Part shown: positions 1 to 64,000 of the stretch, piece after piece
How positions within the stretch are numbered: the first letter of the stretch is position 1
Layout: each line of letters begins with the position of its first letter
Source: Polytrichum commune
Lineage: Eukaryota; Streptophyta; Polytrichopsida; Polytrichales; Polytrichaceae
Assembly: GCA_950295325.1 (NCBI GenBank)
Contig: OX485806.1
Location: forward strand, 16,244,001 to 16,308,000
Direction of reading: 5' to 3'
DNA: 64,000 nt
Position numbers and translations under genes: made by a program
The notes under the pieces: generated by a model
What the model was told of the DNA's origin: nothing
Databases searched by the model: none
The model's input: the letters and a program-made list of their open reading frames with translations, nothing else

Positions 1-753
1 TCCGTTTCCCGTGTGCGTCTTTCTCATGGAGTTTTTTGTTTTTTTTTCTTTCGTTCAAATCGTGTAGGTAAGAGGTAGCAGGAGATTGAGTACGTACGCT
101 AGGGTAAGAGTTGCAAAGTAGCCGGTAGGTTTTTTTCCGCTTGACCATGGAGGCTAGGGTTTGAGTGGAGATGGCGACCAGCGATCTTTGTCGGTCTGTG
201 GTGTGGAGGATTAGTGAATTGTGGAGAGGTATCAGTTTTGTTACTAGTTAGTCTTGGTGGAAAGATTCCTTGCTGCAGGGGGGAATTTGGTTAGCCTTGT
301 TTTGTTTTTGCATTCGATGTTCGTGCGTGGTATGTTTGTAAGAATTACTCATAAGATATCGTGTTATGAGAGTCTCTGAGTGGCATGGCAAGCACAAGAG
401 ATAGGTAGCGGAGGTTAGTATGATCATGTAGTGGCTACCTGATGACCTACTTTCGAGGTTTCGCCGAGCTTGGTTCACCCAATTTTCCGACAGTATCCTT
501 CTAGGTTATTTTCTCCTTCTCCCTGGCCGAAAATCTGCCGAAACCCTCTAGGCAGCCGAGTTGGGCACTGCTGGGTTATAGTTGGTTGGGTGGCGTGTTG
601 CTCTGCGGTGGCGTTTCTTGAACTCGGCTGGGCTGTACCTTTTAGAACATCACCAAGTATAGGTGTGGGCGGGTTATGTGCGAGTATGTATGTCCGACAC
701 TGATAAAAGCTTGTTATGTGTATGTGTGCAGGCAATCCGAAGGGAGTTCCCCG

Positions 754-1493
754 ATGGCCGAGAAGCGTGTGAAGCTGAAGAGCTCCGATGACGAGATGTT
801 TGAGGTGGATGAGGCGGTGGCGTTCGAGTCACAGGCTGTAAAGAACATGATTGAAGACACGGGCATGGACGCTCCCATCCCGTTGCCCAATGTATCCAGC
901 AAAATTCTTGCAAAGGTTATAGAGTATTGTAAATACCACGTGGAGAACCAAAAGACGAGCGAAGATAAGCCCGCCGCTCCCGAGGACGAGATTAAAGCCT
1001 GGGACGCTGATTTCGTGAAGGTGGATCAAGCCACCTTGTTCGACCTCATATTGGTACGATAATGACTTGAAAATCGCTGCCTCTGTTTGCTAGGCATGAA
1101 CTGAGAGCATGTTGTACAAGATAGAGAAGGCATAGGTCTCCGTTCCCTTTGGACTGCCAGCAGCATATTGTCCCACGGTAACCATATATGGTACGTGGTA
1201 TGTGATGTTGCAAAACGTTCCCAGTTAAGGTGCAGGATAGTGTAGCAATTGAACCCTCTGAAACGAATTGTTCCAGGGACGAACGTCCAGACTGAAATTG
1301 GTGTTTGTGATGTGGACAGGCGGCGAACTACTTGAATATCAAGAACTTGCTGGATTTGACTTGCCAGACCGTTGCGGACATGATCAAGGGCAAGACACCG
1401 GAGGAGATTCGAAAGACATTCAACATCAAGAACGATTTCACACCGGAGGAAGAGGAAGAAGTCCGACGGGAGAACCAGTGGGCTTTCGAGTAG
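754..1493 (+). CDS. SKP1: SKP1 family protein, SCF ubiquitin-ligase adaptor (2 exons)
   Basis: SKP1 bridges cullin-1 and F-box proteins in SCF E3 ubiquitin ligases. Exons are 754-1053 and 1320-1493, joined in phase 0 across a 266-bp GT-AG intron (TTG|GTACGA ... GGACAG|GCG), giving 157 residues, the usual length for the family. The first exon starts [20 protein letters not shown] and carries the POZ-like fold. The second gives [20 protein letters not shown] and ends [12 protein letters not shown], the signature C-terminal dimerisation and F-box-binding region. An in-frame GTG upstream of the ATG is not a plausible start. A consensus donor AG|GTAAGA at 68 and an acceptor TGTGTGCAG ending at 731 suggest a 5'-UTR intron of about 660 bp. 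No frameshift or stop is seen. The gene stands alone, with about 9 kb of non-coding DNA to its right. Identification is secure; which SKP1/ASK paralogue it is cannot be said. Confidence 0.95.
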
Positions 1494-4400
1494 GCTTGCA
1501 CCTGCTTTGGCGAGCAGAAGGTGCCAGATATATCCCGTCGTGCCAGATCCTGCAGAAATATGAAGCATTATCCAAGTTTAGTCAGAGCTTTGGTGCACAC
1601 GGAGCCATAAGACTGAAGAGTAGTGTCTAGAAAAAGGCATGTACGAATAGAAATACTTATCGGGTTTGTTAATTCCATTTTCTGCAGACATCCTGCAACC
1701 AGGTAAGGGCAGTGCTTTTTGACGAGCAGTGGAGGTGCACTGTAAGTATGTTTAGCACCTGCTAATGCCTCGTCCGCAGCAAAGAAGTGGAGAAAACAAT
1801 GCAAGTGGTCTGTAGTGGCAGGACACCGTTGTTTTCTGTGTTGCTGAGATTAATCTATTGTCACCTCCTGTGTGTTGGACCACATTCGCAGCACAAGATA
1901 GGCAATCTCAATGCCTCAATTTCCACGGAGCTCGTTGAGGAGAGCAGTGGCATGCTTGTGACCTTTGTATCTCAGAGGGTTTTGTTATGATCATTCTTTT
2001 TCTAAGACATGAAATCTGGTCTTTCGTGTCCATGTTCCTGAGCAGTTTCTATGGATCTAGTAGGGCATGTCTAGAAACCCTGTTATTACAGCCCGCGATG
2101 CCTCTTACTTTGGATTACAAACCTTGAAGTAAGGTGTTAAGATCTAGCCCGGCATTTGTATAGGTGTATGAAAAGGAGAATATCTCCATCAAATGCGATT
2201 CTGGCAACACATTGGCACATTGAGGTGAAGTAGTATCTAGAAAACATGAGTCAACGTTGTGATCTCTCTGAACATGTTGGCTATTTGTGTATGGAACATG
2301 GATGTGGATGTGGAAAAAGTAAAAATCCAATCTACACTGATGTATTAGAAGAGTGCCTAAGGCGAGGCATCTAATAATCTGCTAAAATAAGAGTTTACAT
2401 CTGTATAGGAGGAGTAATAAAGGGGAATTGGTTTTCTTGCGTAGAGAAACATATTCCAAGGACAATGCAATTTTATTTTTAGTATTTAATGTCTATCAAA
2501 ATTTTATGACGTGAATATGGAAATTGTTATGAATGTTGAAGCGGTAAAGGTTATTGGAACAGAGTCAATCTGGAGGTTGAACCATAAGCGCTGATCTAAA
2601 TGCTACTTCTTGGCTAGAACAATTGGCAAAACTCTTATGCCCCCTTCCCACTTGACTTTAGGTGAGCCTAAAAGTTGGTTTTAAAAACATGGCCTTCACA
2701 CCATTGACACTATCTAGTCCCGAGCCTCGGTGGCAAATAATGTGGCATGGTTTAAAAGTGGAGGTTTTAAGCCTCAAACACCGACCCTCCCATTGGTACT
2801 TAGACATGAGGCAAGAATGTAGGACTTTTAAAAGTGACACCTCCCGCCCTTGTGATTGGTTGCTTTTTACTCTTAACTATGAGGGCACGAGGAGCGGCAT
2901 TAACAAAAACTAATGATAAGATAGATGAGTAGTAAGGCATTTGGGGATGGGACAAAAATTATCCAACATATCATTGCTTGGTAGATAAAACAATGAACAT
3001 GTGTGAAAACTACTTAACTAAAACCTACTAGACAATCTCCGGAGCAAGTCCTTGTAGGTGCATTGGGATAGCCGGATGCCTCCGCTATAACCGAGGGAGC
3101 TTTACTTGGTTTTTAGGAAATACTTTGATTGTTTGGTAAAGTAAGGTGGGAGGGGGTCATTAGGAGGGTATAGTAGAGGCATCTATTCCTAGTTAGGACC
3201 CCGGAATTTTGATTAGTTTGGGATTAAGTTTCCAATCAGGTTGGGGTTGAATCTCGATGTAGCCGGAACCAATAATCCCATAGCACATGTCTTGGTTTTG
3301 TGTGCTAAAATGAGGAGGCATGAGCGGTTGAAATCAACGGTCATAGAAGATTCTAGACATTGGTAATATGTTCAGGCCAACTTTTGGTTTCAAAAATTCA
3401 CAATAATTTGAAGTTAAGGATTAAAATTATCAAAAAAATTGTAGTCCTTCCAATTTCTATCTTCCAACATGGGGAAATATTGCATTGCCTCATACTTCTC
3501 CATATTTGGCACCGAATCTTTGAAAACGATCGGTTATGGGTGCCTTTACTCTAGTTGATCACAAGCCGTCACCACATGAGCTTAAACCCTAACTTTGTTG
3601 GCCTAAACAATATAGACCTCATTCATGTCGACATTACATGCACCCCTAGTGAGTGGTTAAATGAAATTGGTCGACTATGGATGCCTTGACCTGAGATGCA
3701 CAATCAACATGGTTGAGACATGCGGAAATACTTTATATAGTCATCATTTCCTTAAGAAAATTCATGTCCCAATCCCCTTTTGTTTGTAAGAGTTGTTGCT
3801 ATGTGTAAGGCATGTAATTGAAAGTTAGTTCTTAAAGCCAAGAAGCCAAAAAAGGGTTATGGAACTAGAGGAGTACACCAAGGTGGGGTCGAGAAGGCTA
3901 AATCTCTAGAATGAGGTAGGGCATTGGCTTTTGCGAGATAATGGTGGCAATCGATTGACTTGATGCTCGAATAAGTATTGTGGATAGACTTGAGATTACC
4001 TAGTTCTACGTTCTTAAAGACATATTCTTGAGCCTTGAGACATTAATGGAGTTGTGAAGGGGGCATTCCAACACAAAGTACGTCTCATTTCATTTATAAC
4101 TATGTCGTAAGAAACAAAAGTGGTACTTGATGCCCATACCATATCCGCAACTTTTCCTAACTTGCGACAAGGTACGCATAATTCTAGTCAACCATATCAA
4201 CTTTCATATCAAAACATTGAGAGTGATATTTTTGACGGGCTTTTGAAGAAGTTACTCGTACATTAAATATGAGAAGATTAACAGTTGTTATTTTATTTTT
4301 GTAAGTACGGATGTGTTGCTTTCACGGTGCCTTGGCTTTCTCTATTGTCAGAATCCTCCAAAAACACTTAGAAAATGTGCATTCATAACTCATCTTAGAT

Positions 4401-7084
4401 TGTGCAAATGGGCCCTTATTATGCAAGGGTCATGTTGATCCATTTTCTTAATCATATACTTAAACATTGGGTTGGGTGGTTACAATGCTTGTTCTTAAGA
4501 ACGCACATTGAAAAGATGCGTGTTGGACTATGTCGTAAGAATATATACATCATTCTAAGCTCAATATACCTATGTAACACAATCGGGAGGGCCTATGAGA
4601 AAGAGCATACTCACTTTAACCTCTCATAACTTGAAATGAAAATCCTTGTGATTTGCAATTGTAAAGTGGATGAGTCAATGCTTGATCCAATCCAACTGCC
4701 AAGTTGTTTGTGGGAGTTGGAAGTGCCACATTCCTCTAATGCATGTGCCGATCACCCAAAAGTGTTGTATGGTTGGATATTTCTATTTTCTTTTCTTTCT
4801 TCTTTCTTTTTTTCTTTTTCAATTTGAAGATGAATGGAAGAGCTTGAGCACACAAATAAAAACTTTCTAGAACATGCACATGTTCACCTCATGGGCGGTG
4901 GTGGCTAATCCGACTCCCGTAACGGGCAACTTTTAGCTCCCAACCCGCTTCTCCTATGACATCAAACACGCGTTGGGTACAAGATTATGATGCAATACAA
5001 ATAAAAGCTATAGCCATTTCCTTTGTGGTTTTTGAAGCTCCCATGGAATATCTTATCATGTCTTCCTCGATTAAATGCATGTTTCCGAGGCCCACATGCA
5101 TAGAATAGGAAATGCATATGGGGACATCAATATCTCTTGCCCTTGGGAAGCTCGAATAGAGTGACTCTTGCGTTTGGGGAATCAACACTTGAGATTCGCA
5201 CGAGTTTTCAGCCACATAACAATATACATATGGAGGGCGTCGTTTTGACGACACCCTATCAGCTCGAATGAAGAGAACGTAGTGTAAAGCGTTCACATCT
5301 CAATCAATTGAAATAGCAAGGTGAAAAGTGGCCTAGAGTCGAGGATCTTATGACGACTCCAGTGACATGCTCAAAAGCACGGGGCTTGAGATCCGCAACC
5401 AAGGGATGGAAGGAACTCTTCACAATCGTAAGCTAAATTGTGGGTATTGAACACCAGTTCCTCAAAAAGGGGCAACGTTGAGGTAGACATGCTTTATTCA
5501 GACACTGCACTATAAGGTGGAAGGGAATTCCTTTTTTTTGCAACTAGCTCAGTTGTCTTAGGATATGAAACATGCGCTTAGTAGAAGATGGCTAGCAACT
5601 CCAAATCCAGGTTGTAATCACTTTCCTCATGATTTTCGGAGCTTACACGAATATTTTGAATATATCATGAAAGAGAAAATCTCTCGCTCATTAGATGATC
5701 ATGTGGATCCTTTAGCTATGTTGACTATTGAACCTAGAATGGTCATCATATTTGGGCACGTAGTCGAACCTATTTTGAACACATTATTTATTTGTATGTT
5801 TGTTGGAGCCACACTCAATCACATATCACTCAATCATAGGTGCCCAATTAAGATCAATCCTTGAATTAGGCACATCTACTTTACATATATATGATTTAAT
5901 TGTCATTGAGCCACATGAATGATTGTGCAAGCATTGGATGGCAACCTCATAAAGTGGCATGGGACACATGTGGATGTGTGACTAGTCACGGAGGCCACTT
6001 TAACCAACATGTGACACTAAATGACAATTTTAGTGTGGTCTCAAGTTGTTTCTAACACATGTGTACATATCCAAGTTTGACTATGTGCATAGTGAAAGGA
6101 AAAAACAAAGTTAGAAAACCTACGAGTAACACTTTCATAATTACAAAGGTGTTAATCCAAGCACCCAAACTTTTGAGGCTCAATGCTCATTACCCTCATT
6201 TTGAATGTGTTGAAGTGTTCATGTGATTTTTATTCAATCGTTCTAGGTTCTCTATATGTCAAATTGCTGTGATTAACCATCGTAGGCTTGTCTACCTTAG
6301 TGCCAATGAAACATCACGGTGTACCATGTCCCAACCACAAAGTTTGATATCTCAAAACTACTTGAAAGGTTCGTGTATAACCAAGCCGAGTGAACAAATG
6401 TCACAGAAGCTCTCTCCACTTATTACAACATCATGATTCATTCTTAGGATATGTTTACACTACAATAGCAAGTCATGATGTTGTGACCAAGGTTCGTGGA
6501 AAATATGTGTCTTTTAAACACACGCCTTTTTGGTATTTGGTCTTGGAGCCGCACCTGATCGCATATCACTCAGATGTAGGTGCTTGATTGAGATGAATGA
6601 CTGGATTAGGCACGTCTACCTTAACCACCCAAGAGACTTTTCAAATCATAAATATCCGATGTAGTGGCGTTTAATGGATTCTTTGAGAACCAAGATACCT
6701 ATGTTATTGAGATATCCGAGTTATTATGTGAGTCAACACCATTCTCAACCATATTGATACTAGGGAAAATTTTCTCCTAAGCATGAAAGTTTTACATGGT
6801 ATGTAGAGTTGAATGGTATTAAGCACAAATAATGACAAACACCCATACCCTACTATCAAAAAGATAAAAACCTCGCTATAAATATCCAAATGGCATCACA
6901 AGAAAACAACGCTTACTCGTGAGTTAGCTTTTCTTAACCGCATCCTTAATTTTTCGATTTTGATGTGATAAGGTGACCACATAAAATGGGCTCATTTACA
7001 TGGTCTTGTGGGTAGACATGCCCTAATTTGGATGCTTATCTCTATGCACCCACTTCTAGTAAGATACGAAGATTCCCACTTGTA
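1494..7084. other. gene-poor intergenic DNA with degenerate dispersed repeats
   Basis: After the SKP1 stop there is a presumed 3' UTR, then about 5.5 kb of AT-rich DNA in which no open frame shows recognisable protein motifs or exon-like structure. Fragments of dispersed repeat family 1 occur around 4940-5060, 5545-5875 and 6460-6620. Nothing else could be supported. Confidence 0.6.
5545..5875 (+). repeat. dispersed repeat family 1, forward copy
   Basis: A roughly 330-bp sequence with a recognisable order of blocks: GGATATGAAACATGCGCTTA, then a block like CACTTTCCTCATGATTTTCG, then CCTAGAATGGTCATCATATT, then AATCATAGGTGCCCAATTAA. The same blocks recur in the same order at 11255-11610 and 39905-40215, partly at 11760-11870, 24080-24260 and 54400-54520, and in reverse order and orientation at 17840-18000, 18540-18900, 20060-20290, 24790-24960 and 39080-39190. 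No protein-coding capacity is visible. It is probably a non-autonomous transposable element. Confidence 0.65.
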
Positions 7085-7255
7085 GGGAGGATTTTGGGCA
7101 CAATTGGTCAAAACCCTACTGACTCCAAGTCCAACCGGTTAACTACATGTTGTGATCTGTACGTTTTCCTTTAATAATTTGAGGTATATTCTGTGGATTC
7201 TTCTGAAATGTTTTGTGATTTCCTTGAAGTCTTGAACTTCAACCGGTTCGTTCTC
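7085..7255 (+). repeat. dispersed repeat family 2, copy 1
   Basis: This stretch (TTTTGGGCACAATTGGTCAA ... CTTCAACCGGTT) matches 54990-55160 along its length, with shared blocks such as CCAACCGG, ACATGTTGTGATCT, GAGGTATATTC and GAAGTCTTGAACTTCAACCGG. The copies differ by many substitutions, so the duplication is old. Function is unknown. Confidence 0.6.
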
Positions 7256-7399
7256 AAACTCAGAGTTCATCTGTAACTACACTACACTGAATGTTGTATT
7301 TTGTGTCACTCTGACAACTTTTCTAGTGACAATATTTTTTGATTTTTTGATTTATTTTTTTAAATTTATTTTTTACAAAGTACTCTCATCCCAAATTAC

Positions 7400-8640
7400 T
7401 TTTCGTTCATCCAAATGCCGATTACTGAAACAAAGTTTGGTACCATACTTAGTAAGTGGCATTATTTACAACACTGTAAAATCTACAGCCCCTGAAAAAA
7501 TCTACAAGGGATGGCAAATAAGGTTAGGTCAACGTTTAGTGTTGGTAACACTATAGTACACTACACGGGGTTTACAATTAGAAATGAGCAAGACAATTAG
7601 AATTGGTGGCACTAAATACAATATTTAGTGTAGTGGTCGGTTCCGCTCGTTCATTGCTCGAATGTAAACCTAGTGAACTTTACGTTTGAAAATATAGGGT
7701 TAACACTACCCCACGGGTGTGACGGTTCTCACATTCTATCTTTTTTTTTTTACCTTAGCTTGAGTTCTAGCTTGCGTTATAAGGGCCCGTTTAAAGGGGG
7801 AGTGTGGTGACACTCTTGTGTGAGTTCCCGAGCGCATCCCTTGCAAAGCTTGGAGGACAAGAAGAGGCGCGACTTTGGGAAGGAGGAGAAGGGACCATCT
7901 CTTGCGTCCCTTCCCTGCATCCCCTCCCCTTCAAATCGCTAGCATACAAGCAAGAACACAGACACAAAGGCATATGAATAATGCTTGCAGTGAGATGGTC
8001 TCATGCTCTTCTTGTTTTGTCTTTTATTGCTTTTCTTCTTTTTCTCGGTTCATACAAACAATACAAGATAACTCTTATCTCTTTCGGACCAACGTTGTGG
8101 CCTTATTCTAATCATATTGTTACTCGTGCCTCTTTCATTACATTTCTATTGACTACAAGCCATCTAATGCTCTACCTTCTACAATCCCTTCTAGTACTAC
8201 ATTTTTATTGACTACAAGCAATCTAACGCTCCACCTTCAACAACAGCAAGTTCCCTTACTCTTACCTCGCATCACTGCAAGTATTTATCTTCTTAACTTC
8301 CTTGCAATAAGGCCATTTCCCGGAGCCCGCTTTTATTTCCAATGCTCTCACTCCTCCAACTTTGCGTGCGTAAAAGGGCAAAGATCCGTGACATTAAATC
8401 TACACTAAATAAATATGATATATTTTGTGCCACCGATCCTTAGTGTCCCACTCTCCACTAATTGTGAACCGTGGTGTAGTGTCACCAACACTGACTGTTA
8501 ACCCAACATCAATTGTCATTCCTTGTACAATTTTGTTGGGGATTAGAGATTGATTTACAGTGTCGCATTTACCATCACTTACCAAGTGATTTTTCATCCA
8601 ATTTTCAATCATTCATGACAATATTTGATCGCATAAATGT
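7400..8640. repeat. long inverted repeat, arms 7400-7645 and 8394-8640
   Basis: The reverse complement of the left arm aligns with the right arm over about 240 bp. Shared blocks include ACACTAAATA, TTTGTGCCACC / TTAGTGCCACC, GTGTAGTG, ACCAACACT, CATTCCTTGTA / CATCCCTTGTA, TTTACAGTGT and CACTTACCAAGT. Identity is imperfect. The inner edge of the right arm directly abuts the end of an LTR-like block (7803-8393), which fills the loop. This could be a fold-back type DNA element, or two copies of one element in opposite orientation. Confidence 0.55.
7803..8393 (+). other. possible LTR remnant preceded by a polypurine tract
   Basis: A purine run (AAAGGGGGAG, 7793-7802) is followed by TGTGGTGACACTC, the arrangement expected where a polypurine tract meets a 3' LTR. 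The block ends GATCCGTGACA at 8393. No second LTR or target duplication was found. Part of it (7945-8040: CACAAAGGCATATGAATAAT, GCAGTGAGAT, GTCTTTTATT) also resembles the copia LTR at 42.15 kb, but that similarity implies the opposite strand, so the interpretation is uncertain. Confidence 0.3.
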
Positions 8641-8789
8641 TAGGGTGCACAATATGGGAAGTCTCTCCAAGGAAGAAGATGAAACTAATCCGCGAGGAGG
8701 GTTTTGGGCAACGGATGAACTCATCCATCATGCATGACAATATTTGTACACTTATTTAGACCTTGGATTGTTGGGTAACTAGCATCACC

Positions 8790-8958
8790 TAGCTAAATTT
8801 TCCGGGACCTTATTTGTCACTTAGCTTTAGTTAGCTAGGTTCACGGAACCTAGGATTCTTACTTAGCTTTAGTTAGCTAACTAATCTGAAGCTAAAAAGT
8901 TGTGTGACATGCATATTCATTCTAAACCATAAAGAAATTCATTCAAACAATATATACA

Positions 8959-9007
<49 letters not shown>

Positions 9008-9500
9008 TTGTATTGCTCTTAGTTGGCTTTATATTTTCATGTTGTTGCACAAGGAAATTGTATAGTCGGCATCCTTACTTTCGATTGGCACTGGTGATAG
9101 ATCATCATCGTCATTATCATCATCATCTTCTTCATTTTCATTATCATCGGAATCATCATTATCATTTGGCAATTCAGGATGAGATGGAATCAAGGTGTTC
9201 CAAATCAGAGATTCCATGACATCTGTTGGAATATTAAGAATCAGGCTCATGTTTAGTTTCAAAAACATAGCCACTTCAACGAGTCTGGGTCTAAGAGATG
9301 ACCGACCATTTGGGTGCAATGACATCATTCATTCCACCAAGATCACATTCAAATTCTAGCTAGTTATTAGCTAACTTCAGCTATCTAACTTTCCTCGCCC
9401 GGATTATGGCACTTAGTTTGAGCTTGCTATTCTTTTGAGGCACTGAATTCATGCGTAGTTGAAGCTTTTAGCTAGCTAATAGATGCCCACTTAGTTAGTT
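8790..9500. repeat. cluster of TTAGCTTTAGTTAGCTA-type motifs around a low-complexity core
   Basis: Motifs of the form CTTTAGTTAGCTA occur twice near 8822-8880 and again in variant form at 9358-9390 and 9470-9500, on both strands. They flank an AT microsatellite and a CAT-rich stretch. A minus-strand frame at 9029-9328 encodes an Asp/Asn-rich peptide, mostly a product of the CAT repeats, and I do not call it a gene. The layout, with subterminal short repeats at both ends, is what a non-autonomous DNA transposon would show. Confidence 0.4.
8962..9004. repeat. AT-dinucleotide microsatellite
   Basis: A nearly uninterrupted (TA)n run of about 40 bp, preceded by the related ATATATACATATATGTGTAT. 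Confidence 0.9.
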
Positions 9501-10949
9501 GTCCATGGTCTGCACTTATTTCATAAGAGCTGTCACCATAAAAAGTTTCCACAACGACATTAGATACCAGATGACACTACATATCATATTTAGTGTAGTT
9601 TCTTGCGATTTCCATGTCATGCAACTCAGTTTCATGTCCTCTTGTGTGCATGAAGTAGGTGAAAGTGAGTTTAAGAGACGTGTCCTTTAGCTGGGAGCTA
9701 GGGTTTCGTGATGTATTTGAATTGTGACTGAACCTTAATCTTTTGCCTGTGAGTTCTTATTATGGTTGGAGGAATATGGTTGCTCAGTGGGAGGTGGCTT
9801 GCTTAGTGATGGAGATCGAGTGTTATGTATTAGGCATTTTAGAGAGAGTTTAGTTTTGTGCTTGGGGAGATGTTTTGTAGACGTTTTGTGCACACTTTGC
9901 ATTTGTTTTTGTTTTTACCTTCCTCTTATCTTTAGTAGAAATTGGATGTCATTGAATACCTTGGTGGCATGATGGAAGTTAGTTGCACGCTCAATTCTTT
10001 TGCCTATGGCCTACAGTTGATGAGGCTATGGTCTTCTTATTCCTTGGGGGCTAGGCTATAGGTAGTGACTACCTTGGGGAGTATGTATGTATGTATATGA
10101 TATTATATCAGAGTAATCACATAGAGAGTTTGTATCAATCCTACCAATTGAATGACTAAAATTTAATACAACCCCGGGTTGGTGGGTGTCACATGTGTTA
10201 AAATGTACCATATTTTTCATTTCATGGCATCACCTTAAGTGAGCACCCAATGATTAGATTATGTAAAGAAGGATTTCAAGTAAGGCTTATTCAAGGGAGG
10301 GCCACACAGGTGGGGAAATCGACAATTTTCCTCATCGAAGGCACCGTTCACATATTCCGGGAGCTAATATAAGAGTTGATTCTCTATTGAGTTGGTAGTT
10401 GATAATGGGGATTCGCCTCCCCACTAGATTGCAATCTCTTGAAAAATGATGAAGGGACAAACACGATGCACCATTTTGGGAGCCATCAAGCACGTAACAT
10501 TGTCCCTTACTCATTTAAACTTAGTATTTTGATAACTAGTCAACTTTGAGGTAGGGTTGGTGCCAACAACTAAGTTTCTCATAATTTATCAAATTTTAAA
10601 AGAATCTCAATGTTACATCAGAAGCTCCTAAAGCAAGCTTGCTTGTAAGCTAAAAACCCATACCCTATAATGTGCATAATGTACATATGCACATTATGCA
10701 CATATCCTTATTTTATTCATTCATGAAATGTTTAAGGTGTCTCACCAATCTTCTTCAGTGTTCCTTAAAGCTTCAGAATGGTCTCTACCACACTTCTAAT
10801 AATCTTCACCTGCAACATCTCCAAGTTCCTCTAAACCTTCAAGATCCTCAACACCTCAAAGCTCCTCAAAGCTTTCCAAACCTTCGATACCTCCTGCCTC
10901 TTCTAAGCTTCCAAGTCTTTAACAACTCCTCCACAAGCCTCCAAGGTCA

Positions 10950-13900
10950 TCATACTTTAGGGACCCTGGCCATCGTTTCCTGAACTTTGGCTTCCGGGTA
11001 CTCCAAATCTACTAATCCACCAGATAGAAAATTGTCATAGGAAGCGAGGTCAAAGTGGCCATGGCCACAGAGAGCTGTGACAATTACCTTGGCCTCCCCA
11101 GTCTCCTTGCATTTCAATGCTTCCCGAATGGCTGCTGCAATGGCATGAGTGGGCTCCGGTGCTGGAATAATGCCCTCCGTGCGTGCAAATTTTAAAGCAC
11201 CTGTGGCACCCCAAAATCCAAACCCCGAGTTACATTAGGTAAGTGGGCTTGAAACGGACAACTTTCAATCCGCACCCACTTCTCCTAGAATATCAAACAC
11301 ACGATTAGTACAAGAGGATGAGCAAATCCAGGTGTAGATCGTAGCCATTGCCCCCATTTTTATTGGAGCTCGTATGAATATCTTATTCATTGTCGAAGTG
11401 TAGGTCCTCTTTCTTCTAAATCACCATGTATGTCCCCTCAATTATGTTCACAGTGAAGTCTAGAATAATTGACAGATTTTGAGCACACAGTCCAATCACT
11501 TTTCATCACATGTTTTTTTTAGTGTCCGGTCTTGGATATACACCACTTGAATATAGGTGTCTGGTTGAGATAAGTTAGCAAATTAGGCGCACTTATGTTA
11601 ATGCTCATTTGCACTCAGCAAGAACAAGGTGGAAAGCCTCAGGACAGTTGGAAGTATGTCAGAAAAGGGACTAGAAATAAAAAGTACACAAATGAGCGGC
11701 GGATGATGTGGTGAAAACATTTATGAAGTAGATGGATATTAATGGCTACATTGTCCAACTTGCCCACTTCTCCTAGGATATGAAACACGCGCTTCGTACA
11801 AGACGGTTAGAAAATCCAAATCAAGGTCATAGCCACTTTCCTCATCATTTTCAAAGCTCATTATTCAGCCTTTGCAACTACAAAATATAGAAACAAAAGA
11901 TATAAGTTGGAACCCTATGTTGGAATAGACCCAATGTTGCAGTTGATGTGATTGAATCAGTGGGGTGGCTTAAGCCCAAGGCCTCAATCCAGATCCCATG
12001 AGAACTCCGAGGTTAAGCCGCCTAAGACTAGAATAGTACTTGGATGGGTGACCTTCCTAGCACTTGACTTATGGTGCAACCTACCACATATGGTTCACCC
12101 AATCATAGTGAGCAAATCTGGGTGAATTGGATATTGTCAACCAACCATACGGGAACTTAGGGGTTTGCCCTTGGGGGTGATACGTTCCAGCTAGTTTGTC
12201 AATGTCCATTCAAGGTGTTTGCCTTCTATATCACATAATGCATGTTTTGAGATTACATATATACTTGGACCGACTCAAAAATGAAGCAACACCATAATTA
12301 TACCGGTGGCAACATCAAGATCATCTTTCTTTCTGGAATCGATACGAGATCAGTGTTGATGATATATGGATTTGGAAATTGGTTTGCCATGCACAGAATG
12401 CACAAACAATATTTGGGCTTAGGGACAAACATGAGTACAAAATCCCAACTGAATGATTTTTCGCTGTTACAAGGCACGCATTGCAATGGTTTGAAAAAAA
12501 TTAACATCATGTTAGGGAATGTACCTTCAAAGCACTCAGTTTGGGGGATTGCAACTGCTTCCATCAGGCCCAGCTCATAGATATGTGATACCAACGGTGC
12601 CATACCATGATATCGGAGACCGCCTGCAACCAAGAGAAAAAAATAACCCGTTTAGGAACTGGAACTGCAGACCTTGACACTCCAGAATCAAGCTTTACCT
12701 CTACCAAAGTCCCATGCATTGGAGTTATACGTACAGTCTCTGAAAGAGGGACGAAGTCATGAGTTTGATCCTGCTTTGAGGGAATTTTCTATAAAGAGCT
12801 CATTAGCTTGTTGTGTATCAGAGCCTAGTTTGAAAGTTATGCGAAACTCCTTGGACCTCCTCTTTCTATCCCCAAAACTGTAGGATATAAAGGACATTGG
12901 ACACGCCACCTTAAATCCCGGATTGGCATGTGTAAGGCTAGCGTGACCCACACATTCTAGAAGGACAAACTAGAAAGCCGGTTTTTTAACTCCCAACATC
13001 ACTCTTTAAGTATGGTAATTTAAGCATTAAGAAGACTTGGGTGACTGTATACATAAGCTCTCAAACTCACATTTTAGCCATCTCAACGGGGAGTTTGATG
13101 CCAAGACTTTATGCAAAACTCTATTATCATCAAATGACATTTCATGACATGCATTTAGGAAAAGCAAGCTTCAAAGGTGACACGGAAGAAATGGTATAAG
13201 GTGTGTGGCCCTATTCTGGGCATATCCAACTCCACAGACAATTTTGAATGTCGGATTGGATTGGAAATTGTTTCATCCTTTTAGCAGATGCAAATCATGA
13301 AGACTTTCATTTCAAGTTTCATCCTAATCATAATTCCACGAGATGCAAAAGGTTGTAAACGATCATAGAGGCCCTCCCGATTGTGTTGTTTACTACCGAA
13401 CCTAGTATGGGTGTCTTTATTTTGAGCATATACACTCAAACCTCATTGTACCACATGTATTTGTTGGTGTCAACTCTTAACTACAAGTCTTGCCATATAC
13501 CACTCAAATATGGTCAGTGTTTTTGGCATTGATTCTTAGCTACAAGCCTTGTCATACATCACTTAAATGTAGCAAAAGAGAGAGACAACTCCCATATTGC
13601 CATTGGCGTGAATTATGTTGTTGTTTCATCTTCAAGTTGGTCTAACTCTATGTCATCCCAAAAAGGACATCATGAGAATTAGAAGGCCCTTGAAGACCAC
13701 TATCTCTTTTCAAAGGTGATTACCAGGTTAAGACCTTAAGCTGAAGCCACCCTTGAGAAGAATGACCACATAAGGTCCACACAACTTAGAGAATTCTGGG
13801 GGATGGGGAGATGCGAGCAGAACATCACAAATTTCCAAAGGGTGGTGTATTATATGATTTTTATGGTAAGATCATACCTAGCGGTGCATAATGTAATTAT

Positions 13901-16900
13901 CTTATAATAAATGCAGTATTCTTATTTAAGTATTTGCTTCATAGTAGCAAAATGGGACACACATTAAAAGAAACTAAAAAAACCATGCAATCATCTCGAC
14001 AATAATCATGAAATTATGATGTTAGTTCAACATTTTATTGCATCTACATCAAATTAATCCCTCCACAAGCCACCCTCAAGAAGAATGGCCCACATAAGGT
14101 CCACGCACCTTACAGAATTTGGGGGGATGGGGGTGATGGGAGTGAACATCCCAAAATCCCAAAGGGTGGTGTATTATATGATTATTATGATAAATTCATA
14201 CCTAGCAGTGTGAAATGCACACCGATAATATGTGCCATAAGGTTGCTCCATGCTAATCTATCGACATTCCACACTATTTTGAATAACTACTACCACAGAA
14301 ACAAAATAACAACATTGCATTACTGTGTCTGCTGTAGGGATGATTGAACAAAGTTGGAAGTTTGTGTGATCTGATTTCAACCCCAAGGTAATTTTCTTGG
14401 GTGAAGAAGCAACCTATTTGCAAAGGCAACGTAGTTGCAGATATCAGTGTAATTATCTTATGGTACATGCAACATTTTTATTCAACTATTTGCTCCGTGT
14501 AGTACAATGTGACCCACTTTAGAAGATCATAAGAAGACCATGCAATAATCATGAAAGTTTATAAATTTATTGGTTTACATTGCACTTTTTTCCTCTAAAA
14601 TGAGTTTTGTGATAAGTTGAAGTGGCAACGAGGTACCCACCTGCGTGAATCGGGTCGGGAATGAAGTCGTGGCCGAGCGTGTGCATCTTCATCAGTGGCG
14701 TGAGCCCTGCGGTGTCCCCGAAGTCGTAAGCATAGACGCCTCGCGTGAGCGACGGGCACGCAGCCGGCTCGACCGCCCGGATCACGGGGCTCATCTTCCC
14801 CGCCATCGATTCCCGAATAAATGGGAACGCAAGGCCCGCAAAGTTCGACCCTCCGCCCGTGCACCCAACGAGCAAGTCCGGAGTCTCGCCCAAGATTTCA
14901 AGTTGCCGCAAGCACTCCTCCCCGATGATGGTTTGGTGGAGCAACACATGGTTCAGAACACTGCCCAGCGCGTACCTCGTGTCGCCCCTCGACGCCGCCG
15001 CCTCCACGGCCTCGGAGATCGCGATCCCGAGGCTCCCCGGGCTGAAGGGGTCCTTGTCCAAAATGGCTTTCCCCGATTTCGTGAGCGGGGAGGGGGAGGG
15101 GTGGACAGTGGCACCCCAAGTTTGCATCATCGACTTGCGGTAGGGTTTTTGGTCATAGGACGCGCGCACTTGCCACACCTAAGGGGAGAAGAACCCACGA
15201 GCCAAAATAAAATGCAAGGGAATACAATTTGGAGCCTCGCAAGGGGGGGATTAACTGGTGTTCCATGAGAAAACGCGGTGCAATAAAAAACAGGGTCTCA
15301 TTTAATGTCTGGAAATCATAAAAGCATTAGAAAAAATCAGGGAAAGGGTAATTCATTTTGAGAATATGAATGATATATACCAGGACTAATCACATATGCA
15401 GATCATCCCCATGAATATGTGCATTACTTCATAGCCCTCTTCAAAACACCCCATTACTGCTTGTGATTCATACCTCTACATGGGAGTTACCCCCCATGGA
15501 TCCTCGTGAGTTTTGAAGTTGTTTGGACAATAACTTACTGGCAGATTTAAAAATTTTAAAAACACCAGCCATGTGATCTTTGCTTCCTATTTCATTTTGG
15601 TTTTTGGTTGTTGTCCTTATGTGTGCTTTAAATTGAGTATGCAACTCTAAAAGCCTCGGATTAAACATCCGAAAAAGGTGTTTACCCACACAGACTGTGC
15701 CACTGGTCCGACGAATTGCCACCATTATGGTTAATTCCCTCGTGTGTGCTTTGCTTCCTATTTCAATCTAGGTACCAAAAGGATATCAAATCAGAATCTA
15801 ATGAAATAGCAAGCAAAACGCATATGCGGCGACAGCCAAACTGGTGACAAGACATTTGACCAGGGACAAGCCACATCAATCTGCCTGAAAGAATCCACCT
15901 ATCTCAGATGGTTAGTTCAAAGCTCTGAGAGTTACAGACTCAATTCAAAGCAATCAAAAGGAGAACAATTAAAAACCTACAATGAATTAGAGAGAACACT
16001 GAAATCAGTTCCTGTTAAAGCTAAAGGAAAATTCCATTCTCTAATTACTCTGGTACTTTACTCCAGCACTAGATGAAACCTAGTGCCAGAAACTGACGAG
16101 AACTGGTATTAAGTTTCTTTTATAATTCAAGCAGATTATTGTGAACCCATGTGGGAGAAGCTCAAACGTTATTACAATAAAGGAACTCTTTTCTAATTTC
16201 TTTCTGCACTTGTGGTGCATGCTTGGAGGTAGTATTCGAATTTGAATGATGAGCATCCTATTATTTCAGTTCATTAAGAGCCAAACTCATTTTAGCACCA
16301 ATATAGAATGTTACACTTGACATGGAAGGTATTGTATGCAAAACAACCAACTCTTGATGAAAATTCATCTTGAGTTAGAGGATAACTCTATTATGTACAA
16401 CATTGTTAGATAGCATGAGATTGGAAGAAGATACTTGCCTCACATTCAAGGTCAAAAAGGCCACATGCAAATGCAAGAGCACAGCCCCATTGTCCTGCGC
16501 CTGTCTCTGTGGTCAAACGCTTCACACCTTCCTGTGCATTATACCATGCCTGGGGCACGGCCGTGTTGGGCTTGTGCGATCCTGCAGGACTCACACCTTC
16601 ATATTTGTAGTAAATGCGTGCCGGGGTTCCCAGTAATTTTTCCAGCCTCCGGGCCCTGTGAATACCACCCAATGTCCTCACAGATCAATCTTGGATTCTC
16701 CTTTAGGCAAAGGTAGCCAACAGAGTGAGTATGTGCAATAGAGTTAATAGAGTGGGCCTTCAATAGAGTTATCTGTTAATTCAACTGGAGTTTGATCGGG
16801 AGTTGGTTGTTTGCATACGACACTTTCCATGTTTGGTAAGTTTTCAATGCATGCTTGGAACCAATGTGGAGGTTTGAATGAAGAACTTTCTATATAGGTT

Positions 16901-19900
16901 CATTGAGGGCCAAACTCGTTTCTGACAGGCCAAGAGGTGCTATAATTGAGTTTGGACCTCAATGAACTAATGTAGAATGATCTTCCTTCAAACCTCCACA
17001 CCAACTCCGAGCATGCACCGAAAACTTACCGAGCTTGGAAAGTTTTGTGTGCAAAACAACCAATACTCCAATTGACTTAACAGATAACTTTAATGCTTGA
17101 GAGGATAACAACACCTCCTCATCATCCAACATTCTTGTGAATATTGATATAAGGTATGTGGCCCTATTGTGGGCACTTCCAACTCCACAAACAATTTTGC
17201 CTTCAGATCGGGTTGGGAGTTGTCTCATATGGTTAGTTATTGCAATGAATCATGAATCATGAATCAAAGTTGAGATGCAAAAGTTGTAAGAGCTCTAAGT
17301 AAAGATTCTCTTTCCCTTTGAGTGGTCACCAAGACTCTCCCAAATGTGGTGTTCATTATTGAACCTAGAATGACGTCTACATTTAGAGCACAGTCTAATC
17401 TCATCATAACACATGTCATTTTGGTGTATGTTATTCACTACAAATCTGTGGACAAGAATTAAGAGTTTCTCCACAGATACATGTAACAATGAGGAATTTC
17501 TTGTGAGAATGGTCACTCTTGCAAAATTTATCAAAACTTTCTAAAGTACGTGGCCTTATTGTGGACACCTCCAACTCCACATACATGTCACACCATTGGA
17601 TCGGATCGGGAATTGTCTCATCCAATTAGCAATTGCGCATTCACAAAGATTGTTATTTCAAGCTTCAAAATCGGAGTTGAGATATAATATTATTAAAGGT
17701 CAAAGTGAAGATCCTCTCTCTCTCTTTAACCGATCACATAGGCCTCCCAAACTTGTTAAATATCAAACCTAAAATGGTGTCTATATATGGAGCACGTAGT
17801 CCAGTTTTTTTTGTTATCCATTCATAATTACAAGCCCATATGATCATTAAATGAGCACTAGAGTCTTCACTTTGATAATGAATTAAAATTTCATATAAGC
17901 TCCAAAAATCATGAGGAAGTGGCTACAGCCTCGATTTGGATTTGCTAACCATCTTGTACTAATCGCGTGTTTCATATTCTAGGTGAGGTGGGCTAATCGG
18001 GAAAAGTAACCATGTAGGACCTATCTACCTTAGTGGTGTTCAAGTAAGAAACTTTACCTGTAAAGCGGGCTCGGACGCCACAACTTATAGACTTCAAGAA
18101 CCTCGTCAGGAATATCGACAAACCGCTCCATCGTAGCTTCTTGCTCAATGAGGGCCTTTGGGAAGAGATGGGCAAGGTCTTGGGGCTGAAGAGGTTGAAG
18201 AGTGCCTGGATGGAGAGGGGGAGGCGGTGGGCATGGCAAGTCTGGGATAATGTTGTACCATTGCCTTGGCATCTGGTCTTCACTTAACAATGTCTTTGTA
18301 GCATTCCCAACCTCTTTTGATTCCCTCCTTGTTGGCAATCTTGTCACAGTGCATTTCACACAGAGGTTGCCTGTTGATGAGCGACTCCGCTCTTTGTGAT
18401 CCCTCTGCCATGGTTTGAAACATGTATTGGAATTCTTCCCTAACCCTGTAGATCCAATACAAGAAATTAGTTACAGATCACTTAAAAATACCGCACTACA
18501 GCACAGAGAAAATACAATTGGGCAAGTTGGAGTTACGGTAGACGTGTCTTATTTGGTTACTTATTTTAATCGGACACCTATATTAGAGTGGTATGCAATT
18601 TGGTGTGGTTCCAAGAATGGATACCAAAAAGATGTGCTTGGAAGAGATTGGACTGCACTCAAAACATAATAACCATTCTAGGTTCAATAGTCAACATAAT
18701 TGAGAAGACCTATATGACCCTTTAATGAGCACGAGAATCTTCACTTTGATAATGAATAAGATATTCATATGAATTCAAAAAAAGATGAGTAATAGTGTCT
18801 ACAGTTTCAATTTGGATTTGCTAACCATCTTGTATGAATACGTGTTTCATATCCTATGAGAAGTGGGCTAGTAGGAAAACTAACTATTTGAGACCATCTA
18901 CTTTATACCGTGACACTATGAGCATTCTTTGTTGGCCGCTTGCACATGATGACCATTTTGAACTCTATTTTCTGACAAAGCACTTCATGAACTCTTTTCT
19001 CTCACCCCAAGCAGCCCTCAGTTCTCGCTAATGTTGGACCGGGAATAATAGGTGTCTGTTTGATATCAATATACAATATCAATAATGGCATCAAAGAAAC
19101 TACCCCACCAATATCAACCTTGTGTTACAAGTCGAACATTGATACTTGGTGGGTACAACAAGACTTGCCACTACAAGCAATTGGTTACACATCACTAAAC
19201 AATCCTGAAAAATCCCGCCCAGTACCACAGAGGATGCCTTGCTCTCAATGGGTTTGAAAACAAACTCTCCAAATTTATGGCCAACAATTGTAGAATTCAT
19301 TTTGACCCACTTGCACACGACAATGACCATTTTTCCTCACAGAACAGTTCAAGGATTCGATTCTCTCTCCACAATCAGCTCTCCATTCTCACTATGTTGG
19401 ACCGGTATACAAGTGATTGCATGGAATCTATACACAATATCAAAGAACAGTATCAAAGAACATACACCACTAAAAAATGAAAATACCAGTCAAATACTCA
19501 TACTTGATCCGCGACTATGAGCATTCTTTGTTGCCCATTTGCACACAATGACCCCTTTTTTATTGACAGGCAACTTCAAGCACTCTTTTTCTCATCACAA
19601 ACAGCTCACTTCTCACTAACATTGGCCCAGTGTATAGATGAGTGCATACTATCAATACAAAATATTAATCACGGTATCAAAGACCCAACCCCATCAAAAT
19701 CAAATTGCAATACTAGTCAAAAACTGATAATGGCTCAGGTATACAAAGATTCTCTCATCTTGTAGTACCCACATTATTCAGGCATTTACGATCACAATAC
19801 CATATTCATAGTAGGATAATTTTACATAGGTATGTAGGCCTGAATGGTACCAGAAAAACAATAATCAGCTCAGAAACATGCACCCTACCATTGTCCCAAC

Positions 19901-21304
19901 TCTAGTTCTAACAAACACTGACCAGTGTTGGTCTGTTATCATCTTTTCCTGATACCATTCGGGTAGCTATAATGAGAATTTCAGATTATTTGCTACCAGT
20001 AGGGTATGGGTATTTGATGGTATTTTTGTTTTCAATACCATTTAGGTCTATATACCATGCAAGAACCTTTGTATCAACATAATTGAAGGGGAGCTATACG
20101 GCCATTGAATATATAACTCAGAGAATCCTTACTTTGACAATGAAAAGGATATTCATGCAAGCTCCAAAAATTATGAGGAAAGTGGCTACAGGCACAAAAA
20201 TCTGGATTTCCTATCATCTCACACTCACTGCGATGTGTTTCATATCCTACAAGAAGTGTGTGCAGAGAGAAAGTTGTCCATTTAAGACCCGATTTACCTT
20301 ACTCTACTAGGACACCAGTGCACAAGCTACTAAATCAGCAGAAAGACAAGAGTTCAAGACTTTTTCCAAAAAGACAGAATCTGCAGAGTCGCACAGAAAA
20401 TTGCAGTAAATGAAACAGATTCCTTGCAATTGTACTGACTAAGGACAGCTGCCATACCACTGATCATACAGCTAACTGACAATTTCAGTTCCGTGACCTT
20501 TATCCCAATGCCAAAAGGCAACATGAACAGAGGACGATAGCATGCCTGATTTAAGGTGAGCGGATGTCAATTACTTACAATTGAATTGAATAGCCTCATA
20601 CAAATACAATCACAGATTAGTGTCCACTTTATTTCCTATGCCCTAAAACCCTAAAACCCTAAAAGTTTATCAGGGTATAAGGGGTTGAAGATTCCCATGA
20701 ACCCACTCAAGATGCTTGGATGCCCATGATACAGGCAGATGCCATGCCCACAATGGACATATGGTGGGCATAGCCAGCGGAAGGCTCCCACCACGATGGG
20801 TAATTTTATGCTCGCTTTTACCCAGTAAACACGCAAGATTCAACTAAAAGCGACAAAAAAACCGCCCCGTACTCTGGTGGGACACTGGGACCGTAAAAGG
20901 GTATGTCCGCCAGTGAGTGTGGGCATGGCTAGAGACCATACGAAGAAAATCAAGCACTCAAACCAATTGAATCTCAAAGAAACCTTCTGAACTTGAGAAT
21001 CCACAACCATATTTTTCTCTTCTAGATTCTTTCTCACTATGGCCTGAAAGCTCACATGAGTTCAAAATGACCACAGTCGCTCACCAAAACTCGCTAAAAC
21101 CACCTAACCCATAAATGCCCACAAAGCATTAGCATTTGGATTTGCATTCCAAAACTGAAAACTTCAGGAGTTACCCCGAAAACCCAAAACCCAAGATCAT
21201 AGACCCAAATTCTTACCATATTTTGAAGCCGTTGTCAGCTGAGAGCTCCCACCTCCGCAGCCTGCTAGCTTGAAACCCAATTCTTGAGTCGCCAACACCT
21301 CCAT
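10950..21304 (-). CDS. TRPB2: tryptophan synthase beta chain type 2 (TrpB2), plastid-type precursor, 6 exons
   Basis: A PLP enzyme of the TrpB2 clade, which condenses indole with serine to give tryptophan. Minus-strand exons are 21304-21217, 18445-18058, 16655-16439, 15178-14641, 12623-12525 and 11200-10950. They sum to 1581 nt, or 526 residues plus stop, and every junction keeps frame. Exon 1 ([15 protein letters not shown]...) and the start of exon 2 are rich in Ser, Lys and Arg and look like a chloroplast transit peptide. The catalytic part begins [20 protein letters not shown]. The PLP lysine is about residue 187 in [11 protein letters not shown], the phosphate-binding loop is GCTGGGSN at about 336-343, and the C-terminus has [18 protein letters not shown]. 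Intron 3 uses a GC donor (GAG|GCAAGT); the others are GT-AG. Introns of 1.3-2.8 kb hold repeats and a 5S-like sequence. No inactivating lesion is visible. TrpB2 rather than TrpB1 is clear from the N-terminal block; in vivo role and localisation are inferred. Confidence 0.93.
11255..11610 (+). repeat. dispersed repeat family 1 copy in TrpB2 intron 5
   Basis: This shows the family-1 block order: CCCACTTCTCCTAGAATATC, then a CACGATTAGTACAAGAGG block, then GTGTCCGGTCTTGG, then CTTGAATATAGGTGTCTGGT. A partial second copy follows at 11760-11870 with CTCCTAGGATATGAAACACG. Confidence 0.6.
11963..12081 (+). pseudogene. 5S rRNA-like sequence within TrpB2 intron 5
   Basis: 119 nt, the same length as plant 5S rRNA, running from GGGTGGCTTAAGCCC to TATGGTGCAACC. 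The 3' two-thirds match the plant 5S sequence closely: GATCCCATGAGAACTCCGAG, then GTTAAGC..., then TAGTACTTGGATGGGTGACC. These cover the internal promoter regions (A box, intermediate element, C box). The 5' third is more diverged, the closing-stem ends pair poorly, and no T-run terminator follows within 10 nt. It lies antisense to TrpB2. It is best read as a 5S pseudogene or the head of a 5S-derived SINE rather than a working 5S gene. Confidence 0.75.
13735..14565. repeat. tandem duplication inside TrpB2 intron 4, second copy interrupted
   Basis: A segment at 13740-14010 (GAAGCCACCCTTGAGAAGAA, then GGGTGGTGTATTATATGATT, then a TATTTGCTTCATAGTA block) recurs at 14065-14565 with the same order of blocks. 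The second copy is split by about 220 bp at 14225-14445. That insert resembles 22670-22885, sharing GTTGCTCC, CATTCCACACT, AACAAAGTT, CAAGGTAATTT, AGGCAAC and CAACCTATTTG, so it is a copy of another dispersed repeat. Confidence 0.6.
16213..16395. mobile_element. partial family-3 MITE in TrpB2 intron 3
   Basis: TGGTGCATGCTTGGAGGTAG, ATTTGAATGA, CATTAAGAGCCAAACTCATT and, further right, GCAAAACAACCAAC and GAGGATAACTCTATT match the arms and centre of the 16763-17092 element. It ends within about 45 bp of the GC donor of TrpB2 intron 3 (exon 3 ends at 16439). Confidence 0.5.
16763..17092. mobile_element. palindromic MITE-like element (family 3) in TrpB2 intron 2
   Basis: Two arms of about 100 bp are inverted copies of each other: left AGAGTTATCTGTTAATTCAA ... 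GGTTGTTTGCATAC ... GGTAAGTTTTCAATGCATGC; right GCATGCACCGAAAACTTACC ... AAAACAACCAA ... TTAACAGATAACTTT. The centre also pairs, AACTCGTTTCTGACAGGCC against GGTGCTATAATTGAGTTTG. A partial copy lies at 16213-16395 in intron 3, and another at 57823-57988 in the methyltransferase intron. No target duplication was confirmed. Confidence 0.65.
18540..18900 (-). repeat. dispersed repeat family 1, full-length reverse copy in TrpB2 intron 1
   Basis: This is the most complete reverse copy, with blocks in exactly reversed order: GGACACCTATATTAGAGTGG, CATTCTAGGTTCAATAGTCA, AATCTTCACTTTGATAATGA, TTTGGATTTGCTAACCATCT and GTTTCATATCCTATGAGAAG. The ends, ACGGTAGACGTGTCTTA on the left and GACCATCTACTTTATA on the right, may be short inverted termini of the form TAAGGTAGAYG. 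Further reverse copies are at 17840-18000 and 20060-20290. Confidence 0.6.
20639..20665. repeat. short CCCTAAAA run (telomere-like)
   Basis: Three consecutive CCCTAAAA units sit inside TrpB2 intron 1. The unit equals the Chlamydomonas-type telomere repeat TTTTAGGG read on the other strand. Three units are too few to indicate a telomeric origin. Confidence 0.6.
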
Positions 21305-21432
21305 CCCGCCACCAACGTGGAGCAAGTGTGGCAACTTTTGACCTGCTATACTGCCTCTAGATTGAAGCCCATCACCTTAACCCACCCACTCCAATGAGCA
21401 CTTAACACTAATAAACCTCCGTGATAAAGAGG

Positions 21433-21600
21433 CATAACATTATTCAGATCTAACAGTGTTATGTGGGACTGACATTTTTTCCATAGAATATTTCCTGATA
21501 TTCCTCACAATCAGTCTGCAAGTGGGAAACATCAGGGAATAGTTTGTGGAATGTTGTCAGTCCTAGAGAATACTGTTATGGATTTGAACAATGTTATGGC
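21433..21600. mobile_element. palindromic MITE-like element (family 4), diverged copy
   Basis: Inverted arms: left GGCATAACATTATTCAGATC and TGTTATGTGGGACTGAC; right GTCAGTCCTAGAGAATACTG and GGATTTGAACAATGTTATGGC. The same arms form an almost perfect palindrome at 54846-54984, so this is a second, older copy of the same family. It lies just upstream of TrpB2 exon 1 (about 130 bp from the ATG). Confidence 0.75.
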
Positions 21601-21676
21601 TAGTATCATTCTACAGTCGTGGTGGTGACACACTACTTTGACAGGGTTTTTAGGGCCCTGTAATCAACATGTCTTA

Positions 21677-22300
21677 GGGCCAAGTTCCATGTGCCGGTCC
21701 CGGTCCGTTTTTTAAATGGGTGAGAAACGGGTGACATCATCCAAAAAATGGGTGATGTCACCCATTTTATGGAGGGGTACTTCTATGTGGGGTGCCGGTT
21801 TTTTCTGATTTCCTACTTTCTAACTAAATTTGGTGAGTGATAAGACATGACACTTTAAGAAGGTCACCGGCAATGAAGGTCATCTAGATTCTAAAAACAT
21901 CTTAAAATACACGTTCCCTAGGAATACTCCTCAAAAGAAGGGACTAGAAGAACAAAGTGGCCTTTAGTATCCAAGGGTGTACTATGGGTGACCGGCCGAT
22001 CCGGTCACCGTAGCTTTCTAACCGGCACATGCCCTTCTTGTGACCGTTAGGACCGCCGGTCCTTTGGCACCCATTCTAGCACAACACAAAATATTGGGAC
22101 ACCCCCATTGGGACACCCATTGGGACACCCATCCATTGCAGCCCCCCCCATTGCGCCCCCCCCCCATTGGGACACCCATCCATGGGGGGGGTACCGGTCC
22201 TTGGGTGAGAAGGATGGGCACATGACACCACCCTCTTTTCACCAGCCCACCCATTTATTTTGAAAAAAACGGACCCAGATCGGCACATGGAACTTGGCCC
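21677..22300. mobile_element. Tourist-like (PIF/Harbinger-type) non-autonomous element
   Basis: The left end GGGCCAAGTTCCATGTGCCG is matched by the inverted right end CGGCACATGGAACTTGGCCC. The similarity extends through GGTCCGTTTTTT and AAATGGGTG to give termini of roughly 45 bp. The element is flanked by TTA on both sides (21674-21676 and 22301-22303), the 3-bp target duplication typical of PIF/Harbinger elements. The interior is non-coding, with GC-rich repeats of GGGACACCCATT between 22095 and 22190. No transposase is present. Confidence 0.8.
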
Positions 22301-22303
22301 TTA

Positions 22304-23789
22304 GGGCGAAGGCAACGTCATTTGGCAGTAATCCGGGCTTAGTGTCGCTCCTTCTCTCATATCCCAAAACCCCAGGGAACCGGATGTTCTCGATTCAAAT
22401 CTCGCTCCTTATTGTCACATTCCCCTCCCATATAATATCATGGGTTTTAACATTCAAATAAATTGTCAAAGAACTCAAACCACACGCTCGCACGTTTGTC
22501 ATCATTGTAGTTATTTCCATTATGGTAATGTTGACTTTGTGTTATTCTGTAATGTCACATCCTCCACTAATTCTCTTTTATTACACATCCAAGTTAATAC
22601 TACATAACTCTTTAATATCACAAGTATTTAGGTTTGCCACAAGCATGATATTACAGAGTTTAGAGTGTAGTAGGTTGCTCCCACACTAAGATATCAACAT
22701 TCCACACTGTTTTGAACCATTTTTTTACCATAGTAACAAAATACATGAATTACAAAATTCATGGAGTTTCTATATGGATGAATAAACAAAGTTATAAGTT
22801 TTGTAATCTGATATGGACTCAAGGTAATTTGCATGCGTGTAGAGGCAACCTATTTGTGAAGGCAACTAATTGCAAACATTAGTTTAGAAGGCCAGTTGAT
22901 CATCACACCAAAATTCACCAATCATGCGATCCATATTTAGACTCATTAACCCCTAAATGCCGAGGCGGACATTTTGGTTTGGGTAGTTAATGCTCAACAA
23001 TGCCAACATAAAAATTTATGCTATAATCATCTAATATTGGACACTTTGGCAACTCAACATTTGTGTAACCGATCCTAACTCTATAAAGCTTTCAATCATA
23101 TAGTCAAAACTATCATAAGAAGTTCCAATTTTCTTCAATGGGTTGTTGAATGGGATTGAATTGTATTAGACAAATTTGGGGTAATTTAACTTCGGCCTTT
23201 AGGGTTTAGTAATACATCTAGCATGTAACATGTTTCATCTTTTTAAGGGGTTGTTGTATGTTATCACTAAGTCATTTTTTTCATAGCATAGAAATTCGCT
23301 CATTAATATTTTAGTGTATACAATTTCATATTGTTTTTCACATGACCACTTGGTGAAATGTCAAACTTGTTACTATCGGAAGGGAGGGGGGTAAGTATGT
23401 CTTGTTGTCTTGTGCAATCTTGTGAAATATTGGGTCTATTTCACAAAAAAAGAAAAAGAAAAAGTAGTAAAAATTGTTATTTGTACAGAACCTAGGGATT
23501 TGCAACACTAAAATAAAATTATCCAGTGATGAGTCCATCAAGAAGCTCATATTCTTCTTTGGCATTATGAAACTTCATTCACTTAAATGCACCTAATCTA
23601 CTCAATCATCTCTTAATCATACTGATATCTTTATTATGAATTCAATTCTTATAATCATCATAAATTACTTCAAATCTCATATAACTAACATGAAAATCCA
23701 TTAAAATATGCTTAGTGTAATCAACCGTCAACAAGTAGCAAAGATAGATTTGTTTACACTTGTTTCTTGAATATGACCTATCTTGAACG

Positions 23790-23827
<38 letters not shown>

Positions 23828-25000
23828 TATATATATATCCAATCATAGGTGCTAGTATGCATTGTTGCATTCTAATGATGGAAAAAGAAGAAGAAGAATC
23901 ATAGATGCTTCTTTTTTCTTTTTCTTTTTCTTCTTCTTTTTAATGTGAAAGGTAGATTGTGGTATTAGGAAGGCAGATAATAGGTGGTTTAAAGAAATGT
24001 AGAGAAGTAGAGTGATGTCTAGGGAGAAGTTGATGAAGACGATCGTGATTATCTTACCTATTATAAAAGTGAATATTTGTATCCTCATTGGATGATCATG
24101 TAGATCGCTCCAATTATGCTAATTGTTGCGCCTAGAATGGTTAATAAATCGTGAGCATGTAGTCCAATTTTTTTAGACATGTGTCTTTTTGGACATTTGT
24201 TCTTAGATCCACACATAACCCCACACCACTCAAATATAGGTGTCCGTTTAAGAGGTCAGTTTGAATAAGAATTTAATGCTAAAGATTGGGTTTACACTTG
24301 GGCCGAAGACCAAGAAATTCCAAAGTCGATTGTTCTTATTGGTTGAGAGTTGAATTTAGACCCAAGGAATCTGCACTAAGGTTCAAGTCCAAGATATGAA
24401 AAATTGAAGTGGCGTTAATGTGACATCATCTTTCTTGTGAAGAGTGCTAAGAAGTAAAAGCGTGCCCACCAAGCTCCCCAAATTTCTTGCTACCATTAGA
24501 CATAAGAGCTTAGGCCTCCTTTCCATTGAAGAGGTCGAGGGATTGAAGAAAGGAGCAATTGCATTGGCTAGGAGTCGGTTGAATACTCACACAAGTGCAT
24601 GCAAGTGCACTTTACACTTGAGCTTTGAGGTTGAGTGCTTGACCTTTCTACTAGATTGGGACCATGATGGATCTTATGGGGAATGACTATGACGGAACTC
24701 TTGCTCATATTTGACAACATGTTGGTCAAATATATAAGCTACCTAAGGTAGGCATGCCTAATTGGGTTATTGATCTTCATCGCTAGCCTTTGTTTGAGTG
24801 GTATGCACTTAGGCGTGGCTCCAAGAATAATACCAAAAAGACATGTATTTAAAAGAGATTGGACTATGTGCCTAGAATATGGTAAATGTTCTAGGTTCAA
24901 TAGTCATCATAATTGAGGGGACCTATATGACCACTTAATGAGCATGGGAAAGAGAAAAGGAAAAAAAGAAGGAAAAACTTCAAAGTCTTTTACCTTGACA
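22304..25000. other. intergenic DNA, repeats only
   Basis: No coding signal was found. It contains a repeat at 22670-22885 shared with TrpB2 intron 4, a (CA)n microsatellite at 23790, a CTTTTT-rich tract near 23910-23940, and family-1 repeat fragments at 24080-24260 (forward) and 24790-24960 (reverse). Confidence 0.55.
23790..23838. repeat. (AC)n plus (AT)n microsatellite
   Basis: About 18 AC units followed immediately by GATATATATATA. Confidence 0.9.
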
Positions 25001-27700
25001 TGCAATGTCTATTCACTGTCTCCCACTCATGTGCGCGTGAGCAGGAGAGTGGGGGCGGCTTAGTGCTTATTTTTCATATGTCGACCATGTGGTTAGTGTT
25101 AGGACTATGTGTTCTATATTAGTTTTGGGTTTTGGTATTAATAAGTGTGTTGAGTCAAGTGGGACCAGGGCTTGTTTGTTTTCAAATATCCTTTTGTTTA
25201 GGATTATGTGTGTTGGGTACCTTATAGCAATTTGGGAAAAGGATTCCAATAGTTTATAGATTTTGGAGTTGGAGATTTGTAGGTCTTGGAGGAGTTTATA
25301 TTTCTTGTATGTATAGTGCTCCTTATTCATTCCGTCATTATAGTAGGTGGTAGTAGAATTCACCCTAGTCGGGATAGGATCAGGTGGAGAATGGCGTATT
25401 TACCAAGTTTTCGGTTGGTGCCTTTTGCGGGGAACATATCATTGCAATAAGTGAGTTCAACTAATTGTACATTGAGGTTTGGGTTGGGTGTGAAGGGAGG
25501 TTTATTTATAGACAGGGCTCCTAAGTTGCATAATATATCGGGTTTATGCCGAGCTAGGCATGTACATCTTGGTAGATAGCATGTGCGTGGGAGTAGCCAT
25601 AAGGGTATGGTGTTGTCAGGTGTGCGGTCTTCAATCTTACCAATGTTGATTAGGGTGAAGCAACATATTGTGGGGTGGGTTAGTAGTGTGTTCGTTAGTG
25701 TGTGTATTGCTTTATTGTGTCGTTTTGTCCTTATATTGTTTATGTTTATTAGTGCAACATGACAGTAGGTGGAGGCATGTGTCATTTTGGTGGGATGTGC
25801 ATAGGTTACATGTTGGGGATATGTCTTGTTTGAGAATGTATTTTTTTTAGTACCTTCCTAAGTATCTTCGATATCTAAATTTGAGGGTTTGTGTTATTTA
25901 CACATCGGTTCTCCAAGGGGCATCGAAAATAATTTTGACCATTTTATGTGTATGTTTGTGTTGGAGAGCCATTTGTCTATAAAGGGTATTGTGTTGTTTT
26001 ATTTTTGCATGGGAGATAAATGCGCTTATGTATTCTTTTTTTATGTAGATTTTTCATGTTGCAGACTGAGCCATCATGTTGTGTGGATGTCAGGGGGAAT
26101 GATGGCCAATACGGTGCCTAATGGTCGATGAGATGGAAAGGGCCTTCAATGTAGGGTCATTCTACTCCTTGTTTGGCCAATTTATCAGCCTCCTCATTTC
26201 CAACAATGTTTGTGTGGGCTTTGACTTTGCAAATGGTAATATTGTGATGGGAGGTTTTTAGTGTATTTACTATTAGGGCTAAGAAGAGCTTATATGGGTG
26301 GTTATATTGGGGGGATGGGTTTCTTATTTGGTTGAGGAGAAGATATATGTTGTTGAGGCTATATGTGATTATGAATGTACGTGTTGGGACCGTTTTGGTG
26401 TGTTCCATGGCGATCCTGAGTGCATATAATCATGCTCTAAGAATATTGGGGTACCTTGGTAGGCGAGCAACAATATTGACTTGTAGTGGTCCATTGAAAA
26501 CTTTGGCTCGTGCGATATTACATTTTCCTTCTCCATCTAGTGGTGTGAAGTTGTAATTGGTGTGTGCCACTAGTCTTGGCCATTTGATAATTTTTGGGAG
26601 TAGGTCAAGGGTTGTTATATGGGTGTACCCACATCCTTTCCATTGGGTGGAGAAGGTTGGGCCTCGTGAGCGAAAGATTACATTTCTTTCATATGGAAAG
26701 TGGTAATGTGATAATTGCATGGGGACATGTGAGTGCACCGGAGAAATACGAGTGTGTGATTTGGAAGGTTTGTATGATTTTGTTTATAATTGATGATGAA
26801 AGTGTGTTATGGTTATGGATGAGGGGGGACATGGGTGGTTTGTGTCTTGGAGGTGGTTTGATGCATCGGTTGATTAATAAGAGAATTTCCATGACAAAGT
26901 CTTGTCTAGATGGGGAGAGGGTGTGGTTTTTGATGGGTGTATAGAGTGAGTATGTTTCCCATAGCCATGTTAATTTTTCAAGTGGTATAGGGGGTTTGGT
27001 AGCTTCCCATGTTGTCATGTATTTGGGCCAGGTGGTGTGTATTTGTATTGTGGGCGATGTGGCGATGATGTCTCTGTTTGGATTACATTCTTGAGTATGA
27101 AGGGTAAGGTGTGTTGGGGCAAAATTTTTGTCTATCGTGTGATTGCTGGGGTTTTAGGTGATTGAGTAATTTGTTGATTTATGTCTTGTTGTTTTATTTT
27201 TGTGAGTATGTAATGAGTAGTAGGTTGTGTTCATAGAGGATGGTGTCGGAGTTTAAGATTAGTGTTTGTGTCATCCATTTGAAGTGGTTGGTGTTTGGGG
27301 CTTGCCAATGGTAGTGAAATTTATATGTATGTTGTTCGGCTCCCATTTGTTTTAGTTTGTTTGTCTTTTTCTTTTTTCTTTTTTCTTTTTGGTGGATTTA
27401 AAGCTACGTATGTATGAGATGGGGGTGCCTAGGGGTTGTCTTATATCTTGGATGCAAGGTAGAGTTTTGGGGTTGTGGGAGGTGGTGGGGGATAATGTCT
27501 GGTATGTGATTGGTGGGAAGACAATAGTGGCTTGCAAAAGTGCACTTTTCAATATTTTAGATTTGGTATGAAATTTATCATAATTCTTTAACAGTGAGTA
27601 TGCGTGTGTTGGTGCGATCTTGGATTTGGGGTAGGGCGGCAATGTTGAAGGAAGAGAGTTTTTTAAGGTCTTTCTCCGTATTGGGTCTTTAATATGGGGT
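25000..27700 (-). mobile_element. decayed LINE-like retrotransposon, C-terminal part with RNase H signature
   Basis: Minus-strand open pieces lie at 27642-27352, 27018-26689, 26738-26430, 26408-26157, 25785-25360 and 25363-25067. They follow one another with frame changes, as in one decayed ORF. The clearest motif is ICKVKAHTNIVGNEEADKLA at about 26230-26175, matching the end of RNase H domains in plant LINE-type elements (His, then N-E-x-A-D). The last piece (25363-25067) contains IAIRYPTHIILNKRIFENKQ, homologous to a second copy near 48.5 kb. No catalytic reverse transcriptase motif could be read, so the 5' part is lost or too diverged. Base use is strongly C/A biased on the sense strand. 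It is a dead element; assignment to a LINE clade is inference. Confidence 0.55.
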
Positions 27701-27779
27701 GAAAGCGGGGTAAGATGGGTGTTTGTACCATTATTTATGATAGCGGGCAGTTTTTGAGACTAGATAGATACTGAAGTCT

Positions 27780-29269
27780 TTTTATTATTATGTATAGGGA
27801 TCTAGTGGTTGGTGATCTAGAACACGCTTGGATTTTAATTGTGGGAGGTGTTCAACTCCACCATATTATTGGCTATAAATTTCACCTATTCCTTGGTAAA
27901 TCTCGTCTAGTGGGCTTGGGTCATCGAGAAGAAGTCTATGGGAGGCGAACCAGGGTTCTGGCCTCTGTTGAGGCCACGTCGCCAATTCGAAACCTTGAAA
28001 ACGTTGTAAATCTACCAATCCTAGTATCTTTGCATTGCCGTCATTTTCTGTCTTCCCCGTGTTTTCCCTCTTCTTTCTTGCTGTTGCCGCTGCTACGAAT
28101 TCCTTGCTACGGCCACTTAGGTAGACACCAACTCACCGCCGAAATGTCTCTTTGAATCCCTCTTCTTTCAGCGACCGTCAATCTGAGGTAAGTCTCCGAC
28201 CTTGCTGTTGATTTTTTTACCCGTCTTTGCACTATGAAGGGACTTCTAATTAGCGACCAATTTCGAGCATTGTGGGCATGTAGAATTATCGTTTGCCCTT
28301 AAGAAGTGCGACAATTTCGTCCTTGTGGATTTGATCTGATTAGAAGCCCGAAGCAATGGAATTGGTCGGCATTGAGGTTGTAGGGATTATATTCACACAT
28401 GCGACGACATTAACATAATCGGCAATGCGTGCATTTTGGTCCTCGATCTTCTTCTATTGCGTCAACCCATTCGATTTGTTGTGTACAACTATTGGGCTTC
28501 AAAATTTTGGCAGAGCTAAAGTTGATGCGTTGCAAAGATAAAAAGTGCAGCTTTTTATCTTGCAAAACCCAGATCCAGGAACCAAGACCCAATTTTTTCC
28601 ACATGCAATGTAACCAGGGAAGGGAAGAAATTGAATAGAGAACTCTGGTGCGTTTTACGACAGAGACTTCGTCTGAAATATAAGGATTATTTAATTATCT
28701 GCAAATTAACTAAAGCAAGACTCGTAAGTTATAACTTATTAGGTGATGTTCCAAAATAGAGATCAGATGAATCAAACACTGAAAAAATTGTTCATGTCTA
28801 AACAATTACACCGGTGGTCAATATTATGAAACCACTGATATTTGTGGCAGTTCTCAATATGCAGACTTTGGAAAGGAACAGACCATAGCATTGCTGACAT
28901 TCTTTCTGCAAACAACTGCACGTCATCGCATGTTAGTTTTAGAAACCAGTCAGTGCAACATGCACAGAATGTTGGACGAGTGTAGGGTTGTTGGGTTTGT
29001 CTTCTCTTCGTGTTCACAACAGGAAGATTCGATTGGGATCCTGGTAGTAAACCAAGAGTCCGATCGCGGAAGCTTGTCAACAGTGAGCGAAAAGAGGGGA
29101 GGTGGAGGATTATATAGCCATGTGTCTGAAGAATGTCCGTCCCGGTTGCTCAGAATCCATGTCGGGGATGGGTTCTCCAATTGTGTTATGTGACAGTTCT
29201 GGATGGGAATTTGTAGAGCGGCGCGTGGTTCAAGAAAAAAGTATTATCCAGTGTGGATTGCACTGTACA
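27780..29269. other. unassigned DNA between the LINE-like element and the exon patchwork
   Basis: At 28060-28190 a C/T-rich stretch ends TCAATCTGAG|GTAAGTC, a consensus splice donor that could close a 5'-UTR exon, but no downstream coding exon could be linked to it. Minus-strand frames around 28772-29080 and 28950-29180 are open but unrecognised. The stretch may already be part of the patchwork that follows. Confidence 0.35.
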
Positions 29270-29711
29270 TAACACATTTCATGAGTTATGTACAGTGCTG
29301 CAAGCATTTGGAAGGCAGAACCATGATAATATAGTGGTGCTGGACGCATGAGTGATCTTTTCAGAATGTACTTGATTTTTTTTTTGAAGTTGATGTGGAG
29401 AATTACGGATTCTGTGGCCATGTGAATTTTGTTTATTTTTTATTGCTCTATGTAGGTATTTTCATCAAACTAAGAACTTCCAGTTGACATAGATAACGAA
29501 AATGTGGATGCACTTGCTCAGAACTTTGGCATTGTAATATACTGACAAATTTTCATATATTTTCAAAAAAATTCCAGGAGCTTTTTTGAGGTCGAGAGCT
29601 CATGTTATAAGCCAGAACAGTTTTACTATGTTATGTGAGGCTAAGTTTATGGTGGATGTCGACTTTGTAAATTATGCCGAGTTTGGACTCATCAGCTTTG
29701 GGTGCTTCCGA
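29270..29711 (+). repeat. duplicated segment A, copy 1
   Basis: About 440 bp, from CATTTCATGAGTTATGTACA to TTTGGGTGCTTCCGAG. It is repeated at 34283-34734 with about 90% or better identity by eye, and its central part again at 30281-30378. Copy 1 ends exactly where the DNA polymerase epsilon fragment begins, so the boundary is a rearrangement junction. Confidence 0.85.
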
Positions 29712-29712
29712 G

Positions 29713-29869
29713 CGACCCTGCACTTTTAGAACATGATTGGCGTTGCATTGTCTCAGCTTGTGGCCAACCATGCGACTGTGCGTGGAGTGAAAATTCATTG
29801 CTTCAAATTGTGCGTCAGCAGGAGCAACTTTACCATTTGCAGGACCTTGTCTGTGTGAGATGTCACATG
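29713..29869 (+). pseudogene. POLE: DNA polymerase epsilon catalytic subunit, C-terminal exon fragment
   Basis: The frame reads DPALLEHDWRCIVSACGQPC, then CAWSENSLLQIVRQQEQL, then YHLQDLVCVRCHM, and stops at a splice donor CACATG|GTAAGC. It matches the zinc-binding C-terminal region of the Pol epsilon catalytic subunit (DPAL...WRC...CGQPYD...LLQ(I/V)VRQRE...YHLQDLVCLRC). The rest of this 2000-residue protein is absent, and upstream sequence is an unrelated duplicated segment. It is therefore an isolated exon, not a functional gene. The cysteine pairs are kept; the Tyr of CGQPYD is Cys here. Confidence 0.8.
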
Positions 29870-30280
29870 GTAAGCAAATACAGATTTTTTTCTGTTTCAA
29901 TTCTGAGTTGTGTAGGTATATCTAGCTGTCCTCACATTTATTAAATGGCTTTACTAAGACTACTATTGGCAATAAGACCATGTATTGCATGAACTAGTTT
30001 CCAAACTGTCTTAATGTTTGTGTGGGACTAATGGTAGGTTCCATAGAAAAGACTTTTCGAACAAATGATGTCCAGTACTTTATCATACTCATAGAGTTTT
30101 CCTTAGACAGGGTTCTTGCATGGTTTACTCTTGCTTTCTTCTCTTTAGCCTGTGGATTGCCAAGAAGGTTCTTGCCAGGTTCTTGTGGCTGAGAACATCT
30201 TCGCTTCAATAAATCAAAGCCTTTGTAAAATTCTGCAAAGGTTCATTGCAGAATTCTGCAAAATTTCTCAAATTCGTAGA

Positions 30281-30378
30281 TGGAATAGTGGTACTGGACG
30301 CATGAGTGATCTTTTCAGAATGTACTTGATTCTTTTTTTGAAGTTGATGTGGAGAATTAAGGGTTCTGTGGCCATGTG
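30281..30378 (+). repeat. duplicated segment A, partial copy
   Basis: ATGGAATAGTGGTACTGGACG through GTTCTGTGGCCATGTGAATT repeats the centre of segment A (29330-29427 and 34350-34443). On the minus strand it adds an unrelated tail to the last exon of the NAP1 fragment. Confidence 0.8.
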
Positions 30379-30384
30379 AATTGA

Positions 30385-32904
30385 GAAGATGGAGCCCCGG
30401 GCTGTTTGATGATGAGATTCACTGGGCTCCCCAGATTGCTCACCTTGACCCTTCATAGCACCACCATTTGCATGAGCTGAACCAGTATACTGGCGGTTGG
30501 ATGGGTGAACGTGAACAACACTTGGCAATGAACTTTCATAATACATTTGGTAAATTGAGCGCATTATTGTGTGGGGTACATAACCCTCCAGAGTGCTTCG
30601 AGGTAGATAGGAAGTCATTTCACAAAGCTGATCAAGGAAGATCAATTTCACTACAAGTGGACTCCTGTCCATCAAAAAAGCACCAGGTTAGACCAACTTA
30701 CTCCCATATTATCAGATAAACTGCCTCACCTTGAAAGAGCAGCCTCTTTCTTTTGTTATGTTAACTTGATAAGATTGTGTATACATGTTGATCTTCTATT
30801 TTGCATATTTGAAGTCTCGCCTCACTTGAGAGAATGGTCAATGCTTGAGATTCAAAAACCTATACATCCTTCTAACAAAAACATGATTGTACACAAAAGT
30901 TGTCAACAGTCCTCAAGACATGGGCATTCCTATGGAGATATGAGATACCTTTGAGAATATTCTTAGCTATGCTTATAATGACATGTCATTACAGCAAAAT
31001 GCTAAGTGAAGCCAAATTCGCATGTATATGGAGTGCTTTATAGTATATGTTTAGAAGGGTCTTAAGCAGAAACCAAAAAACTAATGCAAAATCAGACCTG
31101 TGTGCATCATCCCAGGGTTCAAGGACTGTGGCAACAGCACACTGCAGAAAAGTTTTCATAGAAGCCTTTATGCTTATTTCCACATCTGCAGGACTCTCTG
31201 CACTTTGAACTTGGGAACCATCTCCCCGCATGCTTCTGCTCCCTGGATCTGATGCTTGCCTTTGCATCTCTTTTCCTTCTGCCCGTACCCATTCATTGTC
31301 AACCATAACAGCATTTATACACCTGTCCAAACCATTTCTCTTCCAATCAATTTCAGGTGCAGTGAAAAGATGAGCCTGATAAAAGAACATCTCCATGACA
31401 TTCTATGGCACCAATAGACTAAAATCCCTAACAGAAACAAGTGAAGCTGAAGGTTGTACTCAGGATATCCATTATGTGAGGTATGAGAGAAACACCTTGC
31501 CAAGCAATGGACATTAGTGGTAAAACCACCCGTGTGGATGCTGAGGGTGGTGGCAGTCCAAATGTTTGAGGTTATACATGACACAAATAGGAAAGGTAGC
31601 AGCGCCCACGTCTGATCACCAGCTCCTTCCATGTTACTCAAAATGCCATGTATCATAACAACATCTCCTTCTTCAACATCAATAGCACCAACTTGACTAG
31701 CAACAGCTGTCAACCGCAGGAGATTTGGTTTTTCAGGAATTGATTTTGGTGCATGCTTTGAAAAATCTGTCAAGAGGGAGAATAAAAGAGGAGTATTGGT
31801 CCTCAAGACCTGGGCTGTGGCCTCGGCTAGGAGAGCACGCATGCTAGGCATGTGACCAATACACAATGTGTTTGACATCAAAGTTCCCAACTCTTGCAAC
31901 TCCTGCAACATATTCTCTCGGTGCAGTTGACTCTATATGTTCCCAGCTAATGATTCCAGCACCTCTTTATTTGAGCGTAAGAAAGTATCAAGAGTGTCTG
32001 TAAGTGCTGTGAGTTGTGCCACCAAGCTATCGCACAGCTTATCAACATCATAAGGACCAAAGATCCTCACAAATGCCTTCAGCTCCGCTAAGTCTGCAAC
32101 CGACTCTGCAGCCACACGTCCAATAGGCCTTGTGCTTCTAAAAAACTTATCCAAGGGAGAGAATATGACTCCTGAAGCTTTTCCATCTTTTACCAAGTTC
32201 TCCACATACCAATCTGTGATTGTGCACACAACATCACCACCTGCTCCAACTTCTCGATCATCAGGGTGCAAGTCTTGCATATGATGTGGAAAGGACTCAG
32301 TTAGGAGAACCTCCCACACACCTCGTGTTAGGTCCAACTGTACATGTTGTTCCACAAGATGCACAATGCTCATGTGTCGCTGCAGCCTCCACTACAGATG
32401 GTCGTTGAAGATCACCATCCACCATAATTATACTAGCTAACCGTGTCCGAAAGTTTTTCACAACTCGATCCCTCAAGTACTGCAACCACATCAATGGAAC
32501 CAGAATGCACAAATTATACAGATGATTTCAAAACTATTTAAGCACTCAGCAGTTGCAACTTCAGCTGCCTGTCTAGTGAATTTCCCTGTACCACATAAAA
32601 CATATCACCCAGGTCATCAGAAACATGTACCTCCCGTGGTACAAACATGTGGTTGAGGACACGCAAAGGCTCCATCTCATTAAGCACTAAACAAAGACTA
32701 GTTAGTCTCTGGACTGCTGCCCCCAACCTGCATTCACAAGAGCAATTTTATTCTAGCAGTGAGACAGCAAGATAAAATATTGGAAATGAACATTGATATG
32801 TGCTTCTCGACCTGCTTGGCTAGATTATATTCCACATCAGCATCGCGGCCTTTGGCGCGCCCTGCTTTAGCCAATTTTTTGGACTCTGCTATATAATACT
32901 GGAT
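30385..32904 (-). pseudogene. NAP1: NAP1 (NCKAP1-like, SCAR/WAVE complex) 3' portion, broken
   Basis: NAP1 is a subunit of the SCAR/WAVE complex that activates ARP2/3 actin nucleation. Minus-strand exons are about 32904-32794 (ESKKLAKAGRAKGRDADVEY, NLAKQVEK), 32727-32631 (AAVQRLTSLCLVLNEMEPLR), 32479-31496, 31322-31098 (ISIKASMKTFLQ) and 30664 to about 30385 (VVKLIFLDQLCEMTSYLPRS). Splice sites are mostly intact. The lesions are clear. Between the first two exons, roughly 200 or more residues of the family are missing in about 66 bp. A frameshift lies at about 32375-32390, between DLQRPSVVE and HMSIVHLVEQH. An in-frame TAG lies at 31933-31935 after SLAGNI. The N-terminal half is absent here. 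The 3' end runs into duplicated segment A. A neighbouring piece of the same gene lies on the opposite strand at 35637-36219. Family assignment is confident. Confidence 0.85.
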
Positions 32905-32965
32905 GTCTTACATGGTCTTCTTGGATGAGGTTAGGTGGTAAACATCTCAATGAATTTTCTTGCAG

Positions 32966-33445
32966 GTGTTTTATGTATGTGACAGGCCTTCAGAGGATTG
33001 GACAGGTGGTAGAGGACATATCAATAAGGATGTCCTTTTGAAAGCACTACCTTCTCCATGCAATGATTCACTTATCCTGGTATGTATGTAGCACTTATTG
33101 TGATGATTCTCTTCTTTACATTCCTCATCTTTGGCATGTGATTGTTCAATTGTTCCATATGTTTTTTTAAAATTTTATTATTGGTTTGATTAAATGGTAG
33201 CACCTTGCATTTAGATGTAGATATTCATATTTGGAAAACCTTCAGTGTGATTTGTTAGTATTACAGGAATTTGGAGTATATGGTGGAACAAGCTATGCCA
33301 TTTGTCCAGCCACTGTGAGGATGTTCATTGTAAATAATTTATTTCATTTTGTTGATGCTGTGATCTACTACAACAGGATTGTGGACCTCCTGGGCTAATG
33401 AATTTTATTTCTGGAGACAAGGCCCCAGACAAATCTCAAGGACCG
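32966..33445 (+). pseudogene. CBR: NADH-cytochrome b5 reductase, two C-terminal exons
   Basis: Exon 32966-33079 (TTGCAG|GTG ... CTG|GTATGT) reads VFYVCDRPSEDWTGGRGHIN and continues to LPSPCNDSLIL. Exon 33377-33445 (CAACAG|GAT ... CCG|GTATGA) reads DCGPPGLMNFISGDKAPDKS. Joined in frame these give the NADH-binding end of cytochrome b5 reductase, normally LILVCGPPGMM..ISGDKAxDxSQG, with Asp in place of the usual Val before CGPP. The upstream FAD domain and the last exon are missing, so it is a gene fragment. The second exon has a damaged duplicate at 36509-36577. Between the two exons lies an exon-like stretch that is also duplicated. Confidence 0.8.
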
Positions 33446-34187
33446 GTATGACTAGTTCTTGGTTTTCACAAAGAAGTGTTCAACCCCGGGTACGCAACTC
33501 CCGCATTATGTGGTCCTGATTATAATCACTTATAATGCGTTTTAGTCCAATATTGAGTGACACAATTTGTTTTAATGTAGGAAACCCTTGTAGCCCTTCT
33601 AACAAGGAATCCAAAAATGTAATTACATATAGGAAATGAATATATTTTGAAGCATATAATTGCATTAAAAACCTAATTGTATGATTTTTTTTAATACATG
33701 TACCATAGGTCAAACTACCCAACTTTTTGGACTTTTTAATAAAAATTTAACATTGTGAATGAATTATAATTTTAATGGGAGGCAACTATTCGTGGCTTAT
33801 AATTTTAATGGGAGGCTTAATAAATATGCAACCCAAAATTTTTTTCATCTCATTTATTTAATTTGGTCTTCACCCAACTTTTTTTTCATCTCATTTTATT
33901 TAATTTGGTCTTTACCCAACTTTTTTTTCATCTCATTTTATTTAATTTGGTCTTCACCCAACTTTTTGATCATTTTAATTTGATATAATTTTTACAAAAG
34001 CCGTCCTCTAAGCCGTTTTAAGTACGATGCCCCCTGCGTATAATATGGGAGTTGCGTACCCGGGTGTTCAACATACTATTTGTCCTTGATTAGTGGTGAT
34101 TTCTAGTGGTTTAGGGTTCAGGCTGAAGCCATTGAATTGTTTAATTATACTAGTGAGAGGGTGGTCTAAACGTCTATACTTTCAGGC
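33191..34187 (+). repeat. duplicated segment C, copy 1, split by an insertion
   Basis: The segment runs from TTAAATGGTAGCACCTTGCA to CTAAACGTCTATACTTTCAG and matches 36322-36730. It is interrupted at 33485-34064 by a terminal-inverted-repeat element; the duplicate at 36.3 kb lacks that element and shows the empty site. Confidence 0.85.
33485..34064. mobile_element. 580-bp terminal-inverted-repeat element with 8-bp target duplication
   Basis: Termini CCCGGGTACGCAACTCCC and GGGAGTTGCGTACCCGGG are perfect inverts, and the inversion extends about 7 bp further with two mismatches. TGTTCAAC flanks both sides (33477-33484 and 34065-34072). If one base is moved the duplication becomes 9 bp (GTGTTCAAC), so hAT-type (8 bp) and Mutator-type (9 bp) both remain possible. 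The interior is non-coding, with two copies of TATAATTTTAATGGGAGGC and three of a 41-bp unit containing CATCTCATTTTATTTAATTT (33843-33965). Confidence 0.9.
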
Positions 34188-34282
34188 ATTTTCTTAAGAA
34201 TGGGTCTGATTATTTGCCACTGTGACAAACAATACTCAGGTAAGTTTAATTTAGTCTGTACACTTTAAGAGTGCTTAGCATG

Positions 34283-34734
34283 TCACATTTTATGACTTAT
34301 CTACAGTGCTGCAAGCATTCTATAGGTTGGAAGGAAGAACCATGATAATACAGTGGTGCTGGACGCATGATTGATCTTTTCAGAATGTACTTCATTCTTT
34401 TTTTGAAGTTGATGTGGAAAATTTAGGGTTCAGTGGCCATGTGAATTTTGCTTATTTTTTATTGCTCTATGTAGGGATTTTCATCAAACTAAGCACTTCC
34501 AGTTGACATAGACAACGAAAATGTGGATGGACTTGCTTAGAACTATGGCATTGTAATATACTGACAAATTTTCATATATTTTCAAAAAACTTCCAGTAGT
34601 TTTTTTGAGGTCGAGAGCTCATATTATAAGCCAGAACTGTTTTACTATGTTTCTGTGAGGTTAAGTTTATGGCGGATGTCGACTTTGTAAATTATACCGA
34701 GTTTGGACTCATCAGTTTTGGGTGCTTCCGAGCA
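34283..34734 (+). repeat. duplicated segment A, copy 2
   Basis: It matches 29270-29711 almost throughout and ends with the same TTTGGGTGCTTCCGAG. The next bases differ (ATGGAGGCC here, the Pol epsilon exon there). The short frame after the junction (34735-34818) begins MEANIVSLICGEDGIESIVA and is unrecognised. Confidence 0.85.
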
Positions 34735-34807
34735 TGGAGGCCAACATTGTTTCGTTGATTTGTGGGGAAGATGGGATTGAATCCATCGTCGCTCTTCTCT
34801 GCAAGTT

Positions 34808-35220
34808 TATTTTGTAGTACAAACTTTTTCAAAAACTCATGCTAATTGTTGTTGCTACTGCATTTTGTTTCTCAAACATTCAAAGAGGCAGTTTGGTTGT
34901 TCTTGGCAATGTCTCTGTTTTTGAAATTAACGTAATTTCAATCTGTGATAGATTCTGCACTCACAGTTACGTTTGTGGATCTATGGAGAAAATATCTCCT
35001 GTGATCTACAATATACTTTCAAAACTTCTCAGATGAAAGAAATGCAACACATACATTCAACGCACATTCCATCTCAACCTCACAACTCCAGTTCTCCTTC
35101 ACTGAAATTTCAATACATTATATAAAACTCTCTTGCGAGAGCAATTCAATTTGACCTATTAGTATACAAGGGAGCCTATCATGACATCCTCATATTCCTA
35201 AAGCACTTCATTTAGAAAAC
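34808..35220 (+). repeat. duplicated segment B, copy 1
   Basis: TTATTTTGTAGTACAAACTT through AACTACTTTTGCGCACTGGCC matches 36731-37165. The copies differ at scattered positions and by small indels. No protein function was recognised in the frames it contains. Confidence 0.85.
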
Positions 35221-35636
35221 TACTTTTGCGCACTGGCCAGGGAGATGTTTCAGCATAATCGGTTATGTTTCATTTGTGCGAATAATCAAGAGATTTGAAA
35301 CAGAGAGAATACAAAGGCCTAATGGCAAATGTTGCGGGATTGACATGTTTGGATTTTATTTGTATGAGACATCAAAACTCACTAGATTCACTGATTTTCA
35401 TCCTACGCATAATTTGTTGGAATGTCATCTTATCTTTTCATACGGTGAAGTGATTGTGGAAGTGACTTAAATACAGCTCAGAGAAATGTAGATGACATGT
35501 TTAGTTTTGAGTTGTGAAGAGGTGCCACAGGGATATGACTTATGTTTTACTTTGCTGGAGATTGCTTTTCTTGAGGTCTTAAGGTTATTGTACTTGGTTG
35601 TACAATAATTAATAAGTGATGTTGGTGTGATACCAG

Positions 35637-36219
35637 ATATTGGATGTTGTAGGACCTACAGTGCTTCTTGGCTCAGATTTCCAAAGGCTGCGCAGTGAAG
35701 GTTATCTTAGTCCATATCATCCTTGGTACCCTGAAAAGCTCACCAATTCAGCCCATCCTGCAGTAAGTTTTATTTTATGGGTCTTTACCAAGTATAGCAG
35801 CCTTTACTCATATTTAGGTGTCTGACAAGATTATCCCATGTTACAAAGAGGTTTTAGGCCTGTCAACTTGTTCGTGAAAAATACTCCCTGTTACAGAAGT
35901 TGCATATGATGCTTAATCCTATCATCACTAGGCTGGTTGTCGACAACACTGAGATGGAGAAATTTTGGAGGACTTAAAGTTGTGCTTTACTGGTCTGTCT
36001 TTTAAATTGTTCATCATTCTTTGTGATGGCATATTGTCATGTGCATTACTTAGTCAAACATTAGTTTGTTCGGGCATATGAGTGCTTACTTATGATTTTT
36101 TGATCTGTTAGAGAGCACAAGAGCTTGTGCACATTGAAGCATACCGTAAATGGGCACTCATTGGGTATCTAGTATGTCCAACATAATTTCTTCATCCTGG
36201 ACCAGTTGACATAGCCATG
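35637..36219 (+). pseudogene. NAP1: NAP1 (NCKAP1-like) central exons on the opposite strand
   Basis: Exon 35637-35762 (ACCAG|ATA ... GCA|GTAAGT) contains VVGPTVLLGSDFQRLRSEGY then LSPYHPWYPEKLTNSAHP. Exon 36112-36219 (TTAG|AGA ... ATG|GTGAGT) contains RAQELVHIEAYRKWALIGYL and, after an in-frame TAA at 36184-36186, HPGPVDIAM. In plant NAP1 the order LSPYHPxYP...LTNSAHP...RAQ...GYLVCP...DIA lies just upstream of the ESKKxAKxGR block found at 32.9 kb on the minus strand. The two parts of one gene are thus in opposite orientation about 3 kb apart. Identification rests on remembered family motifs. It is non-functional. Confidence 0.7.
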
Positions 36220-36321
36220 GTGAGTAATTCAGAAGTAGTAGCTCTTTGTAATGCCTGCACTCAAGTGACATCATTGGATTTACTGTTGGCATGTATTTGT
36301 ATTGAAGACTTTAAGAGCACA

Positions 36322-36730
36322 TTAAATGGTAGCACCTTGCATTTAGATGTAGATATTCATATTTGGAAAACCTTCAGGTTGATTTGTTAGTATTACAAGA
36401 ATTTGGAGTATATGGTGGAACAAGCTATGCCATTTGTCCAGCTACTGTGAGGATGTTCATTGTAAGTAATTTATTTCATTTTGCTGATGTTGTGATCTAC
36501 TACAACAAGATTGTGGACCTCTTGGGCTAATGAATTTTATTTCTGGAGACAAGGCCCCATACAAATCTCAAGGACCGGTATGACTAGTTCTTGGTTTTCA
36601 CAAAGAAGTGTCCAACATACTATTTGTCCTTGATTAGTGGTGATTTCTAGTGGTTCAGGGTTCACGCTAAAGCCATTGAATTGTTTAATTATACAAGTGA
36701 GAGGGTGGTCTAAACGTCTATACTTTCAAG
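36322..36730 (+). repeat. duplicated segment C, copy 2 (empty site)
   Basis: It contains an exon-like stretch 36378-36461 (CTTCAG|GTT ... ATT|GTAAGT; 28 codons, LQEFGVYGGTSYAICPATVR), unrecognised but open, and a damaged copy of the cytochrome b5 reductase exon at 36509-36577 in which the acceptor CAACAG|G has become CAACAAG, shifting the frame. At 36612-36620 the sequence GTCCAACATAC is uninterrupted where copy 1 holds the 580-bp element. Confidence 0.85.
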
Positions 36731-37165
36731 GTTATTTTGTAGTACAAACTTTCTCAAAAGCTCATGCTAATTGTTGTTGCTACTGCATTTTGTTTCTCAA
36801 ACATTCAAAGAGGTAGTTTGGTGGTTCTTGGCAATGTGTATGTTTTTGAAATTATCATGATTTCAATCTGTGATAGATTCTGCACTCACAGTTACATTTG
36901 TGGATCTATAGAGAAGATATCTCCTGCGATGTACAATGTACTTTAAAAGCTTATCATACGAAAGAAATGCAACACATACATTCAACGCACATTCCATCTC
37001 AACCTCACAACTCCCAGTTCTCCTTCATTGAAAATTCAATACAGTATATAAAACTGTCCTGCAAGAGCAATTCAATTTGACCTATTAGTATACAAGGGAG
37101 CCTGTTATGACGACCTCATATTCCAAAAGCACTTTATCTAGAAAACTACTTTTGTGCACTAGCCA
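36731..37165 (+). repeat. duplicated segment B, copy 2
   Basis: TTATTTTGTAGTACAAACTT followed by the same order of blocks as 34808-35220. It directly follows segment C copy 2, whereas copy 1 of B follows segment A copy 2, so the segments have been shuffled rather than simply duplicated in tandem. Confidence 0.85.
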
Positions 37166-37927
37166 GGTAGATGTTTCAACATAATCGGGTATGTTTCATC
37201 TGCGCGCATAATCAATTGCAACGCGTATTGTTGCACTGCACCTACATGTGTGATACAATCTATTCAGAGTCATACATAAGAGCTTGTCATTGTGCATATC
37301 CTAAAAGAGGAATTAAACGAAGTTATAGCGCTGAACAAAAATAAAGCTCTACTCATGTCATAAATCAACAACCCTGATTTTCTCACACAAACAAGCCTTC
37401 AAACAACTTAATATGTCGAATTCAATAGCTTGGTTGAAGTAAGGCATAACTAATATGATGAGGTTCGAAAAGAGATACACGAACGAATTTGAATAAGGCG
37501 TATGCAACGATTTCAACCATGGGATCGGTCGTGGTTTCATAGAAGTGATATGCATGATTTTTGGTCAAAACATACGAATTCTTTTTTCAAACATTTATAT
37601 TGTTGTGGAATATGTGGCGTGACAAAGATTTAGAGTTATAGTACCAATCATTTAGGAGTTGGGGTTATAGTATCAACTTTGTGGGTGATGCATAATTTTG
37701 TAATGTTGTTCTTTTTTTGTACCTTACAAATGGAAAAAATATCAACCCTCAAGTAAATGGGCCATAAATGGACACTTTTACTCTGCGCCTACTTTTTGTA
37801 GGATATGTAACTCATAATAATTTTCGAAACAAGTTCTGAAATAAAATCATTTAAGTCCAAACTTACAAGGTTCTTCACACTTGAGGTAAGAAGATTAATA
37901 TTTATAAACTTTTCGCATGATTTGCAG

Positions 37928-38068
37928 GAGCCAAGTATACTGACATGTTATGTCTGGCTGTGGCGATGTTGGGAGCATGAATTTTTACAGCATAGTAGTA
38001 ATCCATCACTGCTTCGTGCAGTTTTCTATGCTTATGGATGCGATTACTTCCAGATCGGTTTACTCAAG
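37928..38068 (+). pseudogene. probable ABCC (MRP-type) transporter exon fragment
   Basis: An open 47-codon exon with acceptor TTTGCAG|GAG and donor CTCAAG|GTGCAT. The second half reads NPSLLRAVFYAYGCDYFQIG then LLK, resembling the start of the first transmembrane domain of plant ABCC10/ABCC13-type transporters (PSLLRA...AYGWPYxxLGLLKVxND). The usual Trp is Cys here. No following exon (VNDxxxFAGP...) could be found, and the segment lies at the right end of the exon patchwork, so it is treated as a captured fragment. The family call is tentative. Confidence 0.5.
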
Positions 38069-40740
38069 GTGCATGAGCTCAATTTGTTAAATAATAGAAG
38101 TGTGATCAGAAGGCTCCAATATAATTTAAGTACGTGCACGTATGTTGAGTTTCGCAGCTTAGAGTTATCCTTTAATTTAATGGGATTTTTTTCGGGAGTT
38201 GGTCCCCCATGATTTTCCGTCCGCACGAAGGATGAAATTCGTCAACTTCCGGCTTTGCCAACTTCCTTGCGGACTTCTTCTCCCACCAGCGGTAGGCCTT
38301 TGGCCCCTAGCGGCTCGTTGGGTTTTCTACCTAGTCGGCTACCATCCCTTTGAACATGTTAATCGTTTTGAGGAGTCTATATGGTTTAGGTACACAAGTT
38401 GGTTCATCATATATTTTTCTTCCCCATCATCTTCGAGATTGTCCCTAATACTTTGGTTATAAGCCCTGCCATTGTTCAAACATTATAACAACTCGCAAAA
38501 AGGTTGTACAAATCCATAAGAAAACAAAATGCTAAAAGGTCCAAAACATTTGAGAATGGAAATAGAAATTGATGATAGAAACACCATATTCAAAATTTTG
38601 GGAAAATTCCATGATTTTGGGAAAATACATTTTAGGTCTACTCCACCTAAACTGTCATCAAATTGGGAGACTGGAAATCTCCCAAAATTTCGAATATGGT
38701 GTTTAGACAATGAAAATATATAGGACAACCTTAAACACAAAACCTTAACCCCCAAACAATAATTAAGGAGTAATGATGTGTTCATAATAGAGCTATAATA
38801 GCATCTAATTATTCAAATAATATATGTTGTTGTGCCATTCATGTGCATAGTTTGCTTGAAATAATTGCACTTAATCCAATGGTATCAATAAACCAATTGC
38901 GTGAACTTGACAACGTATGTGGGAATTTGTGGATTTTGTGGATTTGTCTTAATTGATTGTTTGAAGGGCCCAATAATTCCAACATATATACAATAAACGC
39001 ACCAATAATTGAGTGGTATGTGCATAGGTGAGGATATAAGAATAATCACCAAAAAAGAGGTAATAAAAAAATCAATGACAAAAAAAAGACCCATAGAAGG
39101 TCCAAATTAATGCTAGCATGGATTGGACTTGCTAATTATCTCGTACCAGTTTGGTGTTTTATTTCATATCCTACAAGAAGTGGATGCTAGTAGAAAAATA
39201 TATGGAAAAAAACTCGGATAATGGTGTTGTAGGTGTGGATTTCTAGGCCGGACATCCAGGCTAGGGCAGCGGGGGTCGACATCGGAGTTGGGTTTATCAC
39301 CCTCAAGTACCAGACCTAGTGGGCAAAGGGGTTGGGTACCGGCATCCCCCACTATGCCGGGGTTGCCAGACATGGCATCTACCCTTTGGCAATACCCATG
39401 CTAGTGAGGATGCTCTAATGCACACATTTTGCACATAACATGGGAGATGGGTCATGAATGGTTAAGGTAGAAAAATAGAAAATGGTGAAAATAAGCTAAT
39501 TCGGTCATAAATAGTGGTTTGAAAATTGTGCAATCTTTTTAAGAGATGGAGTAGAGGAGACGATGAGGAATGCAACGTGTCTCGTAAATTTATTTCTTGT
39601 AATTATTATTATTTTTCCAAAGAAACAAGTACATCAAACCTCCTACTTGTACAACAGAGTCTCTTTGATTTGAGCATCAAAATATCCAATATATGTACGA
39701 ATGCACACAAAATGGTTAACTCAATGGCACCCAAAAGCAATCCCAAGTGGTGTGAAACCTGATCAATCTAGCCAATCACTGCATTCTTTTTATGCCATCT
39801 TTTTTATAATTCGGCATATTGGGTCCACACATTGACGAATCATTCTACTCCTAGTCTAGTGCACCAATAGTGATCATTCATCGTTTTCCGTTTTTCTACC
39901 TTATTTTTTCCAATAAGCCCACTTCTCCTAGGATATGAAATGCGTGGTGGTTAGCGAACCCACATTGAGGCCACAACCACTTTCCTTTGAAGCTCATATG
40001 AAAATATCATTCATTATCAAATTGACAATTTGTTTGCTCATCAAACGGTCATATGGATCCTTCAATTATATTGATTGTTGAGTCTAGAATGGTTCTCATA
40101 TTTCGAGCACATAATCCAATCTCTTTTAAACATGTCTTCTTGGTTTCCATTCTTGGAGCCACACCTAACCATATGTCACTCAAATATAGGTGTCATACTA
40201 GGATAGGTAACGGAATTTGACACGTCTATCTTAGCCCACCTACCCTCCTCGTGGTTAGACAATCAAACAACCTTACTTTCTTGACACCTTGACAAACAAG
40301 GATTTGACACGTGACACAAAATGACACCATATGAAAGGTATTGTAAGGTAAACCTCAATGGGAAACCTATGACATCCCAACACAACCAAAATCACATTTG
40401 ATACTCTCAAAGGAGGCCTTTCTTATTAAAGAATGGAATTCTTTCCACTTCACGGAAAGAACCTAGATTACCCTTACCTTACTGACTTTCTCAAATGTGA
40501 ATTTGAATCGTACTTGAAGCAACCATTAACACCACCCCCAACACAAAAGCATCATTGCTTAGTGCACCTCAAATCATAGACTTGCCATCAAAAGTGGCTA
40601 GTGGTCAACTGTCCCAATCCCTAAAAACAACAAATCATATCAATTATGCATGCTTACAATGTAGTTTACTGCCTATGTTGCGGTGGGTGGGCTCTTGGTT
40701 TTTCCGTCAAGTAGAGAGAACATTTCAGGCCTTGGACAAC
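38069..40740. other. intergenic DNA with family-1 repeats
   Basis: No host gene was recognised. A GC-richer patch at 38215-38345 has no supported coding meaning. Family-1 repeat copies occur at 39080-39190 (reverse) and 39905-40215 (forward, with CTTCTCCTAGGATATGAAAT and CTCAAATATAGGTGTCATAC). Confidence 0.55.
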
Positions 40741-41275
40741 TAACCGACTAATTCAATTATTAGTTAACTAGTTGCCTTTCGTAACTATAGATTTTCACGA
40801 TTTTACTTGCCAAAATTTGTAGTTAACTATAGTTGTTTTAAATTCGGACTGCCAAAAAATCTAGTTAACTATAGTTATATTTAGTTAACTAAATATGTAA
40901 TTAACTAAAGTTGAGCGGAACTTGTTCACGGAATTATGTTGTAGTGTTGTAGTGTCACTAGTGTGTTATTTGTGTTGATGGTGTACATGGAGGTTATTCC
41001 AAAGCCCAACACTGTTAATGATCATATAAAGGCATTTCTTGATGATCCTCAATGGCCCGAGCATATTAAAGACCCTCAATTGAAGCAAATCAAGAGACGA
41101 ACTTCTTCCAATATATAGTAATACTTGAAAATTTTCTAGTTAACTATAGTTGTTTTTGAATAATGTCTTCAAATTTTATAGTTAACTATAGTTATTCTTC
41201 AAATTGGTTGAAATTTGTCTAGTTAATTATAGTTGTTCCCTAAAATATATTGAAAAAATGGAGTTGATTATAATT
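40740..41275. repeat. cluster of TAGTTAACTATAGTT motifs flanking a small ORF
   Basis: The palindrome-like motif TAGTTAACTATAGTT or a close variant occurs at least five times (near 40758, 40832, 40863, 41139 and 41181, with variants near 40880 and 41220). The blocks lie on both sides of a short coding-like island at 40978-41118. Arrays of short subterminal motifs are typical binding sites for DNA-transposon transposases. Confidence 0.6.
40978..41118 (+). CDS. small open frame of unknown function within the motif cluster
   Basis: An ATG-to-TAG frame of 46 codons, starting MVYMEVIPKPNTVNDHIKAF and ending QIKRRTSSNI. It is less AT-rich than its surroundings and uses varied codons, with a Pro/Asp/Lys-rich composition that looks protein-like. 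No family was recognised. It is probably a remnant of the protein of a DNA transposon whose subterminal repeats flank it. Expression or function cannot be judged. Confidence 0.3.
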   Translation: MVYMEVIPKPNTVNDHIKAFLDDPQWPEHIKDPQLKQIKRRTSSNI

Positions 41276-42149
41276 ATTCTGGCAGTTGTCCAAGCGGAAT
41301 AAAACCGCCAACCCCTTCATTCAGATTTGGGTACCTCTCCACTATCATTTGGTAGTTTAGGGTCATTTCGGACCATATTTAAAGATGTTACAATATTATG
41401 CACATTAGAGCTTCTTTTGAAGTTGAGTAACATTAAACAAAAAGTTGTAAAAAATGGATTTTAGACTACATCCATATAGTTGGAATAAGGGTCATTAGTT
41501 TTGATCTCTACCAAACCACTTCAAAATTGCATTTATCTTCCAAAAAACTTTAAAAAAAAAACCCCAAGAATCAACACAATTTGATATTTGATTTCCTTGG
41601 TTGGAGTTCGAGTTTCATAGCTCTTGGGAATATGAATTCAAAAACATTGATGTCATTGACTTTGTTACTTTCCTAGAACAAGAGTTTTTGTAATAAAGAA
41701 AAAACTCAAGGATTCCAACCACTTCAAGATCCATAAAAAAAAGTTTTGATACTTAATTCTACTGCCCTAAATAGTCCTATTATTGTGGGCCACAATAATT
41801 TTATAGAGCCCGCGCTATCTTTCATAATAAGAATAATTTGGCCACATCAATTTTCAACCCATGCCAAATTTCTAGTATGAAATTAGCGTGGCCCAGATTG
41901 AATTCTTTTTTTTGGGAAAATTAACATAGAGATTATTTTATTTTGTGTTATTTTTGTTCTAGGAAAAATATCTAAAGTGTTGGTTGGAATTCTTCGTGAA
42001 GAGTTAGGGGAAGACCCGGGGTCTTGGACCCACATTAATTCCACCCACACTAATAAGACTATTTAGTGTAGTTTGTTTGGATCTAACGTATCAATTTGCT
42101 CGTTCCAAGTGCAAGGAAAAAATAGAAAACATTAGAAATTAATACTTTG

Positions 42150-42450
42150 TATTGAAAGATTCAATAGGAATAGAGAAAAGATTGCACAAACATTCACACA
42201 TACACAAAGGCATATGAACAATGCTTGGAGTGAGATAGTTTTCCTCACCCCCGGCCTTGCCTTTTATTCATAAGTTTAGGTTACATTGTGCCGGCCAACC
42301 CTAGCTTGGTGGCCAACCCTAACTTCGGCGGCCAACCCTAAACCGAGCGTTGACTTCTCGGTTTTCGTTGACTTTTTATTTACCAATGCAACATTTGACC
42401 AAGAGCTACATTAAGGCTTTCTTTCTCCATTCAAAGTTTTTCCTTCTACA
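42150..42450 (-). repeat. copia 3' LTR
   Basis: From TATTGAAAGATTCAATAGGA to CTCCATTCAAAGTTTTTCCTTCTACA on the + strand, about 93% identical by eye to the LTR at 46582-46898. Its inner edge abuts the polypurine tract. Confidence 0.92.
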
Positions 42451-43135
42451 CTCCCACTTTGCGAATTGTCAAAGACTTCTAAGTCTATTTCCCTACTTAA
42501 TGAATGATGCCTATCCTTTGCTAATGCTTTTGTTAGTACATCCGCTATCATATGCTCCGTAGGACAATAACTCAAACATATCTCTTCCGTCTCTAATTTC
42601 TCCCTAATGAAATGGTGTTGGATGTCGATGTGTTTGGTGCGGGAGTGATGCATGAGATTCTTAGCAAGTTGTATGCAACCTTGGTTATCACACATGATGG
42701 ATGTGGCTCTTTCTTGCACATATTCCACGTCCGCTAATAGTTGTCGTAGCCAAATCGCCTCTTTTGTACATTGGCTAGTAGTCATGTATTCCGCCTCCGT
42801 TGTGGACAATGCAATGGTGGGTTGTTTCTTGCATTTCCACGAAATGGCTTCACGGCCCACAAGAAATACGTACCCCGTCGGTCATTGGTGTCGCCCGCCC
42901 AATCCGCATCGCAAAATTCTATCAAAGATATGTCGTTACCTCCAAGGAAAAGTTTGAGTTCCAAACTCCCTTTCAAATACCTCAAGATACGTTTCACGGC
43001 CATCCAATGCGACGGACCAGCCTTGGCCATGAATTGACTCACCGTACTTACCGCAAATGCGAGGTCCAGCTGTGTGCCCACCATGGCATACATGAGAGAT
43101 CCTACCGCCACTTGAGAATAACCCTTTGCCACCAA
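42411..43135 (-). pseudogene. copia RT C-terminus and RNase H domain
   Basis: The minus-strand frame 43135-42782 starts LVAKGYSQ and passes straight to VGSLMYAMVGTQLDLAFAVS. The frame 42860-42411 then gives the RNase H domain: ALSTTEAEYM, DNQGCIQLAKN, HHSRTKHIDIQHHFIREK and MIADVLTKAL. A 1-nt shift separates the two near 42860. The catalytic palm of reverse transcriptase, including its YVDD site, should lie between GYSQ and VGSLMYAM but has been deleted. Confidence 0.9.
42451..42460 (-). other. copia polypurine tract
   Basis: The minus strand reads AAAGTGGGAG directly before the 3' LTR start TGTAGAAGG. This is the usual plus-strand priming site of copia elements. Confidence 0.8.
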
Positions 43136-44449
43136 CTATGTTTTGTACCTTATGATGTTGCCCGATGCATCGTGTTTGGTGCGAAACACCCATTTGCACC
43201 CAACACTCCTACGACCCTCGGGAAGGGTGCTCAACTCCCACGTTCCATTGGCCACGAGCGAGTCGTACTCCTCTTGCATTGCGGTCTCCCACTTGCTCGC
43301 ATCCTCGGATCGCATGGCCTCACACAAATTCAACGGGTCGTCCACAAGTGCCACATTGGCACGTTCTCGTTCGTGTTGGGGAAGAATGTGATTTTTCCAC
43401 CATTCTCCGCGTGGCCGCCGTTCCTTCAAAGAATACCTTCCATCCTTACCAAAACTCTCTCCATTGTCATCACTCAATGTGCGCATTACATCACGAACAT
43501 TCGCTCCATTGTCATCACTCATTGCATGCGGTTGCAGAGCCTCACCAACTCTTTCATCCGTGCCATCATTCAATGTTGGTCCTCCATTTTGAGTCACTTT
43601 ATCTCCCACTCTCTCCTTATACTTATCATTATGCTCACATTTTGAAGATTCGTCCACAATGACCACATTTGGTCCTTCATTTCTCCCAGTTGGACGTATC
43701 TCCGAATCACCGCCCATGCTTGTAGAATCCTCTAAGAATTCAACGTCCCTACATTTTATGATTTTCTTTGTTTGCAAACACATAAGCCTATAGGCCTTAG
43801 TACCTTCACAATATCCTAGAAACAAACATTTGGTGCCTTTGGCGTCGAGCTTATCCTTCTTCTCGTCCGGCACCATTGTATACGCCAAGCATCCAAACAC
43901 TCGCATATGCGCAACGCTAGGTTTCCTCCCGCTCCACGCTTCCTCGGGAGTCATGCGCTACAATGCCCTTGTTGGACACCGGTTTCTCGTATAAACTGCG
44001 TTCACCACCGCTTCCGTCCAAAATGATTTGTCGAGCTTTTGAGCATGGATCATGTTCCTCGCCATCTCTACAATGGTACGATTCGCACGTTCCACCACTC
44101 CGTTTTGTTGCGGCCGATACGGTGTAGACGTTTCTTTGGCGACGCCGTGGTCCACCAAAAACTTCATGAATGCCTTGGACATGAACTCTCCACCATTGTC
44201 CGAGCGAAACACCTTGATCTTGTGCTCGGATTGCGTTTCCACAAGCGCCTTGAATTCCTTGAACCTCATGAAACATTCGTCTTTGGTCTTCAACACGTAC
44301 AACCACACCTTCCTCGAGAAATCGTCAATGAAGGTGACAAAATACTTTGCACTGCCCATGGGTGTGGTGCACATGGGTCCGCATACGTCGGAGTGTATAA
44401 TTTTCAAAGGCTTTGTGGCTCGCCTCGCTCCTTCGGTGGGAAATGGCAA
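43136..44449 (-). pseudogene. copia integrase and start of reverse transcriptase
   Basis: The frame 44449-43958 holds the integrase core with the catalytic D,D,E residues in context: IIHSDVCGPM, FRSDNGGEFMSKAF and TPYRPQQNGVVERANRTIVE. An in-frame stop follows at CPTRAL, then the frame 43954-43136 continues with TPEEAWSGRKPSVAHMRVFG (GKR-like region) and the start of RT (ASKWETAMQEEYDSLVANGT, GCKWVFRTKHDASGNI). It ends at a TAG where family members have Ala-Arg before LVAKGYSQ. Confidence 0.92.
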
Positions 44450-44455
44450 CCGATG

Positions 44456-45219
44456 TTATTTGCCTTCAATGCATGCTTCGCAAACCAAAGGCGAAGGATA
44501 AGAAACTTTGGTGAGGTCGATGCTGGTCACCATGCTCCGGAGGGCACGTACGCCTTTCTCGTTCAAATGACCAAGGCGGCGGTGCCAAAGTTGGAGACCT
44601 CCGTCTCCTCCATTAGATTGCACCAAGTTGGCCACATCCATTCCGTGTACCTTTACAACATGCAAGTGATACAAATTTTCCTCCCGATGTGCAATGACAA
44701 CGGGATGACCATCGGAAGCCCGAATGTGCATTCGTTGATGTTGAATTGCACCTTCAAACTGCTCGACACAAGTTTGCTCACCGAGAGCAAATTGGCATGC
44801 AATTTCGGTACATGGAGGCATTCATTGATGCGGATCTTATTAATCTTGCCTCTCACCATCACCTCCGTCACAATGGATCCAATACCGATTGCCTCCAAGA
44901 TGCTATCATCTCCCAAATGTACACTTCGTGAAGTGAGTACCTCATATGTGTCGAATGCGAGGCGATGAGAGGTCATGTGCTTCGTTGCTCCGGAATCCAT
45001 TATCCATTCCGACATGCTCCACGCATGAGGTGTGTGTTGCACGGTGAATGCAAAATCGGCGTCATCCTTCACAATCTTGGCGTTCTCCCTCTCCTTGTTC
45101 TTGGCCTTGTAACAAAACCGGGCAATGTGACCCAGTTTGCCACAATAAAAACACGTTCGTGTGCCTTGCCTAATTTGGCGTGAAGACGATGTATCCATCT
45201 TACCTTGCCGCAACATCAT
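44456..45219 (-). pseudogene. copia zinc knuckle, protease and GAG-pre-integrase region
   Basis: The frame 45219-44653 contains the zinc knuckle CFYCGKLGHIARFC, the protease active site WIMDSGATKHMT and the LHVPKLHANLLSVSKL block. After a frameshift, the frame 44821-44456 gives the GAG-pre-integrase domain (LWHRRLGHLNEKGVRALRSM, CEACIEGK). A stop separates it from the integrase core at 44449. Confidence 0.9.
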
Positions 45220-45234
45220 TACCGCATCCTCACT

Positions 45235-45834
45235 TCGCGGGTCCTTCTACTTGCGCTTTGACACCTCGTGCATTAATCGCGCCGTGACGTAGTCCATCGT
45301 AAGCTCCTCCCTCGCCTTGGTTTCCAATGACGTGATCAAGTATTCGTACGAGGGCGGCAAGCTCTCGAGCAACGTCATGACGGTGTCTTCGTCTCGCACG
45401 GGTACCTCCATGCATGCAAGTTGATCCGCAAGTGCCTTCAAGTGGTTGATGTGATCCAAAACATCTTCTCCTTCTTGCATCTTGCACGTGAAGAACTTGC
45501 GGCGGATGAATAGAATGTTGGACAAACTCTTTGTCTCATGGATGTTACAAAGAGTCTTCCACGCCTCCGCGGGTCCCTTACAACTCTTGATGTGGACAAG
45601 TTGGTTGTCGGCCAAGTTGAGGCCGATCACGGACATGGCCTTCCTTATACGCCGCTCGTACTCCTTCTTTACCTTCGGATCCACATTTGAGGGTGGAGCC
45701 TCCTCGGATCCATCGATAATGTCCCAAAGATCTATAGAGGCCGAGAGCATTTCAATCTTAAACTTCCAAAGGTTGAACCTTTCTCCATGGAACTTATCAA
45801 TGGTTTTGGCACTCTTTCCCTCTAAAGAAGCCAT
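45235..45834 (-). pseudogene. copia Gag
   Basis: The minus-strand ATG at 45834 opens MASLEGKSAKTIDKFHGERF and continues through the UBN2-type Gag core (LWKFKIEMLSASIDLWDII, LADNQLVHIKSCKGPAEAWK, LLESLPPSYEYLITSLE). A single TAG after HEVSKRK (45247-45249) interrupts the frame, which reopens at once with KDPRSEDAVMM into the zinc-knuckle part. This is probably one ancestral Gag-Pol frame with a nonsense change. Confidence 0.92.
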
Positions 45835-45980
45835 CTCTCAAATGCCTTCACTAGGATCCCTCTCTATTCAAGGATGGTGTAAGAAGCCTAGAATCACTCA
45901 ATAAATTATCTTTCCACTCAAAGCTCTCAAGTTGGATCTTCTAAAAGTCTCACAATGTTACACTCACCTCAACAAGTGAG

Positions 45981-46378
45981 TGTCCACTTAAATCCTTCTT
46001 CATTCAAAGAGAGTAAGAGAGCATTCAAATCACTCAAAAGAGGAGTTCCTCATCTCATATGCACCTCAAACTCTCAAGTATGTCTATTCAAATATTTCTT
46101 CACTCAAAGAGACTAAGAGAGCACTCAAATCACTCAAAAGAGGAGTTCCTCACCTCATATGCACCTCAAGCTTTCAAGTATGTCCACTCAAATCTTCCTT
46201 CACTCAAAGAGACTAAGAGAGCATTCAAATCACTCAAAAGAGGAGTTCCTCGCCTCATATGCACCTCAAACTCTCAAGTATGTCCATTCAAATTTTTTTT
46301 CACTCAAAGAGACCAAGAGAGCACTTAAATCATTCAAAAGAGAAGTTCTTCACCTCATATGCACCTCAAACTCTCAAA
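45981..46378. repeat. 100-bp tandem repeat in the copia 5' leader
   Basis: The block GC(A/T)TTCAAATCACTCAAAAG recurs at 46021, 46121, 46221 and 46321, an exact 100-bp period, with a partial unit before the first. It lies between the Gag start and the 5' LTR. The open frames seen across it are a by-product of the repeat and not coding. Confidence 0.9.
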
Positions 46379-46564
46379 TGCAGCACATCATATTGTAATG
46401 CCTCAAAAATACATGAAAAAATACAAAAACAAATGAGCAAGAAAAGATTACAACCTCAAGACCTCGCCTCCTTCAACCGCCGGTCGATGCCGCACCTCCC
46501 GAAGCTCCGGCCGCCACGATCCACCCGCAACAATGATGCACTCAAATCTCTACTTCCACTAGCA

Positions 46565-46581
46565 TGAGTGGGCCCATAACC
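46565..46581 (-). promoter_or_regulatory. copia primer-binding site, half-tRNA (initiator Met) type
   Basis: Directly after the 5' LTR end the minus strand reads GGTTATGGGCCCAC. Its complement, GTGGGCCCATAACC, is the anticodon-arm sequence of plant initiator tRNA-Met, not the 3' CCA end. This is the arrangement known from Drosophila copia, where a 5' half of initiator tRNA-Met primes reverse transcription. Confidence 0.75.
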
Positions 46582-46898
46582 TATTGAAGGATTCAATAGG
46601 AGTAGAAAAAAAATTACACAAACATTCACACATACACAAAGACATATGAACAATGCTTGGAGTGAGATAGTTCTCCTCACCCCCGGCCTTGCCTTTTATT
46701 CATAAGTTTAGGTTACATTGTGCCGGCCAACCCTAGCTTGGTGGCCAACCCTAACTTCGGAGGCCAACCCTAACTCAGCCAACCCTAAACCGAGCGTTGA
46801 CTTCTCGGTTTTCGTTGATTCTTTATTTACCAATGCAACCTTTGACCAAGAGCAATATTAAGGCTTTCTTTTCTCCATTCAAAGCCTTTCCTTCTACA
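46582..46898 (-). repeat. copia 5' LTR
   Basis: From TATTGAAGGATTCAATAGGA to AAAGCCTTTCCTTCTACA on the + strand. It pairs with 42150-42450 and carries an extra CCAACCCTAACTCAG-type unit. Confidence 0.92.
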
Positions 46899-46903
46899 CT
46901 TTG

Positions 46904-48239
46904 GGTATTAGAAAAAATGATCACAACCATTATTTTGCTTCTTAGGCATTCACATTTAAAGTTGGGTCAATGGCGTGCTCTTGGGGCATGACAACACTGG
47001 AATATGTGGTTTTTAAATAAACATCTTAATTATTTGACATGGGTGGTCATTAGGACATGACCCTACTGACAAGTGTTGAATCCAAATCTATAACAATCGT
47101 ATATTGTATTCAACTATTATCATCATGATCATGTCCTAATGATTGTATGTGACAAATGGAAAGTATTTTCTAGAACCTTCTTTTCTAGTAATGTGACACA
47201 CATTGACATGACAAAAATATATAGTTAGATTTTGCTAAAATTATTTAGACAAACAAAGACTTAATTTTTTGATTCATATAGTGAACAACCTATAGAAAAC
47301 TTAGTCAACCTATGGTATTTACACAATAATGCACTAAATAATTCATTAAAATAATGTGAACTAAAACCAAGACCAAGAACGATGTTCAAGAACACAACCA
47401 TCACTCAGGAGGTTGATTAGTCTCCTTTCATTGGCTTTGTTGAAGCTCTATTTTTCATGGAAGATATTAAGGGCTTCTTTGCATATGGAACCAAGAGCCA
47501 TGACCATGACAATCTAAGGGTCTTTGAAAATTTTCTAAAGGCCATACCATGGGAAATAGGAACCCTATTTCACAAGTGATGGTCCCTTAAGCTTAGTGGA
47601 TCCAACCTTGGTAAGATGTACTACTAAGGACTAAATAAAAAGGAGTCCTCACATTTCATAAGGACTCATGTTTGAGGCAATATAATTAATTTAAATCACA
47701 AACCATTGTTCAAATGTAATGTCAATATTTATAATTATACTAAATCTTGACTATAAGTTTTTGTAAAGTATAGAATAAAAGCATGATAATCATTTAAAGG
47801 AGTGTCACAAACTGCAAAAAAAAATGGTGACACGTGACACACTTTTTGTGTAACTTATTATGGTTGGACTCTAGTGTGAAGTGAAAATGGACCATGTTGA
47901 GAGACCGCATCTTATTTAATGGATAATCCATAATAGCAGTAAGTTTAGGACCCCACCATGACGATATGATATTTCTAGGAGCCAATGATAAATTAATTGC
48001 TTGCCCATGTTCCCTAGTTTTGCATTAGACATGCAGCATTATTATGGGCCTAACGCAATATTAGGTAGATCATGAAACATTATCTACTTGATGCCATGTA
48101 GGATGTCATGTAGATGGTTCCTCCATTCAAATTTCTTTGGTCCCTTAGGCCCTCGGGGTGTAGTGTAAAGTGCACATGGACCATCTCCAGCTTCTCAACC
48201 AACCAGAAGAAGAAGAACTCCGGTCCCCTTTAGGGGGCC
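46904..48239. other. AT-rich intergenic DNA
   Basis: No coding, RNA or repeat feature could be supported. Confidence 0.5.
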
Positions 48240-48240
48240 G

Positions 48241-48712
48241 GAGTGAATAAAGTGTCTGTTCGTAGAACACCCTTGGCCATACCCCAGGGTAATGGCGTTG
48301 GGTGTAATACTACTTCACCCTTTGCAAGGAGTAGACACTATGTTAGCGACAATTGTTTTACCGGAGAACCGGTAATATATTATTATTATTGTTCTTATTG
48401 TTATCTATTATTATCATTATTTTAACTTTATTATTTATCTTATGTGTGGTTTTGTATGTTTGTGATAGGTTGTCTATTTTCTATTCGTATTTTATGGACT
48501 AGTATTAAGTGTGCGTATTGTATGGCGATTAAGTTGATTTGTTTAAATGTGTTCCGAATTTGTGTGGGTGGAAGTTCAAGCTTTGTTTCTAGTTCTTTCA
48601 TCGAGGGGATATGAGTGGTGGCTCTGGCACCTGCTGCTAGTACTATGAGTGGAGCGGTGTTCCATCCCCTTGCTATGATGGTGTTAATGACAACCATCTC
48701 AACCAACCACAT
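48241..48712 (-). mobile_element. LINE-like element, 3' end fragment
   Basis: The minus-strand frame 48712-48440 includes LELPPTQIRNTFKQINLIAI then QYAHLILVHKIRIENRQPI. It aligns with the last piece of the 25-kb element (LQISNSKIYKLL... IAIRYPTHIILNKRIFENKQ): same spacing, and shared I-A-I-x-Y, I-L-x-x-K and E-N-x-Q. The roughly 200 bp below it (48241-48440) would be the 3' UTR, beginning with an AT-rich ATTATT run and including an imperfect CCGGTTCTCCGG palindrome. The rest of the element is absent, as expected of 5'-truncated copies. Confidence 0.55.
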
Positions 48713-48719
48713 AGTTTTT

Positions 48720-51700
48720 ATGTCGCATGTTAAGGGCCCTCAACCTCGAGTGAAAAGTGACCTTATATGATGTTCCACCTCTAACTTCCCTCGCATTATT
48801 TGTGGCATATGTCTCTAATGCATTGGCACGCCTGGCGCACTTTTATGGGTTCCTTGGTAGAAGTACCTGCTAGTAGCAAACACACTTTTTTTCTTTTCCC
48901 ATGACTCTTTCCCTTTCCCATTGTGACAAACCAAAATTGGTACCATGTGACCCAACATGTTTCTTGACTTGTGCCTGCTTGTAGTTTTACATCCATTGAC
49001 CTTATGAATCTTGATGTATACAAGATCTTTGTTAATTGCATGTATCCAAGATCACATGCATGGAAGGAGTATCTTGGTTGGTGTGTGACATCCATTTGCA
49101 TACACATGTACACATGGATCGCCATAGACGTGCTTGCTTGGCACACATAAGTTAGTGCAATGAAGCCCCAAATAGTTGGCATGGGATCACATGCCATGGA
49201 CCATGCCACATGCCATCTAACTAATTGCTTGGATATTCACTCTAAGCTTTGCCCTAGGACGTGCCAACAAGGCTTTTGAAACGCAAATTGTGCTCCCATT
49301 GACATATGTGGCTTCCTCCGGCCAACCAAACCCTAATTTAGCTGCATGAATTGAGATTTGTAGTCAAAATGATGATTTTTTTGTGGGGAAATGGAGGATT
49401 ATGCCCTAGCAAAGATGGAGGAGTATGCCAAAGTTTACATATCTCATAATAGGGGTTGTTCGGGCATCTTAAGAGTGGAGTGCAAGAAGCACATTCAAGT
49501 TCTTCTCATTCAAAGACCTCAAATGGACGTGTAAGAATCCGCATTGAGAGAGGGTGGAAGACTTCATTAGGGGCAAGGATAAAGTTGGGGGCAAACCCTA
49601 CAAGTTTGTAAGAAGAGATCTAAGGAGAAATGTTGAATTGAAGCATTCTACAGCAAATAGCTACATGGAGTGTGCAAGGTCTGCTTTCAACCTCGTTCTA
49701 AGGACTAGTTCACATGGGGTTTCAAGTCCCACTCATATTAGCAAGTCCCAACATGGAGGCTCAAGACATCACTAAAATATGTTAAATTATCATTAAAGTT
49801 ACATCTTGATTATTTTATACGTAAATGTTTGTGGGACTTGTGTTGAGAGTTGGGTCTAGGTTTTTGCTTGACCCAACCCTCAACACAAGTCCCAAGCCTC
49901 ACTTCCAAAAAGCGGTGCCATGTAGGCATCCATGTCATACTTGGGACTAAGGATTTGGGACCTTGTGTGAAGTGGTAAGTACCAACTTCCATGCTCTCAA
50001 TGGCTAAGAAGGTCGATAGGCCAACGCCAAAGCACAGGAGGTAGTTGACCACCTGGTAAATTTTCTATCAAGTAGAGAGGAGATTTCACAACCGGGAATC
50101 AAACCGCCAACCTCTTCCTTGAGATTTGGGTATCTATTCACCATCATCCAGTAGTTTAGGATCGTCTTGGACCAACCTCATACGAACAATTGTCTAGGGA
50201 CAACATCCCATTCACATTGGGCACCCAACGCATTGGCAGAGGGAGTCCATGTTGACACATGGACACAAAAGTGCAGTTGCAATTGACGCGATGTTTGGTA
50301 CAAATGATAAGAAGGTATGGGCCGGGTGTAGATCTTGTTGCGAGCTTTGTAACTTGAGCTCTCCTTTGCTCATGTTGTGCATGGTTTTCTTCCCCTTTCT
50401 TGTCGTCTCATCTCACATATGATATGCTTGACCCTACAGTTTTTGTTGTACACAATGATGTTTTTGATGAACGACACAATGATGCCCCTATGACATGCAT
50501 CATCACGTCCAACTGCAAGTAGTTGGACCTCTCCCCCATGGATGAGGGACCTCAAAGACCACTTATGTTCCTTCAAAGCAAACTGGCATCTTAATGTCTT
50601 TATAGTTGAGAACACAGAGGTAGAGACAAACTCCCTCCAGTAATCCCCATCCTAGCTTATAAGGTGCTCATCACATAACGTCTCCCAAACTTCACATTGT
50701 CTACAATGAAGTATTGTCCTTCTCCCAAAATATCTTTGATAGGCTACAATCTATGTTGGGCATTTGTAGTTGGATTGTAATGTGTTGTAAAATGCTCATG
50801 TTTAATGACGTGAGTAACCCTTGCCATGCATGCATGCGTCATTGTTGCCAACACAAAATTCTTCCTCTATTTGTGGCATGTGAGGAGAGCATGGTTAAAG
50901 AACGCATGTGCAAAGATCAAGGACATTGTTCTATAGGTGATTGTGTTGAATGTGATTGGAAATGTTGTGTATGACCGACATTACCTACATGAGGTGACCC
51001 TAAACCTTAATTATGTGTTGGCATTTTGGATTTGGACATGATGTTCCATTGGTCCCCTTGACCCTCATGAAATCATGTTGAGGAGAAGAGGGAAGTTCCC
51101 CTTCGATAATCCATGACAGTCGAGGCAATGCCATAATATGTAGCAATGGCGGGGTGGCATAATCCAAGTATTGTACCAAGCAATCGACAATAGCCAGTAG
51201 ACTTTGAGCTTGTGTGCATAAGTACTATGTATGAAGATGACTACCATGAATATAAATCATGTATTGATAAATTACAACAAAGAACTCTTAATGAATTTTA
51301 GGAACATGTCACAACTATGTTGCAAGAGGATGAAGAACACAAATCAATTAGAGCTACAAACATAATAAAACTATGTAAATAATAGAAACACATTAAACTA
51401 ACGAGGGAAATATGTAATTATTGGGTCTCAAGTTTGGCTCCATAGATTCTTGTCTTTTTTGGTTCTCATTCTATTTTGAAGTAGTGACACTTGAACTCTA
51501 GATTTCTCTACAATGATATTAAAGATTAATCAAAGAGGACATAAACCACATGGCTTATTAGAAGATGTCTTCAACCATGTGACAACTATGATTTGACACC
51601 TTTATAATGTGCAAAGACACAAGAATATCATCGAATTGCCATTTAGTGTGCGAAGAAATTTATTCAATGCGTATGGTCATGAATCAAAAAGTTATGTATG

Positions 51701-54700
51701 GGAAAAAGACGCACATTCTAGCAATGCAACAACTTCATGTGTCCTCAACTCTTTGCCAAAAGACAAAGACCTCTTTTCCAAGTGTCTAAATGGGGAATAA
51801 AACAAAAGGTGCTTTGCATCACAAAAAATTGAACTATGCACTTACCGTGTGGTTGAATCATCTAGAGTTAGGCCAAAATGTCACAAGAAGTGATTTGAGG
51901 ACCCCAAGAAATTAGTAGGACTAATTTTTGGGTACTACTGTCCTTCCAAACCAAGAATACAACCTTGGGGGGAGGGGGGGGGGGTGACCAACCAAAAAGT
52001 AGAAACCATGTGACAACAACTATAGGGTGCTTCTTATTCATTGGCAAGAAAAATTATAGAAACTTTGGATCTACCATAGCCTACAAGTTTAAATTACGAA
52101 ACATGTGATCATATATAATGTAGCATAAGGGGAAACCCCCACTTTAGGTTTGAGGTAGAAAGAAATTAGCAAAATGAATGAAAATTGAACGATTGGGTTA
52201 TGATGTGTATACTCTTCTTTCACCAATGTATAGCAACGTGGATATATGCCATGCCATATTGGAGTCTTAAGTTTGCCTTCATACGGAATAAGTAAATCAA
52301 AATTTTATAAGTAATTTAGCATCATTTGAAATAGTCTAGGTTTTCTTTTATAATTACCTATAGGGTGTTGAATGTTTGGTGTAGTTGTTTTTTTTCCTAC
52401 TTAAAGGGTTCCCTAAAATCAAAATGAGGAGGTAAATAGCCCCCATAAAAGTATCCTTTGTTTGCATGTGGGTACATAACACAAGAGGGAGTGACCCCCC
52501 CCCCCCGGAACACGACAAGCCTAAAATTAAAAAATTAAAAGAAAAAAGAAAAATAAGAAGCATGTGATGGGATGATCATGGACAAGTGAAAGGAAACAAG
52601 GAGCTACGGAATAAAGATACATATGCAATGGTGTGCACTATGTGCAAATGTCCATTGTTGGTCCCTTCAAGCATGCACAGAATGTGATTTTTTTTGTGGC
52701 CATGCCCATGGGCTCGGGCAACTAAGAATCTCATGAATAGATCTCATTGAAGTGGGAACTAAAAGATCGCACCTTTAGATTGGGTCTTTTAGAATATTAG
52801 TAGGAGTTGACTGTCCCTAGTCATTGGTTTGGTAGGGCATGCCGTATATTTTGTGCCAAATATTTGAACAATGATTGTCTTGATTTCGTGCATGGCACAT
52901 TATGTGCCACAAAGGATGAGAAAGAAATTACAGTCGGATTTTTAATTATTTTTTTTTTGGGGGGGGGGGTTGCATCCAATAAAATCCCCCCACATTCAAG
53001 GCCCAATATTATGACACTTTCTCCTCTAATGAATGGATTGACCTTCCAAAACATTGTTGGAAATGTTGTGTCTATAGTGCCTACGTTGAACCTTTGCATG
53101 CCATGCATCCACGCTGTCACTCCCTCCAGTAGTGACGACATTGCGCATTGTCCCTAGAATATTGTGGTGTGGCCAAAGCAAGAGCCTTCTCCTCCCACAA
53201 TGTGGAAGCCTTGTCATGCTTTCCTCATCATCTAGTAGTTATTTTCAATTGCTACATGATCGTCATGATCGCACCCTCACACACTTGGTAGTACATCCCA
53301 CAAATTACAAATCAAACTTCACAAAATTCGATTCCCATTGAAACCCCTAAATTATGATAATGTCGCTATCCCTTCTTCAATATTGCACCTACTAATCCAA
53401 TTGTGAAGATATCCTCATGATTGGGGCTTAATTTTCACCACCACTACCAATTTCCTATGGAACCATCGCTTCAAGAGCTCCTTGCAATTGCCGCAAACCC
53501 TAGACAAATACTTAAGCTTTGCCACAAAGCAATTGTCATGGATCGTTATGGATGTGGATGACATCATCCATGGCATCACATGACGAGATTTGATGTATGC
53601 ATGCTCTGCACCCCATCCATGTGTGTTCTCATATAGGGGACTTGTAACATGGACCAAAACATGTGTAAACTTGGGTCATGATATATGCATCACAAATTCT
53701 GACACAAGTATCATGGAGCAGTGCACATGGTCCATCAAGTCATATGGTTGACTAGATCACTGGATGTACAATTGCGGATGGGCATGGGGCCTAAAAACAT
53801 GTTCAGTTGCATGAATTCAGTATGGAATTGGTCACAACAAGAAAGACAAAAGGAGTTGTGGCAAAAGAAAAGGAGCATGCGCGTTGCTGGCAATCACACT
53901 TGCTAAAAAGCCCTAAAAAATGCACCATGCATGCCAATGCATTGAAGACATACACCACAAGTAATGCAAGGGCTCTAACACTTAATGTATACACACTCAT
54001 CATGTGTTTTGGAACTAACACCTAATGAACTAATTGCACACTAACTTGGCTTTAAAGATCCTCACCATGGTTCATAGTCTCGAATCCTCAAGGATCTCTC
54101 AACCAACAAGATCGCTTGATTATGAAATCCCTTTGGTCTTGGACCCAACTAGTGTAAACCCATCCTTAAGGTAAGAGGGTAGTATCCTGTTCATTTTTCT
54201 TGTTCTCCATCTTCTAAATATGATCAACTTTACGTCTTCAAATTTGTGTTGCATTAGCAAAATTTCTATGATGAAACGTCAACAAAAAACCTAATTGAAA
54301 ATCAAACCTCCCGTATTAATTCAATTATGATTATGGGAAGTGCATGTTGTTGATTCTTCACCTAATTGCATAGGTCCTCCTAATCATTGTGTTCACAAAT
54401 TGAATATGAGTGTGGAGTAGAGTTTATAGACACATTAGTCCAATCTCTTTAAAAAAACATGTGCCTTTATGGTGTTTGTTCTTTGATCTCACCTAAGCAC
54501 ACACCAATCAAATACAAGCCCACAATGAAGAAAAGTAACCGAATAACACGCGCATACCTTATGCATAAGGGGGAAAATGGAGGGGAGAACTTTGAGGCCT
54601 TGGTTGAGGGCAGGAGCTGAGGGGCAGGAACAAATTTTTGGTCAAGGCCCACCCAAAGGGCTTTTCCCCTGCTAATTAACATGTAGACCTCGTTTTTCGT

Positions 54701-54845
54701 CAGAATGCATCAGGGGCATGTGGAATACCCTGCCCGCTGGATTTTTTTTTAATCTCATCTATATAAAGCCCATGAAACAACACAGGAAAAACAAGGCCAA
54801 GTTTCTAAGTTTATAGAATGCCCAAATACAACACTATTCTTTAAC
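48720..54845. other. gene-poor intergenic DNA
   Basis: I could identify no gene in 6 kb. Noted items are a strong hairpin at 49831-49893, homopolymer G or C runs near 51970, 52495 and 52960, and family-1 fragments around 54400-54520. Confidence 0.5.
49831..49893. repeat. short near-perfect hairpin
   Basis: Stem arms TGGGACTTGTGTTGAGAGTT plus GGGTC, and GACCCAACCCTCAACACAAG plus TCCCA, pair over about 25 bp with a 13-nt loop. Pairing stops sharply at both outer ends. Confidence 0.8.
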
Positions 54846-54984
54846 AATATTCAGATCCATAACAATGTTATGTGGGACTGACAATATTTCATAAAATATT
54901 TCCCTCATTCAGTCTGAATGTGAGGAATAGTCCGTGGAATATTGTCAGTCCCACATAACATTGTTATGGATCTGAATAATATTA
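54846..54984. mobile_element. palindromic MITE-like element (family 4), well-preserved copy
   Basis: Arms of 40 bp (54849-54888 and 54938-54977) are perfect inverted copies. The left arm begins ATTCAGATCCATAACAATGT and the right arm ends ACATTGTTATGGATCTGAAT. Only about 49 bp separate them. The same family occurs at 21433-21600. The entire element can fold into one hairpin. Confidence 0.85.
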
Positions 54985-54989
54985 TGTCG

Positions 54990-55165
54990 GGGGGAGTTTT
55001 GGACATAATCGATCAGAATTCTAGTGTTCCCAAATCCAACCGGTGACATGTTGTGATCTTCCGGTTTTTCATTATCGATTTGAGATACATTCCATAGATT
55101 CCTCTAAAATGATCGGTACTTTTCCCGAAGTCTTGATGAACTTCAACCGGTTAACATTTCTTAAC
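54990..55165 (+). repeat. dispersed repeat family 2, copy 2
   Basis: It matches 7085-7255, with shared CCAACCGG, ACATGTTGTGATCT, GAAGTCTTGA and GAACTTCAACCGGTT. Confidence 0.6.
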
Positions 55166-56454
55166 AGTTTAACCACTTACAAGCCGGGCAAGTTCCGGCC
55201 CGGGCAGGTAGGCCCTGTGCCCGCGACCGATAACCGTGCCCCCGGGGACAGGTGACCCGTTAGACTCCGTGGCCGCCGGTTGCGGTTACGGAGAAGCAGT
55301 TGCTGCTCAGGAAACTCGGAATCGTTCCGCCATAGCCTCACTAATCCAACAAATCCAACGAGCGATCGTGGACGACACCATCAACATTGTCTTCTTCATC
55401 ATCGTTGCAGCTGGAGCATCAGAAACTCGAGCAGAAACTGAAGATTCTAATCAGTAGAAGATCAGGTGCAGGAAATATAGTAGATCAGCAGATCAGCCGG
55501 ACGGTACTTACTTATATATCAACTGGGATATTGCAGTCTCTGCATTGATTGATGAGGTGAGGCCCCGGTGGTAACTTAGCCGCCATTTATACCTTCGGTT
55601 GCAAGAATTTGGGAGCTCTGAGTGTCTGTTGCACGGCATTGTTGCAGTAAAGGGGGAAGAAAATGACGGGGTGCAATTTCTTCCTCAGTTTTTGGCTTTC
55701 GATCAGCCGGATGATTGCAGGTTTTACTTTTGGATTTGGTTTCTAGGTTTGAATTTCTTTTTGATCATGCAATGGAGAGTAGTAGGGGTAGAGGGAAAAG
55801 GGGTTCCAGATCAACGCTCTGAGAGTCCTGAGGGGTCAGTTGTGTGAGTTGCTGGATGTTTTCACTACTGGAATCTAGTGGATTTAATGTCATATTCGTT
55901 TGTCAACTTTGTGACATGCTTAGTTTCCACTAAGACAAAGTGTCATGTTTGTGACATTATTGTGCTCAATGAGTTGACATTAACGCAGTCAAAGCGCATT
56001 AGTGTTTAGTGAGATTTGTGTGTGTGGTTATTTGATGCAGTGATTTGATGAGATTAAGAAAATTGTCATGCAACTCAAACAAGCTCAGCGGATGAATATT
56101 GAAGCTTGGACATAATATATACGTTGCTGGACATGTACATTAAATTTGTGAGTGGTTTGCATTGCAGGCCGTGGTTGAAAAAATGGAGGGAGCCGAGAAT
56201 TTCAGCGGATCAGCAAATCAGAGAAGTGTTTTAGGATTCATTTTATAGGTTTTGATCAATCCCCAGAGGTTTCATGAAGGCAGCCTGATCTGAGTCGTCG
56301 ATCCGCAGTTCCTTCAAGGTTTCTCCATATAGTAAATCAGATCATGTTCATGATCATCATCTAAGGCACTTTGCGATCCATGCCTACATGCACATCTTTG
56401 ATCCCCTCACTGGCGAACAAATCTAGTGCTGCAGTCTGACCTAACCCCTCCATC
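55166..56454. other. unassigned DNA upstream of the methyltransferase gene
   Basis: A GC-rich patch at 55185-55290 contrasts with the AT-rich surroundings. A frame at 55236-55457, beginning only with GTG, and one at 55599-55847 are open but show no recognised motif. The area may contain 5'-UTR sequence of the downstream gene. Confidence 0.35.
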
Positions 56455-57250
56455 AAACCTTTGTGTAAAGTATATATCAGCATTCTACAGCAAGATTTAA
56501 AGCAATCTTCAAGTGAGGACGATTTAATACAGCTCAAGTCTGGTTCGACTCATCCAGATTCTCCAGATAGTGAGTGATCTCAGCCAGACGTACCTCTGGA
56601 GAAAAAAGTCCGAACCATCCTGTGAGAAAATTCATGCTAGGGTATCATTTGGGGCAACCCTCATGGCCGTGAGCACAATATTTAGCAGATGCAAATCGAT
56701 GCATGTTTTTGCCGTTTTTGCAGTTGCAAACCCCTCCTAACACCTCCTTCATCAAACCTTTGAGAAGTGTCTGCGCCGGAGCAGTAAATTAGTATACAGC
56801 ATTCCACAGCAAGATACAGAGCTTTCTTCAAGTGGTGATGATATCGATTTGATGCAGCTTCACTGGCTCATTTCATCCAGATTCTCCAAACATACCTCTT
56901 GATTCGAACCTTCCTGTGAGAAAATTCATGCCAAACAGGGGTTAACGATTGTCAAAACCATCAATCATGGCCGTGAGCATAATTAGCAAAAGCAAATCAA
57001 CATTGTACAGCAAGATTTAGAGCTCTCCTCAAGTGGTGATGATGGTGATGATTTGATGGAGTTTCACATGTTCAATACATTCAGATTCTACAGAGAGTGA
57101 TCGGCCAGACATACTTTTTTTGATTCAAACCTCCTGTGAGAAAATTTAAGCCAAAATAAGGGTTAACAGGTGTTGGAACCATCAATCATGGCCGTGACCA
57201 CAATTAGCAGACGCAAATCGATGCGTGTGTTTATGATTTTCGCAGTTGCA
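56455..57250 (+). repeat. three tandem copies of the methyltransferase promoter and start-codon region
   Basis: Units start near 56455, 56757 and 57001. Each contains CAGCAAGAT, TTCAAGTG or CTCAAGTG, a CAGATTCT block, CCTGTGAGAAAATT and then ATGGCCGTGA. The ATG copies lie at 56663, 56967 and 57188. Copy 1 opens MAVSTIFSRCKSMHVFAVFA and ends at a TAA after 25 codons. Copy 2 stops after 17 codons, where the next unit begins. Only copy 3 runs into the full gene. If transcription starts upstream, copies 1 and 2 would act as upstream ORFs. Confidence 0.85.
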
Positions 57251-59875
57251 GTGACTTTGTTGCCAGTGCTTGCATTCGTGACTCTCAGCAGCAGTGGGGA
57301 CAGCAGTAATATCCCTGTCATACCTGCCATCCGATTCCATGAAGTTTCGGATATGCAGCTGATCAGCCAGAAGAAAACCCTAGCTGGGGTTAAGTGCTGT
57401 GAATGCAGCAAGACGATGACGAGTCATGTGGTAGCTGACCGGGTGATTCAGGAGTTGGAGACACAGGAAAGGTCCAGAGTCTTCGAGAAGATTTTTGACA
57501 CCGATTTCTGGGGCGGAGGAGAGTCCCGATCTGGCCCTGGAAGCAGGATTGATTACACTGGGAATGTCAGGTTGCTGATTGCTGCCGCGCTCAAGAATTA
57601 CAACGTGGAGCATATTCTTGATGCTCCCTGTGGAGGTAACCACATAAACCAGCAACAATTATATTCTTCACATTCAAATCTCCCAATACATTCATTATAA
57701 TCAATTTTCTTAATATGGTTATTCTTTAACTCAATGGGACTTTTCGTTGGAAGATAGTCCCCCATGATTTTCCACCGGTTGTTGTGCATACAATATCAAT
57801 AATTTCTTTCTACTTGTGATGGTGCATGCTCGGAGGTAGTATTTGAATTTGAACGAAAAGCAACCTATTTCGATTCATTGGTAGCCAAACTCATTTTAGG
57901 ACCTCTTGGCATGCCAAAATGAGTTTGACCATAATGAACCGATATATAGATTATTTAATCCTCCACATGACTACCTCCAAGGATGCACCGCAAACTTACA
58001 AACATGGGATTGTTGTATCCACGAGGAACAAATCTCCAAGAACTGGAGTCCTCATTTCAAGGAATGAATTGCCGAGCTTTGTCAAGAGCCTTCACACATT
58101 CTCAGCTTAGGGTTGAAAATTGCACAATGTTGCCATTCATGGCCGTTAATGATGCTTGCTTGCATCGAAGTGCATTTAATGATTTTGATTCCTGGTTCAG
58201 CGGAACACTGTTACGAAGGTTAAGAATGTTATGTGAGTTAAGCGATCGGCCTCCGGGAAACGTGACCAGAAATCAGCGTGTGACTTCTGTGACTGCCTCC
58301 AACAACTTACGGAGATTAGGTGATGATACTCGATGAGTCTAAATGGCAGAGCTATGACAATCGATGGCTACTTCAATACTCTAACCTTCCATAAATGTCT
58401 CTTGCAGTAGTCCACCAGATGCCTGCCCTTTACCTGCACCCACAGCAATCGATAAGCCACATTCTTTCAGCTAAGGCTGGTGGAAGTATGAGGAGAGATA
58501 GCAATCCATCCCTGGGGTGTACATATCATATTTTAGACACAAGGAATGTGTCATTGAGAGAAGTCTAATTTTTCAGGGTTAAATATGGTGTGATCACTGG
58601 AAGCTGCAGGTTCTTACAAATTGCTCAGTTTGTCCATGAAGAAAGTCTGGGATTCTGAAGTGAGAGAACACCTAAACCAGAGCTTAGGGTTTTGCACTGC
58701 CTTGTCGACCTTGTTGTGTCTGATAAGGTGCATTCTGTTGGTGATTGAAGGTTGCAGTTATCATTTCCTAAGGTTGATGAAAGCTTTTGTTAGGTAGCTT
58801 CATTTGTTTGATGCAGAAGTGAATTGGCAACCCTTGATAGAAGGGTTCTACTGGATGAAATATACATGTATGCTACAACATCGTTCCACAAATCATGGAG
58901 AAAACAGGCAGCGGTGCCAAGACTGGGAGAACATGAAGTTCACGAACCACTTCCTGCTTTTCTCGATGATTTGCGGAACTATGTCGTAGTTTGTGTAGTT
59001 TGTGGAGTGGAACCCTTCTTATATAAAGGGTTGCCAATTCACATCTGCATCAAACAGATGAAGACACCTAAGAATCAGCGATGTTAGCTACCTCATCACG
59101 AGGAAGTGACGACTGATTGCTGTTATTTTCTTTGATTGGTAATTGCTGTGAAAATTCTTACACTCTATTGGTGATTGAAGGTTGCATGTGCCATTTCCGC
59201 AGGTTAAGATAAATTGATATCGCTGAAATTAGGTAGCTTCATTTGTTTGATGCAGAAGTGAATTGGCAACCCTTGATAGAAGGGTTCAACTCTACCAAGT
59301 ACACAGGCTACGACATCGTTCCGCAAATCATCGAGAGGAACAGGCAGCGGTTCCAAGACTGGGAGAATATGGAGTTCGCGAGGGTGGACTTTGTGAACAC
59401 GCCAATCACGACCAATCCCGACCTCATCGTGTGCCGGGACGGCATCCAACACAACACATTGAAGGACGGAGTTCGCGGGTTCCTCAACTTGGAAAACTCT
59501 GGAGCGAAGTACCTTGTCTCCAACTGGCACACGGAGACAGGACGACGAGGGTGGATTGCGGACAATGACATCAACACGGACATCAAGTTCGGCGAGGCTT
59601 ACCCAATCAACGTGTTCACGCATCCCTTCAACTTCTCCAACCCTGAGTTCCTCATCTCCGAGGGTGTCAACGGGCAGAACGAGGACGGCAAAATGGTTGG
59701 GGTGTGGAAGCTCCCTGCGTTGCTGCGAGGCAACGGGGAGCGGTTCCAGGTCCCCGAGCCACTGCGGGAACGGATGCGACGCGAGGTTGTCCCTTGGGCT
59801 GACATTGAGAAAGCGCGCACCGTAACAACAATTACCAGCCAATATTCAACGCAAAGCAACAATCTGAGCATCTGA
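57188..59875 (+). CDS. class I SAM-dependent methyltransferase with N-terminal membrane anchor (2 exons)
   Basis: Exons 57188-57635 and 59256-59875 (GGAG|GTAACC ... ATGCAG|AAG) join in phase 1 to give 355 residues. Residues 13-33 (RVFMIFAVAVTLLPVLAFVT) form a single hydrophobic anchor after a basic start, so it is probably a type II membrane protein of the secretory pathway. SAM motif I, ILDAPCGEVNW, spans the splice junction at about 143-153. It is followed by YTGYDIVPQIIERN, the acidic end of motif II, then PDLIVCRDGIQHN, GAKYLVSNWHTE and PINVFTHPFNF. The same motif order (ILDAPCGDxNW...DIVPxLI...DLILCRDxLVH...PFNFPxP) defines a family of bacterial and algal methyltransferases of unknown substrate. 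No lesion is seen. The 1620-bp intron carries a family-3 MITE and rearranged copies of exon 2. The substrate cannot be inferred. Confidence 0.85.
57823..57988. mobile_element. family-3 palindromic MITE in the methyltransferase intron
   Basis: The outer arms GGTGCATGCTCGGAGGTAGT and ACTACCTCCAAGGATGCACC are inverted copies. The inner arms GCCAAACTCATTTTAGGACC and GCCAAAATGAGTTTGACC also pair. It is the same family as 16763-17092 and 16213-16395. Confidence 0.7.
58731..59062. repeat. direct plus inverted partial copies of methyltransferase exon 2, inside its own intron
   Basis: 58731-58960 is a direct copy of 59162-59395 (intron end, acceptor and about 140 bp of exon 2), with substitutions that break the frame. 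Immediately after it, 58963-59062 is an inverted copy of the same start region; its reverse complement reads TTTGATGCAGATGTGAATTG ... ACGACATAGTTCCGCAAATC. The direct and inverted copies can fold into a stem of about 95 bp around a roughly 70-nt loop. Confidence 0.85.
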
Positions 59876-61634
59876 CCAAAGTACGTGAACAACGGAGATT
59901 AAGAACTCTTGTTGTCTTTACTTTTTCAATCGGTTTGCACCTCAAAGTCACGGAGAGACGGTGGGCTTCGATATTCCACACAGTTCTCCAGGTTTCTGTT
60001 GGATCACTCAATTTGGAGCAGCCGATCTCCTTGTCTTGAAACCCTAATGTGAAACCCACATGATCAGAAGGCAGCTGCGGAAGAATACAAGGATGCATGC
60101 AGGCGTCAGCAAAGGTAATTGCAAGATGCATAAGATCTACAATCATGTATTTGGAGCATTAAGCGATGAGACTCTGCCAGAATTCGAGTAAGAATGGTTT
60201 GATCATGTCCAGGCACCCACTGGCTTCGGAGAGATTGATGTTATAACCATGGATGTAAATCAGATGCGCAATGCAAGAATCAGCGCTTTGACAACACTGC
60301 TCGGTGTTGAGGATTTTTCGAATCTTTGCACAGTAACGTAAAGCTTTTTTCAGGTTGCAGAGGTTTGCTTTGATAGTTCTGCCTACGCTTCAACAATATG
60401 CACCAAGTGTGAGTTGAGGGACACAGCAGAGGAAGACATTTATTTTGTCAACAGAGTAGACAAAGTAAAATTTGGGCTACTATAGAATGATTTACTGCGG
60501 TTTCACTTCAGCTTCCTGACGGATGAGTTTACATGGTCGGGGACTCGGGAGGTGGGAGGGAGCTTGGGCTGGTTAGATCTATGGTTGACACATGAGCTCA
60601 ACAAGTTGAATCAAAGACTGTCCAATCAATTTAAACCTATTCAGTCAAAAGGAAACTGCAAATGAAAAGATCTCAGGTTAATTACGCTTTCATCAAGATC
60701 ATGAAGTCTGGACTCTGGATGCTTATTGCCACTATGTCGTCAGTGGCAATTAGGTGTCTTCATCGGTACGATGCCGATGTGAATTGACAACCCTTGATAG
60801 AAGGGCAGACAACTCCAGCAAGTACACACGCTACAGCATCGTTCCGCAAAGACTCGATGTGTTCCCAGTCTCGGAACGGCTCCCTCACATTGAACCCATC
60901 TGATGGCAGATTTTTGAGATAGTCTAGCACTGCAGATACTGTCTGTCGAATGCGAATAAAATGTCATTCTGTTATACATTCAGCGAGGTGGGATTCAAAC
61001 TGACACATAGATGAACAATCTTTAACAATCTCACAGCTACATATTACAGTTTAGTTGCACTTTCATATCAAGAGAACCCAAACATCCCTTCAGCCTGCCA
61101 TTTGCTGATATCACGTAGAGAAGTGCACATTTCATGAGTTCACTTACACCACTGAATACATCGTTCGATGGCCATGCTCCTCTCATCAGCACATTGATCC
61201 TTTTCTTCCGAGAAATTTTATAACACTGGTATGTTTGGAATGCAGTTTCAAGATTTACATAACACCACAGCAAATCGTCTAAACTTCCTGAAGAAAAAGT
61301 ACTACCTATAATGAGGATTTTTGATTTGCTGCCTACTGTAATGAGGTCCAGGGTGCTTTATATGCATGAAATGATGATCTTCAAAAAGGTTTGGAATAGA
61401 AATTAGTAAAGAAGCCCTTGCTGCTGTGAAATGATATTTCTCTGTTGATCAACCCCCAACCCCACTAAATCTTCTTCGATAATATATTACATAGATATTA
61501 CTTTCTACAAAATCTTTAGAAAATGTTGCAATTTTCAGCTCGCAACGCTGCAATCGACACCGCTTCGAAGAGAATTAGACTTTTAATCAAGCGTGCAGAA
61601 AAACCGAAGAGTCGAGTCGAGTGTGCATGAATGA
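59876..61634. other. 3' region of the methyltransferase gene and intergenic DNA
   Basis: It contains the presumed 3' UTR and, at 60751-60862, another damaged copy of the start of methyltransferase exon 2 (GATGTGAATTGACAACCCTT, GATAGAAGGG, CAGCATCGTTCCGCAAAGA). No other gene was recognised. Confidence 0.6.
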
Positions 61635-64000
61635 TTACACAGATAGTCGTCTTCGGAAGGAAGCTGACATCTTAGGTTTGTTGATGGCATGACAGCCTCG
61701 CATGTGAATTTTTAGCGATTCTGGTTTGAATGTCCTTCCGCATTGCCTGCAGGAAGACAAAGCAGTCATCAGTATCTGAATCTTTTCAAAATCATCGAAA
61801 CTAAATCGAGATTTCACTCCCTAATTACTATGCTAATGGCCCACACAAGTTGTAGCTGCTACGACTTTTGTAACATTGGTGCTGATGACTTAATCCTGAG
61901 GTTGCACTCACATGGTGGTAGGAACATGGAAGGTAAGCTGGACATCATGGTGTGGTGTAGTCTTTGGCTGCAGATACCGAAAAGACACCATGGGTTGTTT
62001 ATCAGAAAGACTTAAAAGCACAATGATCGATGATCCCATATTGGTTCCTTCGTGGAGGTAAGAAAATGATCAATCATGCAATCTTCCTGCAAATTCGACA
62101 CGTTGGTTACACTGAAGCTGATGATGCTCAACTCTTGATGATGAAAGCGGTAATTAATTAACAATCTTCCCGAGGAGGAGGCGAGTTAATGTTGATGCAT
62201 ATGATGATCGGTTACCAATTAATGTAATGGAATTACTGGTCTACTCACTCAAGTGATGATGAATTTCAGGAGCTGCATGCATTGCACCCACTTACAAGCA
62301 CTCATGGAGGACTAAGTCTGCAGGAGGTTGGCCATGGATGACGGCTTCCTGAAGAGTTCTCTCCCAGTCCGAAATCGTTAACCCGGGAGTCAATGGCCTG
62401 CAACACACATGACCATGACCTTACATTGGTCATAGCAAGACGATATGTGGTGACCGTGAATTCAAGATCCAATGTTTTGTAATATGAATCATAGTACATG
62501 TGGAAAGAGAAGAGATCCTGTGGAAAGACTTTCAAAGTAAAGCAGCGCAATTGTTTAATTCCTATTGATTAAGAAGATCATGTGAAACTACTTGAAAAAT
62601 TCAGAAGCTGCAGAACAAAATTGAATGGAATGTAGCTTTTTGTAAAGATGATGATGATGATACCTTTCCTCCCTATTTTTGAATAGAGTCATTGGTTGAC
62701 CTTTAGGCCACTCTGGTGCAGCCGCAGCCGCAGCCGCAGTTGAACTTGTTTCAACCGCAGCAGCAGCCTCTTTGAACTTCAAAGCTTTAGGATTCAACAT
62801 CTTCGACTGCAACCCTTCGTTATTACAGCCAGGACTACTGTGATGCAACGCAGGAGAGTCGAAGATACAGCTTTCACCTGAGGGCTGAAGCAATTTGATG
62901 TCCGTTCTTTTCTTGTCTTGAATTGCGAGAGGGAACTTGAAAGATATGTAAGTATCCCTGCTCACATCTCTGGACTCTTTAGTCAGTTTCTCGTCTAAGG
63001 ACTTGCTCACATGAGTAGTAGCACCATCACTGCAAGCATAACAAAAATTTGCAACATGCTGATTGTCAGATCAAGTCAGAGCCACATTACCACTACATTG
63101 TGCAATAATGTCACAAAATGCAGAAAGTAAAACAGATCATTCACCTCCTGAAATAAAATGTTGCAGAGTTTAATGAATGTATGTACATACCCGACTATGG
63201 AAGCCTCGTGAGAAGTAGTAGTAGTAGTAGTAGTAGTGGTTTCCTTAAGACCGGCTATGGCTGCAGTAGGCCTTCGCTGCTGCTGCTGCTGCTGCTGTCT
63301 GTTGGCCTCCTTGATGGTATCTTTGAAAAGATCTTCACACGATTTGGAGAGCTTGGGAACGTGAAGTGTGTGTTCCAATGTAGGGTTGAATACAACACTT
63401 GACTGTGATTCAGTCCCTTGCACAGAAGCTGCATGCCTCACAGCGGGTGCGATAACTAACTTATAACTTTTCATATCCGGTTTCACATCGACCACCTTAA
63501 TGTTCCCGTTTGAATCATTAACCATGGTGGCTTTCTTGTTCTGATGATCCCCAGGGGAGCCTGCTGCTGGATGGTGCAGGATGACCTCTGGGACTACAAC
63601 AACTTCTCTGCACCTCGCACTAGTGTCATAAGTGTCACTACTAACTGCTCGTGTAGTATTTTCTGGTCGAGTTAACCCTGGATTTTTCCTTGCAAATCTG
63701 GCCATGGACTTGCGCTCTCTGGCTACCAGCTTGCTGTTGATTGTGCCATCCTCCTTCATTTCCAGGAAATCAAATAGGCTTTTAACCTCTTTCGCTGGTT
63801 TATCAGGGGACAGACCAGAGCTGCCAATGATATTCCTCTGAGTCTTGTCTTCGAAACTAGAGTTGTTGTTCACCTGTGTCTTTTCGAAGATTAGAGCCTT
63901 CTTCACTACCTTGCTTGCTTTGCTTCCATGTTTGGAAAGGTTAGGGTCATCCACTGTGTTATTAGTCTCCACAACATCTACATGTCGGCACAACTGTGGT
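61635..64000 (-). CDS. ZC2HC-type zinc-finger protein, 3' part (at least 4 exons, 5' end outside the window)
   Basis: Minus-strand exons run from beyond 63993 to 63191, then 63029-62664, 62397-62296 and 61746-61635, all joined in frame by consensus sites. The last two exons together build one C2HC finger: exon 3 supplies the first Cys in VLHECL, and exon 4 gives QCGRTFKPESLKIHMRGC, so C-x2-C and H-x3-C are both complete. This matches the ZC2HC1 family. Before it comes LTPGLTISDWERTLQEAVIH. The first exon is low-complexity and basic, with a seven-Gln run (about 63278-63298) and a ten-Thr run (about 63212-63241); exon 2 has Ala runs. The protein ends FRRRLSV. Further fingers may lie in the missing N-terminal part. 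The first methionine in the long frame is not a true ATG, so the exon probably continues off the window. Function is unknown; disordered low-complexity regions are inferred. Confidence 0.8.

Follow-up and report, generated by a model that had tools for sequence, protein, structure and literature searches.

The window, a 64,000-nucleotide stretch of Polytrichum commune DNA that contains no N bases, carries a patchwork of gene pieces set between duplicated non-coding segments. Five exon-bearing pieces named in the original prediction were found close to where it had placed them, and self-comparison likewise recovered the duplicated segments it had described. Segment A occurs at 29273..29713 (+ strand; 91% to 34284-34733 and 92% to positions 7516-7964 of L036, a Rep-bearing locus) and as a third partial copy at 30285..30382 (+; 96% to 29331-29428). 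Segments A' and D follow at 34223..35289 (+; 92% to L036 7454-8520), and the right-hand part of the body, with a Rep remnant and an ABCC-like exon, spans 36727..38318 (+; 90.8% to L036 8033-9599).

Captured gene pieces and their donors

Donors for the captured pieces were identified elsewhere in the genome at ~94-97% identity, with comparison confined to the captured parts. They comprise Nckap1/NAP1, POLE, WDR11 (represented by an intron) and a gene resembling cytochrome b5 reductase, and lie on C2, at two places on C7 and on C4 4.7 Mb away. A POLE C-terminal exon with an intron (29714..29986, +) is 95.3% identical to the POLE gene at C7:34.82 Mb, which passes the Pfam cut-off for DUF1744 and matches the POLE zinc finger below threshold. 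It adjoins a WDR11-like intron (29977..30239, +), 96.2% identical to a gene with PF23751 at C7:31.0 Mb. Pieces of NAP1/NCKAP1 (PF09735) occupy 30383..32892 on the minus strand and correspond to positions 8496-6074 and 2958-2862 of the parent locus L035, with 30383-32800 aligning at 96.6% and a separate 97-bp piece (32796-32892) at 93.8%, whilst a further piece in the opposite orientation (35412..36304, +) is 96.3% identical to L035 1674-2568. The nucleosome assembly protein reading of the NAP1 name (PF00956) refers to the wrong family, NCKAP1/HEM being correct. Nckap1 pieces are present in the parent, the window and at least 10 further loci.

Cytochrome b5 reductase-like exons and introns (32884..34216, +; parent at C2:39.918 Mb) align to the parent at 96.0% (32884-33484) and 96.7% (34066-34216), and a second copy (36321..36728, +) is 94.9% identical to parent L039 4456-4863 and, within the window, 96% identical to 33189-33484 and to 34064-34184. 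The name of this gene derives from one sub-threshold NAD_binding_1 (PF00175) Pfam match and otherwise from inspection by eye. The first copy is interrupted by a nested 580-bp element (33485..34064) with 18-bp perfect terminal inverted repeats (TIRs) and an 8-bp target-site duplication (TGTTCAAC), which is foreign to the surrounding structure and has at least 14 other copies at 94-98% among the matches listed. A separate repeat lies further right, at ~40719-41294.

The introns were copied along with the exons, so capture took place at the DNA level, as had been proposed from splice-site preservation, and retroposition is ruled out as the route. Chance similarity is likewise excluded by the length of the matches, which run from hundreds to thousands of bases, by their identity of mostly 91-98% and by their recurrence at many loci. 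The ABCC-like exon (37928-38068, +; 56% over 41 amino acids to a C2 exon) has a different history. Its name is tentative and given on sequence similarity, Pfam having named neither open reading frame. At least 25 other matches occur at 24 places. Judged by eye, 19 of these 24 have one of the listed right termini no more than 1 kb away, and on this ground we take the exon to be a long-standing component of the family's right end and reject a recent capture. Of the other five places, two match at 88-91% and could be element copies whose right end is missing from those listed. The others match at 74%, at 66% over 29 amino acids and at 56%, the last appearing from its sequence to be a gene exon.

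Termini and Rep/helicase relatives

The original prediction had reported that the ends of the element could not be found. Alignment of copies and flanks, together with shared termini, places them at 27924 and 38318 on the plus strand, delimiting an element of 10,395 bp. BLAST matches from five other left-side copies start at 27916-27924 around one common block, and those from eight other right-side copies stop at 38319-38323 around another. The 5' end reads TCGAGAAGAAGTC and the 3' end ...CTCGT, with insertion between T and T. Genome-wide searches returned at least 151 left and at least 89 right termini and none with reversed controls; only the best candidates were scored, making these copy numbers lower bounds, and 100 of the 151 left termini were listed. 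Nine of these 100 are followed on their own strand by a right end no more than 25 kb further on, against random-shift means of 0.13 and 0.23 for two sets of left ends. Among the one-mismatch left termini listed, 72 of 73 lack such a right end.

An 11-bp asymmetric inverted repeat marks both ends: GAGAAGAAGTC at 27926..27936 (+), 2 bp from the 5' end, and its partner at 38272..38282 (- strand; GACTTCTTCTC on the plus strand), 36 bp from the 3' end. It is the longest word common to the 5' end and the complemented 3' end, and was matched by 0/1000 single-base shuffles. Among the right ends of sufficient length, drawn from 20 fetched, the 3' repeat was exact in 8/10 and within one mismatch in 10/10. 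Just downstream lies a subterminal palindrome (38294..38306, +) with the family form GGGCC-TTT-GGCCC (GGGCCTTTGGCCC), exact in 14/20 right ends; the window copy has a mutated first base, giving one mismatch to the family form, and is degenerate (fold z +0.50). The 5' inverted repeat takes no part in a predicted 5' hairpin (GGCCTC/GAGGCC), which sits further in and folds weakly (z -1.52); the L018 folding input, which was mostly flank, was disregarded. Rfam returned nothing at the gathering threshold. Position -3 relative to the left end is a T in 15/15 fetched left ends, and TT follows CTCG in 20/20 fetched right ends, which were however retrieved with a search pattern that itself ended in TT. 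Two unoccupied sites rebuilt from swapped flanks read TCAT^T and TTGT^T, with no target-site duplication.

Two stretches of the element derive from Rep/helicase genes: a remnant of its own gene at 35288..35413 (+; 71% over 42 residues to the relative L037 and 92.6% in DNA to L036 3592-3712), and a Rep N-terminal remnant at 37466-37630 (+; 62% amino acid identity to L037, with one stop). In L037, Pfam identifies PIF1-helicase frames and Rep (PF14214), with stops between frames, and the Rep part of L037 is similar to Helraiser 7lcc (E 7.6e-10); L036 has a PF14214 match and similar helicase frames by eye. In our reading the window element is related to one that encodes Rep/helicase but has itself undergone internal deletion. 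Both coding copies that were read carry stops, no intact Rep/helicase gene was seen, and none of the left termini listed matched L037. Of 34 Helitron_like_N matches, 7 have a right terminus no more than 25 kb further downstream in the same orientation (random mean 0.10); the rest are other families or have lost this terminus. No endonuclease domain occurred in the 7 L037 Rep/helicase frames scanned, an absence that is weak as the frames are broken, and a sub-threshold GIY-YIG match (E 0.00045) in L038, further downstream, is unfused to Rep/helicase.

Taken together, we regard the 27924-38318 patchwork and its captures as a non-autonomous Helitron2-type rolling-circle transposon, with a probability of about 0.9. 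Canonical Helitron (Helitron1) features, namely a 3' CTRR end and A^T insertion, were not found, the 5' TC alone being in common, and a CTRR-end search of the kind originally suggested would miss this element because of its Helitron2-type ends and T^T insertion. The original prediction had offered Helitron or Pack-type capture; its Helitron side is borne out by the ends and the Rep/helicase genes, whereas its Pack-type side is not, with neither long TIRs nor target-site duplications at the element ends or reconstructed sites. It had overlooked the WDR11 intron, the two Rep/helicase remnants and the nested TIR element.

Several other accounts of the patchwork were weighed. Host gene fragments are also carried by Pack-MULEs (PMC13317346), and capture by a Pack-MULE, CACTA or other TIR element would explain the cargo; the asymmetric ends, the swapped-flank reconstruction without target-site duplication and the Rep/helicase remnants make this very improbable. 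Still less credible is a locally misassembled or duplicated set of exons from neighbouring intact genes, the case that would have undone the original prediction. Pieces of at least four different genes within 9 kb might suggest such crowding, but the donors lie on C2, on C7 twice and 4.7 Mb off on C4, and the dispersed copies, which share the exon combination and common termini at other loci, contradict it. A domesticated gene under selection is also improbable, if slightly less so. Some reading frames have stayed open, such as the minus-strand frame 31936-32391, the Nckap1 piece has a pN/pS of 0.52 against its parent, and its Pfam-coding stretches are somewhat better kept (97.3-97.6%) than sequence outside them (95.0-96.7%). 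A pN/pS below 1 is nevertheless expected for debris, since the value includes change in the constrained parent. The Nckap1 coding piece also carries a 5-bp frameshift deletion and one stop, pieces stand in both orientations, and other copies hold different combinations.

In the favoured account, the element took up genomic pieces of Nckap1/NAP1, POLE, WDR11 and the cytochrome b5 reductase-like gene over several rounds, an ABCC-like gene piece having been acquired earlier, and may then have been copied by Rep/helicase acting in trans. Entry could have occurred by read-through of the 3' terminator, or by template switching and end joining, since the joints show few shared or filler bases.

Exchanged flanks and a probable 1.63-Mb inversion

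The two flanks of the window element come from different insertion sites and are exchanged with those of an inverted copy at C4:17.91 Mb. The left flank X1 (24924..27923, +) is a G/T-skewed domain cut by the element, and its last 255 bp belong to a dispersed repeat that continues beside the 17.91-Mb copy; the right flank Y2 (38319..38504, +) is a different dispersed repeat, whose continuation also lies beside that copy. Among the 13 flank-match loci read (of 38 outside the window), swapped flank pairs restored the unoccupied site at 7/7 and 6/6, and assembled pairs at 0/13; the empty-site query was made for the window copy only. GC skew is 0.34-0.55 in the domain left of the element, which carries on beside the other copy at 0.39-0.49 for 2 kb, and right of the window element it stays between -0.22 and 0.19 over 4 kb. 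Two skew values weigh against the inversion: X2 changes sign beyond 2 kb, and in the far flank of the other copy, Y1, skew ranges from -0.41 to 0.03 and is not neutral throughout.

The window and 17.91-Mb copies are 97.7% alike over 5.3 kb, and their inverted orientation is what an inversion requires. Recombination between these two gene-capturing Helitron2-type copies after insertion has therefore probably inverted the 1.63 Mb between them, a reading of the physical chromosome drawn from a single assembly and from flanks that are both repeats. The same exchange would also arise if an assembler or scaffolder had crossed over within the two inverted elements, leaving the chromosome itself uninverted. 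Misjoins characteristically arise at inverted repeats, and the similarity of the copies and the reliance on one assembly favour such an error. We nonetheless consider it unlikely, as long accurate reads can separate copies that, like these, are 2-4% divergent and distinguished by large indels, and as neither the window nor L042, L058 and L059 contain N bases, leaving no visible scaffold gap at the joints.

Known systems and significance

We judge from its suffix that Helitron-5_SMo comes from Selaginella. It is classed as Helitron2 (Bao and Jurka 2013, PMC3627910), so this type is not new to land plants. According to that account, Helitron2 elements begin with T and have asymmetric inverted repeats of 8-15 bp. 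The 5' repeat lies 0-2 bp from its end and the 3' repeat ~20-30 bp from its end, just upstream of a palindrome. Helitron-1N1_CRe goes in between TTTT and T/C and leaves no target duplication. The window element resembles these in its 11-bp repeat 2 bp from the 5' end, its T start and its 3' palindrome, and differs in a 3' repeat 36 bp from the end, multi-gene cargo, a target resembling TNNT^T and no 5' hairpin predicted to involve the repeat. Unlike the algal members CRe-1,2,3, with target duplications of 7-19 bp (PMC3627910), it shows none at the reconstructed sites. FoHeli1 and FoHeli2 of Fusarium oxysporum also resemble it, with Helitron2-like ends, a 12-bp inverted repeat, the 3' repeat 38-51 bp from the end and a TNAT^T/TNAT^A target close to TNNT^T; the study of these elements (PMC5148889) found no evidence of an important capture role, whereas the window element consists mainly of captures. 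Helentrons/DINE-1 (PMC4067079) share the TT insertion, subterminal inverted repeats and 3' palindrome. They differ in their endonuclease, absent from the broken L037 frames.

A single maize Helitron can hold intron-bearing pieces of several genes. Gene-capturing canonical maize Helitrons are likewise non-autonomous with captured host sequence (PMC13317346). Their TC...CTRR ends and A^T insertion are absent here. Galileo is a TIR transposon in flies, in which flank exchange serves as a footprint. Ectopic recombination between two transposon copies also generated the Galileo inversions of Drosophila (PMC2775673). The present case differs in being a Helitron in a plant. Literature searches on Polytrichum Helitrons and on HLE2 in moss yielded nothing useful.

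Canonical Helitrons and Pack-MULEs provide the best-documented cases of gene capture in plants. The family described here combines multi-gene capture with Helitron2-type ends and would be invisible to CTRR-based searches. If the inversion is real, it postdates both insertions and can be genotyped, and the exchanged halves of the target sites would mark both of its breakpoints to the base. Pairing left flanks with the right flanks of other copies, and seeking a restored unoccupied site, offers a genome-wide test for Helitron rearrangements. Ultimately, one family would then both shuffle exons and rearrange chromosomes within the same genome.

Ends and classification of the element

Alignment of other copies placed the ends of the element at 27924 and 38318, ends that the original prediction had failed to find. 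Matches in five other left-side copies start at 27916-27924 and those in eight right-side copies stop at 38319-38323, two of the eight having one flank in common; at a ninth right-side locus the match falls short of the element end. The aligned copies have in common a left block starting at 27924 (TCGAGAAGAAGTCTAT...) and a right block ending at 38318 (...CTCGT). At ≤3 mismatches the genome yielded 151 left and 89 right termini, and the reversed-sequence controls of both yielded none. Of the 100 left ends listed from the total of 151, 9 are followed on the same strand by a right end at ≤25 kb (8 of 27 exact and 1 of 73 one-mismatch matches among those listed), against random-shift averages for left/right pairing of 0.13 and 0.23, and the paired ends delimit elements of 3.8-14.6 kb. 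With only 9 of 100 paired, most listed left ends therefore belong to relatives with a different right end or have lost theirs. Sister left termini carrying GGCTAACC in place of GGCGAACC made up 63 of the 73 one-mismatch matches listed, and none of these 63 has the family's known right end ≤25 kb away. Two right-end copies 0.43 Mb apart (C5:2.723 and 2.296 Mb) have flanks identical over 300 bp, so that either a genomic segment or its assembly has been duplicated.

One 11-bp word, GAGAAGAAGTC, is present near the 5' terminus and, as its complement, near the 3' terminus; it lies 2 bp inside the former and 36 bp inside the latter, and none of 1000 shuffles yielded a terminal repeat of that length. 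A palindrome follows the 3' repeat copy and is intact in 14 of the 20 fetched right ends, and a T stands three bases ahead of the left end in 15 of 15. CTCG was followed by TT in all 20 fetched right ends, with a search pattern that favoured TT; when all 89 listed right ends were read, 84 ended in TT and five in TA, TG or TC. Such features are included in the definition of Helitron2 in the excerpt of PMC3627910, and FoHeli elements, which target TNAT^T/A, likewise have Helitron2-type features (PMC5148889, excerpt). Judged from sequence, the terminal repeat, palindrome and T preferences are Helitron2 features, although the predicted 5' hairpin excludes the terminal repeat and folding scores are weak, both of which count against this filing. 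A canonical Helitron was rejected on its differing terminal features; the ends found are of Helitron2 type, not the TC...CTRR ends proposed for checking. The Helitron2 group is not new, and surveys of plant Helitron2 possibly exist; Helitron-5_SMo, from its suffix, is presumably an element of Selaginella. It belongs to Helitron2 (PMC3627910, excerpt), and capture of many host genes by maize Helitrons is already known (PMC13317346, excerpt).

Genome-wide, PF14214 (Helitron_like_N) gave 34 matches, and downstream of seven of them the family right terminus follows within 25 kb in the same orientation (random mean 0.10). Two of these seven Rep loci were read. L037 (C1:7.76 Mb) contains Rep (PF14214, E 5.5e-23) and PIF1 helicase (E 1.8e-19) frames with stops between, its Rep piece matching Helraiser 7lcc at E 7.6e-10; L036 is more degraded. 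In L037 a piece of another host gene, the ribosome-biogenesis gene Nop14 (PF04147, E 9.9e-24; 8223-8528), sits between the Rep gene and the right end, and a sub-threshold GIY-YIG match lies farther on, in locus L038. The window element retains a helicase-gene remnant (35288-35413, 42 aa, 71%) and an N-terminal remnant (37466-37630, 55 aa, 62%, one stop). Since these two remnants point to descent from a Rep/helicase element through deletion, the window element is, on this evidence, a deletion derivative of that type.

Captured exons, donors and nested repeats

Exon fragments from four or more genes had been reported packed into 9 kb, and each named piece was located: POLE (29714-29986), NAP1 (NCKAP1/HEM; minus strand 30383-32892 and plus strand 35412-36304), a cytochrome b5 reductase-like gene (32884-34216, second copy 36321-36728) and an ABCC-like exon (37928-38068). 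The window spans C4:16244001-16308000. Four LEAFY (PF01698) matches were obtained in this genome, and among five solved sequences a piece of the DNA-binding domain is closest to chain 4bhk, the Physcomitrium patens protein, which makes a moss host probable. Searching the 408-Mb genome (seven large contigs) with 27800-38300 returned 64 DNA matches across C1-C7, mostly at 91-98% identity and consisting partly of nested TIR element copies and partly of donor genes. Of the parents proposed for checking, donor loci were traced for NAP1 (L035, C4:20.95 Mb, where the window pieces all lie in one orientation and additional stop-free Nckap1 exons match), POLE (L040, C7:34.82 Mb; a DUF1744 match at E 1.7e-16 and, below threshold, the POLE zinc finger) and the reductase-like gene (L039, C2:39.918 Mb; named by eye and from one sub-threshold match). 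The WDR11 donor is L041 (C7:31.0 Mb; PF23751, E 1.8e-110). Donors and captured copies are 93.8-96.7% identical by BLAST, introns included. Further copies with the same exons were also recovered: stretches coding for Nckap1 lie at the parent, in the window and at 10 further loci (17 matches), and POLE and the WDR11 intron, found apart at the donor loci, adjoin in three element copies, those in the window, at C3:1.744 Mb and at C4:17.916 Mb (5 matches). With these donors, the Helitron2-type ends and the Rep/helicase remnants, the suspicion of Helitron-type capture was well founded.

Elsewhere the ABCC-like exon gave 25 matches spread over 24 places, of which, by our own count, 19 lie ≤1 kb from a listed right terminus, and a gene-like exon on C2 is just 56% identical to it over 41 aa; because of both observations we regard this exon as an old component, long resident in the element family.

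Eleven joints were assessed by eye from BLAST boundaries, ten having 0-3 bases in common or 3-16 filler bases and the eleventh (30240-30284) fitting neither pattern plainly. NAP1 is represented by three pieces, two of which skip 3.1 kb of the parent between them. In the copy at C5:14.2 Mb (L043) NAP1 is followed by reductase, body and right end, a simpler arrangement, and in the copy at C4:17.91 Mb (L042) the part running from the first reductase copy to the second is missing. The piece orders in both copies indicate that the duplicated segments, correctly described as interleaved with the exons, represent repeats of one capture and of the element's own body. Read-through past a missed 3' terminator, a route of capture demonstrated for Helraiser (PMC4778049, excerpt), may have brought in the host pieces here. 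The main Nckap1 coding stretch differs from its parent by 24 mismatches in 997 aligned bases, with a 5-bp deletion and one stop in the piece and a pN/pS of 0.52 for both coding stretches combined; we read it as non-functional debris.

A nested 580-bp element (33485-34064) has 18-bp perfect TIRs (CCCGGGTACGCAACTCCC) and an 8-bp target duplication (TGTTCAAC); with 14 other copies at 94-98% among the matches listed, it was probably active in the recent past. Beyond the element lie a high-copy repeat (40719-41294; 43 of 45 matches listed at 80-90% identity) and minus-strand Copia-like retrotransposon frames identified by eye (42150-46900), flanked by direct repeats of ~300 bp with 90% identity; a tandem array of four 100-bp units lies within (45981-46377).

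Exchanged flanks and a putative inversion

When the flanks of the window element were joined without it (457 bp) and searched against the genome, 40 matches were returned, 38 beyond the window (23 left flank, 15 right flank). None of these 38 spanned the joint; 32 ended ≤2 bases from it and six 4-20 bases short. Thirteen of the 38 were read. At seven loci the left-flank repeat X runs on into the right flank of the copy at C4:17.91 Mb, and at six the right-flank repeat Y is preceded by the left flank of that copy. With X1 and Y2 as the flanks of the window element and Y1 and X2 as those of the other copy, a formal test showed the swapped pairings crossing the joint (X1+X2 in 7/7, Y1+Y2 in 6/6), whereas the assembled pairings X1+Y2 and Y1+X2 do so in 0/13 each. 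At other copies the restored sites have the form GGGTCAT^TGAG and CTTTGT^TTGG, which indicates T^T insertion without duplication.

Repeat X has a strong G/T skew. The 3 kb left of the window element (24924-27923) have a GC skew of 0.34-0.55 and an AT skew down to -0.43, and their last 255 bp recur at 23 other places at 73-88% identity; across the 4 kb to the right of the element GC skew is -0.22 to 0.19. At the C4:17.91 Mb copy it is 0.39-0.49 for the adjoining 2 kb, with its sign reversed beyond, and -0.41 to 0.03 on the far side.

The two element copies are oppositely oriented and separated by 1.63 Mb. An assembler can produce the same swap at inverted repeats with the chromosome unchanged, an explanation favoured by the repeat nature of both flanks and by evidence from a single assembly; against it, neither the window nor any of three loci read near the other copy contains N, and the two copies are 2-4% different with large indels. 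Among the literature titles covered on Helitron, inversion, ectopic recombination, breakpoints and plant, none concerned Helitron-made inversions. Reciprocal recombination between the two opposed copies would invert the intervening DNA and swap the flanks exactly as found, and from these sequence comparisons we consider a physical 1.63-Mb inversion between them likely, with a probability of roughly 0.7.
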